Source of the DNA: Amyelois transitella
Taxonomy: Eukaryota; Arthropoda; Insecta; Lepidoptera; Pyralidae
Assembly: GCF_032362555.1 (NCBI RefSeq)
Contig: NC_083529.1
Span: 1,364,001 to 1,428,000, forward strand
Reading direction: 5' to 3'
DNA: 64,000 nt
Below, one piece after another: positions 1 through 64,000 of the stretch. Numbering within the stretch: position 1 is the stretch's first letter; each line of letters begins with the position of its first letter. Made by a program: the position numbers and the translations under genes. The notes under the pieces were generated by a model that was given only the letters and a program-made list of their open reading frames with translations, was not told the origin of the DNA and did no database searches.

Positions 1-160
1 AATTGACGTCCGATGAAAATGCTGCAGTGTAGTTTGTTCCGCCGCTTCTTCTACACATGCTCTTTGGAAGCGGTAGTAGTTATAATTAGATTTAAGTGAT
101 GTGACGTCAATAAGTGATACCTTGTATCCAATTTTGAAAATAAATCTATTCTATTCTATT
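1..160 (+). repeat. Repeat-E
   Basis: AATTGACGTCCGATGAAAAT to AAATAAATCTATTCTATTC; probably a 5'-truncated retroposon with a TTCTA-repeat tail. It is cut at the left edge or begins there. Confidence 0.65.
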
Positions 161-582
161 GAGTTATATGTAACTATATTTTTATATCCAAGAAAACATA
201 CTATCATTTGTGCTTCCACACGGCAGCAGTTATGACTGATCATTACAATAGAAAACATGTAAACTGAATCTTGTGTCATAACTGTAACGGGCATAATCTG
301 AGCATAACGTCTGTACCATATAGTCCAGAGTTTGTAAAATGTATTTAAAGCTTGGAGTTTTTTTTAATATTACTTTTTGCGAGAACCAACAAGATATTTA
401 TTATTTTTTAATGATAATAGTTGAAAAACCTGTGTAGGTGAAGCCATATTGGATCATTGCAAATGCTTAAAAGTTAATGAGTCTATTCCCTTACTCGCCT
501 TGTACGACATCCATAGGAAACAGATGTATTGGTCACACTTATATATGCAAACTAATTATAGGTACACCCAAGAAAAAAAATA

Positions 583-828
583 CCGTGTGGTCCCCGGCAT
601 AAATAAAAAAAAAGAACAGGACCACTCCATCTCGTTCCCATGGATATCGTCAAAGGCGACTAAGGGATAGGTAATAAACTGGGGATTCTTTTGGCGATGA
701 CCTAGCAACTTGTCACTATTTGAATCTCAATTCTATCATTAAGCCAAACAGCTGAATGTGGCCTATCAGTTTTTTCAAGACTGTTGTATCTGTCTACACC
801 ACAAGTGATATAGACGTGATTATATGTT
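583..828 (+). mobile_element. SINE-A
   Basis: Head CCGTGTGGTCCCCGGCAT to GACGTGATTATATG; the tail is cut by the TGTAGCGGG element. Confidence 0.8.
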
Positions 829-1083
829 TGTAGCGGGAGCGATGATTCGGCTCGACCGCCACCAAAGGGAAGATCTTCCGCCAGGCTAGGTGTTATGCCT
901 GGGGAACCGCGGCTCCAACGATGTTGTGTCGGAGGTTGTATATATAGCTCCAATCCATGAAATCTCTGAAATCGCGATTTGGGTTCTTCGCTGCTATTGG
1001 TTGAGCGCGTCAATTTCTTCGAGATGATTGACAGTTGTTGTGAGATTGGATGTTGTGACGAGTGGCGTAGAGATGGCGCCACA
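829..1083. mobile_element. Probable solo LTR or short element, copy 1
   Basis: Begins TGTAGCGGGAGCG and ends GGCGCCACA, flanked by TGTT on both sides (825-828 and 1084-1087). It contains a TATATATAG box and an ATTGG box, as an LTR promoter would. It sits in the tail of a SINE-A. The same unit recurs at 50250-50509. Confidence 0.5.
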
Positions 1084-1190
1084 TGTTAAACCAAATTAAA
1101 TGGTGAAAACGTTGGTGTAAAAACTGTTGCACCTAAGCAGAAAACATCTTGACATCCAGTATTCCTGAACCTGAGCTATCTGAGTATGTA
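1084..1190 (+). repeat. Interspersed repeat shared with 42630-42770
   Basis: GGTGAAAACGTTGGTGTAAA, AAAACATCTTGACATCCAGT and CCTGAACCTGAGCTATCTGA occur in inverted order at 42630-42770. Family unknown to me. Confidence 0.55.
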
Positions 1191-2747
1191 AGAAAAAAAT
1201 CTATCTAGCTGAGTAGGTGAGAAAATAAAAACAATTCTACCACAAAAACAAAATAAGAATCATTTGTCTTACGACTCTTGGACTAAGATAACTGCATACA
1301 CGCACGATAACACAACTTACGGTCAACACGCAGTTTACCGGCGAGTGGGCCAGTGTTGGAACGTGTTTCTGTCTGAGGTAAGATTTACCGGTTTTTACCG
1401 GTTTTTCTTTTTTTTTTTGACTGCCAAACATATTTTCATAATAAATTTAGATGCCGTATCTTCGATCAATAAATGTTCTTAGGTCTTTATAGTGACTCTA
1501 TACTAACATTCGAATTGCGAGCGTTTTGTTTTCAAGGTGAAACAGGTGATATCATTTTGTTGATTATTTTGTAGAGACAAATGAATATTGACACGAAGAA
1601 TTTTGAGACTATTTCTTAAATTTTTCTTACATGACAAGTTGATAATATAGACGGATCAATATCCATTTTGGAAAATTATCACTTAATCTATCTAAACGAA
1701 AACAAGGCGACGCATTTTAGATGTTTGTCGCAGGTTTATAATCTCTATATATTAAGTTCTTTGTAATTTATTTATCAAAATATTACAAAATATTCACAAC
1801 AGCTTCGTCAACATCAAGGTAATACAAAATAGAAACAAACAAATACATTTAATCAAAAATACCACCCCGGACTGCACCCGGCTCAAAAGTACCCATTAAA
1901 CTTGCCGCATTCCCTCTTTGGATAGATATGGAGATATATTATTAAGTTCTTGTCTGACATAATAAAAAAAATCCTAGTCTAGACTGGATTTCCCATATTA
2001 TTGTCTACAGCATTGAATCTTTCTTAATGTATATAATATTATTTTTATTGTGTATGTTAAAATCTTGGTTGATAAAGATATCTTACCATGTAAAGTCATG
2101 ATATATTTATTTAACAACATAACTTAATAAAAAGTAAAAAAAAATATATTTAAGCTCACTCTTTATTACATTCTTTACAAAATAATATTATTTGATAGTT
2201 GTAGCAATATAAACTTACTATTACCTGTCTTTACTTATCATTCACATTTATGAAAATAATTGTAAGAACAGAGTTAAATAACAAAGTGAGTGAAATAAAA
2301 ACAATATTTAACTTAATTGCAAAATGAAAACTTACTTAAATTTTGCATTGCATTACAATTAAGATTACGATTTTAATTATGTTGGTGGAAAAAGGTAACG
2401 TCATAAAATACTACCTTATAAAAGTTTATAAATAAGCAGAAACTTTTAAAAGTATACATACCTCATTTATTACATTACGGTATATAACTGACTGACCCGA
2501 GTGGCACTAAGTGCATGACTAAAGTACAACTTTTCTTTCTTATTAGTTTTAAACAGATGATGATATGTTTATCTTTATCAAAGTCCACTTGTAAGTATCT
2601 GACGAACATAAACATTAACAGACTGACATATTTTTATCTCTAGATTTTACACCTGTCTGCATCAAAATTTAAAGGACAAGGTTCAAAGTCTGATGAAGAT
2701 TAGTTTTAAAGCTGGTTCACAATATAACCAATATTCTTTGTTTATTT
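1191..2747. other. No gene seen
   Basis: AT-rich DNA with scattered short frames that lack codon bias or recognisable domains. No repeat family recognised. Confidence 0.5.
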
Positions 2748-2860
2748 GTTTGTAATATCTTTATTGTAGTAACAAGAAAATAGTACATAGTTATAAAAGA
2801 AACAAATCACTTGCAATGGTGGACTTATCCCATGAAGGGATCTATTCCAGACAACCGACA
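2748..2860. mobile_element. LINE 3' UTR fragment (GGACTTATCC type)
   Basis: TTTGTAATATCTTTATTGTA followed by CAATGGTGGACTTATCCCAT. Related pieces: 36640-36735, 45795-45925 and 46640-46880. Confidence 0.45.
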
Positions 2861-3100
2861 CACAATAAAGGAACTAGATAATTAAGTAAAGTTCTCCTGG
2901 GGTAACCTTTTTTAGTTGGCCCAATCTCCTCATACACAATCCTCTCCTATACAAACTACTTCCTTTTCTTGTTAAATTTTCATTTTGATAATGGATCTTT
3001 CATTCCTGATAGTATATGGAACTATGTGACAACATCTCTAAAACATTACACGCCATCAAGTAACACAGCGAAGATTCTCACTTTCAAGTTTCTACTAATC

Positions 3101-3242
3101 GGATCATCATCATCATGGCGGCCTTTTGAGACTCCAGTCTTGGATATAGGCCTCTTCCCTCTTCTTCTATTCTTGGCAGTCTTGTGCCCAACTTATCCAG
3201 TCTTCGTGCCGTCTGATGTCGTTTGGGCAGCGCTGCGGTGGT
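3101..3242 (+). mobile_element. RTE-like LINE fragment
   Basis: ATCATCATCATGGCGGCCTT then GACTCCAGTCTTGGATATAG, a pattern I associate with lepidopteran RTE-type elements. Confidence 0.4.
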
Positions 3243-3527
3243 CTTTTTTTTTACGTGTGGAAAGACCTTCGTCTTCCCGTCCGGCTACGGGAAGCCGGAC
3301 GGGTTATGTGGGGCTACCGCTTCGTTGCCAGGAGTGTGAGCTGCCCTCGCTCATGTTCCTGACGCGGCGGCCGCTTCCACGGCGGCTTCCTTCCACTCCC
3401 ACTTGTGTCCGTTTGGGTAGAGAGAGGGAGAGAGATACATTGGACGATTTTTACTCGGAGGTATCCGTTTTTCTGACAATTAACTAGATTTAATTTAGTG
3501 AAACGACATTTCACTGACTATTTTAGT
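3243..3527 (-). repeat. Repeat-F copy 1
   Basis: Nearly identical to 60255-60565 apart from a deletion of about 36 bases after GTGGGGCT and a small duplication near TTAACTAGATTTAA. It starts in an oligo-T and ends at AGTAAG in both copies, which defines the element borders. Confidence 0.6.
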
Positions 3528-4115
3528 AAGTAGGCCAGCAGGGTGACCCGTCGGCCTGAGGTGGTCTGCCGTAACATACATAGAACGTACTCCAAATCGC
3601 TGGAACCGAGGTTCTCCAGACAACTCTTAGCCTGGCGGAAGATCTTTCCTTTGTGGCGGTCTAGCCCCAATCATCGCTCCTGCTTCAACTCTCTAAGCTT
3701 CATTGGTCCATTCTCATTATAGGTATCCTAATTCTTTTTATCAGGACAAGAGAAGGATCACAAATTCAAAGCCATGGAATTTTGAACTTGATTTTCAGAT
3801 TCCTGCCCTGTAGTACCTATGTAGACCAGTCTTTATCCACTTGTTGACAGAACTATTCAAAGTCCAAAGATTCAACAAAAATATAAAGAGTCACGGTGCT
3901 ATTAAGCCCAATTTTTGATGTTTCTACTTAGACAGACGTCCAAACGTTTTGGAGTAACTTCTATATAGTTTGAGCCAGTGAGTTTGACAATGATCGCCTG
4001 TGTATCCCCTACATCATTTAGTGAAGGTCAGTTAATTTCATTTTGGCGTGTGGGTGACGAAACTATTTGGTGTCAATAATATAGTCTAAGTCTGACTATA
4101 TTTTATACTACTATT

Positions 4116-4381
4116 ACTAGCTGTGTCCGCGACTTCGTCCGCGTGGGATAGTTATTTTGGGCATCATTGAAGCCCTCAAGGATGAATAATTTTCCCCGTT
4201 TTTTTTTTCACATTTTCCATTATTTCTTCGCTCGTAATAGTTGCAGCGAGATGTTAAAGCCTTCCTAGATAAATTGTCTATTAAACGCAAAAAGAATTTT
4301 TCAATTCGAACCAGTAGTTCCATAGATTAGCGCGTTCAAATAAACAAACAAACTCTTCAGCTTTATAATATTAAGTATAGA
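4116..4381 (-). mobile_element. HEL1 Helitron-like element
   Basis: In plus-strand reading it starts ACTAGCTGTGTCCGCGACTT and ends CTTTATAATATTAAGTATAG. Full length, followed closely by a second copy in the same orientation. Confidence 0.75.
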
Positions 4382-4618
4382 TGTAGTCTAGCTTATGATG
4401 ATTAGGTATACAAAGACCGAACGACGTACAAACATTGCAAATCTGTATAATTTTAGGCCTTGACAATGATCGCGTGTGTACTTGCCTCCTGTATCAGTTA
4501 GTGAAGGTCACTAAAGTTCATTTTGCCATGTCGCGGTTGGGTTGCGTAATTACTGTTCTGTGTCAACAGTTTAATGTCTGCCTACGTACGTTTTGTTATT
4601 CTTTGCAGATTTATTTAT

Positions 4619-4942
4619 TACTAGCTGTGCCCGTGACTTCGTCCGTGTGGAATAGTAATTTTCGGCATCATTGAAGCCCTCAAGGATGAATAATTTTCCC
4701 CGTGAATGTTTCCCATAATGGGAAATGTGAAAAAAAAAATGTTTTTCCCATTTTCCATTATGTCTTTGCTCCTTATAGTTGCAGCGTGATGTTATATAGC
4801 CTAAAGCCTAAAAAATGTAATTAAGCCTTCCTTGATAAATGGTATATTCAACGCAAAAAGAATTTTTCAATTCGAACCAGTAGTTCCTGAGATTCAAACA
4901 ACAAACAAACAAACTCTTCAGCTTTATAATATTAGCATAGAT
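4619..4942 (-). mobile_element. HEL1 Helitron-like element
   Basis: Same borders as the copy at 4116. It carries an internal duplication around TTTCCCATAATGGGAAA that makes it about 60 bases longer. Confidence 0.75.
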
Positions 4943-5427
4943 ACCTACCTATATTTATTATTAATTATTTTTCTATCATTTCAATGGCTTCAAACTGTGG
5001 GATGGGACTTTCATCGAGACAAATACAATTTTTATTTTTTATTTGGAAAATACATACACATAATCACGCCTATACCTTGCGGGGTAGACAGAGCCAACAG
5101 TCTTTAAATTATTTTGGGGTTATTGACATATCAACAGCCTCTTAATGTGTTAAATATTACATTTTTTTTTTGTTGTTGGCTTCAAAGCTCAAGATTCAAT
5201 TAAATAGGTAAGTACAGCATTTGTAATAATTTACATTCTTTGGTTTCTTATAAAAAGTGAAATTTTGGTCACTTCTACCGGCGGTATTTTTGATGATCTA
5301 GATTTTGAGGGGTTTTAATATAAGTATTTCAAAATAAAAAGAAAACCTATTTATCAAAGCAAAGACGAAACCTCTGAAAGAATTTCATGGCAAAGGAACA
5401 GATTTTTTATAACAACGTAAGTTTGAA

Positions 5428-5670
5428 TACTATCCGATGCTGACAGAGGAAAACATCGTGAGGAAACCTGCACATTCAGGCAACTGGATGTGTAACCATG
5501 ATCGATCCAAAACGGGTTAGGTACCCCTGCATAGGTTGCGGAGGTCAGACGGTAGTCGCTTCGTGTAAAAACGTGACCCACCCAATCCACGATCCATGGT
5601 CAAAGGCATACCCCGGGCTCCTCTCCAGAGTGGTGAGGATGCAACCGGGACTAAAGCCAGGAGGAAGAAT
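5428..5670 (+). mobile_element. SINE-D, 3' part
   Basis: GAGGAAACCTGCACATTCAG, GGAGGTCAGACGGTAGTCGC, CTCCAGAGTGGTGAGGATGC. Confidence 0.7.
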
Positions 5671-5761
5671 AAGCAATTGCTACGAAAGAATATTTCGATA
5701 TTATCTACTAGTCAGATTTACAAGTAGCATTTAAAGAATTTTTGAAAAATAACTTATTATG

Positions 5762-6029
5762 GTGCCGTGTGGTTCCCGGCACCAGTACAAAAAAAAATAG
5801 GGCCACTCCATCTCTTTCCCATGGATATCGATGAAGACGACTAAGGGCCTATCCCTTTACTTACAAACTTGGGATTCTTTTTTTAGGCGATGGGCTAGCA
5901 ACCTGTCATTAACTGAATCTCAATTCTATCATTAAGCCAAATAGCTGAACGTGGCCATTCAGTTTTTTCAAGACTGTTGGCTCTGTCTACCCCGCAAGGG
6001 ATATAGACGTGACCATATGTAAGTATGTA
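5762..6029 (+). mobile_element. SINE-A, full length
   Basis: GTGCCGTGTGGTTCCCGGCA to ATATGTAAGTATGTA. Confidence 0.85.
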
Positions 6030-6309
6030 ACTTATTATGAATTCATAAATTCTACGTTAGCGCAGTAACTGTCTGTTTTATGCTTAACTGTTATTAGTTA
6101 ATTGCATACAAACCCGTAAGCAATGATAATTTGATGCAAGAACGACTATTCTGAACCTAACCCGCCATCTTGGATCTTTGTAATTGGAATGGCTTATATT
6201 TTACACAGTTACAAATCTCCTATTAACTTATTCTTTCACCTGGATCCAGGTTAAATCCACACCTCTAAAGTTGCGCCTTTTGAAATCTTCTTCTACACAT
6301 GCATAATTA

Positions 6310-6515
6310 ATCTTTCCCATGGATGTCGTAAAAGGCGACTAAGGGATAGGCTTATAACCTTGGGATTGTTCTTTGTGGCGATGGATATGCTTAATACTGT
6401 CACTATTTGAATCTAAATTCTATCATGAAGCCGAACAGCTGAACGTGGCTTATCATCAGTCGTTCAAGACTGTTGGCTCTGTCTACCTCGCAAGGACGTC
6501 TGTGTTTGTAGGAAT
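6310..6515 (+). mobile_element. SINE-A, 5'-truncated
   Basis: Starts at TTTCCCATGGATGTCGTAAA and is diverged at the tail. Confidence 0.7.
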
Positions 6516-6888
6516 GTATTTATTTACAATTGTACTTGTCATGACATGACTGACATTTATATAATATGACTACCTCGTAGTCATACCTAGGTATATAAAC
6601 TTTATGAATATACAGAAAACATTGTCATCGCCGTGTGATTTCCCGCACTTAAGAATAGAACAACTCAATATCTACTTTTCTAATGAATTACTATGGGATA
6701 GTCAGCATATTGAGTAGGTCTGAGAATCGGCCAACATCCATTTTTCATACCCCTTAGTGATAAGGGTTAACCCTTAACATTTTTTAACTAGAAATTACTT
6801 AAAAATTATTTATATAGCAAAACAACGTTTTCAACGGGACAGCTAGTAATCTATACTAATATTATAAAGCTAAAGAGTTTGTTTGTTT

Positions 6889-7112
6889 GCACCAGTACAA
6901 AAAAGAATAGGCCCACTAGATAACTTATACTAAGGGATAGACTTACAAACTTGGGATTCTTTTTTTAGGCGATGGGCTAGCAACCTGTCACTATTTGAAT
7001 CTCAATTCTATCATTAAGCCAAATAGCTGAACGTGGCCATTCAGTCTTTTCAAGACTGTTGGCTTTGTCTACCCCACAAGGGATATAGACGTGACCGTAT
7101 GTATGTATGTAG
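6889..7112 (+). mobile_element. SINE-A, 5'-truncated, behind a HEL1 5' fragment
   Basis: Begins CACCAGTACAAAAAAGAATA. The preceding 6848-6888 is a HEL1 5' end (CTAATATTATAAAGC). Confidence 0.7.
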
Positions 7113-7303
7113 TTTGTTTGTTTGTTTAGGATTAAGATTATCTATTAGTATACCTACCCCATCGTATGAGCATCGGGTATCTTTATATTTGTTATCGGCC
7201 GCCATTGTAAACAAATAAGATTATTTTTTTAGATAACGAGCGACCTTTGATCTACACGTAAGCTAAAGTCTGGAATACTAAGTAAGATACATAAGGTTGC
7301 CGT

Positions 7304-7445
7304 GTAGTTTCCGACATTTAAGAATAGAACCACTCCATATTTTTACTATGGTCGTAAAAGGCGGCTAAGGGATAGGCTGATGTACTTGTGATTTCTCTTG
7401 TAGGCGATGGGTTAGCAACCTGTCACTATTTGAATTTCAATTCTA
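7304..7445 (+). mobile_element. SINE-A, 3'-truncated
   Basis: GCCGTGTAGTTTCCGACATT to GAATTTCAATTCTA, where a HEL2 piece begins. A further diverged head lies at 6630-6700. Confidence 0.6.
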
Positions 7446-7574
7446 GGCTATATTTTATTCTGGGTCTTCAGCTACCTACATAGCAAATTTCATCGTTATC
7501 GGTTCAGTAGTTTTTGCGTGAAAGAGTAACAAACATCCATACTGACATACAAACTTTCGCATTTATAATATTAG
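7446..7574 (-). mobile_element. HEL2 5' half, inverted
   Basis: Inverted match to the first 130 bases of HEL2 (ACCGATAACG, TTTCACGC region). It faces the full copy at 7621, so the two could pair as a long hairpin. Confidence 0.6.
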
Positions 7575-7620
7575 TTGGATTTCAACTCAACTTTGGAGTC
7601 AACATATAGATACAATATAC

Positions 7621-7845
7621 TCGTACATACCTAATCCTACTACTATTATAAAGGCGAAAGTTTGTATGGATGTATGGATGTTTGTTACTCTTTCACGCAA
7701 AAACTACTGAACCGATTACCATGAAATTTGGTATGTAGGTAGCTGAAGACCCAGAATAACACATAGGCTACTTTTTATCCCAGAGTTCCCGCGGGATTGA
7801 TAGGGTTTCCTTTCCATGCGGACGAAGTCGCGGGCGGCCTCTAGT
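7621..7845 (+). mobile_element. HEL2 Helitron-like element
   Basis: Starts TCCTACTACTATTATAAAGG and ends with GCGGACGAAGTCGCGGGC hairpin, then CTCTAGT. No inverted termini, no coding frame. Only a few differences from the copy at 14501-14709, one of them a TTTCC duplication. Confidence 0.75.
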
Positions 7846-8096
7846 AACCAATATATTTTAAACAGCGGTCAATGTCACAGGCGCAAGACGCGATTGCTCA
7901 ATTTTACAGTTAGGTTATTAACATCCGCCCGTGACTCCGTTCGAATGTAAATTGTATGTGTTATTTATTTATTTACTAATTTATGTACACAGAAAACATC
8001 GAGACTGATAAACACAAGAAACAAAATTACGTAGGTTCTGCTTATTTATTCTATACAGAATGTGTTCTTCTTATAAAGAAGCTAATTACTCTTGAG

Positions 8097-8494
8097 TTTT
8101 AGGCGATGATGGGCTAACAACTTGTCATTATTTAAATCTCAATTCTACCTTAAGCCGTACAGTTCAAAATGGCCTGTCAGTTTTTTCAAGATTGTAGATA
8201 GGCTCTCTTTACCCCGCAAGGGATATAGACGTGATTATTTGTATGTATGTATAGTTTCATCTCAACATAGGTACATATACTTACGTCTATATCTCTTGCG
8301 GGGTAGACAGAGTCTTGAAAAAACTGATAGGCCACGTTCAGCTTTTTCTTGGCTTGATGATAGAATGGAGCTTTGAATGGTGACAGGTTGCTAGCCCATC
8401 GCTTAAAAGAAGAATCCCAATCTTATAAGCCGATTCCTTAGTCCCCTTTACGACATCCGCGTGAAAGAGATGGAGTAATCCTATTCTTTTTATT
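8097..8494. mobile_element. Two SINE-A copies facing tail to tail
   Basis: 8097-8252 is a plus copy lacking its head. 8279-8494 is a minus copy lacking its head. Their tails are 27 bases apart, so the pair can fold back. Confidence 0.7.
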
Positions 8495-8649
8495 ATTTAC
8501 CGAGTTACGTGACTCTAAATTACTGTCCCAATTTAAAAAAATTATTAAAAATTATTACCTTTCCAAGCCTTGCTAATTTGGTAAATATTGTACATATTTT
8601 ATGTAAGTTTATTATTTTGTATTTATATATGTATTTTATTATATTTTGT

Positions 8650-8855
8650 ATATGTACTTATTTGTTTATTTATGTCTATTATTAGTTGTGTGAGTGGAGT
8701 ACACGCCTGTCACCCTTTCCATCATGTCTCCTATCTCGGGTCTGCTGGAAGAGATTTCTTTTGAAATAAGCAGAACCTTTGTAATTTTGTTTCTTGTGTT
8801 TATCAGTCTCGATGTTTTCTGTGTACATAAATTAGTAAATAAATAAATAAATAAA
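8650..8855 (+). repeat. LINE-like 3' end, repeated inverted at 7960-8085
   Basis: ATAAGCAGAACCTTTGTAAT and CAGTCTCGATGTTTTCTGTG, then an AAATAAATAAATAAAT tail. The piece at 7960-8085 is its inverted partial copy. Confidence 0.5.
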
Positions 8856-9082
8856 TTGCTACCGGGAACCACACGGCACTTACAACAACTATACAAAATA
8901 ACTTTGAGACCTGTGATTCTGCCAAAATATGGAAGATTCCTAAAGTTGCAAACAGGTCAGGGGTTTATCGTGGTGTGCGGTCACCGCTGCCAACATAAAT
9001 GTAGTCACCTAAGTAACCAAGTATATTTAGATAATTATCATTAAGACCTCAAAAATCATCTACGATGACTGTAACCGTATAA

Positions 9083-9344
9083 GTGCCGTGTGGTTCCCGG
9101 CACCAATACAAAATAGAATAGGACCACTCCATCTCTTTCCCATGGATGTCGTAAAAGGCGACTAAGTGATAAGCTTACAAACTTGGGATTCTTTTTTAGG
9201 CGATGGGCTAGCAACCTGTCAATATTTGAATCTCAATTCTATCATTATGCCAAATAGCTGAACGTGGCCATTCAGTCTTTTCAAGACTGTTGGCTCTGTC
9301 TACCACGCAAGGGATATAGACGTGACCATATGTATGTATGTATG
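9083..9344 (+). mobile_element. SINE-A, full length
   Basis: GTGCCGTGTGGTTCCCGGCA to ATATGTATGTATGTATG. Confidence 0.85.
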
Positions 9345-9455
9345 ACAATAACCGTCAAAAAGACGCACCCCCGACTCTTTTCCAGAGAGGTGAGTTGAGG
9401 ATGTACTTGTACCAGGAGAAAGAATGGTTATATCAAAAATATATGTATATAAAAA

Positions 9456-9540
9456 TCTTCTCTTGAATGTGTGGATGAAGCGAGAGAAGTATGCAAAGAT
9501 CGTGGCAAGTGGAAAGGTGTAATCTCTGCCTAACACTCCA
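9456..9540 (+). mobile_element. SINE-B fragment
   Basis: Retains GTGTGGATGAAGCGAGAGAA and GGCAAGTGGAAAGGTGTAAT; tail missing. Confidence 0.55.
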
Positions 9541-9574
9541 AGAATATGGATTTTATGTAAATACCTATTCTTCT

Positions 9575-10013
9575 CCGTACGTCCGATGACAATGCTGCAG
9601 TGTAGTTTGTAACGCCGCTTCTTCTACACATGCGCTTTGGAAGTGGTAGTAGTTATAATGAGATTTAAGTGATGTGACGTCAATAAGTGATACCTTGTAT
9701 CCAATTTTGAAAATAAATCTATTCTACATACATACATATGATCACGTCTTTATCCCTTACGGGGTAGACAGAGCCAACAGTCTTAAAAAGACTGATAGGC
9801 CACGTTCAGCTGTTTGGCTTAATGATAGAATTGATTTTCAAATAGTGACGGGTTGCTAGCCCATCGCCTAAAAGAAGAATCCCAAGTTTATAAGCCTATC
9901 CTTTAGTCGCCTTTTACGACATCCATGGGAAAGAGATGGCGTAGTCCTATTCTTTTTTGTATTGGTGCCTGGAACCACACGGTATCTATTTTAAAATAAT
10001 AAATCTATTATAT
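9575..10013 (+). repeat. Repeat-E interrupted by a SINE-A, in front of JHEH
   Basis: CGTCCGATGACAATGCTGCA to AAATAAATCTATT, broken at 9724 and resumed at 9985 with AATAAATCTATTATATTCTA. Confidence 0.65.
9724..9984 (-). mobile_element. SINE-A inserted in Repeat-E, 46 bases before the JHEH start
   Basis: Flanked by TCTATT at 9718-9723 and 9985-9990. Splits the tail of a Repeat-E copy. Confidence 0.8.
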
Positions 10014-10030
10014 TCTATTCTCTCTCAGCC
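10005..10030 (+). promoter_or_regulatory. 3' splice site before the first JHEH coding exon
   Basis: A pyrimidine-rich run, TTCTATTCTCTCTCAG, ends at 10028, two bases before the ATG. This implies an untranslated first exon further upstream. The run continues from an AAATAAATCTATT segment matching the 3' tail of Repeat-E, so the splice signal looks transposon-derived. A start of transcription just upstream without splicing is the alternative. Confidence 0.55.
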
Positions 10031-12378
10031 ATGGGTCGAGTATTGACAGTATTGGCCGTAGCGGCGATTGGAGCTGGTATATGGTATGTCTTCCAATGCT
10101 GTGACGCTCCTCAAGTGCCCAAGCTTGACCTGGATGAGTGGTGGGGACCTAAAGACCTGAAAGGAAGGACTGATGCCAGTATACGACCATTCCACGTGAA
10201 GTTTGACGAAGCGGTAAGTATCACAGCCGATAAAACAGAACACTAGCTTAGTGATAAATCCGCCATTGTAACCTCATAACTTGTCTTTTACGTAGTATTT
10301 TCATTTTTGAGAATATTTTTTTATAAATAAATAAAGAATATATATTTTTTCTATCTCTCTCTCTCTAAGTGACGTGACGTCACTTAACTAATTAATGTTT
10401 AGAACAGTCATCCAAAATAAACTTAGTTACATCAATCGCAAACGGAAGGTGTATTATTTCTTCACTGTCTTTCATATTCGAGAGATTTCATAGAACGAGT
10501 TTTGCTTCTTTTACGCTTTTGGGGAGTTAAATATTAATTACCCATAGTTATTCTTCTCCGCTAATTAAAACTTCTTTTTCAGTTAATACAAGACCTAAAA
10601 AGCCGCCTGAAAAATCACCGTCCCTTCACGCCTCCTCTAGAAGGCATCGGATTCGAATACGGCTTCAACAGCAAGACCATAGAGACCTGGATTCAGTACT
10701 GGGCTGAGAAGTACAACTTCACTGCCAGGGAGAAGTTCTTGAACCAGTTCCCTCAGTTCAAGACTAATATCCAGGGTCTTGATATCCATTTCATTAGGGT
10801 TACACCTCAGGTATGTTATTAAACTCATTGGAGATAAGTAATATTGTCACTTTATTGCTAAGCCCTTAACATTTTCAAAACGTTCCATACATACATACAT
10901 ACATATGGTCACGTCTATATCCCTTGTGGAGTAGACAGTCTTGAAAAGACTTAATGGCCACGTTCAGCTATTTGGCTTAATGATACAATTGAGATCATTT
11001 GGATCTCAATTGTATCATTAAGCCAAATAGTGTCAGGTTGTCAAAGCCTGAAGTGACAGGTTGCTAGCCCATCGCCAAGAAAAAAAAAAATCCCAAATTT
11101 ATAAGCCTATCCCTTAGTCGCCTTTTACGACATCCATGGGAAAGAGACGGAGTGGTCCTATTCTTTTTTGTATTGATGCCGGGAACCACACGGCACGGTT
11201 GCATTAATCTGACAAATAAATCTTTATGCCTCCAGGTGCCCCAGGGCTTCAAAGTGGTACCAATTCTGCTGATGCATGGGTGGCCAGGTTCCGTTCGGGA
11301 ATTCTACGAAGCCATCCCGTTCCTCACACAGCAGAGGCCAGGGTACGACTTCGCGTTCGAAGTTATTGTCCCCAGTCTACCTGGATATGGATTCTCTGAT
11401 GTAAGAAACAAGTAATTCTTCTTTTACCGGCATTTTTTTTTTGCATTCTTCTTTTTTTCTTTTTTTTATATAGAAACATGTCACGTCTTAATCTATTGTG
11501 GACAGAGGCGGTCTCGGATAAGACTCGAAGGCAGCGGCTTTTAATGATAGAACTGAAAATATGATTAAATATCACCTAAAAAGCAGGTACCCATCGACGC
11601 ATCTCTTCCTACGATAACATTTCGTACACCTAATCTTGGAAATTTTTGCCAACTAAAAATCTTAGCTCTTTAAAAAAAATATCACCTTACAGAATCTCAA
11701 ATTTATGGACCTTTCGCTTTAATTGCTTTTAAATAAATACATAAGGGACAAATTACACTGATTGAGTTAGCCTCTAAGTAAGTTCGAGACTTGTGTTACG
11801 AGATACTAACTCAACGATACTATGTTTTGTAATATATACTTATATAGATAAACATCCAAGACCCAGGCCAATCAGAAAAAGTTATTTTCTCATCATACCC
11901 TGGCCGGGATTCGAACCCGGAACCTCCGGTGTCACAGACAAGCGTACTACCGCCGCGCCACAGAGGAAATGTGTGTGATGGAATTGAAATATTAATATGA
12001 TTGAATATCATCTAAAAGAATCCCAAATTTAAAGACCTTTTGCTTCAATTACTTTTACAATCTAACTAGAATAAAAGTGATGTTATTAAGAAGAAGAGTT
12101 AATGAAGTTATAGAGAAGTCTTAACATACCTTGAACCGTCAGAATGTGAGTCACCTTTTACAAATCCTAATTCCTTCCAGGGTGCAGTCCGCCCAGGTCT
12201 CGCTGCTCCTCAGACAGCCGTCATCTTCCGCAACCTGATGCACAGGCTGGGCTTCAAGAAGTTCTACGTCCAGGGTGGAGACTGGGGCGCACTCATCGCT
12301 TCCTCCATTTCTACTCTGTTCCCAAATGAAGTGTTGGGGCATCACACTAACATGGCTGTTGTTCAGGTAATATGCTTC

Positions 12379-12422
<44 letters not shown>

Positions 12423-15400
12423 CCGAAACCGCAGAGCTTGCATGAAGAGAGTTATGAATGTGGATGAAGAGAAGGAAGTATGCAGAGATCGTGGCAAGTG
12501 GAAAGAGGTAGTCTATGCCAACCCCTCCGGGAAAGAGGCGTGATTTTATGTATGTATGTATGTACATACATATAACGTAAAAGACGACTAAGGGATAGGC
12601 TTACTAAATATTCTTTTTTTTAGGCGATGGGCTAGCAACATATATTCGAATATCAATTCTATCATCAAGCCAAAAAGCTGAACGTGGTCTATCAGTCTTT
12701 TGAAGACTGTTGGCTCTGTCTACCCCGCAAGGGATATAGGCGTGATTATATGTATGTATGTACTAGAACTGGTTCGAATTGAAAAATTATTTTTGTGTTG
12801 AATAGACCATTTATCGAGGAGGGTTTAAGGCTATATAACATAACACTGCAACTATTAGGAGCGAAGAAATAAAAAAATAAAATTATTCATCCTTGAGGCC
12901 TTCAATCAATGATGCCCAAAATAACTATTCCAAGCGACGAAGTCGCGGGCACAGCTTGTTTATTATACCTATATTTGTTTTAAAAATCGTAAAACATTTG
13001 TAAAAAGCAATCCTTTGAACACTGTTTTTAGTCTAATAAGTTTTTAAACTCATCACATTTACGCGTCAATAACTTTGTTTACCGTTACCTAGAGAAGAAT
13101 AGAAACATTATCACCACGTAGAATAGAGAGAGAAAGAGCTACTGTATCTTGTTGTATAATTTGAACAGGTCAACGACTTGGTTCCGTGACGACTCAGTGA
13201 TTATTTAAAACCTAGTCCAAGGGACAGACCGCTTGTTATTGTATCATATTAATAATATTTTTATTAGAGACCTATTTTTGTTTGTAAATTACTTATGTAT
13301 TTGTTCCAATTTTGATTTATATCATCAATGCGAAAGTGATTTTGTCTTGGTAGACTAATATTCAGATAGTCTAACGCCTTTTCTTAGACTATAATTTACA
13401 TTTTCCCGTGGTTTTGCTTTGGTAGGAGTCTCCGAATATGAATGGAGTTTATTTTGTATACTTTTTTTTTTTGGTAATTTATGTAATCCTACATGCATAC
13501 ATGTTATCACGTCTTTATCCCTTACGGGGTAGACAGAGCCAACAGTCAGTAAAAAGTAGAATAAAGATATAAATACTTAATTATGCTCTTTAATACATAC
13601 ATACATATGGTCACGTCTATATCCCTTGCGAGATAGCAGAGCCAACAGTCTTGAATAGACTGAATAGCCACGTTCAGCTGTTTAGCTTAATGATAGAATT
13701 GAGACTCAAATAGTGACAAGTTGCTAACCCATCGCCTAAAAAAGAATACCAAGTTTATAAGCCTATCCCTTAGTCGCTTTTTACGACATCCATGGGAAAG
13801 AGATGGAGTGGTCCTATTCTTTTTTGTATTGGTGCCGGGAACCACACGGCTCTTTAATAACATGAACATTACTCACATACGTTTGTATTTATATTTTCAG
13901 ACCAACTGCAACTATCTGAAGCTATTCATTGGCTCCATCTTCCCCTCGCTGGTGGTAGACCCAAGTTTGGCTGACCGCATGTACCCACTGTCCAACTTCA
14001 TTTCTTACGTGTTAGAAGAGTTTGGGTACTTCCATCTGCAGGCAACTAAGCCTGATACTGTTGGTAAGCTAACATGTCAAATATTGTAGAAACCTAAGAA
14101 GCAAAATCGTAAATGATACAAATTGGAGGCAGAAATTTACATACATACATATAATCACGTCTACATCCCTTGCGGGTTAGACAGAGCCAATAGTCTTAAA
14201 AAGACTGATAGGCCACGTTCAGCTAATTTGCTTTAAGATAGAATTGAGATTCAAATAGTGACAAGTTGCCAGCCCATCGCCTAAAAGAAGAATCCCAAGT
14301 ATATAAGCCTACCCCTTAGTCGCCTTTTACGACATCCATGGGAGAGAGATGGAGTGGCACTAATTGAAAAAAAAAATTATTAGAAGGACGCAGAAATTTT
14401 ATACCTAAAAAGATAGATATGTATGAAGCAAAACACCTTCGAAGTTAAAATGCATATACTTAACTATATCACAAACTCCGTTACGCACGACATTCTTAAA
14501 GTAATCCTACTACTATTATAAAGGCGAAAATTTGTATGGATGTATGGATGTTTGTTACTGTTTCACGCAAAAACTACTGAACCGATTACCATGAAATTTT
14601 GTATGTAGGTAGCTGAAGACCCAGAATAACACATAGGCTACTTTTTATCCCAGAGTTCCCGCGGGATTGATAGGGTTTCCATGCGGACGAAGTCGCGGGC
14701 GGCCTCTAGTTAATGTATAATTGAATGACTGAAACATGTAAAGTACTATTTCACCTAATGCATCAAATATGTACAAAAACCGAACTATTATCATAGTTTT
14801 TGTATTAAACGTGGGATTATGATTAATTTACAAATAATGATAGGAAACCTAAAACTAGCTTGGGCAATGACTCATTGGTGACAACGACTTTTCTCATTTC
14901 AGGAACGGCCCTAAACGACTCCCCTGCGGGACTCCTCGCTTACATAGTCGAGAAGTTCTCCACGTGGACCCGTTTGGACCACAAGAAGAAGCTCGATGGC
15001 GGTCTCGAATTCCGCTTCACCAAAGACCAACTGATTGACAACCTCATGCTGTACTGGGCGCCGAAGTCTATCACCACTTCGATGAGGTTCTACGCTGAGA
15101 ACATGAGCGATAAAACGAGGAATATGAAATTGGAACAGTAAGATATCATTATCTATTTCTTAAGAGTTTGCGTTTTATTGAATACGTTATTTTATATATG
15201 ACTAGCTGTGCTCGCGACTTCGTTCGCGTGAAATAGTTATCAAGGGCATCATTGAAGCCCTCAATGATGAATAATTTTCCCCGTTTTTTTTTAATTTCCA
15301 TTATTACTTTGCTCCTAAAAGTTGCAGCGTGATGTTATATAGCCTAAAGCCTTCCTCGATAAATAGTCTATTAGACGCAAAAAGAATTTTTCAATTCGAA

Positions 15401-16400
15401 CCACTAGTTCCTGTTCCAAACAAACAAACTCTTCAGCTTTATGATATTAGTATAGATTGTAGATGAGGTATTTTCTGCGTTAGTTTTTAGCCTATTAGAA
15501 TAATCATTATACATCATAGTGAAGGTTGAGGAAAGCCTAAAAGATTGAAGAAGTAAAAAATAATCTTAAATATTATTGATCAATAATCCCCAAGCCGTTG
15601 ACTCTGAAGTTTTATTCAATTTTTTTACCACATCCTGTTTATTATCAGCGGAGCAGACCCCAAAAACCAACAGTTAAAATTTCAATCGGGGATAAGTTAA
15701 GATGCCAAAATGTATTACTTGAGATCTACAGTTTTTTGGAACCCGTGGATCTATGCAACAATTTCGAAGTAAATTCTTCATCCATATAACAGCGTAGTTT
15801 TCACGAAAATATCATTTTACAGTGCCGTGTGGTTCTCGGCACTAATAGAAAAAAGAATAGGACCACTTCAACTCTTTTCCATGGATGTCGTTAAAGGTAT
15901 AGTCGATGGGCAAGCAACCTGTCACTATTTGAATCTCAACTCTATCATTAAGCCAAACAGCTGAACTTGGCTTATCAGACTTTTCAAGACTGTTGGCTCT
16001 GTCTACCTCGTTAGGTTAATAGATTGTATGTATGTATGTATCTTTATATTTTTTTTCAGATTCCATAGTTAGCAATCTATGTAACACTTTAGATGTAAAT
16101 TCTTCATCACAACAAGTAACAAGTTAATCCATTCGGCGTATTTTTGAAACAATTCTTATTTTTATTTCCAGGATAAAGACGCCAGTCCCCACATGGGCGC
16201 TCCAGGCTAAGCATGAGCTGTTCTACCAGCCCCCGAGCTTCTTGAAAGTGAAGTATACCAACCTTTTAAACACAACAGTTTTGGACGACGGCGGCCATTT
16301 TCTAGCTTTTGAACTACCGCAAATTTTCGCCGAAGACGTGTTCAAAGCTGTGAAAGCCTTCAGAGAGTTTCACGTTAAGAAGAATAAGACTGAACTGTGA
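10031..16400 (+). CDS. JHEH: Juvenile hormone epoxide hydrolase (microsomal, EPHX1 family), complete, 7 coding exons
   Basis: Coding exons: 10031-10213, 10583-10810, 11236-11400, 12181-12366, 13901-14063, 14903-15137 and 16172-16400 (stop TGA). All introns are GT..AG and the sum is 1389 nt, 462 residues, the usual length for lepidopteran JHEH. The family opens the epoxide of juvenile hormone to the diol at the ER membrane. Seen: hydrophobic anchor at residues 3-22; WWG motif near 38-40; oxyanion-hole HGWP at 151-154; nucleophile Asp226 in GGDWG; candidate lid tyrosines Y297 and Y372; GGHF with His429; Glu402 as likely acid. Residue roles come from family knowledge. The start is the first Met before the anchor; an acceptor AG at 10027-10028 leaves CC before it, so a 5' UTR exon probably lies upstream. 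SINE-A copies sit in introns 2, 4, 5 and 6, and a SINE-C in intron 3. No sign of pseudogenisation. Confidence 0.96.
10886..11197 (-). mobile_element. SINE-A with internal fold-back, JHEH intron 2
   Basis: Full length, but carries a 29-base perfect inverted repeat at 10968-11030. Ends 38 bases before exon 3. Confidence 0.85.
11744..11987 (-). mobile_element. SINE-C (tRNA-derived) in JHEH intron 3
   Basis: Plus-strand GGGATTCGAACCCGGAACCT is a tRNA B-box in inverted form. The other end is the GGGACAAATTACACTGATTG tail. Not a functional tRNA gene: no complete cloverleaf. Confidence 0.8.
12389..12420. repeat. AT microsatellite in JHEH intron 4
   Basis: About 15 AT units following ACATACATAC. 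Other simple repeats: CT at 27550-27575, AT at 50228-50247, CT at 56095-56112. Confidence 0.9.
12421..12563 (+). mobile_element. SINE-B in JHEH intron 4
   Basis: Follows an AT microsatellite. Contains GGCAAGTGGAAAGAGGTAGT and ends in TTTTATGTATGTATG. Confidence 0.8.
12571..12763 (+). mobile_element. SINE-A, 5'-truncated, JHEH intron 4
   Basis: AACGTAAAAGACGACTAAGG to TATGTATGTATGTA. Confidence 0.7.
12769..12957 (+). mobile_element. HEL1, 5'-truncated, in JHEH intron 4
   Basis: Begins at GAACTGGTTCGAATTG and ends with GACGAAGTCGCGGGCACAG. Confidence 0.65.
13494..13548 (-). mobile_element. SINE-A tail fragment
   Basis: GTTATCACGTCTTTATCCCT to AGAGCCAACAGTC only. Confidence 0.6.
13596..13848 (-). 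mobile_element. SINE-A in JHEH intron 4, clean target duplication
   Basis: Flanked by GCTCTTTAATA at 13585-13595 and 13849-13859. The second repeat lies 41 bases before exon 5. Confidence 0.9.
14139..14358 (-). mobile_element. SINE-A in JHEH intron 5
   Basis: CATACATACATATAATCACG to GAGATGGAGTGGCAC; head missing. Confidence 0.75.
14501..14709 (+). mobile_element. HEL2 Helitron-like element in JHEH intron 5
   Basis: Same borders as the copy at 7621-7845 and roughly 98% alike by eye, so both are recent insertions. Confidence 0.75.
15202..15457 (-). mobile_element. HEL1 in JHEH intron 6
   Basis: Begins ACTAGCTGTGCTCGCGACTT and ends CTTTATGATATTAGTATAG. Confidence 0.75.
15822..16041 (+). mobile_element. 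SINE-A in JHEH intron 6
   Basis: GTGCCGTGTGGTTCTCGGCA to GTATGTATGTATG, with an internal deletion after TGTCGTTAAAGG. Confidence 0.75.
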
Positions 16401-16417
16401 TTTGGTTAAGTTTTTTT

Positions 16418-16423
16418 AATAAA
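16418..16423 (+). terminator. Polyadenylation signal of JHEH
   Basis: A canonical AATAAA lies 18 bases after the JHEH stop codon and is followed by a T-rich stretch. No other AATAAA lies between it and the stop. Confidence 0.7.
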
Positions 16424-16449
16424 GTTTATTTTTTACTTTTTAATTAGTA

Positions 16450-18190
16450 CTACGTTTTATTTGTTCAACCTTATATTAAAAATCTTTTTTTTTTTGTTGT
16501 AATCAATAAACTCAAAATCTATTGAAGCTATTTTTATGAAATTTGAAAAATATTGAAGCGCTTTTTATAAATGATGTAAAAGATGTAGTCTCTGCCTTAT
16601 CCCGCTAAGAAACAGTATAACTTAGCATGTATGAAAACTGGCATAGAGATAAGCATAAACTAAACTTCAATTATTGTCGTCTAATTAGTTGATTATTTTT
16701 GTAATTACATTGAAGCATGCAACCCAATTATATGTGAGCACAACTTTTGTAAAAATAAATGAAGAGTTACCCGGTAGAAAAAATAAACGATGAATTATGA
16801 GATGGACATAGGGTAAGGGTACCTACTTTTATTCGGGCAGAGACTGGGTTAAAAAATCTATTACCTCAAAAGTTGGTGACTACCGTGGCTCTGGTAAGTA
16901 TTATCACGCCAAATCTACGTCGTAAAAGTCACCCTATTTTTTGCGCTATCTTCGCCTCGTTTTTGACAAGGCACGTGTCGCTGCGTTGGTTGTCAAATTA
17001 ATTCTAACACATTAGGATCGACGAGGGTTTAATACTATTGTGGATGGTAAGTGTGGCATTTATTAATATTTGAAGTTATTTTATCAGTTGTGGGATGATT
17101 TCATTTATTTATTTATTACTTTTTGATCTGGAGGATTCATTCATAACCTAGCTCAGCAAAGAAATTAACCTATTAAGTATATATTGTGCCAAACATGCCA
17201 ACGATGTTTAGCTTTTGGTAGCAGCTTCAGTTCAGTACAGTTTCTCATTCGTATATATTTTATTGCTTTGCTTATAGATTTTATTGCTATTAATCTCATG
17301 GGAACAGAAGGGATTCCCCGATAATAAATTAAATAAAAGTACAATGATGTCTAGCAGGTTACATGCATGACGATATTTTTGTGTACCATAATTAAGTACG
17401 TTTTTTTAGTTTATTTTTTAAATTCTTTACAATGACAAAATAAAAAAAAAGAGTGAAACATTATTTGAAATTTTTGCATAATTGTAGTAGAAGTAAAAGT
17501 GTGTGACTTGTAGTAGCCATATATAAATTTTAAAAAAGTAACTTTCCCTTTTCAAGTCTTCCCACTCTACCAACACTGTTCCCTACAATATTGTTTACCC
17601 TAAATGCAAATGAATTAGACAGCGAGCGACGTCGCGGCGCGTGCCTAGTCTCACTCACATACTAATATTGGATTAACCTTATCACATTGGAGCAGATTAA
17701 TTCGAATTATTTGTTCAATAGCCAATTTGGGGTGGCGACCTCTTATACTAAGTAAATATTAAAGTTAATTTACATTTGATTTCATAATGTTGAGAGGAAT
17801 TTATAAAAAAATAAAAAAGGCGAAATGACAGAAAATACCTTAAGGTCGGCAAATATTTAGCGTTAATTACTTAAACTTATTGTATTCAAGATTTTTATTA
17901 CAACAATTATTAAAAATATAACAATTATTACTAAGAATAAATTCTCGTCAACAAGTTAAATAAAAAATGTAGGTTAATTTATGTTAATACATTTATTTAA
18001 TCACTAAATATAATAGTATCGTAAATACAACTAAGTATGTCACTAATAATAACAAGAGATCATTTAAATACGATTAATACACTATTTACAATGAAAATAA
18101 TATCAACACTATTACTTGTTCTTGTAACTTCAGAAAAGAGGTTGAACAATTAAAAATCCGTCACCTTCATACAAATTATATCAGGAATAT
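16450..18190. other. Intergenic region between JHEH and the HLH3B-like gene (convergent)
   Basis: No coding exon recognised. A GC-rich patch near 17612-17650 (GCGAGCGACGTCGCGGCGCG) next to ATGCAAAT, and an E-box GCACGTGTC near 16970 followed by ATGGTAAGT at 17044, could be unassigned promoter or UTR-exon signals. Confidence 0.4.
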
Positions 18191-18194
18191 CCCT

Positions 18195-20059
18195 TTATTT
18201 ATTATCTTTTATATCTTTCTCTTTGGCATTTCCGGTTTTTCCATCAACATTTTGAGCTGGAGCAATCATCAGTAAATTGTTCCCATTTCTATCAGCCAAG
18301 CTCCTAAACGGAACATTAGGCCGCCATCTTGAATTAAAATAATACTGATTCCGCAAAACCCTTAAATGTTCTTTGCCGAAGTAAAAATCTGATCTTTGTG
18401 TCAAATTCCTCTGAAAATTCCGTTTCAGTTCTTCATTTTCTTCATTGCCATATTTTTGATCAGTTTCATGAAAGATTTTGTGTTTAGGACCGTCATCTTC
18501 GAAGTATGGCCTTTTTAGTCGGAGTCTCCTAGACTGAGGACTTAGTGGTGGCTCACATTTGATAGCGAGATTTACTGAATTCTCTTTGTTCATAGATAGA
18601 CCATGGTTCTTCTGCCATTCTAGTACTTCGCATAGGAGGCCTATGTACCTAAAAAATAATTTTGCTAAGTGGATTGGATAGTCTATATATGTAAAAATCT
18701 ATCATGGAAATAAAAATGAAAAATATGAATTTCTCAATTGACTTATTATTTCATACGGTATTATAATGGCTGAAATTCGACATGAAACCAACAGTTTTAA
18801 ATTTAGAAGATGAGAGAGATTCAACGCTCTCATTTTAAACTCCTTATTAATCAGTAAATTTTTTAAATACTAGATAAACTTATTGTGTATAGGTTATATC
18901 GGAGTAAAGTTTCTATATTTTTAACATGAAGAAAGAAATATCAGACAATGAACTCTGGGCTAAATAACATATGAGTGCAGTGGACAACTGGGAACATGCA
19001 AACATTAGAAAGATAGAGGTATTTCATACCGATAATAATATAGGGCTAACAATCTATTCCGCTGAGAATATCAAAATTATGGTTTATTCCACTTTTTGTC
19101 ACCTGGGTGAATTGGTATATTTTTCAAAATTGTCACCCTTAAATATATCTATGCAAGTATTCAAAAAAATTCTAAAGCTGTACCTTAGATTAGCAGAAAC
19201 CTGTAGTTAGAGATCATAGGATCTCACGCTTATACCATTTCTTCTCTGGAAGATGATCAGTCTCCTACCAGCCTTAGACGCCTTAATATAAAGGAAGTTA
19301 AAACGTTCTTTACTTACCTTATAGCCATCCTTAGGATCTCATTCTTGGACAATTTCTTATCCGGGGGGTGGGTTGGCACCAATCTCCTCAACTCTGCGAA
19401 GGCTCCACTAACATTCTGCTGTCTCCAGCGTTCTCGGCAGTTCGTGAACAGCTTGCGAGGTGGACGGAGGAGGCAGGAGTTGAGGGATGGAAGGTCCTCT
19501 GAGTGATTCTGTGAGAGATGAGTTAGTATTGAAGGTAAGTCTAAGGCAAGTGTAAGGTAGATTCAGATTCATTTATTGCAAGTCACAAGTTTGAAGATGA
19601 CACAAAAGTATTAAGTAAAATGGCACTCTGCAGGGGCATAGCAAAAACTAGTTGTCATTTAATGTTTATATAGTCCTATATCCCTTGCGGGGTAGATAGA
19701 GCCAGCAGTCTTGAAAGACTAAATGGCCACGTTCAGCTGTTAGGCTTAATGATAGAATTGAGATTGTAGTAGTGATAGGTTGCTAGCCCATCGCCTAAAA
19801 GAAGAATTTCAAATTTATAAGCCTATCTCTTAGTCGCCTTTTACGATGCCTATGGAAAAAAGATGGATTGGTCCTATTCTTTTTTATATTGCTGCCGGAA
19901 ACCACACGGCATATTTTCATAAGATGGATTATAACTGCTAACAGTTACCTGAACACTCCTGATTTGCCGATCATCATCGCTGTCTGGTAGACAGAAGTCA
20001 TCACTCAACATCTCACTGTCTGGTTCCTCATCAGAACAGGACTCCTGGTCTGACGCCAT
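18195..20059 (-). CDS. HLH3B: TAL1/SCL/LYL1-type bHLH transcription factor (HLH3B-like), complete, 3 coding exons
   Basis: Minus-strand exons: 20059-19949, 19508-19318 and 18648-18195 (stop TAA), 756 nt, 251 residues. Exon 1 encodes a short acidic N-terminus rich in Asp, Glu and Ser. Exon 2 carries the basic region and most of the helix-loop-helix, about residues 55-100, with RERWRQQNV and the loop [15 protein letters not shown], hallmarks of the TAL1/LYL1 group. Helix 2 runs into exon 3 ([12 protein letters not shown]), ending near residue 113. Such factors bind E-boxes as heterodimers with E proteins such as Daughterless; the Drosophila member is HLH3B. The rest of exon 3, about 140 residues, is basic and hydrophilic and I recognise no domain in it. 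The start ATG has a good context (CACCTCCATGG), and a likely acceptor TTGCTACAG just upstream implies a 5' UTR exon. Intron 1 holds a SINE-A. Confidence 0.92.
19668..19910 (-). mobile_element. SINE-A in intron 1 of the HLH3B-like gene
   Basis: Starts ATAGTCCTATATCCCTTGCG and ends GGAAACCACACGGCAT, 39 bases from exon 1. Confidence 0.8.
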
Positions 20060-20424
20060 GGAGGTGACGTACACTGTAGCAAGCAGAACAAACTTTAGTT
20101 TTTTTTTTTTTTTTCATGATGCCTAAGAAAAACCAGCGTTACGGTCGTGTTGAACCACAAAAAATGCTTAAGGGGACTATTTTAGTACAAAAAAATTATT
20201 TTAAGTGAAATTTTTGTTATGTTCCAATGTACCATATAAACATTTTTCTTTCTTTCTTGTAAAGTAACACATTACTTACTTCACTAGGTATTTTTCTTAC
20301 TGATAGTTTGGGACATATGAGATCAAATACCTTTACGCCAACTCATCAAATAATGCAATCTTGCCATTAAAACCCCAAATTATAACTTACATCCTCACAA
20401 CTCTGGACAGAAGCATTTTTTATA

Positions 20425-20682
20425 CATACATACATATGGTCACGTCTATATCCCTTGGGGTGTAAACAGAGCCAACAGTCTGGAAAAGACTAAATGGCCA
20501 CGTTCAGCTATTTGGCTTAATGATAGAATTGAGATTCGAACACTGACAGGTTGCTAGCCTATCGCCTAAGAAAGAATCCCAAGTTTGTGAGCCTATCCCT
20601 TAGTCGCCTTTTACGACATCCATGGGAAAGAAATGGAGTGGTCCTGTTCTTTTTTGTATTGGTGCCGGGAACCACACGGCAC
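20425..20682 (-). mobile_element. SINE-A upstream of the HLH3B-like start
   Basis: Flanked by TTTTTATA at 20417-20424 and 20683-20690. Confidence 0.85.
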
Positions 20683-20933
20683 TTTTTATACCACCATTTA
20701 AACCCCTCCGTGCGCCCTTCTTGCCATTTTGAGGGCATCATGGGATCGCAGGCATTTCACCACGATGCCCTCTGGCTGCCCGGCGCTTCTGTGCCAGGAA
20801 TCTTGCTGTAATGGGCGACCAGTAAGTTGCTGAACGCCCTTTCCATCCCAGGGTCGGGAAGTGACCCTAGTGAGGCAGTAGGCGCGAACGGTAAAGTGCA
20901 CGCCTTCTACCTTCTTCTGGACAGAAGCCTGTG

Positions 20934-21030
20934 CTGTTTGGCTATGATCCTGGATTTGGTGAGTCAGGTTTTTATTTGAAACCACTCCTATCTGCACCCT
21001 TGGAAGGGGAACATAATATTGGATCATATC
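20934..21030 (-). mobile_element. SINE-D fragment
   Basis: GGTGAGTCAGGTTTTTATTT and AATATTGGATCATATCCG. Similar fragments: 9345-9425 and 43698-43830. Confidence 0.5.
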
Positions 21031-21122
21031 CGTTTTTTCTGAATCTATAAGCTGTATTTTTTTGTAGTCCTGGGCTTTCGCTCATTGTACCTATATAAAA
21101 CCCAGAGTTGGTATTTATACAT

Positions 21123-21404
21123 GACTAGCTGTGCCCGCGACTTCGTCCCCGTGGAATAGTTATTATGTGCATCATTGAAGCCCTCAAAGATGAATAATTT
21201 ACCCCGGTTTTTTTTCACATTTTCCATTATTTCTTCACTCCTAATACTCGTAGTTGCAGCGTGATGTTATATAGCCTAAAGCTTTCCTCGATAAATGGTC
21301 TATTAAACACAAACATAATTTTTCAATTCGAACCAGAAGTTCCTGAGATTGGCGGGTTCAAACAAACAAACAAACTCTTCAGCTTTATAATATTAGTATA
21401 GATA
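21123..21404 (-). mobile_element. HEL1 between the HLH3B-like coding exons and its promoter
   Basis: Full length, ACTAGCTGTGCCCGCGACTT to CTTTATAATATTAGTATAG. It would lie in the 5' UTR intron if the proposed promoter is right. Confidence 0.75.
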
Positions 21405-21554
21405 AACTAAAATAATAACCACGTTTATTTATATGAACATCCGCTGATAAAAATATCCTGCTGATTATTATAATGTAACATTCTTGTTACAATACTATTT
21501 TATATTGAGGTTTTGGGAAGGACCGGTGATGATAAAATTATGCAGGTAGAGGTG

Positions 21555-21915
21555 CGTCGATGGTCGAATCGGTGTGGTGGTTAAAATGCGTGATACGCAG
21601 AAAGGCCTAGGTTCGGATCCCACCTCGGCCATTACTATTTTCAAAGTACCAATGACTACGTTCATAGTTATGTTGGTACATTACTAACCAATGCCCTTAC
21701 GGTGAAGGAAAACATCATGAGGAAAACTGCACATTCAGGCAACTAGATGTGTCAGCGTGATCGATACAATACGGGTTAAGTTCCCCTGCAATGGTTGCAG
21801 AGGTCAGATGGAAGACGTTTAGTGTAAAACCTGACTCACCCAATCCAGGGTCCATGGTCAAAGGCTTACCCCAGGCTCCTCTTCAGATGGTGAGGATGCA
21901 ACCGGGACTATAGTA
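21555..21915 (+). mobile_element. SINE-D, near full length
   Basis: tRNA-like head GTCGATGGTCGAATCGGTGT with a B-box CCTAGGTTCGGATCCCACCT, then the body to GATGCAACCGGGACT. Confidence 0.75.
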
Positions 21916-22204
21916 GTTCCTATGAGAACTTATAACATGACTAGCTTATGCCTGCGACTTCTTTCCCGTGGTGATGGTTATGGGTGGGGTTTTATACCGA
22001 TGGACGACATAAACTATTTAAATTTTTTTCAATAACTATATTGATCAAGAAGGAGATTTTGCTTTACAAGTTTTAATTAAGAATTTTTTAAGGACGTATA
22101 GTATATTTTTATTTTAAGTATGGAATCTAAAATATAATAAAGGAGCATGTGTAATTCGCTTGCAGTTTATAAGATATAATAAATTATACTAACCACTACT
22201 TCCC

Positions 22205-22410
22205 GATATGTCCGTTATAGTTGGCATAAAAACAATATTAGCACACACAACGCAAAAAAACAATTTTCAACAAATTTTAACAACACTAATGTTTTCACTA
22301 CAGCATCCGAAAAGCGACTGAAGGTTATTAGCGTATTTTTTAAATTTCGAAGGGTGTCAGCATTGTATTCTGATTGGCTGGGATTGGAACTGAAACCGGC
22401 CAATGGGAGC
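22205..22410 (-). promoter_or_regulatory. Probable promoter and first UTR exon of the HLH3B-like gene
   Basis: On the minus strand there are three CCAAT-type boxes (plus-strand ATTGG at 22373-22377 and 22383-22387, CCAAT at 22400-22404). They are followed 55-85 bases later by an arthropod-type initiator, TTCAGTCG, whose A is at 22319. About 100 bases further is a possible donor GTTAGT near 22205. An acceptor next to the start codon at 20059 would pair with it. Inferred from position and motifs only. Confidence 0.4.
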
Positions 22411-22689
22411 TTTAGGGCGGAGTGTAGTAGGGATTTCCCTTTTGTTTTATTTCCATGAAACACTATTAAAGCTTATCAAGTACAGAGTATATTTTCAGTC
22501 TGTCTCATTTTTTGTTACTGAGTAAAAAAAATGAGGATATTCTAAATTTAAACTGTTTTTTTTTAATATTTTTGTTAGAACGCGTTTTCTTTCTCTGCCT
22601 ATGATTTTGGTTATTATTTTTTTGGATAGGATATTAGACGTGCTGCCATAATCAATCGACGATGATACGTTGATAGAACTCTTGAAATT

Positions 22690-22845
22690 TTATAGGAATA
22701 ACCGTTCTCCTACGAATAAACATTCGTACCTAGATGCGGAATGTGTGGATATGTGTGTGTGTGTAACTCTTTCACGCAAAAACTACTTTCATAAAATTTA
22801 TAGAGATTTAAAAGGTGGACGAAGTCGCCAAAATTTTTTTGAGTT
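22690..22845 (+). mobile_element. Degenerate HEL2-like fragment
   Basis: Keeps CTTTCACGCAAAAACTACT and GGACGAAGTCGC in the right order but the rest is diverged. Confidence 0.35.
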
Positions 22846-23019
22846 GATATGCCTACCTAGATAATACATTTCATGTCGCTAAGTATAACAATAAAAATAT
22901 ATAAGGGTAACCAAAAATAATCCCATGCAACATAAATTGTTGATAACGAAACATTACTTGCAAACATTTTTGTTCTTAATTTTACCGTACCTTGCATACC
23001 TACCAAATACATATTTATA

Positions 23020-23366
23020 CAGGATGTCTGGTAAATCGTGTAACATATTAATGAACATAGTAAATCATGAACACGCTTATTTTAAAAAAAATATAAAATC
23101 AACAAAATACTTAGTAGTTTAAAAGATAAAAATTGTGAACAAATTCTTCTAATGTTTGAACACCATACGCTCACTTCGCGCATCTAGCGAGACAGCTGTC
23201 GATTCGTTATTTGAATACGCGCCGCCCGCGTGATTTCCACTCTTCTTTTTTGGATAAATAGGACAATTTTAAACTCTCCATTTTTTTTTTTTTCTAATTA
23301 TTTATTATGAGTATCAGATACTGACTGCACCCTTTCAATATGTAACGTGATTTACCAAACACCCTG
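23020..23366. mobile_element. 347-bp MITE-like element with CAGGRTGT termini
   Basis: The left end CAGGATGTCTGGTAAATC matches, inverted, the right end GATTTACCAAACACCCTG, and similarity continues through an ACATATT block, giving about 30-base inverted ends. TATA flanks both sides, consistent with a TA or TATA duplication. The inside is AT-rich with one GC-rich patch near 23215 and no coding frame. Confidence 0.65.
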
Positions 23367-23369
23367 TAT

Positions 23370-26000
23370 AGACAAGATAGCCTTATCTTAAATTCTTTTC
23401 GCCCCGAAATAAAGTAATAATTGTAATCTTATTACTATAATAAAATTATCTTTATTTTGATAATCTCTTTACGATTGTTAGATGCACCTTAAGCGGCGCA
23501 GTAATATTTTATTTCCATTTTGACAAATCTAAATAACTACTAATGTAGGTATTTTTTTATTTGATATATTAATTAACTGGTCAAAAAATATAAATGTTTG
23601 CACAATTGTTTTTAGGCAAAAAATAATGAGAGGAATTTTTGTTTTATCATTTCATAGGATACTTTTTAGTTTACTGAAACTCAAATTTGCAATTATGTAC
23701 TGCTGCTAAATTTTGATTCACAGTTTTCACGAAAGTATTATTACGCTCATGGTAGGTAATATAGCTAGGTGTGTATAATATATATAGGTGTGTAATATAG
23801 CAGCATAATTATAAACAGTACTTTTATTATAATCTACAAACAGACAATTGGAAGTACACTAATCCAGTCTCGAGCCCGAATCTTCCCTCCCGCTATAACT
23901 TCAAGAAAACTAAACTGAAATAAAAAAAAAACTAATACCCCAATGGTTAATTTAATAGTCACATTCCGTCATATTCCAGTCAATTATTACTAATTACATT
24001 TGTATTTGATAAATGCGTATTTTCATTTGATAACAGCAGTAACGACGCGACACCATACAAACTCACACGTGTATTTTGATAGCAATTCTATTTATTTATA
24101 TCTGTTACCAATTCATACGTGCAGAAGAAAAAATATAAATTGACTCTTATTGCGATACAAATAAAGTTTAATAAATGTTTTTATGATTACACGTTTAAAG
24201 TGGTAAAAATTAAGATAGCGAATTAAAAACCCGTCAGTGTAGTTTAATTGCGTTGACAAAAGTGTTGTATTTAATTTAGTGGTGTGATCAAAGATTCGCG
24301 GTATTTTGGTGTCACGATCATCGCGGTATTTCTATTGTCATTGTGAATTTCGGTTTAAATTTGGAACTGGAGGTTAATCGGTATATTGATTTGTTTTTTT
24401 ATTTTTAATAGCTTTAACAAACCAGCATCATATAGGTAGATTCTTATATTGTGGAAAATTGGATGGAATTAAGATGTATGTTGCAAGTTATTTTTTTTTT
24501 CAAGTAAATAGTAAAAATGATAATTTTCAGCTGTTACATTCAATGTTGCAATTATAAAATCTCAAATATTACAAAAAATCTAGCATTTCAAAATTTCTAA
24601 TTTACCAAAAAACCGGTGTATTTTAATAAAACGGTTAAAAAATACAATATTCATTGGCGAGAGTCAAAAATAGAAAAACATTTTACCTATAAACAATCCT
24701 TTCTTTATTTTTTACCGCGGGGATGATTGAATCTGTGCAGTTTTTTAAAAGTACATTTCTATTCATCATCCGTTTTTTTTAATTACGAAACCTTAATAAT
24801 GTTCACATAAAACACGTGTGGAAATCGTGTTCTGTATATTTTATCGACAGTACCTACCAACATATGAGGACAAACTAGTTTGTTATGCTATGCAAATGTC
24901 GGGTAAATAATTATAAATCTTTATTTCTTATATTATAGACACAAAATTTTAAAACAGAACTTTTTAAACTACTTACAATCCTGTAAATAAATAACTACTT
25001 ACATACCTTTATTATCTTTTAATTTTTTAAAATACATAGGTAAGTGAAGAGTGACAAAATTCTTTCTTTCTTTCTTTTCTATATTATGGCTTCCACCGGA
25101 CTTTCGGTGATTCTGCAAATGTCATGGTTTGAAGAGACACAACTGACAAAATTATATTATGCTTTTGAATTCTTTGACAATCACCATAAGAGGTGTACTT
25201 TAACCATTTTATTTTAATTGGTGTAAATAAATAAATTTAAAAAAAGAGAAATAAATGACTGACTGATATATCAACGCCTTTTACGACATCCGTGGGAAAG
25301 AGATGGATTGGTCCTTTTCTTTTTTATAAGGGTGCCGGGAACCAAACGACATTCATTTGTTTATCCCTCTTGAAATTTTGTAGGTAACCTAAATTTAACA
25401 AGGTCACAGATTTTTTACACAAAAACACTTCCGTCTGACCTCCGCTAGACCAGAACCTAGCTTAGGTCAGGTTTTTTATTGTTCATTTGTCTTTACCTGT
25501 TTTTCCTAAGTCTTGGAGATACTTTAATTAAAATTTGGAATGGTTCTTTTATAGTCTAGTGAAAATCACAAGGCTAAAACAATGTATTAATTTATAAACC
25601 TATATATGTACATCAAGGAAAATAAAAATAAAACTTAAAATAAAGAGAAATTCAGTACAAGGGCAGTAATTATTTCTAGATGAATTTCTCCAAGCAGGAC
25701 AAACTAATAACCAATGTAACATTACTTAATGAAATTTATGCAAAAACTAGTCATTTCTATTTTGTATCGAAGACAATGATGTGGTGATTAAAGATCTCGC
25801 ACTGAAATGTGTATAAGGAAATATGTATATCATCATGTATCCTAAAAAAATCCTATTAAGTAAAAAAAACTTTTAACTATGTATAAAATATAATTTTGTA
25901 CCTTAGTACGTATTGATGTGACTGTTTGAAAAAAATTGTTGAAACTTATTATGTTGTGAATCTCAGGGGGTGTAGACGTAATTATACATATTATTGAGTT
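23370..26000. other. Intergenic, AT-rich, no coding exon seen
   Basis: A TCAGTG initiator-like motif at about 24235 is followed by a moderately GC-rich stretch (to about 24370) that could be a non-coding first exon. A SINE-A head fragment lies at 25274. Confidence 0.35.
25274..25352 (-). mobile_element. SINE-A head fragment
   Basis: CGCCTTTTACGACATCCGTG to GGGAACCAAACGACA. Confidence 0.6.
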
Positions 26001-26007
26001 AGTTTTT

Positions 26008-26048
26008 ACCGTAATCAGTGTAGGTACACACTCCACACTGATTACGGT
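26008..26048. repeat. Perfect 14-base hairpin
   Basis: ACCGTAATCAGTGT (26008-26021) and ACACTGATTACGGT (26035-26048) with a 13-base loop, in intergenic DNA with no recognised repeat around it. Confidence 0.85.
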
Positions 26049-26169
26049 CCTAAAACGACGTCAACTCAAGAGTTCACAAGTCTCACTCACTTAGTGCATA
26101 AATATTTCCCCCTTGGCTTTAAAATAGTTTTTTCTAGGTAATGTTATTGAAGTTAGAGTATTATTAGGG

Positions 26170-26402
26170 ACTAGCAGTGCCCGCGACTTCGTCCGCGTGG
26201 AATAGTTATTTTGGTCATCATTGAAGCCCTCAATGATGAATAATTTTCCCCTTTTTTTCACATTTTCCATTATTTCTTCGCTCTTAATAGTTGCAGCGTG
26301 ATGTTATATAGCCTAAAGCTCTTAATAAATGGTATTTTCGACGCAAAAAGAATTTTTCAATTCGGACCAGTAGTTCCTGAGATTAGCGCGTTCAAACAAA
26401 TA
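26170..26402 (-). mobile_element. HEL1, slightly truncated
   Basis: Begins with ACTAGCAGTGCCCGCGACTT and fades after GCGCGTTCAAACAAATAAT; the CTTTATAATATTAG end is missing. Confidence 0.65.
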
Positions 26403-26555
26403 ATATATAAATATGGAGTGTGAACGAGAGGAACATAAAAAGACCCATTGCATTTGTAAGTAACGTAATTGTATCGACTAAATAGTATTGAGAGTTATTG
26501 TTATTTTTAAATGTCACTATAGAGAATGTATTACAATTAAAACATTTAAAATTCA

Positions 26556-26791
26556 TAACATATAATCACGTCTATAACCCTTGCAGGGTAGACAGAGCTA
26601 ACAGTCATCAAAAGTCTGAAAGGCCACGTTCAGCTGTTTGGCTTAATGATAGAATTGAGATTCAAATAATGACAGGTTGCTAGCCCATCGCCTAAAAGGG
26701 GAATCCCATTGTATAAGCCTTTTACGACATCCATGGGAAAGAGATGGAGAGGTCCTATTCTTTTTTCTAATGGTGCCGGGATCCACACGGC
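26556..26791 (-). mobile_element. SINE-A
   Basis: ACATATAATCACGTCTATAA to GGGATCCACACGGCA, with a short internal deletion. Confidence 0.8.
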
Positions 26792-27058
26792 AACAAACAC
26801 ACAAAATCTTTTTGTCTTAAGCCTTTTTGGGTGAAAATAAGCATCGGGCCACGAAGAACTTATCAATATAAAGTGAAAAAGACAGACAAACACTCTAGTC
26901 TCGAGCTAGCCCCATTTCCTTGATAACGGCTGATAAGACGTTGATAATGATTGACTGACATCATATTGTGAGAATCATAAGCGTATTGTAATGAGAGAGT
27001 AAAGCGTTGACCCTTGGTCTTTTACGATACTACGTCTTTTTATTGACGATTGATATTA

Positions 27059-27341
27059 CCGTGTGGTTCCCGGCACCAATACAAAAAAGAATAGGACCAC
27101 TCCATCTCTTTCCTATGGATGTCGTAAAAGGCGACTAAGGTATAGGCTTACAAACTTGGGATTCTTTTTTAGGCGATGGGTTAGCAACCTGTCACTATTT
27201 GAATCTTAATTCTATACATATGATCACGTCTATATCCCTTGCGGGGTAAACAGAGCCAACAGTCTTGAAAACACTGAATGGCCACGTTAAGCTATTTGGC
27301 TTAATGATAGAATTGAGATTCAAATAGTGACAGGTTGCTAG
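27059..27341. mobile_element. Two SINE-A pieces joined head to tail in opposite orientation
   Basis: 27059-27215 is the 5' half in plus orientation; 27216-27341 is the 3' half in minus orientation. The shared GGTTAGCAACCTGTCACT region forms a stem of about 40 bases. Confidence 0.7.
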
Positions 27342-27593
27342 CCTAACGAGCTTAAAATAAAATCAGGAAATCTCTTCCAGCAGAGCCGAGATGGGATCTT
27401 TGTTTTTAAAAAGAGTTCTATGCCTCATTATTGTGTAAATCAATTTTGATATGGTTATTATGAAATGTGCTAGTCCTTAACGATTGTCTATGACTAATTT
27501 ATTTCTAGAAATCTTTGACGTCAGTCAATTTGTTTATTGTTCTTGCGTTACTCTCTCTCTCTCTCTCTCTCTCTAATATATAATATAATATAT

Positions 27594-27838
27594 ATAATAT
27601 ATACGGGACAAATTACACTGATTGAGTTAGCCTCGAAGTAAGTTCGAAACTTGTGTTACGAGATACTAACTCAACGATACTATATTTTATAATAAATACT
27701 TATATAGTATAGATAAACATCCAAGACCCAGGACAATCAGAAAAAGTTCTTTTCTCATCATGCCTTGACCGGGATTCGAACCCGGGACCTCCGGTGTCAC
27801 AGACAAGCGTACTACCGCTGAGCCACAGAGGCCGTCAG
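27594..27838 (-). mobile_element. SINE-C
   Basis: Tail ATATATACGGGACAAATTAC, head GCGTACTACCGCTGAGCCAC with the B-box GGGATTCGAACCCGGGACCT inverted. Confidence 0.8.
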
Positions 27839-28299
27839 TCATCTCTGTCTCATCCCTGCGAGTTCCCTGTTGCACCCTCTACCTAACTCTTTAGGGGCCC
27901 GGTTCATTTTGATCTTGCCCTATTTTATTCTATACTAGCTGTTGCCCGCAACTCCGTTAGCGTTTTATTGAAAATACGAAGGTTAAGGTAATTAAATTAA
28001 CTCAAATTTTCGTCATCCGTCAAATTATACTTAAAGTCAAAATATTTATACTTTTTTTTTACCTTTTTTAAATGTATTGATGATGATTTTTTTTTAAACT
28101 AAACTAACAACTATTTTTACAGGCTTAGCGTAATTCAAAAGTATCTAGCTTAATGTTACAAAAGGTTAATTTAATTATACCATGAAACAATTTATTTCAT
28201 TTGACCCCATTTTTGACAAAGTTCTCTGTCAGACCCAATGGTTGACTGGTAGATAATGCTTCTAGCATTAAGTCCGTCAATTGAGCTATACACTTGTAT

Positions 28300-28388
28300 T
28301 TTATACTTATCTTCACGTCTATGTCCCTTGCGTAGACAGAGCCAACAGTTTTGAAAAACTAAAAGGCCACGTTCAGCTGTTGGGCTTT
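28300..28388 (-). mobile_element. SINE-A tail fragment
   Basis: CTTCACGTCTATGTCCCTTG to CACGTTCAGCTGTTGGGCTT. Confidence 0.55.
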
Positions 28389-28730
28389 TTCATTGATTTA
28401 TGTATCTAGCTAGTAAAAATTAATTATATGAATTTTCATATACTCTAGGTGAAATCACAAGCATTGCACTATTTTATTGACTAGGTATATGTACCTACGT
28501 ATGTATGTATGTATGTACACAAATCAATGTTAACATAAAACATTTTATTCGTGGTTGTAATATCAAAATTCTTTAAATCTTTGAACACACCATTCAATGA
28601 AATAATATGTGCAGAAAGCTCAGATTTAAAACCATTACACGAAGACAGAAAGAATAATGTGATACAAAGTGACATAGTGCAAAAAAACAAAGACATAATT
28701 AACTCACTGTGATGTGTATATACTGTGACC

Positions 28731-31700
28731 ATGGATCCACAAGAATTAGTGCCATTGGAATGTAAGTATTTTTACTTATAGAATTGATAAAATCGGTCAA
28801 GTGCGTGTTGAGCCACGCGCATTGTAAGAAGATATCTAGACAAATTCTCCAAACTAGACGCATTACCTTTATAAGTTGCTAGTAGTTAGTCCCGATTGCA
28901 TCCTCGCCACTCTGGAGAGGAGCCCGGGGTATGCCTTTGACCATAGACCCTAAATTGGGTGAGTCAGGTTTTTACACGAAGCGACTCATTTTACCTTTGC
29001 AGGTAAACTTTAGCCATATTGGATCAATTAGGTTACATATCTAGTTGCCTGAATGTGCAGGTTTCCTCACGATGTTTTCTCTCTGTAAGAGCGTCGTTTA
29101 GTTTTCAAACTAATGTACTTCGAAAATGGTCATTGGTACAACGCCTAGGTGGGATTCGAACCTGTGCCCTTTCTGTGCTTAACGCATTTTAACCGCACCT
29201 AACAGATTCGAAAACCTCGCTCGTATAAGCTGCTAATGTATTTGAGAATAATTACTAATAATAAATGTATATTATGAGTTTCTACTTTTACAAATTTCAA
29301 ATTTTCTTTCTTGATTGCCTCTGTGCGCTTGGCTAGGTCAATGCAGGTCCCGGGTTCGAATCCCGACCCGGGCATAATCATAAACGTACTTTTTCTGATT
29401 GGCCCAGTTCAATCAGAAAAAGTTCTTGGATGTTTATCTAAGTATACCAAAGTATTCATTATAGGCTTACAAACTTGGGATTCTTTTCTAGGCGATGGGC
29501 TAGCAACCTGTCACTATTTGAATCTCAATTCTATCATTAAGCCAAATAGCTGAACGTGGCCATTCAGTCTTTTCAAGACTGTTGGCTCTGTCTACCCCGC
29601 AAGGGATATAGACGTGACCATATGTATGTATGTATTCATTATAAAAATATAGTTTCGTTGAATACATATAATTAGTATCTCGTAACGCAAGTCTTCAAAT
29701 TACTTCGAGGCTAACTAGATCCGTGTAATTAGTCCCGTAGGTATACAGGGTGACTTTTAATTCAACTGCATAAATTTAACTGTTAAGTGTACTCATCTAA
29801 AGGATATTTAAAAATGTTAAAAGAAAAATATCGGTTCATATTTCAGAATAGGCTCAAACAGCTCAGAAGCATGGGTATAGTCTATGTTTAAAAGGATGCA
29901 GTTGTTTTAAATGTCACCCAGTATATTTATGTTATATCATTTCCACAGCCGGCTTGCCCAGACCCCCAAGACCCACAGTGGGGCGTCACTGCAGCCGTAT
30001 CGCCTCTCAGTCCTGCATACGAGGTCCAATTAGGCTATGCCGAATGTTAGCCTTAATGATACTACTACCGTCTACTTTTATATTCGTACCTTTATACTTA
30101 AGGTAAGATATTGTTTAATTGTCTAGTGAATTGCGATTCGCGGCATCAATAAAAATAAAGAATACGACCACTCGTTCTCTTTACCATGGATGTCGTAAAA
30201 GGCGACTAAGGGATAGGCTTTTTTACTTGGGATTCTACTTTTACTTGTCACTTTTTAAATCCCAATTCTATCATCAAACCAAAAATCTGAATGTGACCAA
30301 AAAATGAAAAAAATGATTTTTTTTTTTAAGACTGTTTATTGTCTCTGTCTACCCCGCAAGGGATATAGACGTGACTATATGTATGTATTGTTGAATTCGT
30401 GCATACATACATATAATCACGTCTATATTCCTTGCGGGGCATAGTTTTAAGCATTTTATTAAACGTCAACCAATGTTGTGAAACCAAAAGATATGACAGT
30501 AGTCATGTTTGAAATGTTCCATAATAACATAACATAACATAAAATCACGCCTCTTTCCCGGAGGGGTAGGCAGAGACTACCTCTTTCCAGTTGCCACGAT
30601 CTCTGCATACTTCCTTCGCTTCATCCACATTCATAACACTCTTCATGCGAGCTCGGCGCTTTCGGGTATTCTTGACCATGTCCCATAATAATGAATTAAA
30701 AAAATAATTAATTTTAATTACTAATGTTTCAGATACCGTGTATTCTCCGGACAAATGTATCCCATGAGCATGACTGACATGAGACTGATTGACAGCAAAA
30801 TATCCACCACTTGGTGCCAGGTAGGTGTATACAGGTTCAAATCCCACCAAGGTCATGTAACAATGACTCTTCGGAATTATGCGGCCAACTGATGAAATAA
30901 GCAAAGATCAAAGACTTTTGATAAAGGAAAACTTACTATTTATTTAGACTTAATTATAATAACTAAAACAATGGCCTATAAGCCTAAGCCTATCCCATAG
31001 TCGCCTTTTACGACATCCGTGGGAAAGAGATGGAGTGGTCCTATTCTTTTTTGTAATGGTGCCGGGAACCACACGACACTATGGGATAGGCTTATAAACT
31101 TGGGATTCCTCTTTTAGGCGATGGGCTAGCAACTTGTCACTATTTGAATCTCAATTCCATCACAAAGCCAAACAGCTGAGCGTGGCCTATCAGTCTTTTC
31201 AAGACTGATGGCTCTGTTTACCCCGCTAGGGATATAGATGTGATCATATGCATGCACAATGGCACTGTAAAATATTTGAACATGGAAGAGAGGGCTTGAC
31301 AGGTAAGATCCGGAAGTGTGTATAAGTGCGTCTGCGTTTCTCTCAACATACATACATATGATCACGTCTATATCCCTTGCGGGTAGACAGAGCCAACAGT
31401 CTTAAAAAGACTGAATGGCCACGTTCAGCTATTTGGCTTAATGATAGAATTGAGATTTAAATAGTGACAAGTTGCTAGCCCGTCGCCTAAAAGAAGAATC
31501 CCTAGTTAAGCCTATCCCTTAGTCGCCTTTTACAACATCCATGGGAACGAGATGAAGTGGTCCTTTTTTTTATTGGTGCCGCGAACCACACGGTAAACTC
31601 TCAACACCAACAGCATATCACGTTAGATACCCAAATTCACTGATAGGTTGATAAAATGTCTGTTCAACAGTAACACTTAGAGCATGCAGGTAAATTATTA

Positions 31701-34700
31701 TCAGTTCATTGACGTCAATGTGTTGAACTTGTTTATGCTAGTAGCTTTGCTTCCATGAGAATTCCCGATTCCGTTCTCTCCTCTAGAATAGAATAGAATT
31801 ACTATACTACATACATTATAATCACGGCTATATCTCTTGAGGGGTAGACAGAGCCAACAGCCTTGAAAAGACTGATCGGCCACGTTCAGCTGTTTGGCTT
31901 AATGATAGAATTGAAATTCGAATAGTTTTAATTGTATGTTTAGATTAACTATACTTACACATTAAATTATATGTCCCGTATATATTTATTTATTTATTTA
32001 TTTACTTACACATAAAATTGTATAAAAACATACATACATATGGTCACGTCTATATCCCTTGCGGGATAGACAGAGCCAGCAGCCTTGAAAAAAATGATAA
32101 ACCACGTTCAGATATTTGACTTAATAATAGAATTGAGATTCAAATAGTGACAGGTTGCTAGCCCATCTCCTAAAAAAAATCCCAAGTCTGTAAGCCTATC
32201 CTTTAGTCGCCTTTTACGACTTCCATGGGAAAGAGATGGAGTGGTCCTATTCTTTTTTGTATTGTTGCCGGGAACCACACGGTTTTACGCTACATATACT
32301 TAATAGTAGTAGTAAGACCTTGTATCAAAATTAAGCAGCCATTTAACATATATAATTGACTAGCTGTGCCCGCGACTTCGTCCGCGTGGAATAGTTATTT
32401 CGGGCATCATATTTATTTTTGCAAACATCCTCCTCGGCTTTATCATTTATAGCTGCTAATTGTTATGCGACTTGCCGACGACTTGGCCCACATCATTACC
32501 CGCGACGGAACGGAGACCGTATATGAGATGAGAGGCCTTTGCCCAGTAGTGGGATCTTACAGGCTGATACTTTACTTTAAAATAGTAATATCTTCTAAGA
32601 TGTTCATTGAAATTAAGTGATATCAAAGACAGTTGTGTTTACAATTAAATACTCATAATCAACAACAATCTTAAAAGATAGACATAATCAGCGGTCAAGC
32701 GGTCACGCGTATTAGAAAGAACGCTGGTTCGCCGTATTAAATGTTTCGCTGCAAATTGCTTATAACGACTTTATCTCAAAACCTATTCGTCTGATTTATA
32801 GACTGTAAATGGCAATTTTAGTCTACATGAAAAGCCGAAAGTAATAAACATATTGATTTGGATAAGGATTAATACTGAATTAAAGAAAATTGGTTTCAAA
32901 ATAACTTATGTTTATAATGAAAAAATAATCTTAAAAAATGAACATAAAAGTGGTTATTGTAAGTAAACCTTAAGAGATAGATATATGCTCTCGCGGACTT
33001 TTTTGTGGCAAAAAATGAGTACTTCACATCTTTAGTACATTGTTTTAGTATATCTTTGTTGGTTTGCGCAGCGTTCGCGTGGAAAGCTCGCATATGGCCG
33101 ACTCATTCAACTTTCACCTGCATTGTTGACGTTTCCCGTAGGAAATTTGGGATAAAATGTAGCCTATAGCCTTCCTCGATAAATAGACTATCTAACAGTG
33201 AAAGAATTATTCAAATCGGTTCAGTAGTTTCTGAGATTAGCGCGTTTAAACAAACAAACAAACAAAACAAACTCTTCAGCTTTATAATATTAGTATAGAT
33301 AACATAGTATTGTTATAAAACTTGTGTTACGTACATAAAAAATATAAATAATAATTGAACTACCGCCGCCGACCGATAACAGTTATCTTAAGACTTTATC
33401 AATAAGCTGAAGGAGACGATATTTCTAAACATAATCACTACATACCTACATATATGAATAATGCCGGGAACCACACGGCACCAATAGATTAGTCGACATC
33501 CACGAGGAAAGAGATGTCTTTCCTCGTGTGTCGTAAAAGGCGACTAAGGGATAGGCTTATAAACTTGGGATTCTTCTTTTAGGCGATGGGCGAGCAACCT
33601 GTCACTAATTGAATCTCAATTCTATAATTAAGCCAAAATACTGAACGTGGCCAATCAGTCTTTTTTAAGACTTTTGGCTCTGTCTACCCCGCAAGGGATA
33701 TAAACGTGACTTAATATATGTATGTTTTCTTACAGAGGCAAGTGGTGCGATCCAATGCGACTTTCAACGCGTTCCTGGTCCCGGGACCTCCCGAGTTCAG
33801 CCAGGAATTGGTGCCTGTCAGCATGACGAGGGAACTGGAGTTAGAAGACGACATGAAGGAGTACTGGGGTTTCTACTTGTTGAAGGGATCCAGTGTGACC
33901 GTCTCCACCTGCGTCAGGTCAGTTCATCATCAGGATTTATCATGTTTTGTTAACAATCATTCAAAAACACGTATGTATAAGTGCGTCGGGAGTCGAATGG
34001 TTAAGATCTTACATACATATGGTCACGTCTATATCGCTTGCGGGGTAGACAGAGCCAACAGTCTTGAAAAGACAGAATGGCCACGTTCAGCTATTTGGCT
34101 TAATGATAGAATTGAGATTCAAATAGTGACAGGTTGCCAGCCCATCGCCTAAAAAAGAATCGCAATTTGGTAAGCATTTCTCTTAGTCGCCTTTTACGAC
34201 ATCTATTGGAAAGAGATGGAGTGGTCCTATTCTTTTTTGCATTGGTGCCGGGAACCACACGGCACTTTATGATCTTACCCTTCAAATAGGTGAGGATACA
34301 ACTAGGTTCATTTTGAAATCAGACTAAAAATTATAGAGATGCTAAATGTGGACGCAAATAAACAGCCGTCATCCAATTAACATATCCAATTTAATGATTG
34401 CTTTGTAAACAGATGTTTAATATGAGGATCGTAATAAAACGTAAAAATAAACAATTTGATTTGGACTATTTCCATATATTTACACGAAAAATTTATGAAT
34501 AACCAGCTGTGCCCGCGACTTCGTCCGCGTGGGCGTGGCCCATAATAGTTATTATGGGCATCATTGAAGCCCTCAAGGATGAATAATTTTCCCCGATTTT
34601 TCCACATTTTCCATTATTTCTTCGCTCCTAATAGTTGCAGCGTGATGATATATAGCCTAAAGCCTTCCTCGATAAATGGTCTATTTAACACAAAAATAAA

Positions 34701-37700
34701 TTTTTGATTCCAACCTACTTGGTTGTACAAACAAACAAACTCTTCAGCTTTATAATATTAGAATAGATACAGGTATTAAACGCGCACGTAACATACCTTT
34801 ATTACTACTTACTATATTAATAAAGGTATTACTTACGTAACGTATTACTTACTAGCGGACCCGAAAGACTTCGTTCTGTCAAAAAGATTTGTAATGTAGC
34901 AGTTTTTTATTCTTACCTATTTTATAATCTGAAAATTTATTATATTATAAGAATTGGGCAAATTGGTCCAGGCGTTGTTGCGTTATGCTCTTACCACTGA
35001 ACTGAACGAGGCCTTTCAGTATTTTTCAAGAATGTTAGTTCTTTTATCCCCTAAAGAATTAGAACGTGATCATAAGTAGGTATATATAGCGTAAGAGAAA
35101 CAACTAGCCCATACAAACCTTTTTTCGTTTTCCAGCCGGTAGACATGTCGAGACATGTCCGTGACCCCGTAAAGATTTCAAATATTTTCCTCAATTTTCA
35201 GATGGCCAGGCGCCTCTCTCATCATGATCAAAGGCTACAAGCACCTTAAAGACTGCGCGTACATTGGAGACGATTCTTCGGAAGAACTCGACGAGCTACT
35301 AGAAGCTAACAAACTTGGATTGATATCCAACACGGAACTGGCGAAGAAGATACAAGAACTGAACAGAGTGGAAGGGAAAGCCAACAATCCGGGTAAGAAT
35401 GATTTTTTCCATTTCATGACAATTCAATTGCTCCGTCCATCCAGTTAGACCATACTGCTATTTAGAGCGGGCAGTTATCCAATTTAGAAAGTTGCTTCTG
35501 AGAAATTCGTGATTACATTTAAGGAATAATGAACTAACACTTAAAACCTCACCTCACAAGTAATAGCAAGATATCTATCATCATTTGAAGAAATAACTCC
35601 TGAACACATAGGATCATAAGCGCATCACGGACTCATCTCCGTAGAATTGAGGACACAACTTGGTCTAACACCAACAGATGATAAATTTGATGACTCAAAC
35701 AGTATCATAGCTGTGATAATTTCTGAAGTAGCTGCCACGTGTCGAAGATAACTAATCAGTTTATCAGTTTTTAACGAGCTCTCGAAACAAGTCGGCTTAA
35801 CACTATAAATAATAACTCAATTAAAGATCGACCTAGAATGACAAACAATAGCCTTGTTAGATGATATGATCGTTAATGGTACACTGTTTTATGATATTTG
35901 TAAAGACAAACATTCCGCCTCTTTCCCGGTGGAGTAGACAGATACTTCAACTAATTTTCATCTACAAGTTAATGATGATATATAAGTACTATTAACAGAG
36001 ACGCTTGCATGAAAATATATATGAATTAAGCGAAAGAGGTATGCAGGGATCGTGGTTATAAGAAAGTAGTCTTTGCTCCTCCGGAAAAAATGCGTGAGTA
36101 TGGTCTATCTCCTAACACGTTACTATTTACTTAAAAGAATTGAACACATTGATTAATCCCAATTCCAACTAATATTTAAACGCGAAAGTAAGTTTACTTG
36201 TGTGAAATTTTGCGTATATAATATTAAAATCTGAAGAAGAACTCTTCTTGAATTCTTTTCATCCCAATAGAACCTAATGGTTCCCGTGGTATTTGCGAAA
36301 AACCTGCATTCTTTTGTAGGTCGCACGAAATTCGCGCAGGCAAAGCTGCGGGCAAAAGCTAGTTATATATTTATGGTGCTAAATAAATATTCCATTATGT
36401 GTGTAAAAGTTAGAAGCATATGTAATCGTTTGGTTTCTAGATGAAATGAAGCGACAGAAAGCTGGTGTAAGTTTCCACGATCCAAGCAATGCGGCTAACG
36501 TGACGTATCCTGATTCAGAACCAACACTAGATGTTACCGATCATGATCCCAAGGTAATAAATCACTTTGCTTTACTAGGTAATAATCAGATTTACTCCTT
36601 TAAAAATTTTAAACAGTTTGTTCATTTGTAAAGGAAAAAAATTGTTTGTTTTCTTTATTGAACAAAAAAATTAAATCATACAGTATTTGTAATTAAAAAA
36701 AAGTACAATGGCGGATTTATCCCAATTGGGATATCTTAAAATCAATATAATTATAATTCATATTGCGTGTTGGTATTTATGTATTATTATTTTTAAAGGA
36801 TTCTGTTATAGTTGCCTTTTGCACATACTGTACTTAAAATAATGCATCATCCCGCAGAGACTGAGATGAAATATAATTATATAAAAAAAACAATACTACG
36901 CGGTCCAAAAATAATAGTAGGTACGAGAAAAGTATAGTCTTACATATACTTTAATTTATAGTCTTAAACGAAAACTACCTCAAATTTAGTTTCTCAAATT
37001 ACAATTATATTATTCAACACAATTGGTGCAATTAACTTGTATATTTTCGCTTTTCGACATAATTAACATAAAATTTGTTATCAACGTTGTCATTGTATGT
37101 TCTTTCAAAAATGTATTTTCTCCATTTCAAGACCTAAAGAAAAATATCAAAACATTGTTTTTAAAATTATGATTTATACGGTTAATGAAAAAAGAATCAA
37201 AAAGAAACATTTTATTCGCATTGCTTTAAAATAACAAGAAACATAACCAGAACATTAGTCCTAAGTGGTCTTATAAAAAACTATGTTTCTCTTTTCAGGA
37301 GCTCCGTGAAATACTAGAACGCCTTCACGCTCTCCGCGAGGCTGCTAAACAAGAATCTTTGAAATATTACCATCCGCCAGACCACTTGATGTCTCTGCCA
37401 GCCCTCCACAGGCATAGAGACGCCAATGTCGATAAAGATGAGAGAAGGTTCTTAATTTTCAAAGGTAGGTTAGCATCTATTGAAATTGTCAATGATCTTT
37501 TCAGTTTGTAGAATGTCAATGAAGCTAAAGTTCATAAAATTGGGTTTCTTATTTAAAGTGATGGGATAGCAACCTGTAACTAATTGAATCTCAATTCTAT
37601 TATTGAGACATCATTTTAACTTGACCTGCAAATCTTTTAAACTATTTATACTTATTACTTATATACTTACTATATCTCGTATCGTAAATTGCCTAAAACA

Positions 37701-40700
37701 AACCCTGAAAGAAAATATCACTATTAAATATTTCAAAATATAATTTTCAGATATTGACGGCAAAAGCAGTGATGGAGATGAAAGTTTTGATAATAAAACT
37801 ATAGAGATCACTGCAAATAAAACAACCACTAATAATCCTACTAAAACAATGGAGAGAAAAAATATTCAAACAAATATAGTAACAGACAAACCTGAAATTA
37901 CAACAACGACTATAAAAGCAGAAGATCAGAATACAGAAGACATTAAAGATGATGTTGAGACTACAACTGATGGGCTTCAAATTGTTGCTACTAAGTTCAC
38001 TACAAAGGTAAGAAACGCATAAAATGTACACAACATTTTTAAAAACAGTTGGAATATTTATCAGTTAAACCAAAACTTATATCAAAAGGTTCTATCATAA
38101 ATACTTCAATGTTTATTATTCATGTAATGAAAAGCAGCATATGTTATCTAAAACACATTTGTACAATCAAACATTTCCAATATAAGCAAGTTCAAATGAC
38201 TAAACAGAAAATTTTAAACCCTTAAATTTAGTAGGTTAACTTTATTGAGTGTCCTAGCTATATTTAAGCTAATATATCAATTTAAAAACCGATGTATGTT
38301 TTCCCTTTTACACAAATTTTGAGTAGGGGTAAAATGGGGGAAAAAGTTTTATCCTAAAAGCTTCTTTGTTGATAGGGTAAACCACCGATTGTTAAAAATT
38401 TTATAACGGGGAATTTCGAAATTAGCTAAGGCAATTTGACTAGCAATTTTTGGGACACCTGTGCCGTTTTAATAAACACAATTTTGTCTCTGTCTTTAGT
38501 TTTCATTATCTTATTCAAAAGTATCAAAATAACATTAAATGCTTTATTTGCCAGGATGTTGGCATTACATTGTTTTACGAGTAAAATTCGCAATATTTGA
38601 AGAGCAAATATTTCAGCAAGAAAAAATCTCTATTACGGAGACAATTCGCATTTATTTTGAGAATTATCTAATCAGCGAATTTCTGTGTATGTCTACTTGA
38701 TTCTTAGTAAATATTAAATACAATGAGAGTGTTAAATATTAATGGAATGAAAAGCAGAATTTTAATGGAAAATTTTCAACAGACGTATGTGGAATTATCT
38801 AGGATAAGAATTAGAATAATCTACTTAGTCAATAGAGCAGTGTGCCATTCGATAAATATAATGTGGTCTGAGGTTCAAATAGATAACATATTCCTTCTGA
38901 GAATAACAATCAGGCATTGAGTATGGGGTAATAGAATAGGGTCACGTTTCTGTATGTATAGTATAGGTACTCGTATATGAGACGAAACTGAAATTCCTAA
39001 TTTAACGAAAGCTATATCCAAAGTTGTCAAAGAGAGGTGATCTAAATCAAATGTTACATGTAAAAGCGAGAATAAATATTATCTTTATCTACATAACTAG
39101 TTTTTTTTAAAAGAAATATCTCTAAAGAAGAATCTGAATCAAGTGTAAACTTACGAGAAAATATCAGTTTATCATTTCTATATCATTTAAGTAATTATGA
39201 AAATAAAATTATGAATACTAATAACAAAATTTTTAGTTTTAACAATTTAATTATCAAACACCTGATATAATCAATTCGATCGCACTTCTCTGATTTATCA
39301 ATTGCTTCAATAGGATTTAAAAAAATCTTCTATAGATTTGCTTCTGATTTTAATTATCATAAAAAAAAACAAAAAACTTAGAGTAAAGAAAGCTATGAAT
39401 GTAACAAACTTACAATGACTCTCCAGCAATACAATTTATATGCAGGTGCCTATAACTGAAGAACCAAATTCAAGAGAAGTGTTTGAAGATGTTCTGCGGA
39501 GGTTACGGGCGCTTGGAGAGAGGGGCACGAGAGTGCTGGCTCGGCTACACGATACAATGGGAGTGGAATACCACGAGGTGAACGAACACTGTGTTTAGAT
39601 AATTAGCCGGGATGTAAAATAAAAAACTGTTGGTAAAATAAAGAGAAACTATAATAAAATACTAAAAACATACTATAATAATAATCCTAACTTCAATACG
39701 TCTTAAATCATTGTTGTGAAAATTAACAATGAAGATCGTCATTTTTCGTTTTCTAAAAATACACTGTGTGAAGAAATAATTCTTGACAGTTGATACGTTT
39801 TTTTTAATCAAAGAAGTTTTGGAAATAAAATATAGATTTTTTGACATGTTAGCGGTATCTGGTCTTTGGAAAATGCCCCAAAGACATAAGATTTCATTCC
39901 ATCGATTAAGATAATGTTAATTATTTTAAATTATGGCCTGGCTGATATATTTTATGTTCCTATGTTTAATACAGAAAAAAATGAGATTGCAAATCACAAT
40001 AATAATTTATTTAAACCTTTTCAGTCCAATTTGGATGGCAAGCCTAAACCTGATATAATGTCCAGGGTAACGGGCAGCGGTGAGGAGTTGGACCACCTCA
40101 GGCAGGTGCTGGTGGAAGCCATAGATGAGGAGAAGACGAGGTACCAGAGACAACGTAAGTTTGTCACTAAATAATAGGAGCCGGAAATCCAGTCGACACA
40201 AATAATGCTATTATGATTATTATTGCACACAAAATTGAAGAGATTAGTATCTTTGAGACATTTAGAGACAATGTAGAAGTGGTGAAACCTCAAAATGTAA
40301 ATAAAGTTATACTTTTGTTTCCTGCAGAGTAAATAACTATTTAACAGAATATCAAAACCTTTAAACAAACAAATGTCATTTAACCGTTTTTAACTAGTCT
40401 CTCACAAACTTTGTATATACATATAGTTAACGTTTCTGTAAATATTTTGATTTAAGTTTCTGTAAAGAAAAATAAAGAAATTTGAATTTTAATACTAGTT
40501 AATTTTGTCAAGAACACCTGAAAGATGACAGGTATACGAGAACATTAAATTGAAGACGACCATTCAAAATTTTAGACAGGAGAGTTTAAAAGTAGACCTC
40601 GGGCCCGAGGATCTGGCAATGATGATAGAAAGAGTACAAGTTATAAAAATAACTTTCCCTTTTCAGAAAAACGACGTGACGCCCGCGAGGCCGCTCGCAC

Positions 40701-43700
40701 TAAAAGGGAACTAATGTTAGGTCAAATTGAACTGCAGAAATCTTTCAATGAAGACGACGAAGCCAGAGACTACGCTGCTGAAGAGGTAACTACATTTTTA
40801 GTTTCATATTTGACGGCCTCTGTGGCGCAGCGGTATTACGCTTGTCTGTGACACCGGAGGTCCCGGGTTCGAATCCCGTCCAAGGTATGATGAGAAAACA
40901 ACTTTTTCTGATTGGCCTGGGTTTTGGATGTTTGTCTTTATAAGTATTTATTGTAAAATATAGTACCGTTGAGTTAGTATCTCGTAACACAAGTCTCGAA
41001 CTTACTTCGAGACGAACTCAATTCGTATAATTTGTCCCGTATATATTTATTTGTGTAATATATGCTTTATGGATACTCCTATACCTGCGTAACTTACCCA
41101 CATCTGAATAAAGGAATTTAGCCTTAGAGAACTCGTCACAGGGTCGTTAAACGTTTAACGTAAAAATTTATGATTACGTGGATGTCGTAAAAGGCGACTA
41201 AGGGATAGGCTTACAAACTTGGGATTCTTTTTCAATGGGCTAGCAACCTGTCACTATTTGAATCTCAATTCCATCATTAAGCCGAATAGCTGAACGTGGC
41301 CTATCAGTCTTTTTAGGACTGTTGCCTCTGTCCACCCCACAAGGGACATAGACGTGACCATATGTATGTAATACAACTTCACAGGGTCTCCAACCAGACG
41401 GTTACGCGGAACACCACGAGCACATCAATGAGACCACAGCCTTCGACATGAGCAACTCAGAATACTGGTCATCATTCTCCAGCAGCGAGGAAGCGTTGTT
41501 GGAGTGCGATGGGCTGATCCTCAATCTGCCACTGACGCCATCTGCTGGCTGCACTGATAAAGCTACGGATGACCAGACTTATAACGCTGCTAGATCTAAC
41601 GCCCTAACGTATAGGTAATCTTCTTCCTCATTGTTGTATCCTCACCTACCTGGATAATTTTTTTCCTCCTCGCTTTAGTCCTGGTTGCATCCTCACCTCC
41701 CTGGAGAGGAGCCTGAGGTATGCCCTTGACCATGGACCCTAGATTGGGTGAGGTTTTTACACGAAGCGACTCCTATCTGACCTCCGCAACCTTTGCAAGT
41801 GAACCTAGTCAGTATTGGATCCATGGTTACGCATTCAAGTGCCTGAATGTGCAGGTTTCCTCACGATGTTTCCACTCACCGTAAGAGCATCGGTTAGTCT
41901 TCAAACTAACTTTGAAAATAGTCATTGGTACATGGCCGTGGTGGGATTTGAACCTGTGCCTTTCTGCGCGTCACGCATTTTAACCGGGCACCTTACCAAT
42001 TCGACCACTGATGCTGTAACGTTTAGGTAATGTGATAAGCTTACAAACTTGGGATTCTTTTTTAGGCGATGGGTTAGCAACCTGTCACTATTTGAATCTC
42101 AATTCTATCATTAAGCCAAATAGCTGAACGTGGCCATTCAGTCTTTTCAAGACTGTTGACTTTGTCTACCCCGCAAGGGATATAGACGTGGCCATATGTA
42201 TGTATGTATCCCTTAGTCGCCTTTTACGACATCCATGGGAAAGACTAATCTGTAATCTATTAACCTAGGATATCTACCACGGTTGAACAACAAACCGTAT
42301 CAAATTTCATTGTAAAGTTTTTGCTTAATGTATTTACAATGTGACAGAACTTAAACCGACACAGACTGTCTGACATCATTCTAATAAAATAGAACTGGCC
42401 ATGAAGATCAATGTTAGGTCGGGAACTACCATAGACTTACAACTAGTTAGATAGCTCACGTTCAGGAAAACTAGATGTCAAGATGTTTTCTGCTCCGTAT
42501 CAAATTTAATTGTGAAGTTTTTGCTTAATGTAAGTATTTACAATGTGACAGATCTTAAACCGACACAGACAGTCTGACATCATTCTAAAGAAATAGAACT
42601 GACCATGAAGATCAATGTTATGTTACGCTATAGGTTGGGAACTACCATAGACTTACAACTAGTTAGATAGCTCACGTTCAGGAAAACTAGATGTCAAGAT
42701 GTTTACTGCTTAGGTACAACAGTTTTTACGCCAACGTTTCGTTTTCACCCGTTTATTTGATTTTACATACATATAATCAAGTTTATACCCATGCAGGGTA
42801 GACTATTATACAACTATTGTTACAAGTAGAATCCCAAGCTTATAGGCCTATGCCTTAGTCGCCTTTTACGACAATTTTAAACATACATTAAACATAGAAC
42901 TTGATACAGCACAAGGCTACATTCAGAAACTTCAAATAATCGCTACACAATATCGAATGACATATTTGCGAAAGAATGTACATTTGTCGCTCCTACAAAA
43001 ACTGATTATAATAGTTCTTTGGTTACCCACCGGGATTTGGACGCGCGAAAGACTTTACATTTTTCAACAGCGCAGTGCTAATTTGATACAAACTATTTTT
43101 ACTTAAATAAAATCCAAAAATTATAAATGTTCTACATAAAACTAAGTACCTACTACATAATACATACATACATAAAATCACGCCTCTTTCCCGGAGGGGT
43201 AGGCAGAGACTACCTCTTTCCACTTGCCACGATCTCTGCATATTTTCATTCGCTTCATCCACATTCATAACTCTCTTCATGCAAGCTCGGCGGTTTCGGG
43301 TACTTTTGATCTGACCCTTTTCCAGGACGTCCTTAATACATAATACTATAGGTAAAATGTTTTATTTCAAATGAGGGCAGCACTGCGCCGTTGAAAAGTG
43401 AGAAATGACTCTTAATCACTCGTAAGGTCTATCTATATCTATGTCAGTGGTAACAACATTCCTAGAAACTTTAATTGATGACAGATTTATCTAGACATTG
43501 TCACAGAACACTAATTGGTGATCAGACACAGTCGTGTGATAAAAATCAATCTGAATAAGGATTTCATTTGATTGTCTAATAGCGATAAGGCATATCAAGT
43601 TCCTCTATAGCCGTGGCGGACCAATCTATATTTTGCGTGCTATCTTTCCCCTGGATGTCGTAGACGGCGACTAAGGAAATAGACATATTTATTCATTACA

Positions 43701-46700
43701 TGCTTTTAACATGATCCAACATGAATTACGTTAAGTTACCCTGCTAGGGTTGTGGAGGTCAGGGTGACTCTCCCAAGACCATGGTCAAAATGCACACCAC
43801 GGACTTCTCCCCGGAGAAGTTAAAATGGAGTGTGAAACATGATTACTGTTACCTATTATTATTGTAGTTTCGTGTTGGTCCCAACACCAATATAAAAAAG
43901 CATAGGAACACTCCCTCTCTTTCCCATGGATCTCGTAAAAGGCGACTATAGGATAGACTTGTAAACTGGACATTTTAGGCGACGGGCTGGCAACCTGTCA
44001 CTATTTGAATCTCAATTCTAGCAGTAAGCCTACGAGTATCAGCTGAACGTGGCTCAATGCTATCAGTGTTTAAAGACTGATGGCTCTGTCTACCCGGCAA
44101 AAGACATAGACGTGATCATATAAATGAATGAATGATTTGATGATGATGAATTTGCAAATTAAATATCTTTTTATTTTGTTTTGCGTCGTGTTGTTCCAAT
44201 CCCTTTAGAGTATGACCACTTCATCTCTTTGCCATGGATATCGTAAAAGGCGACTAAGGAAATAGGAGCTCAACGAGAGCAAGCATGCTGGTCTGGTTGT
44301 AAAGAAAACACATTGTGTGTGCCAGATTTTCTTTCCGTGCAGATTTTAAAAGTCAAATCAAGCGAAAGCCTTGGAATTTTTCTTGTGGACAACGGCTAGT
44401 CATTATTTGAATCTTAATCCTAAAATTCTCACGGCCAAGCTCGGCCTTGCAGTCTTGACAAGACTTACAAGACTCTTTCTACCCCGTAAAGGACACAGAC
44501 GTGATTACATATATGTATATGTATCGTTATTTTGTATCAGGGTACCAGCAAATGGCTACTACTTCTTCGTCTTCAACTCGGAAAACGAGGTCCAGACGAA
44601 CTTCATCAAAGCCAAGTTCGACCTTCAGAAGACCAGATATGACGTAGCCAGGACCGCTTTGAGAGAATGCAAGAACAGCACTGAAAGATGTGACCTCCCT
44701 TTAGACATATTCTCGAGTCAGAAGGTAAGCCGCCGTGTGGTTCCCGGCACTATTACAAAAAAGAATAGGACCACTCCATCTCTTTCCCATGGATGTCGTA
44801 AAAGGCGACTAAGGGATAGGCTTATTAACTTGGGATTCCTCTTTTAGGCGATGGGCTAGCAACCTGTCACTATTTGAATCTCGGTTCTATCATTAAGCCA
44901 AATAGCTGAACGTGGCCATTCAGTCTTTTCAAGACTGTTGGCTCTGTCTACCCCGCAAGGGATATAGACGTGATCATATGTATGTATGTATGCAGAAGGT
45001 AAGTTTAATACAAACATACATAAAATCACGCCTCTTTCCCGGAGGGATACGCAGAGACTACCTCTTTCCATTTGCCACGATCTCTGCATACTTCCTTCGC
45101 TTCATCCACATTCATAACTCTCTTCATACAAGCTCGGCGGTTTCGGGTACTTTTGACCTGACCCTTTACCAGGACGTCCTTAATAAAAGTAAGTTTATTA
45201 TTCATTGGGATGTCATTAAGGGGATGCAAAATTCCTATTTTTACTTAAAGACCCGACTAAACGTGGCTTTCAGTCTTTGTGAGACTGTTGGCTCTGTCTA
45301 CCCCGTAACGGATAAAGACACGATGATAGAAATGTATGTACGTACATATTTAAAGACCGTGTGGTTCCCGGTACCAATAAAAAAAAAGAATAGGACCACT
45401 CCATCTCGTTCCCATGGACGTCGTAAAAGGCGACTAAGGGATAGGTTTATAAACTTGGGATTCTTCTTTTAGGTGATGGGCTAGCAACCAGTCACTATTT
45501 GAATCTCAATTATATCATCCAGCCAAAAGGCTGAACGTGGCCAATCAGTATTTTCAAGACTGTTAGCTCTGTCTACCCCGCAAGTGATATAGACATGATT
45601 ATATGTATGAATCGTACACTCAATATCGTCGTAATAATACAAAATAATAATTATTAATAGACTGGTCACAACTAACAACTAAATAAATATGGAATTCGCA
45701 TGCCAATCAAACAGTGTTTGCGTCTGACATCATGTTATTACAACGCGTTACTTGGGTCAATGTGTACAAAGCGGTGTTCACATTGAACAAATTTTTGTTT
45801 GTTTGTAAACTCTTTATTGCACATAAAAATAAATAAAACAAATTACAAAACAATTATTGGATTTAGAATAATATGTACAATGGCGGACTTATCCTCAATG
45901 GGATTTCTTCCAGTCAATTTTCATACATACATACATACGTCTATATCCCTTGCGGGGTAGACAGAGCTAACAGTCTTGAGAAGACTGAATCTCATATATG
46001 TACGACTGAATATCATTAAGCCAAATAGCTTAATGATAGAATTGAGATTCAATAGTGACAGGTTGCTAGCCCATCGCAACAAAAACAGAATCCCAAGTTA
46101 GTAAGCCAATACCTTTGTCGCCTTTTACGACATCCATGGGAAAGAGATGGAGTCGTCCTATTCTTTTTTGTATTGGTTCCGGGAACCACACGGCACTAAC
46201 TAACTAACTAAAAAAATTTCATTTATATAATTTCGTATTTCAAAACTTTTATTCATTATTTTGGGACATTTCAATATCACTTAATAATTGTCGTATCTTT
46301 TGGTTTCACAACATTGGTTGACGTCAAATAAATAACTTAAAACTAAGTTCATTACCGCTTCCAAAGCTCAAAAAAAACTAATCTCGGTTTGGGCGAATGG
46401 TTCCACTGGCAGAGAATCTCGGCGGCATTAAGTCCACCTGTTTTACATTTTTCGTGCATAAAGTTTAATTAAATAAATAAATAAATACCCAAGACCCAGG
46501 TCAATCAGAAGAAGTTACTTTTCCATCATGACCCGTCCGGGGATCGAACCCGGTACCTTTTAATTAAAATTAGACGCGAGAAAGCCAGTAAAAGTCTTCC
46601 TTGATCTCAGAAATAAATATAGGACGGTTATACGAGTATGTTTTTATTTATTATTTATTGTTATAATTACAATTTGTAAAGTACAAGTACCCGAAACCGC

Positions 46701-49700
46701 CGCATGTAGAGAGTTATGAATGTGGATGAAGCGAATGAAGTATGCAGAGATCGTAGCAAGTGGAAAGAGGTAGTCTCTGCCTACCCCTCCGGGAAAGAGG
46801 CGTGATTTTATGTATGTATGTAAAGTACAATAGGCGGACTTAATGCTAATAGCATTACGAGTATAATCTACCATTGGGTTAAGCAGAGAAGTTATGTATG
46901 GGTGAAAAAATAATAATATAATAAACATACTTAATATATATACTACAAATACTATAAACCAAACAAATAAACATGAACTTTTTCTTCAAGAAGAAATAAA
47001 ATAAAAAAGATTTACTTACCCAATTGTCAATTTTATTACAACAGTGTAAACGTGCCCTATTGTCCCAAGTTTTGGAGTGCCGCCAACCAGTAAAAATGGT
47101 GTCTGTTGCCTAGACAGAGACTACGCGAAGGCCTTTCCTAATGTTCCTATCAAACATTGAATAGACGTGATGACAAAAACTTAATTTTAGATAATTCCAT
47201 TTTGTAAGACTACTATTTTAACCGCAGCGTGAATTTAGCGCTACCTACAAAAGTATTAAAAAAAACAATTGGCAATAATTGTTCAAAAATTACAATTTAA
47301 TTAATTTTATTTTTCAAATTTAAATACAAAATCTTTATTTATTATTATGGGACCTTGCAACATCACTTAATACTTGTCATATCTTTTGATTTTACAACAT
47401 TGGTTGACGTCAAACAAATTACTTGTAACCAAGTTTGTTTACTACCGCTTCCAAAACGTCAGTGCAGAAGAAGCGGTAACAAACTGCACTGCAGCATTTT
47501 CTTCCATAACGTCAATTTCACAATTATCCAAACTTTAAATAGAAATGCGGACGAGAGAATAAAATAAACTAAGCGGCCCCTGCGCTATACAATTTTAAAC
47601 AATTTGTTCAAACAATTAAATGTTGTTTGATGTAACAACGAATTCATTGTGAAAACGTTATCTGTTAGAATTCCAACTATTTTTTGGATAACAGAACAGA
47701 CGGTTTTTCATTGTATAATTATCAAAAGAAATACTTGAAATATTTAATCATTGGGAATGTAATTAGATAAATATAACATAACAAAATGTATAGTCCATAT
47801 CGTTAGGTTCTGTAAAAAAGGTAAATTATCTTAAAAAAATCTTTAAAAAAAATACATATATCACGTCTATATCCCTTGCGGGATAGACAGAGCCAGGAGT
47901 CTTGAAAACACTGAATGGCCACGTTCAGAAATTTGGCTTAATGATAGAATTGAGATTCAAATAGTGACAGGTTGCTAGCCCATCGCCTAAAAAAGAATCC
48001 CAAGTTTGTAAGCCTTTACCTTAGTCGCCTTTTACAACATCCATGGGAAAGAGATGGAGTGGTCCTATTCTCTTTTGTATTGGTGCCGGGAACCACACGG
48101 CACTCAAGTGCTTTAAATCTCGTATCAGATTTAATCTCAACTCATATAATTGGTTGATATAACACCGACACATTTATTTGATGGGAGTGGTCTCAATTAC
48201 ATTTAACCACTAAACCGATTTGGGTGAAATTCGGTACATAGAGAGAAAAACCCTGAGGAAAAAAAACACTTAAAAAAAAGGAGATGAGGTTAAAAGAGGG
48301 GATGAAATATTGTCGGTGAACTTTTACCCCAAAGACGCGGGCAACAGCTAGTATCTTTAAAAAAACATACGTCAGCTGTAGATGTGGCTTAGTGATGGAA
48401 TTTATATTCAAATAGTGACAGATTGCTAGCCCATAGCCTACAAAAATAATCCCAAGTTTATTAACAATCGTAGTTCTTCCATCCGAACACTGTCTCCTAC
48501 TTTTTTAACCCCCGATGGTAAAATGACGAATGACGGATGTCGTCAAAGGCGACTAAGGGATAGGCTTACAAACTTGGGATTCTTTTTTAGGCGATGGGCT
48601 AGCTACCTGTCACTATTTGAATCTCAATTCTATCATTAAGCCAAAAAGCTGAGCGTGGCCATTCAGTCTTTTCAAGACTGTTGGCTCTGTCTACCCCGCA
48701 AGGGATATAGACGTGACCATATGTATCTATGTACATATGTATATGATCAAAATGACCATCCTTCTTATCTTCCCCATGGATGTTGTATAAGGCGACTAAA
48801 GGATATGCTAATGAGTTTAGGATTCTTCTAATAGGCGATGGGCTAGCTACCTGTCACTATTTGAATCTCAATTCTATTATTTAGCTGTACAGCTGAACGT
48901 AGCCTTCTAGTCTTACCAAGACTGGTCAGCCTTCCCCGCAAGGGATATAGACGTGACCTTGACGTATGTATGTATGTTTTCAAAAAAAAAAATTTAATGT
49001 TTATTAACCTGGCTGAAAAATGATCTATACAAATAACATGTAGCTGTCTTTATACACCTCCATTGAATTCAGATAATCGCCATTCATCTCGCATCTTATT
49101 CACGCTAATCCAGGCTTATGGCAGGCTAGGGTTATACATACATAATAATCAGCAGGATTATTTGTCCAGCTATAATTTTAGGTGTTCGGCCTGTCCTTTG
49201 CATCTTTAATTACATATAAATAGTCACGTCTATATCCCTTGCGGGGAAGACTGACCAGTCTTGGTAAGACTAGATAGCCACGTTCAACTGTACAGCGAAA
49301 TAATGGAATTGGTTGGTTGAAATCCCAAGCTTATTAGCCTATCCCTTAGTCAACTTATACAACATCCATGGGAAAGATATGGAGGATGGTCCATTCCATG
49401 CTTTTTATATTACGAGTCGAACTCACTTTCATCATTTGGCGATAAAGCTGAACGTGGAACTCAATCTTGTCGAGACTGTTGGCTCTGTCTAGCTTGCAAG
49501 GGATATACATACATACATACATATGATCACGTCTATATCCCTAGCGGGGTAGACAGAGCCACCAATCTTGAAAAGACTGATAGGCCACGCTCAGCTGTTT
49601 GGCTTAGTGATAGAATTGAGATTCAAATAGTGACAGGTTGCTAGCCCATCGCCTAAAAGAGGAATCCCAAGTTTGTAAGCCTATCCCTTAGTCGCCTTTT

Positions 49701-51920
49701 ACGACATCCGTGGGAAAGAGATGGAGTGGTCCTATTCTTTTTTGCAATGGTGCCGGGAACCACACGGCACAAGGGATATAGACGTGACAATATATGTATG
49801 TACAAGTATGTATGGTATTATCTTTCAGCAACCCTAGGCAGATATACCAGATGTTGAAGTCAATGACCCGAAACTAAATTTTACACGATCTTCTGAAGGT
49901 CAAACGTTAAGTGGCGTTAGTATATTTGTAGTAGGTTCTTTACTGTTATTTGACCTATCAGATCAGTTCATATTGACTCTGGAACGGTTAATTTGTCTGC
50001 CAATAAAAATAGCTATGCCAATCATAAAACTATAAAGTCGTTCACCGCCAATGTAGACCTTGCAATAACGTTTTACAATTCAAAATTAATTACTACAGGT
50101 TTTTATTTTACGCGCAGCGTCACACGCGCGATTTTAGCGCCGCCTACAAATGGTTTTTCGCAAATCCCAACGGGACCATACTTTTTACCGGAATGAAAAA
50201 TACCCTATGATCTTCTCCAGACTTGATTATATATATATATATATATACATGTAGCGGGAGCGATGATCCGGCTCGACCGCCACCAAAGGGAAGATCTTCC
50301 GCCAGGCTAGGTGTTATGCCTGGGGAACCGCGCGACAGACGATGTTGTGTCGGAGGTTGTATGTATATATAGCTCCAATCCTTGAAATCTCTGAAATCGC
50401 GTCTTAGATTCTTCGCTGCTATTGGTTGAGCGCGTCAATTCCTTCGCGATGATTGACAGTAGTTGTTTGATTGGATGTTGTTGACGAGTGGCGTAGAGAT
50501 GTCGCCACAGTTATATCAAAATTTCAAGATACGTTCCGTAGATAACGAGTGAAGAGGTAAAAAACAAATAAACTTACTTAACTTACTTTACAATTTTAGT
50601 TGGAATGAGTTTTAGATAAAAGCCAATTAAAGAATAGGCTTATAAACTTGGGATTCCTCTTTTAGGCGATGTGCTATCAGCCTGTCACTATTTAAATCTC
50701 AATTTTATAATTAAACTGTTGGTCCTGTCTACCCAACAAGGGATAAAGATGTATGTATTACGTAGGTTGGTAGATATTTAAATTGTATATATTCTATTTT
50801 TGGAATTGGCAATGAAACGGGAGATCAAAGTAAAGTGAAAACAGACTCGCTGAAATATCTGAAGAGCTATAAAGACTGCAATGTGATTGAAATTCTTGGT
50901 ATAAATCCCATTCATACATACATATGTTTACGTCTATATCCCTTGCGGGGTAGACAGAGCCAACGGTCTTGAAAAGACTGAATGGCCACGTTCAGCTGTT
51001 TAGCTTAATGATAGAATTGAGATTTAAATAGTGACAGGTTGCTAACCCATCGCCTAAAAAAGAATCCCAAGTTTGAAAGCCTATCCCTTAGTCGCCTTTT
51101 ACGACATCCATGGGAACGAGATAGAATGGTCCTATTCTTTTTTGTATTGGTGCCGGGAACCACACGGCACATCCAATCCCATCCATAGATACATAGGTAT
51201 AATCAAGTCTACCAAAGCCGGGCTACCAAACCAGCACGAAGGCTTAAATCTTTGTCTAAATTATGTGTATAGAATAGAATAGATTTATTGCCAAAATTGG
51301 ATACAAGGTATCACTTATTGACGTCACATCACTTAAATCTAATTATAACTACTACCGCTTCCAAAGCGCATGTGTAGAAGAGGCGGCGGAACAAACTACA
51401 CTGCAGCATTTTCATCGGACGTCAATTTACAAATATAGATCTCTTGAATCTCAATAATGAACAAATGCGCATTGACTACATTAAAAACATGAATGAATGT
51501 AGAACTATTATAATTATTTTAACTAATTATATAGGTTGGGTAATATTATTTTTTTTACCGTCGAGCTTGCATGTAAAGAGTTATGAATGTGGATGAAGCG
51601 AAGGAAGTATGCAATGATCTTGGCAAGTGGAAAGATGTAGTCTCTGCCTACGCCTACGGGAAAGAGGCGTGATTTTATGTAGGTATGTACGAGTATGTAG
51701 GGTATGTAGGTAGTATTTTAGTTGTATAGAAATTGTAATAAGATAATGATTCAAACCTATTACCTTTTTGCAGGTGGTCCTGGAAGTACCACTACGGAAC
51801 AACGACTCCCTGTGGAACGAGCAGTTCGTCATAGTCTCGGAATGTGAACCCAGGACCTCCGTGTACTTAGCGTGCGTTATCGCCGTACCAATTCTCATTC
51901 TAGTGTTCGCTTTCCAATGA
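28731..51920 (+). CDS. Two-pass membrane protein with APD1-4-like ectodomain, no RING; complete, 14 exons
   Basis: Exons: 28731-28761, 29949-30102, 30733-30820, 33736-33917, 35202-35392, 36441-36553, 37299-37464, 37751-38007, 39446-39577, 40025-40154, 40667-40785, 41385-41614, 44541-44724, 51774-51920 (TGA); 2124 nt, 707 residues, all phases consistent. A basic cytosolic N-terminus of about 42 residues precedes a membrane helix (43-61). Residues 92-165 (YWGFYLLKGSSVTVS, then RWPGASL) resemble the APD1-4 N-terminal domain. Residues 216-521 form a charged linker: the exon 8 part is Thr-rich with N-glycosylation sequons, and exons 9-11 are likely coiled coil. Residues 598-634 (GYYFFVFNSENEV) resemble the APD1-4 middle domain. 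A second helix (689-706) ends one residue before the stop, so no cytosolic RING is present, unlike the plant E3 ligases APD1-4. Family assignment is from memory; function in insects is unknown to me. Introns 3, 11, 12 and 13 are packed with SINEs. Confidence 0.85.
28880..29205 (-). mobile_element. SINE-D in intron 1 of the APD-like gene
   Basis: AGTCCCGATTGCATCCTCGC to CGCATTTTAACCGCACC, including the inverted B-box TGGGATTCGAACCTGTGCCC. Confidence 0.75.
29312..29745 (+). mobile_element. SINE-C split by a SINE-A, intron 1 of the APD-like gene
   Basis: Head 29312-29463 with CCCGGGTTCGAATCCCGACC; tail 29633-29745 with TTAGTATCTCGTAACGCAAG. A MITE-like element follows at once. Confidence 0.8.
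29464..29632 (+). mobile_element. SINE-A, 5'-truncated, nested in a SINE-C
   Basis: Flanked by TATTCATTATA at 29453-29463 and 29633-29643. It begins at GGCTTACAAACTTGGG, so truncation is at the head and the TATG end is the 3' end. Confidence 0.9.
29746..29921. mobile_element. 176-bp MITE-like element with CAGGGTGA termini in intron 1 of the APD-like gene
   Basis: The left end CAGGGTGACTTTTAAT inversely matches the right end ATGTCACCCAG, and a second matching block (CAACTGCAT, inverted ATGCAGTTG) lies just inside. TATA flanks both ends (29742-29745 and 29922-29925). It ends 27 bases before exon 2. Confidence 0.6.
30139..30447. mobile_element. SINE-A (+) followed by an inverted SINE-A tail
   Basis: 30139-30389 is a diverged plus copy. 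30402-30447 is a minus tail (ATATAATCACGTCTATATTC). Confidence 0.65.
30530..30680 (-). mobile_element. SINE-B just upstream of exon 3 of the APD-like gene
   Basis: Reads AAAATCACGCCTCTTTCCCG to CTTTCGGGTATTCTTGACC, ending about 50 bases before the exon. Confidence 0.8.
30976..31255. mobile_element. Fold-back SINE-A pair in intron 3 of the APD-like gene
   Basis: 30976-31079 is the inverted head half, 31080-31255 the plus tail half. GCCTATCCCATAG and CTATGGGATAGGC pair around the head. Confidence 0.7.
31347..31593 (-). mobile_element. SINE-A
   Basis: CATACATATGATCACGTCTA to GCGAACCACACGGTA. Confidence 0.8.
31811..31927 (-). mobile_element. SINE-A, 3' half
   Basis: ATAATCACGGCTATATCTCT to GAAATTCGAATAGT, followed by a SINE-C tail remnant (31945-32010). 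Confidence 0.65.
32029..32283 (-). mobile_element. SINE-A, full length
   Basis: ACATACATACATATGGTCAC to CCGGGAACCACACGG. Confidence 0.85.
32359..33301 (-). mobile_element. HEL1 split by about 740 bp of foreign DNA
   Basis: The 3' end (ACTAGCTGTGCCCGCGACTT to GGGCATCAT) lies at 32359-32411 and the 5' part (TAGCCTATAGCCTTCCTCG to TTTATAATATTAGTATAG) at 33155-33301. Between them are a piece of RTE-like LINE and unassigned sequence. Confidence 0.5.
32440..32575 (+). mobile_element. RTE-like LINE 3' fragment
   Basis: Contains GAGGCCTTTGCCCAGTAGTG followed by GGCTGATAC, a 3' end I recognise from lepidopteran RTE-type LINEs. Confidence 0.5.
33463..33722. mobile_element. Fold-back SINE-A ending 13 bases before exon 4
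   Basis: 33463-33510 is an inverted head; from 33515 the element continues in plus orientation. CACGAGGAAAG and CTTTCCTCGTG form the hairpin at the switch. The tail ATATATGTATG abuts the pyrimidine tract of exon 4. Confidence 0.8.
34008..34265 (-). mobile_element. SINE-A in intron 4 of the APD-like gene
   Basis: ACATATGGTCACGTCTATAT to GGGAACCACACGGCAC; GATCTTA occurs on both sides. Confidence 0.85.
34502..34768 (-). mobile_element. HEL1 in intron 4 of the APD-like gene
   Basis: Full length, from CAGCTGTGCCCGCGACTTCG to CTTTATAATATTAGAATAG, with a small local duplication near the hairpin (GTGGGCGTGGCC). Confidence 0.7.
35000..35085 (+). mobile_element. Old SINE-A remnant
   Basis: Only CAGTATTTTTCAAGAATGTT and GAACGTGATCATAAGTAGGT are recognisable. 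Confidence 0.3.
35909..36098. mobile_element. Two broken SINE-B pieces in opposite orientation
   Basis: 35909-35949 is an inverted tail piece (CGCCTCTTTCCCGGTGGAGT). 35998-36098 is a plus piece (GACGCTTGCATGAAAA to CTCCTCCGGAAAAAATGCGT). Confidence 0.45.
36169..36366 (+). mobile_element. Degenerate Helitron-like element in intron 5 of the APD-like gene
   Basis: Starts CTAATATTTAAACGCGAAAG and ends GCTGCGGGCAAAAGCTAGTT, the border motifs of a third Helitron-like group. It ends 75 bases before exon 6. Confidence 0.45.
37555..37607 (+). mobile_element. SINE-A fragment
   Basis: Contains GTGATGGGATAGCAACCTGT and TGAATCTCAATTCTATTATT. Confidence 0.5.
40812..41048 (+). mobile_element. SINE-C in intron 11 of the APD-like gene
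   Basis: CGGCCTCTGTGGCGCAGCGG (A-box), CCCGGGTTCGAATCCCGTCC (B-box), tail AATTTGTCCCGTATATATTT. Confidence 0.85.
41157..41371 (+). mobile_element. SINE-A ending 13 bases before exon 12
   Basis: ACGTGGATGTCGTAAAAGGC to GACCATATGTATGTA, directly followed by the acceptor tract ATACAACTTCACAG. Confidence 0.8.
41675..42020 (-). mobile_element. SINE-D in intron 12 of the APD-like gene
   Basis: TTTAGTCCTGGTTGCATCCT to ACCAATTCGACCACTGATGC, near complete. Confidence 0.75.
42033..42246. mobile_element. SINE-A (+) with an inverted head piece at its tail
   Basis: 42033-42210 is a plus copy from ATAAGCTTACAAACTTGGGA. 42209-42246 is an inverted piece (CCCTTAGTCGCCTTTTACGA). Confidence 0.7.
42295..42713. 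repeat. Tandem duplication of about 200-219 bp in intron 12
   Basis: Unit 1 is 42295-42494, unit 2 42495-42713; both run from CCGTATCAAATTT to CTAGATGTCAAGATGTTT. They differ by small insertions (AAGT and a TATGTTACGC block). The end of unit 2 and the next 60 bases match 1084-1190 inverted. Confidence 0.85.
42762..42868 (-). mobile_element. SINE-A with large internal deletion
   Basis: Tail ATACATATAATCAAGTTTAT joined to CCTTAGTCGCCTTTTACGAC. Confidence 0.55.
43161..43339 (-). mobile_element. SINE-B in intron 12 of the APD-like gene
   Basis: Tail TACATACATACATAAAATCA at the left, CCAGGACGTCCTTAATA at the right. Confidence 0.8.
43869..44127 (+). mobile_element. SINE-A, diverged
   Basis: GTTTCGTGTTGGTCCCAACA to CGTGATCATATAAATGAATG. 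Confidence 0.7.
44213..44523 (+). mobile_element. SINE-A, diverged, ending 17 bases before exon 13
   Basis: GACCACTTCATCTCTTTGCC to GATTACATATATGTATATG. It contains about 70 bases of foreign sequence in the middle. Confidence 0.6.
44730..44992 (+). mobile_element. SINE-A inserted at the exon 13 splice donor
   Basis: Full-length copy, 263 bp, head CCGCCGTGTGG to tail ATGTATGTATG, flanked by the 11-base duplication CAGAAGGTAAG. It starts six bases into the intron. Confidence 0.95.
45008..45188 (-). mobile_element. SINE-B inserted next to the same donor
   Basis: Inverted copy between two GTAAGTTTA repeats (44999-45007, 45189-45197). It reads ACATACATAAAATCACGCCT, then CCTCTTTCCATTTGCCACG, and ends near ACCAGGACGTCCTTAAT. 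Confidence 0.9.
45204..45611 (+). mobile_element. Two SINE-A copies in a row
   Basis: 45204-45344 is a 5'-truncated copy; 45356-45611 is full length (GACCGTGTGGTTCCCGGTAC to GATTATATGTATGAA). Confidence 0.75.
45795..45925. mobile_element. LINE 3' UTR fragment (GGACTTATCC type)
   Basis: TTGTAAACTCTTTATTGCAC and ACAATGGCGGACTTATCCTC. Confidence 0.5.
45924..46196 (-). mobile_element. SINE-A with fold-back rearrangement
   Basis: ACATACATACATACGTCTAT to GGGAACCACACGGCAC, with the inverted duplication TATCATTAAGC/GCTTAATGATA at 46009-46037. Confidence 0.8.
46245..46380 (-). repeat. Older Repeat-E relative
   Basis: Matches 47341-47500 (CATCACTTAATACTTGTC, TTTTACAACATTGGTTGACG), both diverged members of Repeat-E or a sister family. 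Confidence 0.5.
46386..46487 (+). mobile_element. LINE 3' end with ATAA-repeat tail
   Basis: GGCGGCATTAAGTCCACCTG, CGTGCATAAAGTTTAATTAA and a TAAATAAATAAATA tail. A diverged relative lies at 28230-28290. Confidence 0.5.
46493..46565 (-). mobile_element. SINE-C head fragment
   Basis: GACCCAGGTCAATCAGAAGA and GGGGATCGAACCCGGTACCT. Confidence 0.55.
46640..46880. mobile_element. LINE 3' UTR fragment split by a SINE-B
   Basis: TTATTTATTGTTATAATTAC and, after the insertion, GTACAATAGGCGGACTTAAT. Confidence 0.5.
46687..46819 (+). mobile_element. SINE-B nested in a LINE 3' end
   Basis: Copy from GTACCCGAAACCGCC to TTTTATGTATGTAT between perfect 11-base repeats GTAAAGTACAA (46676-46686, 46820-46830). 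Confidence 0.9.
47335..47500 (-). repeat. Older Repeat-E relative
   Basis: ACTACCGCTTCCAAAACGTC and AGAAGCGGTAACAAACTGCA retain the conserved Repeat-E core. Confidence 0.5.
47855..48104 (-). mobile_element. SINE-A, full length
   Basis: ATATATCACGTCTATATCCC to GGGAACCACACGGCAC. Confidence 0.85.
48372..48460 (-). mobile_element. SINE-A fragment
   Basis: CAGCTGTAGATGTGGCTTAG to AATCCCAAGTTTATT. The preceding stretch ends GCGGGCAACAGCTAGTA, a Helitron-like border. Confidence 0.5.
48532..48740 (+). mobile_element. SINE-A, 5'-truncated
   Basis: ACGGATGTCGTCAAAGGCGA to GACCATATGTATCTATGTA. Confidence 0.75.
48757..48976 (+). mobile_element. SINE-A, variant subfamily
   Basis: Carries TCTTACCAAGACTGGTCAGC in place of the usual TTTTCAAGACTGTTGGCTCT, a variant shared with 49212-49412. 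Confidence 0.7.
49212..49412 (-). mobile_element. SINE-A, variant subfamily, inverted
   Basis: ACATATAAATAGTCACGTCT start; shares the GACCAGTCTTGGTAAGAC variant with the previous copy. Confidence 0.7.
49428..49805 (+). mobile_element. SINE-A remnant split by a younger SINE-A
   Basis: The left part runs to 49507 and the right part resumes at 49771 (GACGTGACAATATATGTATG). Confidence 0.7.
49508..49770 (-). mobile_element. SINE-A nested in SINE-A
   Basis: Flanked by AAGGGATATA at 49498-49507 and 49771-49780, a duplication made from the tail of the older element. Confidence 0.9.
50250..50509. mobile_element. Probable solo LTR or short element, copy 2
   Basis: About 260 bp, same borders as 829-1083 (TGTAGCGGG start, CGCCACA end), about 90% alike by eye. 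It is inserted next to an AT microsatellite. I see no clear target duplication here, which weakens the LTR reading. Confidence 0.5.
50636..50760 (+). mobile_element. SINE-A, 5'-truncated
   Basis: GGCTTATAAACTTGGGATTC to GGGATAAAGATGTATGTATT, with a deletion. Confidence 0.65.
50912..51169 (-). mobile_element. SINE-A, full length
   Basis: ATACATACATATGTTTACGT to GGGAACCACACGGCAC; ATCC-rich flanks (AATCCCATTC and ATCCAATCCCATCC) hint at a duplication. Confidence 0.85.
51262..51427 (-). repeat. Repeat-E in intron 13 of the APD-like gene
   Basis: Inverted: AGAATAGAATAGATTTATTG to CATCGGACGTCAATTTAC. Confidence 0.7.
51562..51692 (+). mobile_element. SINE-B in intron 13, 80 bases before exon 14
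   Basis: GAGCTTGCATGTAAAGAGTT to GATTTTATGTAGGTATG. Confidence 0.75.
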
Positions 51921-51951
51921 AATGATAGGAGTGAAAGAATTTTGGTATGAT

Positions 51952-52163
51952 ACATACATACATAAAATCACGCCTCTCTCCCAGAGGGGTAGGCAGAAAC
52001 TACCTCTTTCCACTTGCCACGATCTGTGCATACTTCCTTCGCTTCATCCACATTCATTAATCTCTTCATGCAAGCTCGGCGGTTTCGGGTACTTTTGGCC
52101 TGACATTTTACCAGGACGCGTTCGTCTAGGTCTTCCCACTTCGACCTGTTCCTCCACTTTTAG
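51952..52163 (-). mobile_element. SINE-B in the 3' UTR of the APD-like gene
   Basis: The longest SINE-B here, 212 bp, flanked by TATGAT at 51946-51951 and 52164-52169. It begins about 30 bases after the stop codon and includes a 5' head (CGTTCGTCTAGGTCTTCCC) absent from shorter copies. Confidence 0.8.
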
Positions 52164-52179
52164 TATGATTGAAGCATGA

Positions 52180-52185
52180 AATACA
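52180..52185 (+). terminator. Possible variant polyadenylation signal of the APD-like gene
   Basis: AATACA, a weaker variant hexamer, lies 260 bases after the stop codon and just beyond the SINE-B in the 3' UTR. No canonical AATAAA was found nearer, so this is tentative. Confidence 0.2.
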
Positions 52186-52312
52186 ATAATGATAATTGAA
52201 TTTTCAAAAATCACAACAAAATACGTAGAAAAAGATATGAGGAGTGTCTTTATAAAGGCTACTCATTTCTAGCCACATACAAACCTCCGTAGAAAAGCGC
52301 GCGAGAAATCGT

Positions 52313-52394
52313 TTTTATCGCGCGAAAAACTACAGCTGTTTCGCTTTTTATTATGACTTGAAACGGGACAGCGATAGTTTTTCGCGCGAAAAAT
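52313..52394. repeat. CG-rich inverted repeat
   Basis: TTTTATCGCGCGAAAAACTA and TAGTTTTTCGCGCGAAAAA pair with one mismatch across a 42-base spacer. It adjoins the truncated end of a HEL1 copy. Confidence 0.7.
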
Positions 52395-52399
52395 ACATA

Positions 52400-52565
52400 A
52401 AATAATTTATCAAAGAAGGCTTTAGGCTGTATAACATCACGCTGCAACTATTAAGCGCGATGAATGAAAAATGTGAAAAAAACGGGGTAAATTATTCATC
52501 CTTGAGGGCTTCAATGATGCCCAAAATAACTATTCCACGCGGACGAAGTCGCGGGCACAGCTAGT
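52400..52565 (+). mobile_element. HEL1, 5'-truncated
   Basis: Ends GGACGAAGTCGCGGGCACAG then CTAGT. The missing 5' part is replaced by a CG-rich inverted repeat (52313-52394). Confidence 0.65.
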
Positions 52566-53621
52566 AATTTAAATAGGTAAAGTTTTAATGTATACACAAT
52601 ATTATACATTGATGCCTGAATTGGTGATTTTTTTCTTTGAATTTGAAGAATCGGTGCGAAATAATTTAGAAATTCTCACGCTATTGAAACCTACACAGTG
52701 ATATTAAATAAGTACGTTATTATTTAAAGGCAAATTTAGTTCACAAAATGGCTGTTTTTTCATAAGGTTAGTGGCCCTTCGAGGCATGTAAAATGTGATA
52801 ATTATGTGCTTTTACGTAAAAGATTAGGGTTTGGATGGTAACTTAATAATTTTTTAAATATTTGTGCAGTGAGCGAAAACTACCTAAAACGTATCTAATG
52901 TTGTGTACTTTTCTCTGTAAACCACTGTACTCGTCGAAAAGTGTCTTCAGTGGTTATTTTTAACCAGTACCTTTTCACGCAGCGTGTACATAGAAATCGG
53001 AATAGTTTGAGACAATAGAAATGCTATATTGTAGATATTTAAAACTATAAAAATTGTGTGTCCTTTTGAAAACAATTGTAAAGTCTATCAAAGAGTGAAA
53101 ACATAATGTGATATGATAGTGTCACAGTCATCTCTCACTGTTTCATATTATTCCGAAATCTATGAATTCTTTTATGATTTTTAACCTCTCCGTTTTTACA
53201 TAGTCCGTCCAAACTGATATCCTGGTAAATAACTTGCTGATATAGTTAAAAGCTAGCTTTTAATTAATATTAAATTGTTATAGGTAATTATAACTACTAG
53301 TCATTAAGAATAAATTGTTGTTAATATATTTTTTTTGTTTTATTTCAGTCCTTAAGCTATCAGCTCTCCTTAAATTTGTCTCAGTTTCAATCTTAAAAAA
53401 ATGGCCATACGCAAGGTAACTGTTTATATATTGTCCACATACATACATATACATAGACATAGGGACCCCTAGTCCACAATCAGTTGATCATTGATGATCA
53501 TGACCTAACATAATGTCTCATTCGTGACACGATTCAGAATAATTACATGTTAAAAATATTTAATTATGCAAACACTAGACAAGGTTCTAACCTCGATGTG
53601 AGTCAAGCCTAAGTAACAGTT

Positions 53622-54357
53622 AAGATGACTTAATGCAATGTCAAATGGTTATGTCAACCTTTTTGACCGCGGTTATTTTAATTATATACATACAGTCACA
53701 TCTTTATCCCTTACGGGGTAGATAAATGTTAATTATTTTATTTTTTATTTATGACTTTATATTTGTACGCCACTTTGGCAAAATACAGAGCACCTTAATT
53801 GTATTGACATCTTTGTATTCACCTGTATTTACAAATAAATTATTTTGATTTGATTTGATTTGTAGACAGAGCCTTCAGTTTAAATGTGTCTGAAAGGCAA
53901 GATGACTTAATGTAATGTGAAATGGTTATGTCAACCTTTTTGACCGCGGTTATTTTAATTATATACATACAGTCACATCTTTATCCCTTGCGGGGTAGAC
54001 AGAGCCTTCAGTTTAAATGTGTCTGAAAGGCAAGATGACTTAATGCAATGTCAGATGGTTATGTCAACCTTTTTGACCGCGGTGATTTTAATTATATACA
54101 TACAGTAACATCTTTATCCCTTGCGGGGTAGACAGAGCCTTCAGTTTAAATGTGTCTGAAAGGCAAGATGACTTAATGCAATGTCAGATGGTTATGTCAA
54201 CCTTTTTGACCGCGGTGATTTTAATTATATACATACAGTAACATCTTTATCCCTTGCGGGGTAGACAGAGCCTTCAGTTTAAATGTGTCTGAAAGGCAAG
54301 ATGACTTAATGTAATGTGAAATGGTTATGTCAACCTTTTTAACCGCGATTATTTTGT
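53622..54357. repeat. 133-bp tandem array, about 4.4 units, containing a SINE tail
   Basis: Units start at 53622, 53899, 54032, 54165 and 54298 (last one partial), so the spacing is exactly 133 bases except for unit 1, which is enlarged by an insertion. Units 3 and 4 are identical; units 2 and 5 share variants. Each unit contains ATATACATACAG plus CTTTATCCCTTGCGGGGTAG, the tail of a minus-oriented SINE-A, so the array grew from a SINE fragment. Confidence 0.9.
53723..53861 (+). mobile_element. 139-bp truncated retroposon inserted in tandem unit 1
   Basis: It interrupts GGGGTAGA/CAGAG in unit 1 and is flanked by GTAGA at 53718-53722 and 53862-53866. The 3' end is a TGATTT repeat after AAATAAATTATTT, so it is probably the 3' end of a non-LTR element. 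Insert plus duplication equals the 144 extra bases of unit 1. Confidence 0.75.
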
Positions 54358-54362
54358 TGCGC

Positions 54363-54635
54363 GCCGTGTGGTTCCCGGCACCAATACAAAAAAGAATAGG
54401 ACCACTCCAACTCTTTCCCATGGGTGTCGTAAAAGGCGACTAAGGGATAAGCTTACAAACTTGGGATTCTTTTTTTAGGCGACGGGCTAGCAACCTGTCA
54501 CTATTTGAATCTCAATACTATCATTAAGCCAAATAGCCGAACGTGGCCTATCAGTCTTTTCAAGACTGTTGGCTCTGTCTATCCCACAAGGTATACAGAC
54601 GTGACCATATGTATGTATGTATGTATGTACGTATG
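54363..54635 (+). mobile_element. SINE-A, full length, at the end of the tandem array
   Basis: GCCGTGTGGTTCCCGGCACC to GACCATATGTATGTATG. It cuts off the fifth tandem unit. Confidence 0.85.
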
Positions 54636-54796
54636 AATGAATGAAATTTGAATGCTCGAACGCACATATTATATCATCGTCTTTAAAGCAATGCGTCTTA
54701 ACTTTTTTTCACGAGATGCAAGACACAGTCGCTCAAGGTTTTTATTGTATGGCATTGGCATGTGTTAATTTTACTATTCGACGGGTGTCACTCGTA

Positions 54797-55054
54797 CATA
54801 CATATAATCACGTCTATATCCCTTGCGGGTTAGACAGAGCCAATAGTCTTAAAAAGACTGATAGGCCACATTCAGCTATTTGGCTAAATGATAGAATTGA
54901 GATTCAAATTGTGACAGGTTGCTAGCCCATCGCCTAAAAAAATTGATCTCAAGTTTGCAAGCCTATCCCTTAGTCGCCTTTTACGACATCCATGGGAAAG
55001 AGATGGAGTGATCCTATTCTTTTTTTTTTGTATTGGTGCCGGGAACCACACGGC
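54797..55054 (-). mobile_element. SINE-A, full length
   Basis: TACATACATATAATCACGTC to GCCGGGAACCACACGGCA. Confidence 0.85.
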
Positions 55055-55159
55055 AACTCACACTGTCGTGTCGTGACACTCATACACGCCATAAATGCAT
55101 TCTCTCATTGTAGTCTGATCATTGTTATCTGTTTGTATGTTCCGGCATCTATGTTATCT

Positions 55160-55257
55160 ATACATACATACCTAAATATATTCACGTCTATATCCCATGC
55201 GGGGTATACAGAGCCAACAGTCTTAAAAAGACTGATTCAAGCCACGTTCAGCTGTTT
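55160..55257 (-). mobile_element. SINE-A, 3' half
   Basis: ATTCACGTCTATATCCCATG to CACGTTCAGCTGTTTA. Confidence 0.65.
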
Positions 55258-55404
55258 ATATTATCTATTATAATAATAATAAGCATGCGTCTGCGTAATG
55301 TTAATCTATACTCGTATAAGTATTTATTATAAAATATTCATAACACAAAACAACATAACTACATCAAGAAAAGAAACATTACAGATTAAAGAGATCTATA
55401 TTTG

Positions 55405-55560
55405 GAAATTGACGTCCGGTGAAAATGCCGCAGTGTAGTTCGTTCCGCCGCTTCTTCTACACATGCGCTTTGGAAACGGTAGTAGTTATAATGATGTGAC
55501 GTCAATAAGTGATACCTTGTATCCAATTTAGAAAATAAATCTATTATATTCTAAAGAGAA
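55405..55560 (+). repeat. Repeat-E
   Basis: GAAATTGACGTCCGGTGAAA to AAATAAATCTATTATATTCT. Confidence 0.7.
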
Positions 55561-56067
55561 GGGGAATGAGATGGATGTCGTGAAAGGCGACTAAGCGAAC
55601 AGGCAATATTCTAGTATTAACACCTATCACGACTCTTCTATCACATATCACATAATAGAAATAACTTATTCCTGTCTTTTAATTCCACCAGGAATTGCGG
55701 TCAGATTAAGGACACGATCACATATTATAAAAACAATTTAGTAAAGACAATGTCCTAAAAATATTAGCAATCGATTTAAATCCACACTTGACCTATTTAA
55801 TTTTGAAAATGATATAAAACACTATTCCAACATAACGCCTGCTTGCTTAATTAATTTAGATAAGAAAGATAATGAATCTGTTTGCGCGTTTACTATCATG
55901 TTTTACGCACGATAAAGCAAATATGGCTGACTCATTTTATATTTCGCGCCCATCATTCTTCTTATTCATAAAATGTTTATGACATAGTATAGTGATGATC
56001 GCATTTTTGATAACAATATTTAGGAAAATCAAGCCCAAAATCGATAAACAAACAGTTATTATTTTAA

Positions 56068-56334
56068 GTGTCGTGTGGTTCCCGGCACCAAAAAAACTCT
56101 CTCTCTCTCTCTCACTCCCACTCATTTCGATGGATGTCGTAAGAGGCGACTAAGGGATGGGCTTTTAAATTTGTGATTCTTCTTTTAGACGATGGGCTAG
56201 CAACCTGTCACTGTTTGAATCTCAATTCTATCATTAGCCAAGCAGCTGAATGCGGCCCATCAGTCTTTTCATGACTGTTGGCTCTGTCTATCCCGCAAGG
56301 GATATAGACGTGATTATATATAAGTATGTGTGTA
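56068..56334 (+). mobile_element. SINE-A with CT-repeat expansion
   Basis: GTGTCGTGTGGTTCCCGGCA, then a CTCTCTCTCTCTCT stretch replacing the usual AAGAATAGGACCACTCCATC. Confidence 0.8.
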
Positions 56335-56649
56335 GGTTTTTCATTTAATAAGAATATTGTTTTCATTCATTCAACATTCATTTTTTCTATACCTACTTCA
56401 CGGCGCAGAGTCTTAACTTTTTTTTTTACCTAACTGCATGTTAACTTACATTAGAATAATGAAACGTGAAGGTACCTTTTACGAGGACGTGTAAAATTAC
56501 CGTTTTAACTATTGAACGAAATGAACGAAAACAACATAGAAATGTGAAATTGTGAAAGTCTCGCTTTACCTAAATGCCGGTCATGCTGCGCATTGAGATA
56601 TTAAACTCAATTGTTATTTCGATTTGAATCTGTAAAATATATTCGATTT

Positions 56650-56902
56650 GCCGTGTGGTTCCCGGCACCGATACAAAAAAAGAATAGGACCACTCGATCT
56701 CTTTCCCATGGATGTCGTAAAAGGCGACTAAGGAAAGGCTTACAAATTTGGGATTCTTTTTTAGGCGATGGGCTAGCAACCTGTCACTATTTGAATCTCA
56801 ATTCTAACATGAATCCAAACAGCTGAACGTGGCCATTCAGCCTTTTCAAGACTGTTGGCTCTGTCTACCCCGCAAGGGATATAGACGTGACCATATGTAT
56901 GT
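56650..56902 (+). mobile_element. SINE-A, full length
   Basis: GCCGTGTGGTTCCCGGCACC to GACGTGACCATATGTATG. Confidence 0.85.
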
Positions 56903-56924
56903 TATTTCGATAGAATGTGTAACC

Positions 56925-57080
56925 ATGATCCAATATGAGTTAGGTTCCCCTGCAAAGATGGCGGATGTCAGATGGGAGTCGCTTCGTGTAAAAACCTGAA
57001 TCACCGAATAAATAGAGTCGTAAAGGCGTTCCTCGGGCTCCTGTCTAGAAAGGCGAGGATCTAACCCGGGATTATCACCA
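56925..57080 (+). mobile_element. SINE-D, 3' part
   Basis: TGTAACCATGATCCAATATG to GAGGATCTAACCCGGGATTA. Confidence 0.65.
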
Positions 57081-57164
57081 GATATAATAAGGTACTAGAT
57101 ATGTACTTGTGTAAATTAATGTAATTGTGTAAATTCCTGTGAAATAAAGATATAACAAAGAAAC

Positions 57165-57663
57165 ATACATACTTATTATCACATCTATATCCCATGCGGG
57201 GTAGACAGAGCCAACAGTCTTGAACAGTCTGATAGGCCAAATCAAACTGCTTGGCTCAATGATAGAATTGAGATTCAAACAGTGGCAGGTTGCCCATGGC
57301 CCAAAAGAAGAATCCCAACTTTGCAAGCATATCCCTTTGTCTGAAACGACTGAAAGGTCAGATTCAGCTGCATCAGGTTTATGATGAAATTGAGATTCAA
57401 ATAATGACAGGCATATAACATCGCATACAAAAAGAATTCCAAGTTTACAAGCATATTACAGAGTTAGTATCTCGTAACACAAGTTTCGAACTTTCTTCGA
57501 GGCTTACTCAAAAACTCAATTTGAGGCTCAATCAATCAAGTTTAATTTGTCTCGTATATATTTATTTATTTAAAAAAATATCCCTTTGTCGCCTTTAACG
57601 ACATCCGTGGGAAAGAGATGGAGTGGTCCTATTTTTTTTCTATTGTTGCCAGGAACCACACGG
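57165..57663 (-). mobile_element. Two SINE-A copies, the second split by a SINE-C tail
   Basis: 57165-57338 is a 3' half. 57340-57455 and 57580-57663 are parts of one diverged copy, separated by a SINE-C 3' end at 57456-57575. Confidence 0.65.
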
Positions 57664-58657
57664 CACCATTCAATACGAAACTTTTCAATACTAGATATTA
57701 TTATTTACAAGGATATTCAAAACCTGACCGTCTGAAAAGGACCACCCAAATAAAACGACATAATAGCATAATATAATGTCCGCACGTGCATTGTCAGAAG
57801 ACAATAGGTATTAAAATAACAAATCTAAATACATGCCTATCAAATGGTGCATGACAAATTGTTAATGTCAAATCACCCGGAACTGACTTCAATTCCTGAA
57901 CTGTACAATTATATTTTGTGCAGGTAGGGTAAACCAGAGAGTGATTGCCCACAGGCAGTGATTGCCCGTTTTTAGAAAAAAAATCTGAATCAAAGGTTGT
58001 GTTCTCACTTGTTTCGAATATAATTTACTAGGTTACTCTATGGTCAATTTATAGTAGATTTTAAAATTGATAAGTGTTAACACTGAAGAAAAAAAAACCA
58101 TTAAGGTATATTTTGTCAAGACGGGTGAACGTGTAACTCAAACAGGTAAGCTTTTTAGCAATTTTCTTAAGGAATTACTTGCTTAGAGGTTCATTTTTTT
58201 TAAATTTTATTTGATATTTCATTATTGGTGTATGGTTATGACGAAATCATAAGTGTTATGTTATGTTTTTAATGAAAATATTTGAAATCAGATTAGATTC
58301 AACGGTTTTTTAACGGTGGGCAATCGCTGTACGTATTTCGGCATATTTTTAGTTATTGCCCACCATAATTTTAGTGATTGCCATGGTTAATATCTATAGT
58401 TATTGCCCAGGGCAATCATTATCGGCAATTTTTTGATTAAGTCAGTAATGTTGCCGTCACATTTATTAGCTTAATGGCTTGCATACGCGCAATAATATTG
58501 TCAATATTTTTTTCACTATGTAATATTGTCAATATTTTTGCCAAACATACGCAATAATATTGACAATGTAGCAAATATTGTTAACATTATTTCGTGGGTG
58601 CGGGTAGCCAATCGCTATGCACAACATCTTATTGGCTGTTATTGTTTTATTTACAGT

Positions 58658-58832
58658 ATGCCAAAGACATCAAAAATGCAATATAGCAAAGAAAATTTAC
58701 AGAAAGCTATCGAGGCTCTTCAAGATGCTTCTAACAATTTGTCTACAAGGCAAATTGTTGAAAAATACTGTGTTCCGAGGTCCAGTCTCCGCTACTATAT
58801 TAAAAATCTGGGACATAAAACCAGTTTAGGAC
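58658..58832 (+). pseudogene. Pogo-like transposase fragment, first helix-turn-helix
   Basis: An ATG follows an acceptor-like TTTTATTTACAG. The 59-residue frame begins MPKTSKMQYSKENLQ and continues with an HTH core (STRQIVEKYCVPRSSLRYYI), the pattern of the N-terminal DNA-binding domain of Tigger/pogo and jerky proteins. It stops at 58837 only because a solo LTR begins at 58833. The second half of the domain pair resumes at about 59421, so this is one broken gene. Confidence 0.7.
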
Positions 58833-59142
58833 TGTAGGGATCACATTTAAATAGTTGTAAATACTATAAATAAATAAAATTATATGTTAGTAACAAACGG
58901 ACAACCGTATGTATAAAAACTCATACGCGGATCACCTTCGTCCCGCCATAAATTCGGTGAACAAGTAAATTAAAAAATGTCTGTTTGACAAGAGTCAAGT
59001 TTATTGTATTTTTTGGCCCGTTTGTTCCTATACATTTAAAAAGTAATTTAAATCTTTCATTTTATCTTATATCCTTTCCCCTCTTCTCTTACTCTGATTG
59101 CGCTTCAACTTCAATCAGGTTAGCTTTAAATCTATTGGTACA
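58833..59142. mobile_element. Solo LTR inserted in the pogo-like element
   Basis: The 310-bp segment begins TGTAGGG and ends GGTACA (TG..CA), flanked on both sides by GGAC (58829-58832 and 59143-59146), a 4-bp target duplication typical of LTR retrotransposons. It contains a TATAAATAAATAAAAT run that could serve as TATA or polyadenylation signal. No internal retroelement coding sequence remains. Confidence 0.65.
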
Positions 59143-59149
59143 GGACCAT

Positions 59150-59420
59150 CTTTACTAATATTATAAAGCAGAAGAGTTTGTTTGTTTGTTTGAACGCGCT
59201 TATCTCAGGAACTACTGGTTCGAATTGAAAAATTATTTTTGCGTTGAATAGACCATTAATCGAGGAAGGCTTAAGGCTATATAATATCACACTGTAACTA
59301 TAAGGAGCAAAGAAATAATAGAAAATGTGAAAAAAAACGGGAAAAATTATTCATCCTTGAGGGCTTCAATAATGCCCAAAATAATTATTCCACGTGGACG
59401 AAGTTGCGGGCACAGCTAGT
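59150..59420 (+). mobile_element. HEL1 Helitron-like element inside the pogo-like element
   Basis: Begins with CTAATATTATAAAGC and ends with the GGACGAAGTTGCGGGCACAG hairpin region and CTAGT. It has no inverted termini and no coding capacity. Confidence 0.75.
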
Positions 59421-59672
59421 CACCTATACCTATTAATGTCTGAAGAAAGTCGTTTGGAGGATTGGATAAAAATATCGCTAGAAAAGGATTTCCTCGAAAT
59501 AGACATTTTAGACTCCGTGCAAAAGTTTTTGGAAGAAAACCCGCGCCCTAATTCGTTTTTTTTAAATAAGCCAGGTGATGGTTGGTGGAAGGCATTTTTG
59601 AAGAACATCAGAAGGAGTGACAAAAGTTCAAAGTCTAATTTATCATTTAAGGGTACTGGGCAATTAGTGTAA
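59421..59672 (+). pseudogene. Pogo-like transposase fragment, second (CENP-B type) helix-turn-helix
   Basis: After the HEL1 element the frame reads MSEESRLEDWIKIS and later KPGDGWWKAFLKNI, the typical CENPB-type HTH with its PGxGWxxxF signature. It ends at a stop at 59672 with no DDE domain following, so the catalytic half was lost by internal deletion. Removing the two insertions would leave the Gly-Pro link expected between the two domains. Confidence 0.7.
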
Positions 59673-59931
59673 GCAATGGGCAATAACTGTACATTTTTGG
59701 ATAATTTTAAATTTGTTTATTTATTTTCTAAGCCATGTAAGTTTTGACTAAAAATCGTTAACACTTTGATGGAGATCTTATTTAGACATAAGAAAAAAAT
59801 TATAAATGGTTGAAACTTGTAATACTTTTTTTATAATTTGAAGCCAAAGTGTTTGAAGTCCTTAAGTGGGCAATAGCTATACGGTTTACCCTATTTGTGG
59901 ACAAAATATAATTGTACAGTACAAAGGTTCC

Positions 59932-59988
59932 ATAAAATCACGCCTCTTTTCCCGAAGGGTAGGCTACATCTTTTCACTTGCCACGATA
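59932..59988 (-). mobile_element. SINE-B tail fragment
   Basis: CATAAAATCACGCCTC followed by CTTTTCACTTGCCACGATA; cut by the element starting at 59995. Confidence 0.55.
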
Positions 59989-59994
59989 AATAAA

Positions 59995-60661
59995 TGTCGC
60001 AGAGAAATGAGGATATCAGAGATTTCACAAAATCCTTAGGTATACCACGAAATCACGGAAGATGGTGAATATTCCTATTTAATACATGTTCTTACTAAAA
60101 AATTATTAGTGATATGACAAAATACTATTTCAATCTAGTGATATATTATTTCACTCATCTAAATCTAGTGAAATAAAGCATGAAAAAGGTTCGTGCTAAG
60201 TCCTTTTAAAAGTACATACATACATAATTATTAACCTAACCTTACCTAACCTAAACTTTTTTTTACGTGTGGAAAGACCTTCGTCTACCCGGCCGGGTAC
60301 GGGAAGCCGGACGGGTTACGTGGGGCTTGAACCTACTAAAACCACACGGGGCCATCGCCTACCGCTTCGTTGTCAGGAGTGTGAGCTGCCCTCGCTCATA
60401 TTCCTGACGCGGCGGCCGCTTCCACGGCGGCTTCCTTCCGCTCCCACTTGTGTCCGTTTGGGTAGAGAGAGGGAGAGAGATACATTGGACGATTTTTACT
60501 CGGAGGTATCCGTTTTTCTGACATTTCATTAAGTGAAACGACATTTCACTGACTATTTTAGTAAGAAGGCGTCGTAAATAAGAATATTCAATATATGCCG
60601 TGATTTCGTGATATCCCTAGGGATTTCGCGAAATCTCTGGTTACTTTATTTTCCTGCGACA
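59995..60661. mobile_element. 667-bp element with long inverted termini, enclosing Repeat-F
   Basis: The first about 90 bases and the last about 90 bases are imperfect inverted copies (TGTCGCAG at the start, CTGCGACA at the end; shared internal blocks AGAGATTTC and ACGAAATCACGG). TAAA flanks both sides (59991-59994 and 60662-60665), a likely target duplication. The interior carries a Repeat-F copy and AT-rich sequence. No transposase frame is visible, so it is non-autonomous. I do not recognise the family. Confidence 0.65.
60255..60565 (-). repeat. Repeat-F copy 2
   Basis: About 310 bp shared with 3243-3527. An oligo-T at the left suggests a poly(A)-tailed retroposon in minus orientation. 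The other end carries the hairpin AGTGAAACGACATTTCACT. GC-rich centre. This copy has about 36 bases that copy 1 lacks. Confidence 0.6.
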
Positions 60662-60699
60662 TAAATATATACGGTTATTATAATTGCAGTTAGCATACT

Positions 60700-60815
60700 T
60701 ACATACATATGATCACGTCTCTATCCCTTATAGGGAAGACAGAGCCAATAGTCATGAAAAGACTAAATGCCACGTTCAATTAATGACGAATTGAGATTCA
60801 AATAGAAGTAAATTA
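60700..60815 (-). mobile_element. SINE-A, 3' half
   Basis: TACATATGATCACGTCTCTA to TTGAGATTCAAATAGAAG. Confidence 0.65.
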
Positions 60816-60963
60816 AAAAAAAATCATAAAAGCCCAGCCAGACTTGTCAGGAAGTTGTATGCTATAAATAGTCTATCTTTATAGCAGATCTCGAGGTCAT
60901 ATTAAGGAAAAACAACTAAACTCAAATATTTTGTCTATTTAAGTGCAATGTGTGGTGTGTAAG

Positions 60964-61226
60964 CGCCGTGTGGATCCCGGCACCAATAGAAAAAAGAATA
61001 GAACCACTTCATCTCTCTCCCATGGATGTCGTAAAAGGCGACCAAGGGGTAGGCTTATAAACTTGGGATTCTTCATTTAGGCGAGGGGCTAGCAACCTGT
61101 CACTTTTTGAAACTCGATTCTTTCTTAAAGCCAAAAGCTGAACGTGGCCTATCAGTCTTTTCAAGACTGTTGGCTCTGTCTGCCCCGCAAGGGATATAGA
61201 CGTGATTATATGTATGACTGTATGTA
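60964..61226 (+). mobile_element. SINE-A, full length
   Basis: GCCGTGTGGATCCCGGCACC to GATTATATGTATGACTG. Confidence 0.85.
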
Positions 61227-61290
61227 AGTGCAACGTCACATAGCTTGTACACAAGTTAATTAATTGTACCTTTGAATAATTTGCTACATA

Positions 61291-61345
61291 GTACATACAT
61301 ATTGTCACGTCTATATACCTTGCAGGGTAGACAGAGCTAATTCGA
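61291..61345 (-). mobile_element. SINE-A tail fragment
   Basis: ACATATTGTCACGTCTATAT to AGACAGAGCTAA; then a SINE-D head remnant (TTCGACCACCGACGC). Confidence 0.55.
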
Positions 61346-61577
61346 CCACCGACGCTTGATGGTATGTATGTACCTATATGTATAAAACTATTTCAGCATC
61401 AATTGTATCTCGTATCGATATTTCGGTAAGCATAAAATTAGGTTTGCGTTACTAAAACGAAATATACATAAATTATGTGGAGCAAATAATTATAACGCAC
61501 TATATTTAAAACGAATTTCCGGCGCTGTAATTCCCCGACAAATTATAATGTTATTGTAACCTACTAAGATTTATACA

Positions 61578-61715
61578 AACATCAAATCTCGCCTCTTTCC
61601 CGGAGGGGTAGGCAGAGGCCTCATCTTACCGCTCGCTTACTCTGAATACATCTTCCGCGTAAGGACACTGAACTCTCTTCATGCTATGATCCGTTTAGGG
61701 TACACTTGACCTAGT
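61578..61715 (-). mobile_element. Degenerate SINE-B
   Basis: CGCCTCTTTCCCGGAGGGGT plus a diverged body ending near GTACACTTGACCTAG. Confidence 0.5.
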
Positions 61716-62062
61716 CTAAAATGTACCCAATATGGTAAAGGTTCATTTGTCCTAATATATTACGATTCCAACCAAATTATTGCAGTTAAAATTGTAGTCC
61801 GAAGCTTATATACCTACCGAATAACAAAAAAAATGACATTTAGAATATTCATTAATTCAAAATTTAAGATATATAAATTACGCAAACGCGTATTACTGTG
61901 ACATATATAGCTTATATAATAGCTTTTTAATATGCATAGCTATCCTGTCTTATGAATCTACTTTATTACCATATTATAATAAAACAGTAGATGTAGTAAT
62001 ATTTATATAGGTTAATAAAACGAAATTAATTGATGCTTTATTGTAAACATACAGTAAAGAAC

Positions 62063-62300
62063 ATACATACATATAGTCACGTCTATATCCGTTGCTGGGT
62101 AGACAGAGCCAAAGGTCGTGGAAGGACTGAAAGGCCACGTTCTGCTTCGTGATGAAATTTAGATTCAAACAGTGACAGGTTGCTAGCCCATGATACTATA
62201 GGTATACCAAGTTTATAAGCCTATCCCTTAAACGCCTTTTACAACATCCACGGGAAAGATATATGGAGTGGTTCTTCTATTATAAAAGGCCGGAAAACCA
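62063..62300 (-). mobile_element. SINE-A, diverged
   Basis: ACATACATATAGTCACGTCT to GGCCGGAAAACCACC. Confidence 0.75.
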
Positions 62301-63296
62301 CCAATTAAAGACTTGATAATGTGTGTATTTTATTTTTTCACGAAAAAATAACATCTGTCACGCTAGATTTTTTTCACTATGTAAAAATACTATCACGTTG
62401 TTCTCTATGATATATTGATATGATTAGAATATGAGATTATACCTTGATAATGTAGTAACAGATATGTAGGTACCAAAAAGTCTTTATTGGGTCGCTAGCC
62501 TCAGAAATCCGTATTATTATCCTTACATCTTCACCCGGGGTTCAGAAATCCTTATTATCCAAGTGTTTCATGTCCTTACATCTTCATCATCAGGTGTCCT
62601 CCCCAGGTGAAAATGAGCCCGGGGTCACAGATTGTAATCTGTGCCTAGGGTTCACCTTTGAACATAATCCTGGTTCGGGCAGGTCGCGAACTTAGTCGAC
62701 TAATATAAATAAAAATAATATAATATTGTGAAATGAATAAATATATATATAAAAAAATCATTTTCAGCTATGAAATTACTTTGAATTTTCAATAGGTAAC
62801 ATAAATTAATACGATGATATTATTTTTAGATTTACTTTTGACTCTCTGTCATTAGAGCATACCTCAGATATAGCAAACTGATTTAAAAAAAATCTAATAC
62901 CTAAATTTATGAAAAATAAAAATAGTTGGATCGACTACTTTTTGAAAAAAGAACGTATAATAATACCAATCAATGATTTATGAAATTCAAACTAATTTAT
63001 ATGCAAATGGGTTTAGTTTACTTTACGAAAAAAAAACGTGTGCTGATAATTATTTATAGTTTTAAGCCAGAAATGCCAATTTATTCAAATTACATTCACA
63101 CATTTTAAAGTATAACATAATTAAAGAACATAAGTTTATTATAATTATTTTTGATAGATTTTTAAAATGACTAGATTGCGCAAGCTGCTATTGAATCGTT
63201 AATGAAAGAAAACAATTAAGTATTAATTAATATTATAAGCCATAAATAATTATTAATATCACATTCTACTCTACTTTGAATTAAAGTTAAAATGCT
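62301..63296. other. Intergenic region downstream of the serpin
   Basis: Mostly AT-rich without coding signal. 62515-62695 is a GC-richer block with two similar CAGAAATCC...TTATTATCC repeats and a short hairpin CACAGATTGTAATCTGTG; origin unknown. Confidence 0.4.
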
Positions 63297-63302
63297 TTTA
63301 TT
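63297..63302 (-). terminator. Polyadenylation signal of the serpin gene
   Basis: Minus-strand AATAAA about 100 bases after the serpin stop codon, in AT-rich DNA. Confidence 0.5.
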
Positions 63303-63402
63303 AACATTTCAAATAAAGACTTCACATTATACTGACAAGTAAATTGACTTAATTCTTTTCCACTATCGAAATAATTATTACATTCAACGAATAAGTCAAA
63401 GC

Positions 63403-64000
63403 TCATTCGTACACTGTAGGCTTACCATACATACCGGCAAATAGTATAACTTCTATTTCTTTATCAATTAGCATAAATACAAAGGGCTTATTGGCAATAA
63501 AATCTGATACTTCACTACTATTTTGATAGAGATTCTCCACAGTTAATGATCTAGCTTGAACACCTTCTTCGGTAACTTCTACATCAGCCACTTGTGTCAG
63601 CATTGATGGGAAAATTGTATAATCACTTATACCTTTGAACTCAGCGTTGTTTGGACTAAACATCCTTCTAGCACCCAAATCATAAATCAATTCAGGTATA
63701 TTATCAAATTCGAAGCTCATTTTGAATCTGGGTAATTCCAAATTTACATACTTCCCACCAGAACTCTTGAACATTGTAAATATTGATTTCAATTCTATTC
63801 TGCGCAGTGAATAGAAGAAATTCAACAAGTGCTTCTGTTGTTTCGGTATGAATACCAACATGGATATCCTTTCGTTCGAGCAAGGCAGTTCCAAAACTCT
63901 CGACTTTATCACCGGGATGTAAGTCACGTTGAAGTATCCTGACTGTCTCATCATATTCACTTGCCCCACCTTTACTCCTGATAAAGAATAAAAGTCTTTC
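63403..64000 (-). CDS. Serpin, C-terminal portion, runs off the window
   Basis: An open frame of 199 residues on the minus strand enters from the right edge and ends with a stop at 63403-63405. Its C-terminus has the serpin layout: a breach and beta-sheet region, then the reactive-centre loop, then FIANKPFVFMLIDKE and ILFAGMYGKP, matching the family pattern FxAxxPFxFxI...ILFxG. The hinge begins with the usual EEG but continues V-Q-A-R-S-L instead of the Thr and small Ala residues needed for loop insertion, so it may not inhibit proteases. The first 150 or more residues lie outside the window, so neither a signal peptide nor a complete exon count can be given. A late-exon position is likely because no intron interrupts this part. 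Confidence 0.88.
   Translation of the reverse strand, partial: KDFYSLSGVKVGQVNMMRQSGYFNVTYIPVIKSRVLELPCSNERISMLVFIPKQQKHLLNFFYSLRRIELKSIFTMFKSSGGKYVNLELPRFKMSFEFDNIPELIYDLGARRMFSPNNAEFKGISDYTIFPSMLTQVADVEVTEEGVQARSLTVENLYQNSSEVSDFIANKPFVFMLIDKEIEVILFAGMYGKPTVYE

Follow-up and report, generated by a model that had tools for sequence, protein, structure and literature searches.

A splice donor of an Amyelois transitella APD1-4-domain gene present in three copies around two mobile elements

How can a gene stay readable when mobile elements have landed on one of its splice donors? This question is raised by a stretch of 64,000 nucleotides of the Amyelois transitella genome (assembly GCF_032362555.1, contig NC_083529.1, positions 1,364,001 to 1,428,000; hereafter the window), in which the end of exon 13 of an APD1-4-domain gene is followed by two mobile elements and the donor core GTAAG is present in three copies (positions 44725, 44999, and 45189 of the window). 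The array very probably records two unrelated insertions on a single donor, made likely by a very high density of elements, with the copy at 44725 still serving as the donor. Taken as a locus, this double hit is new, and it is ordinary in kind; among the papers listed in a literature search, judged by titles and the openings of abstracts, none described a donor struck by two elements.

The donor context of exon 13 reads CAGAAG/GTAAGTTTA. An 11-bp sequence, CAGAAGGTAAG, stands on both sides of a plus-strand SINE-A with 11/11 identity, and a 9-bp sequence, GTAAGTTTA, stands on both sides of a minus-strand element, here termed element B, with 9/9 identity (Table 1). The second copy of the SINE-A duplication runs into the native intron sequence TTTA, that of the element-B duplication runs into TTATT, and the ends of both duplications coincide with the element ends as defined by other copies. 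For random point pairs drawn from the window with 8 bp of slack, an exact 11-bp repeat arose by chance in 32 of 60,000 trials and an exact 9-bp repeat in 77 of 60,000. The earlier note on this DNA had described three copies of GTAAG at the positions given above and two independent insertions that each duplicated the donor, and the exact repeats at both elements bear out both descriptions.

Table 1. Positions within the window of the donor array and of the exons that it separates.
Feature	Position	Strand	Basis or remark
APD1-4-domain gene, exon 13, phase 0 at its end (...SSQK/)	44541..44724	+	tblastn, Plodia orthologue P0002, 98% identity
SINE-A duplication, left copy, CAGAAGGTAAG	44719..44729	+	holds GT at 44725, presumed donor in use
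SINE-A, full length, (TATG)n tail, 263 bp	44730..44992	+	other copies
In-frame TAG	44845..44847	+	met if exon 13 reads on into SINE-A
SINE-A duplication, right copy, CAGAAGGTAAG	44993..45003	+	second donor GT at 44999
Element-B duplication, left copy, GTAAGTTTA	44999..45007	+	overlaps right SINE-A duplication copy
Element B, LINE 3' end, KDVLVKGQ...SAYPSGKEA-stop, then (TATG)n tail, 181 bp	45008..45188	-	
Element-B duplication, right copy, GTAAGTTTA	45189..45197	+	third donor-like GT at 45189, AAA/GTAAGT, weaker
Final exon, number 14 (VVLEVP...AFQ-stop), with the acceptor of intron 13	51774..51920	+	tblastn, Plodia P0002, 94% identity

The Plodia protein P0002 maps by tblastn to 14 exons in the window, the exon next to the array being the thirteenth and exon 1 being placed by a 10-residue match only (E 0.86). 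Exon 13 matches Pfam PF16041, the APD1-4 middle domain (E 7e-12). A homologue search with exons 13 and 14 returned 152 proteins; the named organisms among the 120 matches listed are insects, and the closest among those listed, all of them pyralids, are Plodia (97%), Aphomia (96%), and Galleria (95%). From these similarities we infer that an APD1-4-domain protein conserved among insects has its pyralid orthologue in this gene. Exons 13 and 14 both align to P0002 right up to the junction. Further, of the 120 homologues listed, 64 matched a strict text pattern for the SSQK/VVLEVP join, and a contiguous join of the form [KR]x[VI]x[EQ]xP was recognized by eye in 55 of the remaining 56; for homologue P0065 the printed protein end does not allow the join to be judged. 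Because SSQK/VVLEVP is contiguous in the orthologues, 44725 is likely to be the ancestral donor position.

The first-look search of the assembly (327 Mb in 33 contigs) gave 2,155 SINE-A candidates, the best-scoring 40 of which were scored. The focal SINE-A differs from each of the 39 fetched genomic copies by exactly 1 nt over 255 nt, the differing base lying at 44832 in 37 of these comparisons and at 44826 in the other 2. This distance of a single nucleotide from every fetched copy indicates a young insertion, and the family, to judge by its copies, has evidently been active recently. A total of 24 full-length copies, defined by a length cut, lie in the window. Immediately ahead of CCGTGTGG, the bases G, T, and G occupy three successive positions in 60, 68, and 69 of 78 starts, respectively. 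SINE-A thus combines the tested properties of a SINE, being short and high in copy number with a uniform 5' end, a (TATG)n tail, and target-site duplications. SINEs that end in (ATGT)n, SfSE1 among them, have been described from Lepidoptera, as has a LINE that shares this terminal repeat, PxLINE1, and Plutella SINEs are reported to be enriched in introns (PMC8010984); SINE-A resembles the SfSE1 type in being short with an (ATGT)n tail, a likeness by description and not by sequence. No relatives were found among the viral contigs scanned with SINE-A and element B.

The second element had been taken for another SINE. Its complement encodes KDVLVKGQVKSTRNRRACMKRVMNVDEAKEVCRDRGKWKEVVSAYPSGKEA followed by a stop, which corresponds to the C-terminal end, 51 residues long, of the ORF for a reverse transcriptase. 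The peptide is 74-86% identical to all 8 matches obtained from 10 candidates, all 8 of which carry PF00078, and a longer genomic copy at locus L048 extends the ORF upstream. The end of a reverse-transcriptase ORF, a stop, a 3' tail, a truncated 5' end, and a target-site duplication are the features of a 5'-truncated LINE, whereas a SINE lacks coding sequence and is derived from cellular RNA. The description "two different SINEs" therefore needs amendment: element B is classed, from what it encodes and from its (TATG)n tail, as the 3' end of a LINE and not as a classical SINE. It exemplifies how easily a truncated LINE can be misread as a second SINE. Lepidopteran truncated RTE LINEs, which have been mistaken for SINEs, are described as comprising the end of the reverse-transcriptase ORF and a 3' UTR, with duplications of 6-12 bp and no sequence-specific site (Tay et al., 2010; PMC2887409). 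Element B fits this description by analogy and differs from it in the tail, a tetranucleotide repeat in element B and di- and trinucleotide repeats in the RTE LINEs described there (PMC2887409).

All 29 fetched relatives of element B, drawn from the best-scoring 40 of 1,948 first-look candidates, are 3-7 nt away from it. Element B departs from their majority at 4 nt, and each of these 4 sites is common to 4 to 9 of the 29 relatives. Eight of the 29 start where the focal copy starts and the others reach further into the LINE, a proportion taken from a set that favors copies with a focal-like short start. The shared 5' start (ATTAAGGACGTCC) is found with differing flanks at 43160-43338 and 45008-45188 of the window and at eight other loci (L052, L055, L060, L065, L066, L068, L069, and L071). 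These short LINE-derived copies with a common start may form a short element in its own right, or their start may mark a hotspot of truncation.

The order in which the two elements arrived had been given as SINE-A followed by the second element, and this part of the account is not upheld, as either order yields identical final letters. With SINE-A first, element B would have inserted into the right-hand copy of the SINE-A duplication; with element B first, SINE-A would have inserted to its left. The distances to neighbors (1 nt for SINE-A versus 3 to 7 nt for element B) lean toward element B having come first, and they weakly suggest that it is the older of the two. It should be noted that such dating by divergence is weak, being based on the best-scoring neighbors only, in families that may differ in subfamily structure.

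Both insertions can be derived from one ancestral site. That site, reconstructed from this sequence alone, would have read CAGAAG/GTAAGTTTATTATT, and it would have received two independent insertions by target-primed reverse transcription, SINE-A at a cut staggered by 11 bp and the oppositely oriented LINE 3' fragment at one staggered by 9 bp. Since both staggers span the donor core, the donor would have been copied at each repair. A complete donor (AAG/GTAAGC) would thereby stay attached to exon 13, and the sequence downstream of it, including the two spare donors, would be ordinary intron that is removed with the 7-kb intron 13. The related (TATG)n tails in which both elements end suggest that they may use the same or related LINE machinery. 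Intron 13 measures 7,049 bp, of which the SINE-A and element-B families make up 3,014 bp. In a wider sense, the locus illustrates how a target-site duplication can protect a gene: even where an insertion cuts through a donor, the exon can retain an intact one.

The strength of the donor copies agrees with this scheme. On a matrix built from the 12 other donors of the gene, the donor at 44725 (AAG/GTAAGC) reaches 12.5 bits and the copies at 44999 and 45189 reach 13.2 and 7.3 bits; leave-one-out scores of those 12 donors range from -0.2 to 12.0 bits. Duplex energies with the U1 5' end are -9.5 kcal/mol at 44725, -10.6 kcal/mol at 44999, and -5.6 kcal/mol at 45189. The earlier claim that the duplication rebuilt a donor upstream of SINE-A, on the exon side, is supported. 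The C that SINE-A contributes at +6 is present as had been claimed, and the same base occurs in 2 of the 12 other donors (exons 9 and 12); the suggestion that it compromises the donor is not supported. With 44725 at the upper end of the scores of this gene's donors, the loss of T at +6 is minor, and we infer that splicing in vivo starts from 44725. Splicing from 44999 instead would lengthen the mRNA by 274 nt and shift the frame, and either this or read-through past exon 13 would lead to a stop at 44845.

Might the three donors instead have a regulatory role? If 44725 and 44999 compete, part of the mRNA would gain 274 nt and less of the membrane protein would be made, and the array would be a young, possibly polymorphic splicing switch with some transcripts carrying a SINE extension of that length and its stop. 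The slightly higher score and more stable U1 duplex of 44999, together with the frameshift into the TAG that its use entails, speak for such a switch, which is nevertheless unlikely given that the exon-side donor already tops the gene's range and that 44999 is preceded by a SINE and not by native exon. The closest precedent found is canine merle, in which a SINE lies at the boundary of PMEL intron 10 and exon 11 with a 15-bp target-site duplication, and original and cryptic sites compete (PMC7349775). The likeness lies in a SINE at a splice site with a duplication at the boundary; merle involves an acceptor, one insertion, and a pigment phenotype, whereas the moth array involves a donor, two insertions from two families, and no known effect. 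The two near-identical donors, 274 bp apart and differing at +6, would offer, once RNA is sequenced, a natural assay of proximity versus strength in 5' splice-site choice, and a switch, if real, would make the locus a natural test of donor position against strength with the same donor presented twice. An error of assembly, or a local misjoin among the nested repeats, which the repeat density of the region might favor, is extremely improbable, considering that the exact duplications of both elements fit one ancestral site, that the focal SINE-A base at 44832 is common to only 2 of 39 neighbors, and that the 327-Mb assembly consists of 33 contigs.

A different objection concerns the independence of the two hits, which would be lost if the donor sequence or its chromatin attracted a shared LINE endonuclease. 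The related (TATG)n 3' tails of the two elements are compatible with this idea, as are the AT-rich site of element B (7/9) and the A or T found at the second duplication base in 27 of 28 young SINE-A sites and at the focal site, a position that the SINE-A tail repeat can blur. These 28 sites were kept from 39 young copies for a duplication of at least 9 bp and a score of at least 6.5, one member of an overlapping pair and one copy without any duplication found being among those left out. Their duplications, 9-18 bp long, are 76% AT and hold no donor-like motif, in agreement with what Tay et al. (2010; PMC2887409) state for RTEs, and the focal SINE-A duplication is among the least AT-rich of them (55%; 1 of 28 is lower). 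GTAAG lies within 4 bases of a SINE-A start at 234 sites genome-wide (0 in a backward-read control), and 8 of 10 such loci that were fetched have no open frame of at least 35 residues leading up to the junction, the other two having 35 and 39 residues. From 42 exact SINE-A starts in 156,109 bases, a rough extrapolation gives about 88,000 starts in the genome, of which the 234 GTAAG junctions are about 0.3%. At the 78 SINE-A starts, where counts are small, GTAAG was found 2x and 11 composition-matched pentamers 0 to 9x. Attraction to the donor is very unlikely, and target preference, which the earlier note had invoked for two hits within 5 bases, is not needed at a locus whose young SINE-A counterparts sit in AT-rich sites without a donor-like motif.

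Two unrelated insertions remain the favored account, and the density of elements bears on how readily they could coincide. Merged hits in the window number 89 (78 of SINE-A and 11 of element B) and cover 13,813 of 64,000 bp. Another 29 loci, selected because they contain an element-B copy and 92,109 bp in total, have 95 SINE-A hits that make up 14.9% of bases, and the window looks typical in its SINE-A density of about one per kb. If 50-89 elements inserted uniformly, at least one neighboring pair within 5 bp would arise in the window with a probability of 24-57%. Two insertions within one 20-bp donor span would occur, again under uniform insertion, with a probability of 0.02-0.06% per donor and 0.3-0.8% for the gene's 13 donors. 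As the latter figure is low, coincidence as an explanation rests on the number of genes in which such an event could have happened. A moth genome contains tens of thousands of donors, and neutral double hits on donors would be expected genome-wide, perhaps tens of them.

Introners also draw splice sites from their target-site duplications and so create new introns (PMC9860276). The array shares with them a duplication containing splice-site bases that supplies a splice site, here predicted to work; introners create introns (PMC9860276), whereas the insertions at exon 13 only lengthen an existing one. No coding resumes past the right-hand duplications, and the next exon was found at 51774, about 6.6 kb on.

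Several minor observations concern other parts of the window and other copies of the two families. A truncated SINE-A with the duplication TTAAAGACC adjoins a full-length SINE-A at 45245-45612, a second tight pair within intron 13. At 30985-31254 an inverted 5' part of SINE-A (minus strand, consensus 3-93) lies beside a 3' part (plus strand, 77-252), which looks like twin priming of one SINE-A insertion. A young SINE-A with an acceptor-like duplication, TTCAGGTAG, at locus L012 was considered as a splice-site hit and rejected, as it adjoins a LINE copy with no recognizable exon. Another LINE 3'-end copy (51950-52118) starts about 30 bp past the stop codon of the APD1-4-domain gene. Elsewhere in the window, open frames at 9995-15138, 19317-19562, and 63406-63999 resemble, by eye, those of a juvenile-hormone epoxide hydrolase, a bHLH factor, and a serpin, respectively. 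The tails of plus-strand SINE-A copies at 33514-33725, 41179-41370, and 44399-44518 end 10, 14, and 22 bp upstream of the acceptors of exons 4, 12, and 13. A SINE-A tail thus lies less than 25 bp upstream at 3 of 13 acceptors of the gene versus 0.55 expected (P about 0.016 under random placement); in the same test, which is post hoc, the value is 0.074 when strand is disregarded, and for two tails no more than 15 bp away it is 0.045. SINE-A tails may serve as acceptor-proximal intron sequence. At 30103-30388, a SINE-A lies shortly past the donor of exon 2, with a possible imperfect duplication (11/12) from about intron position +7.
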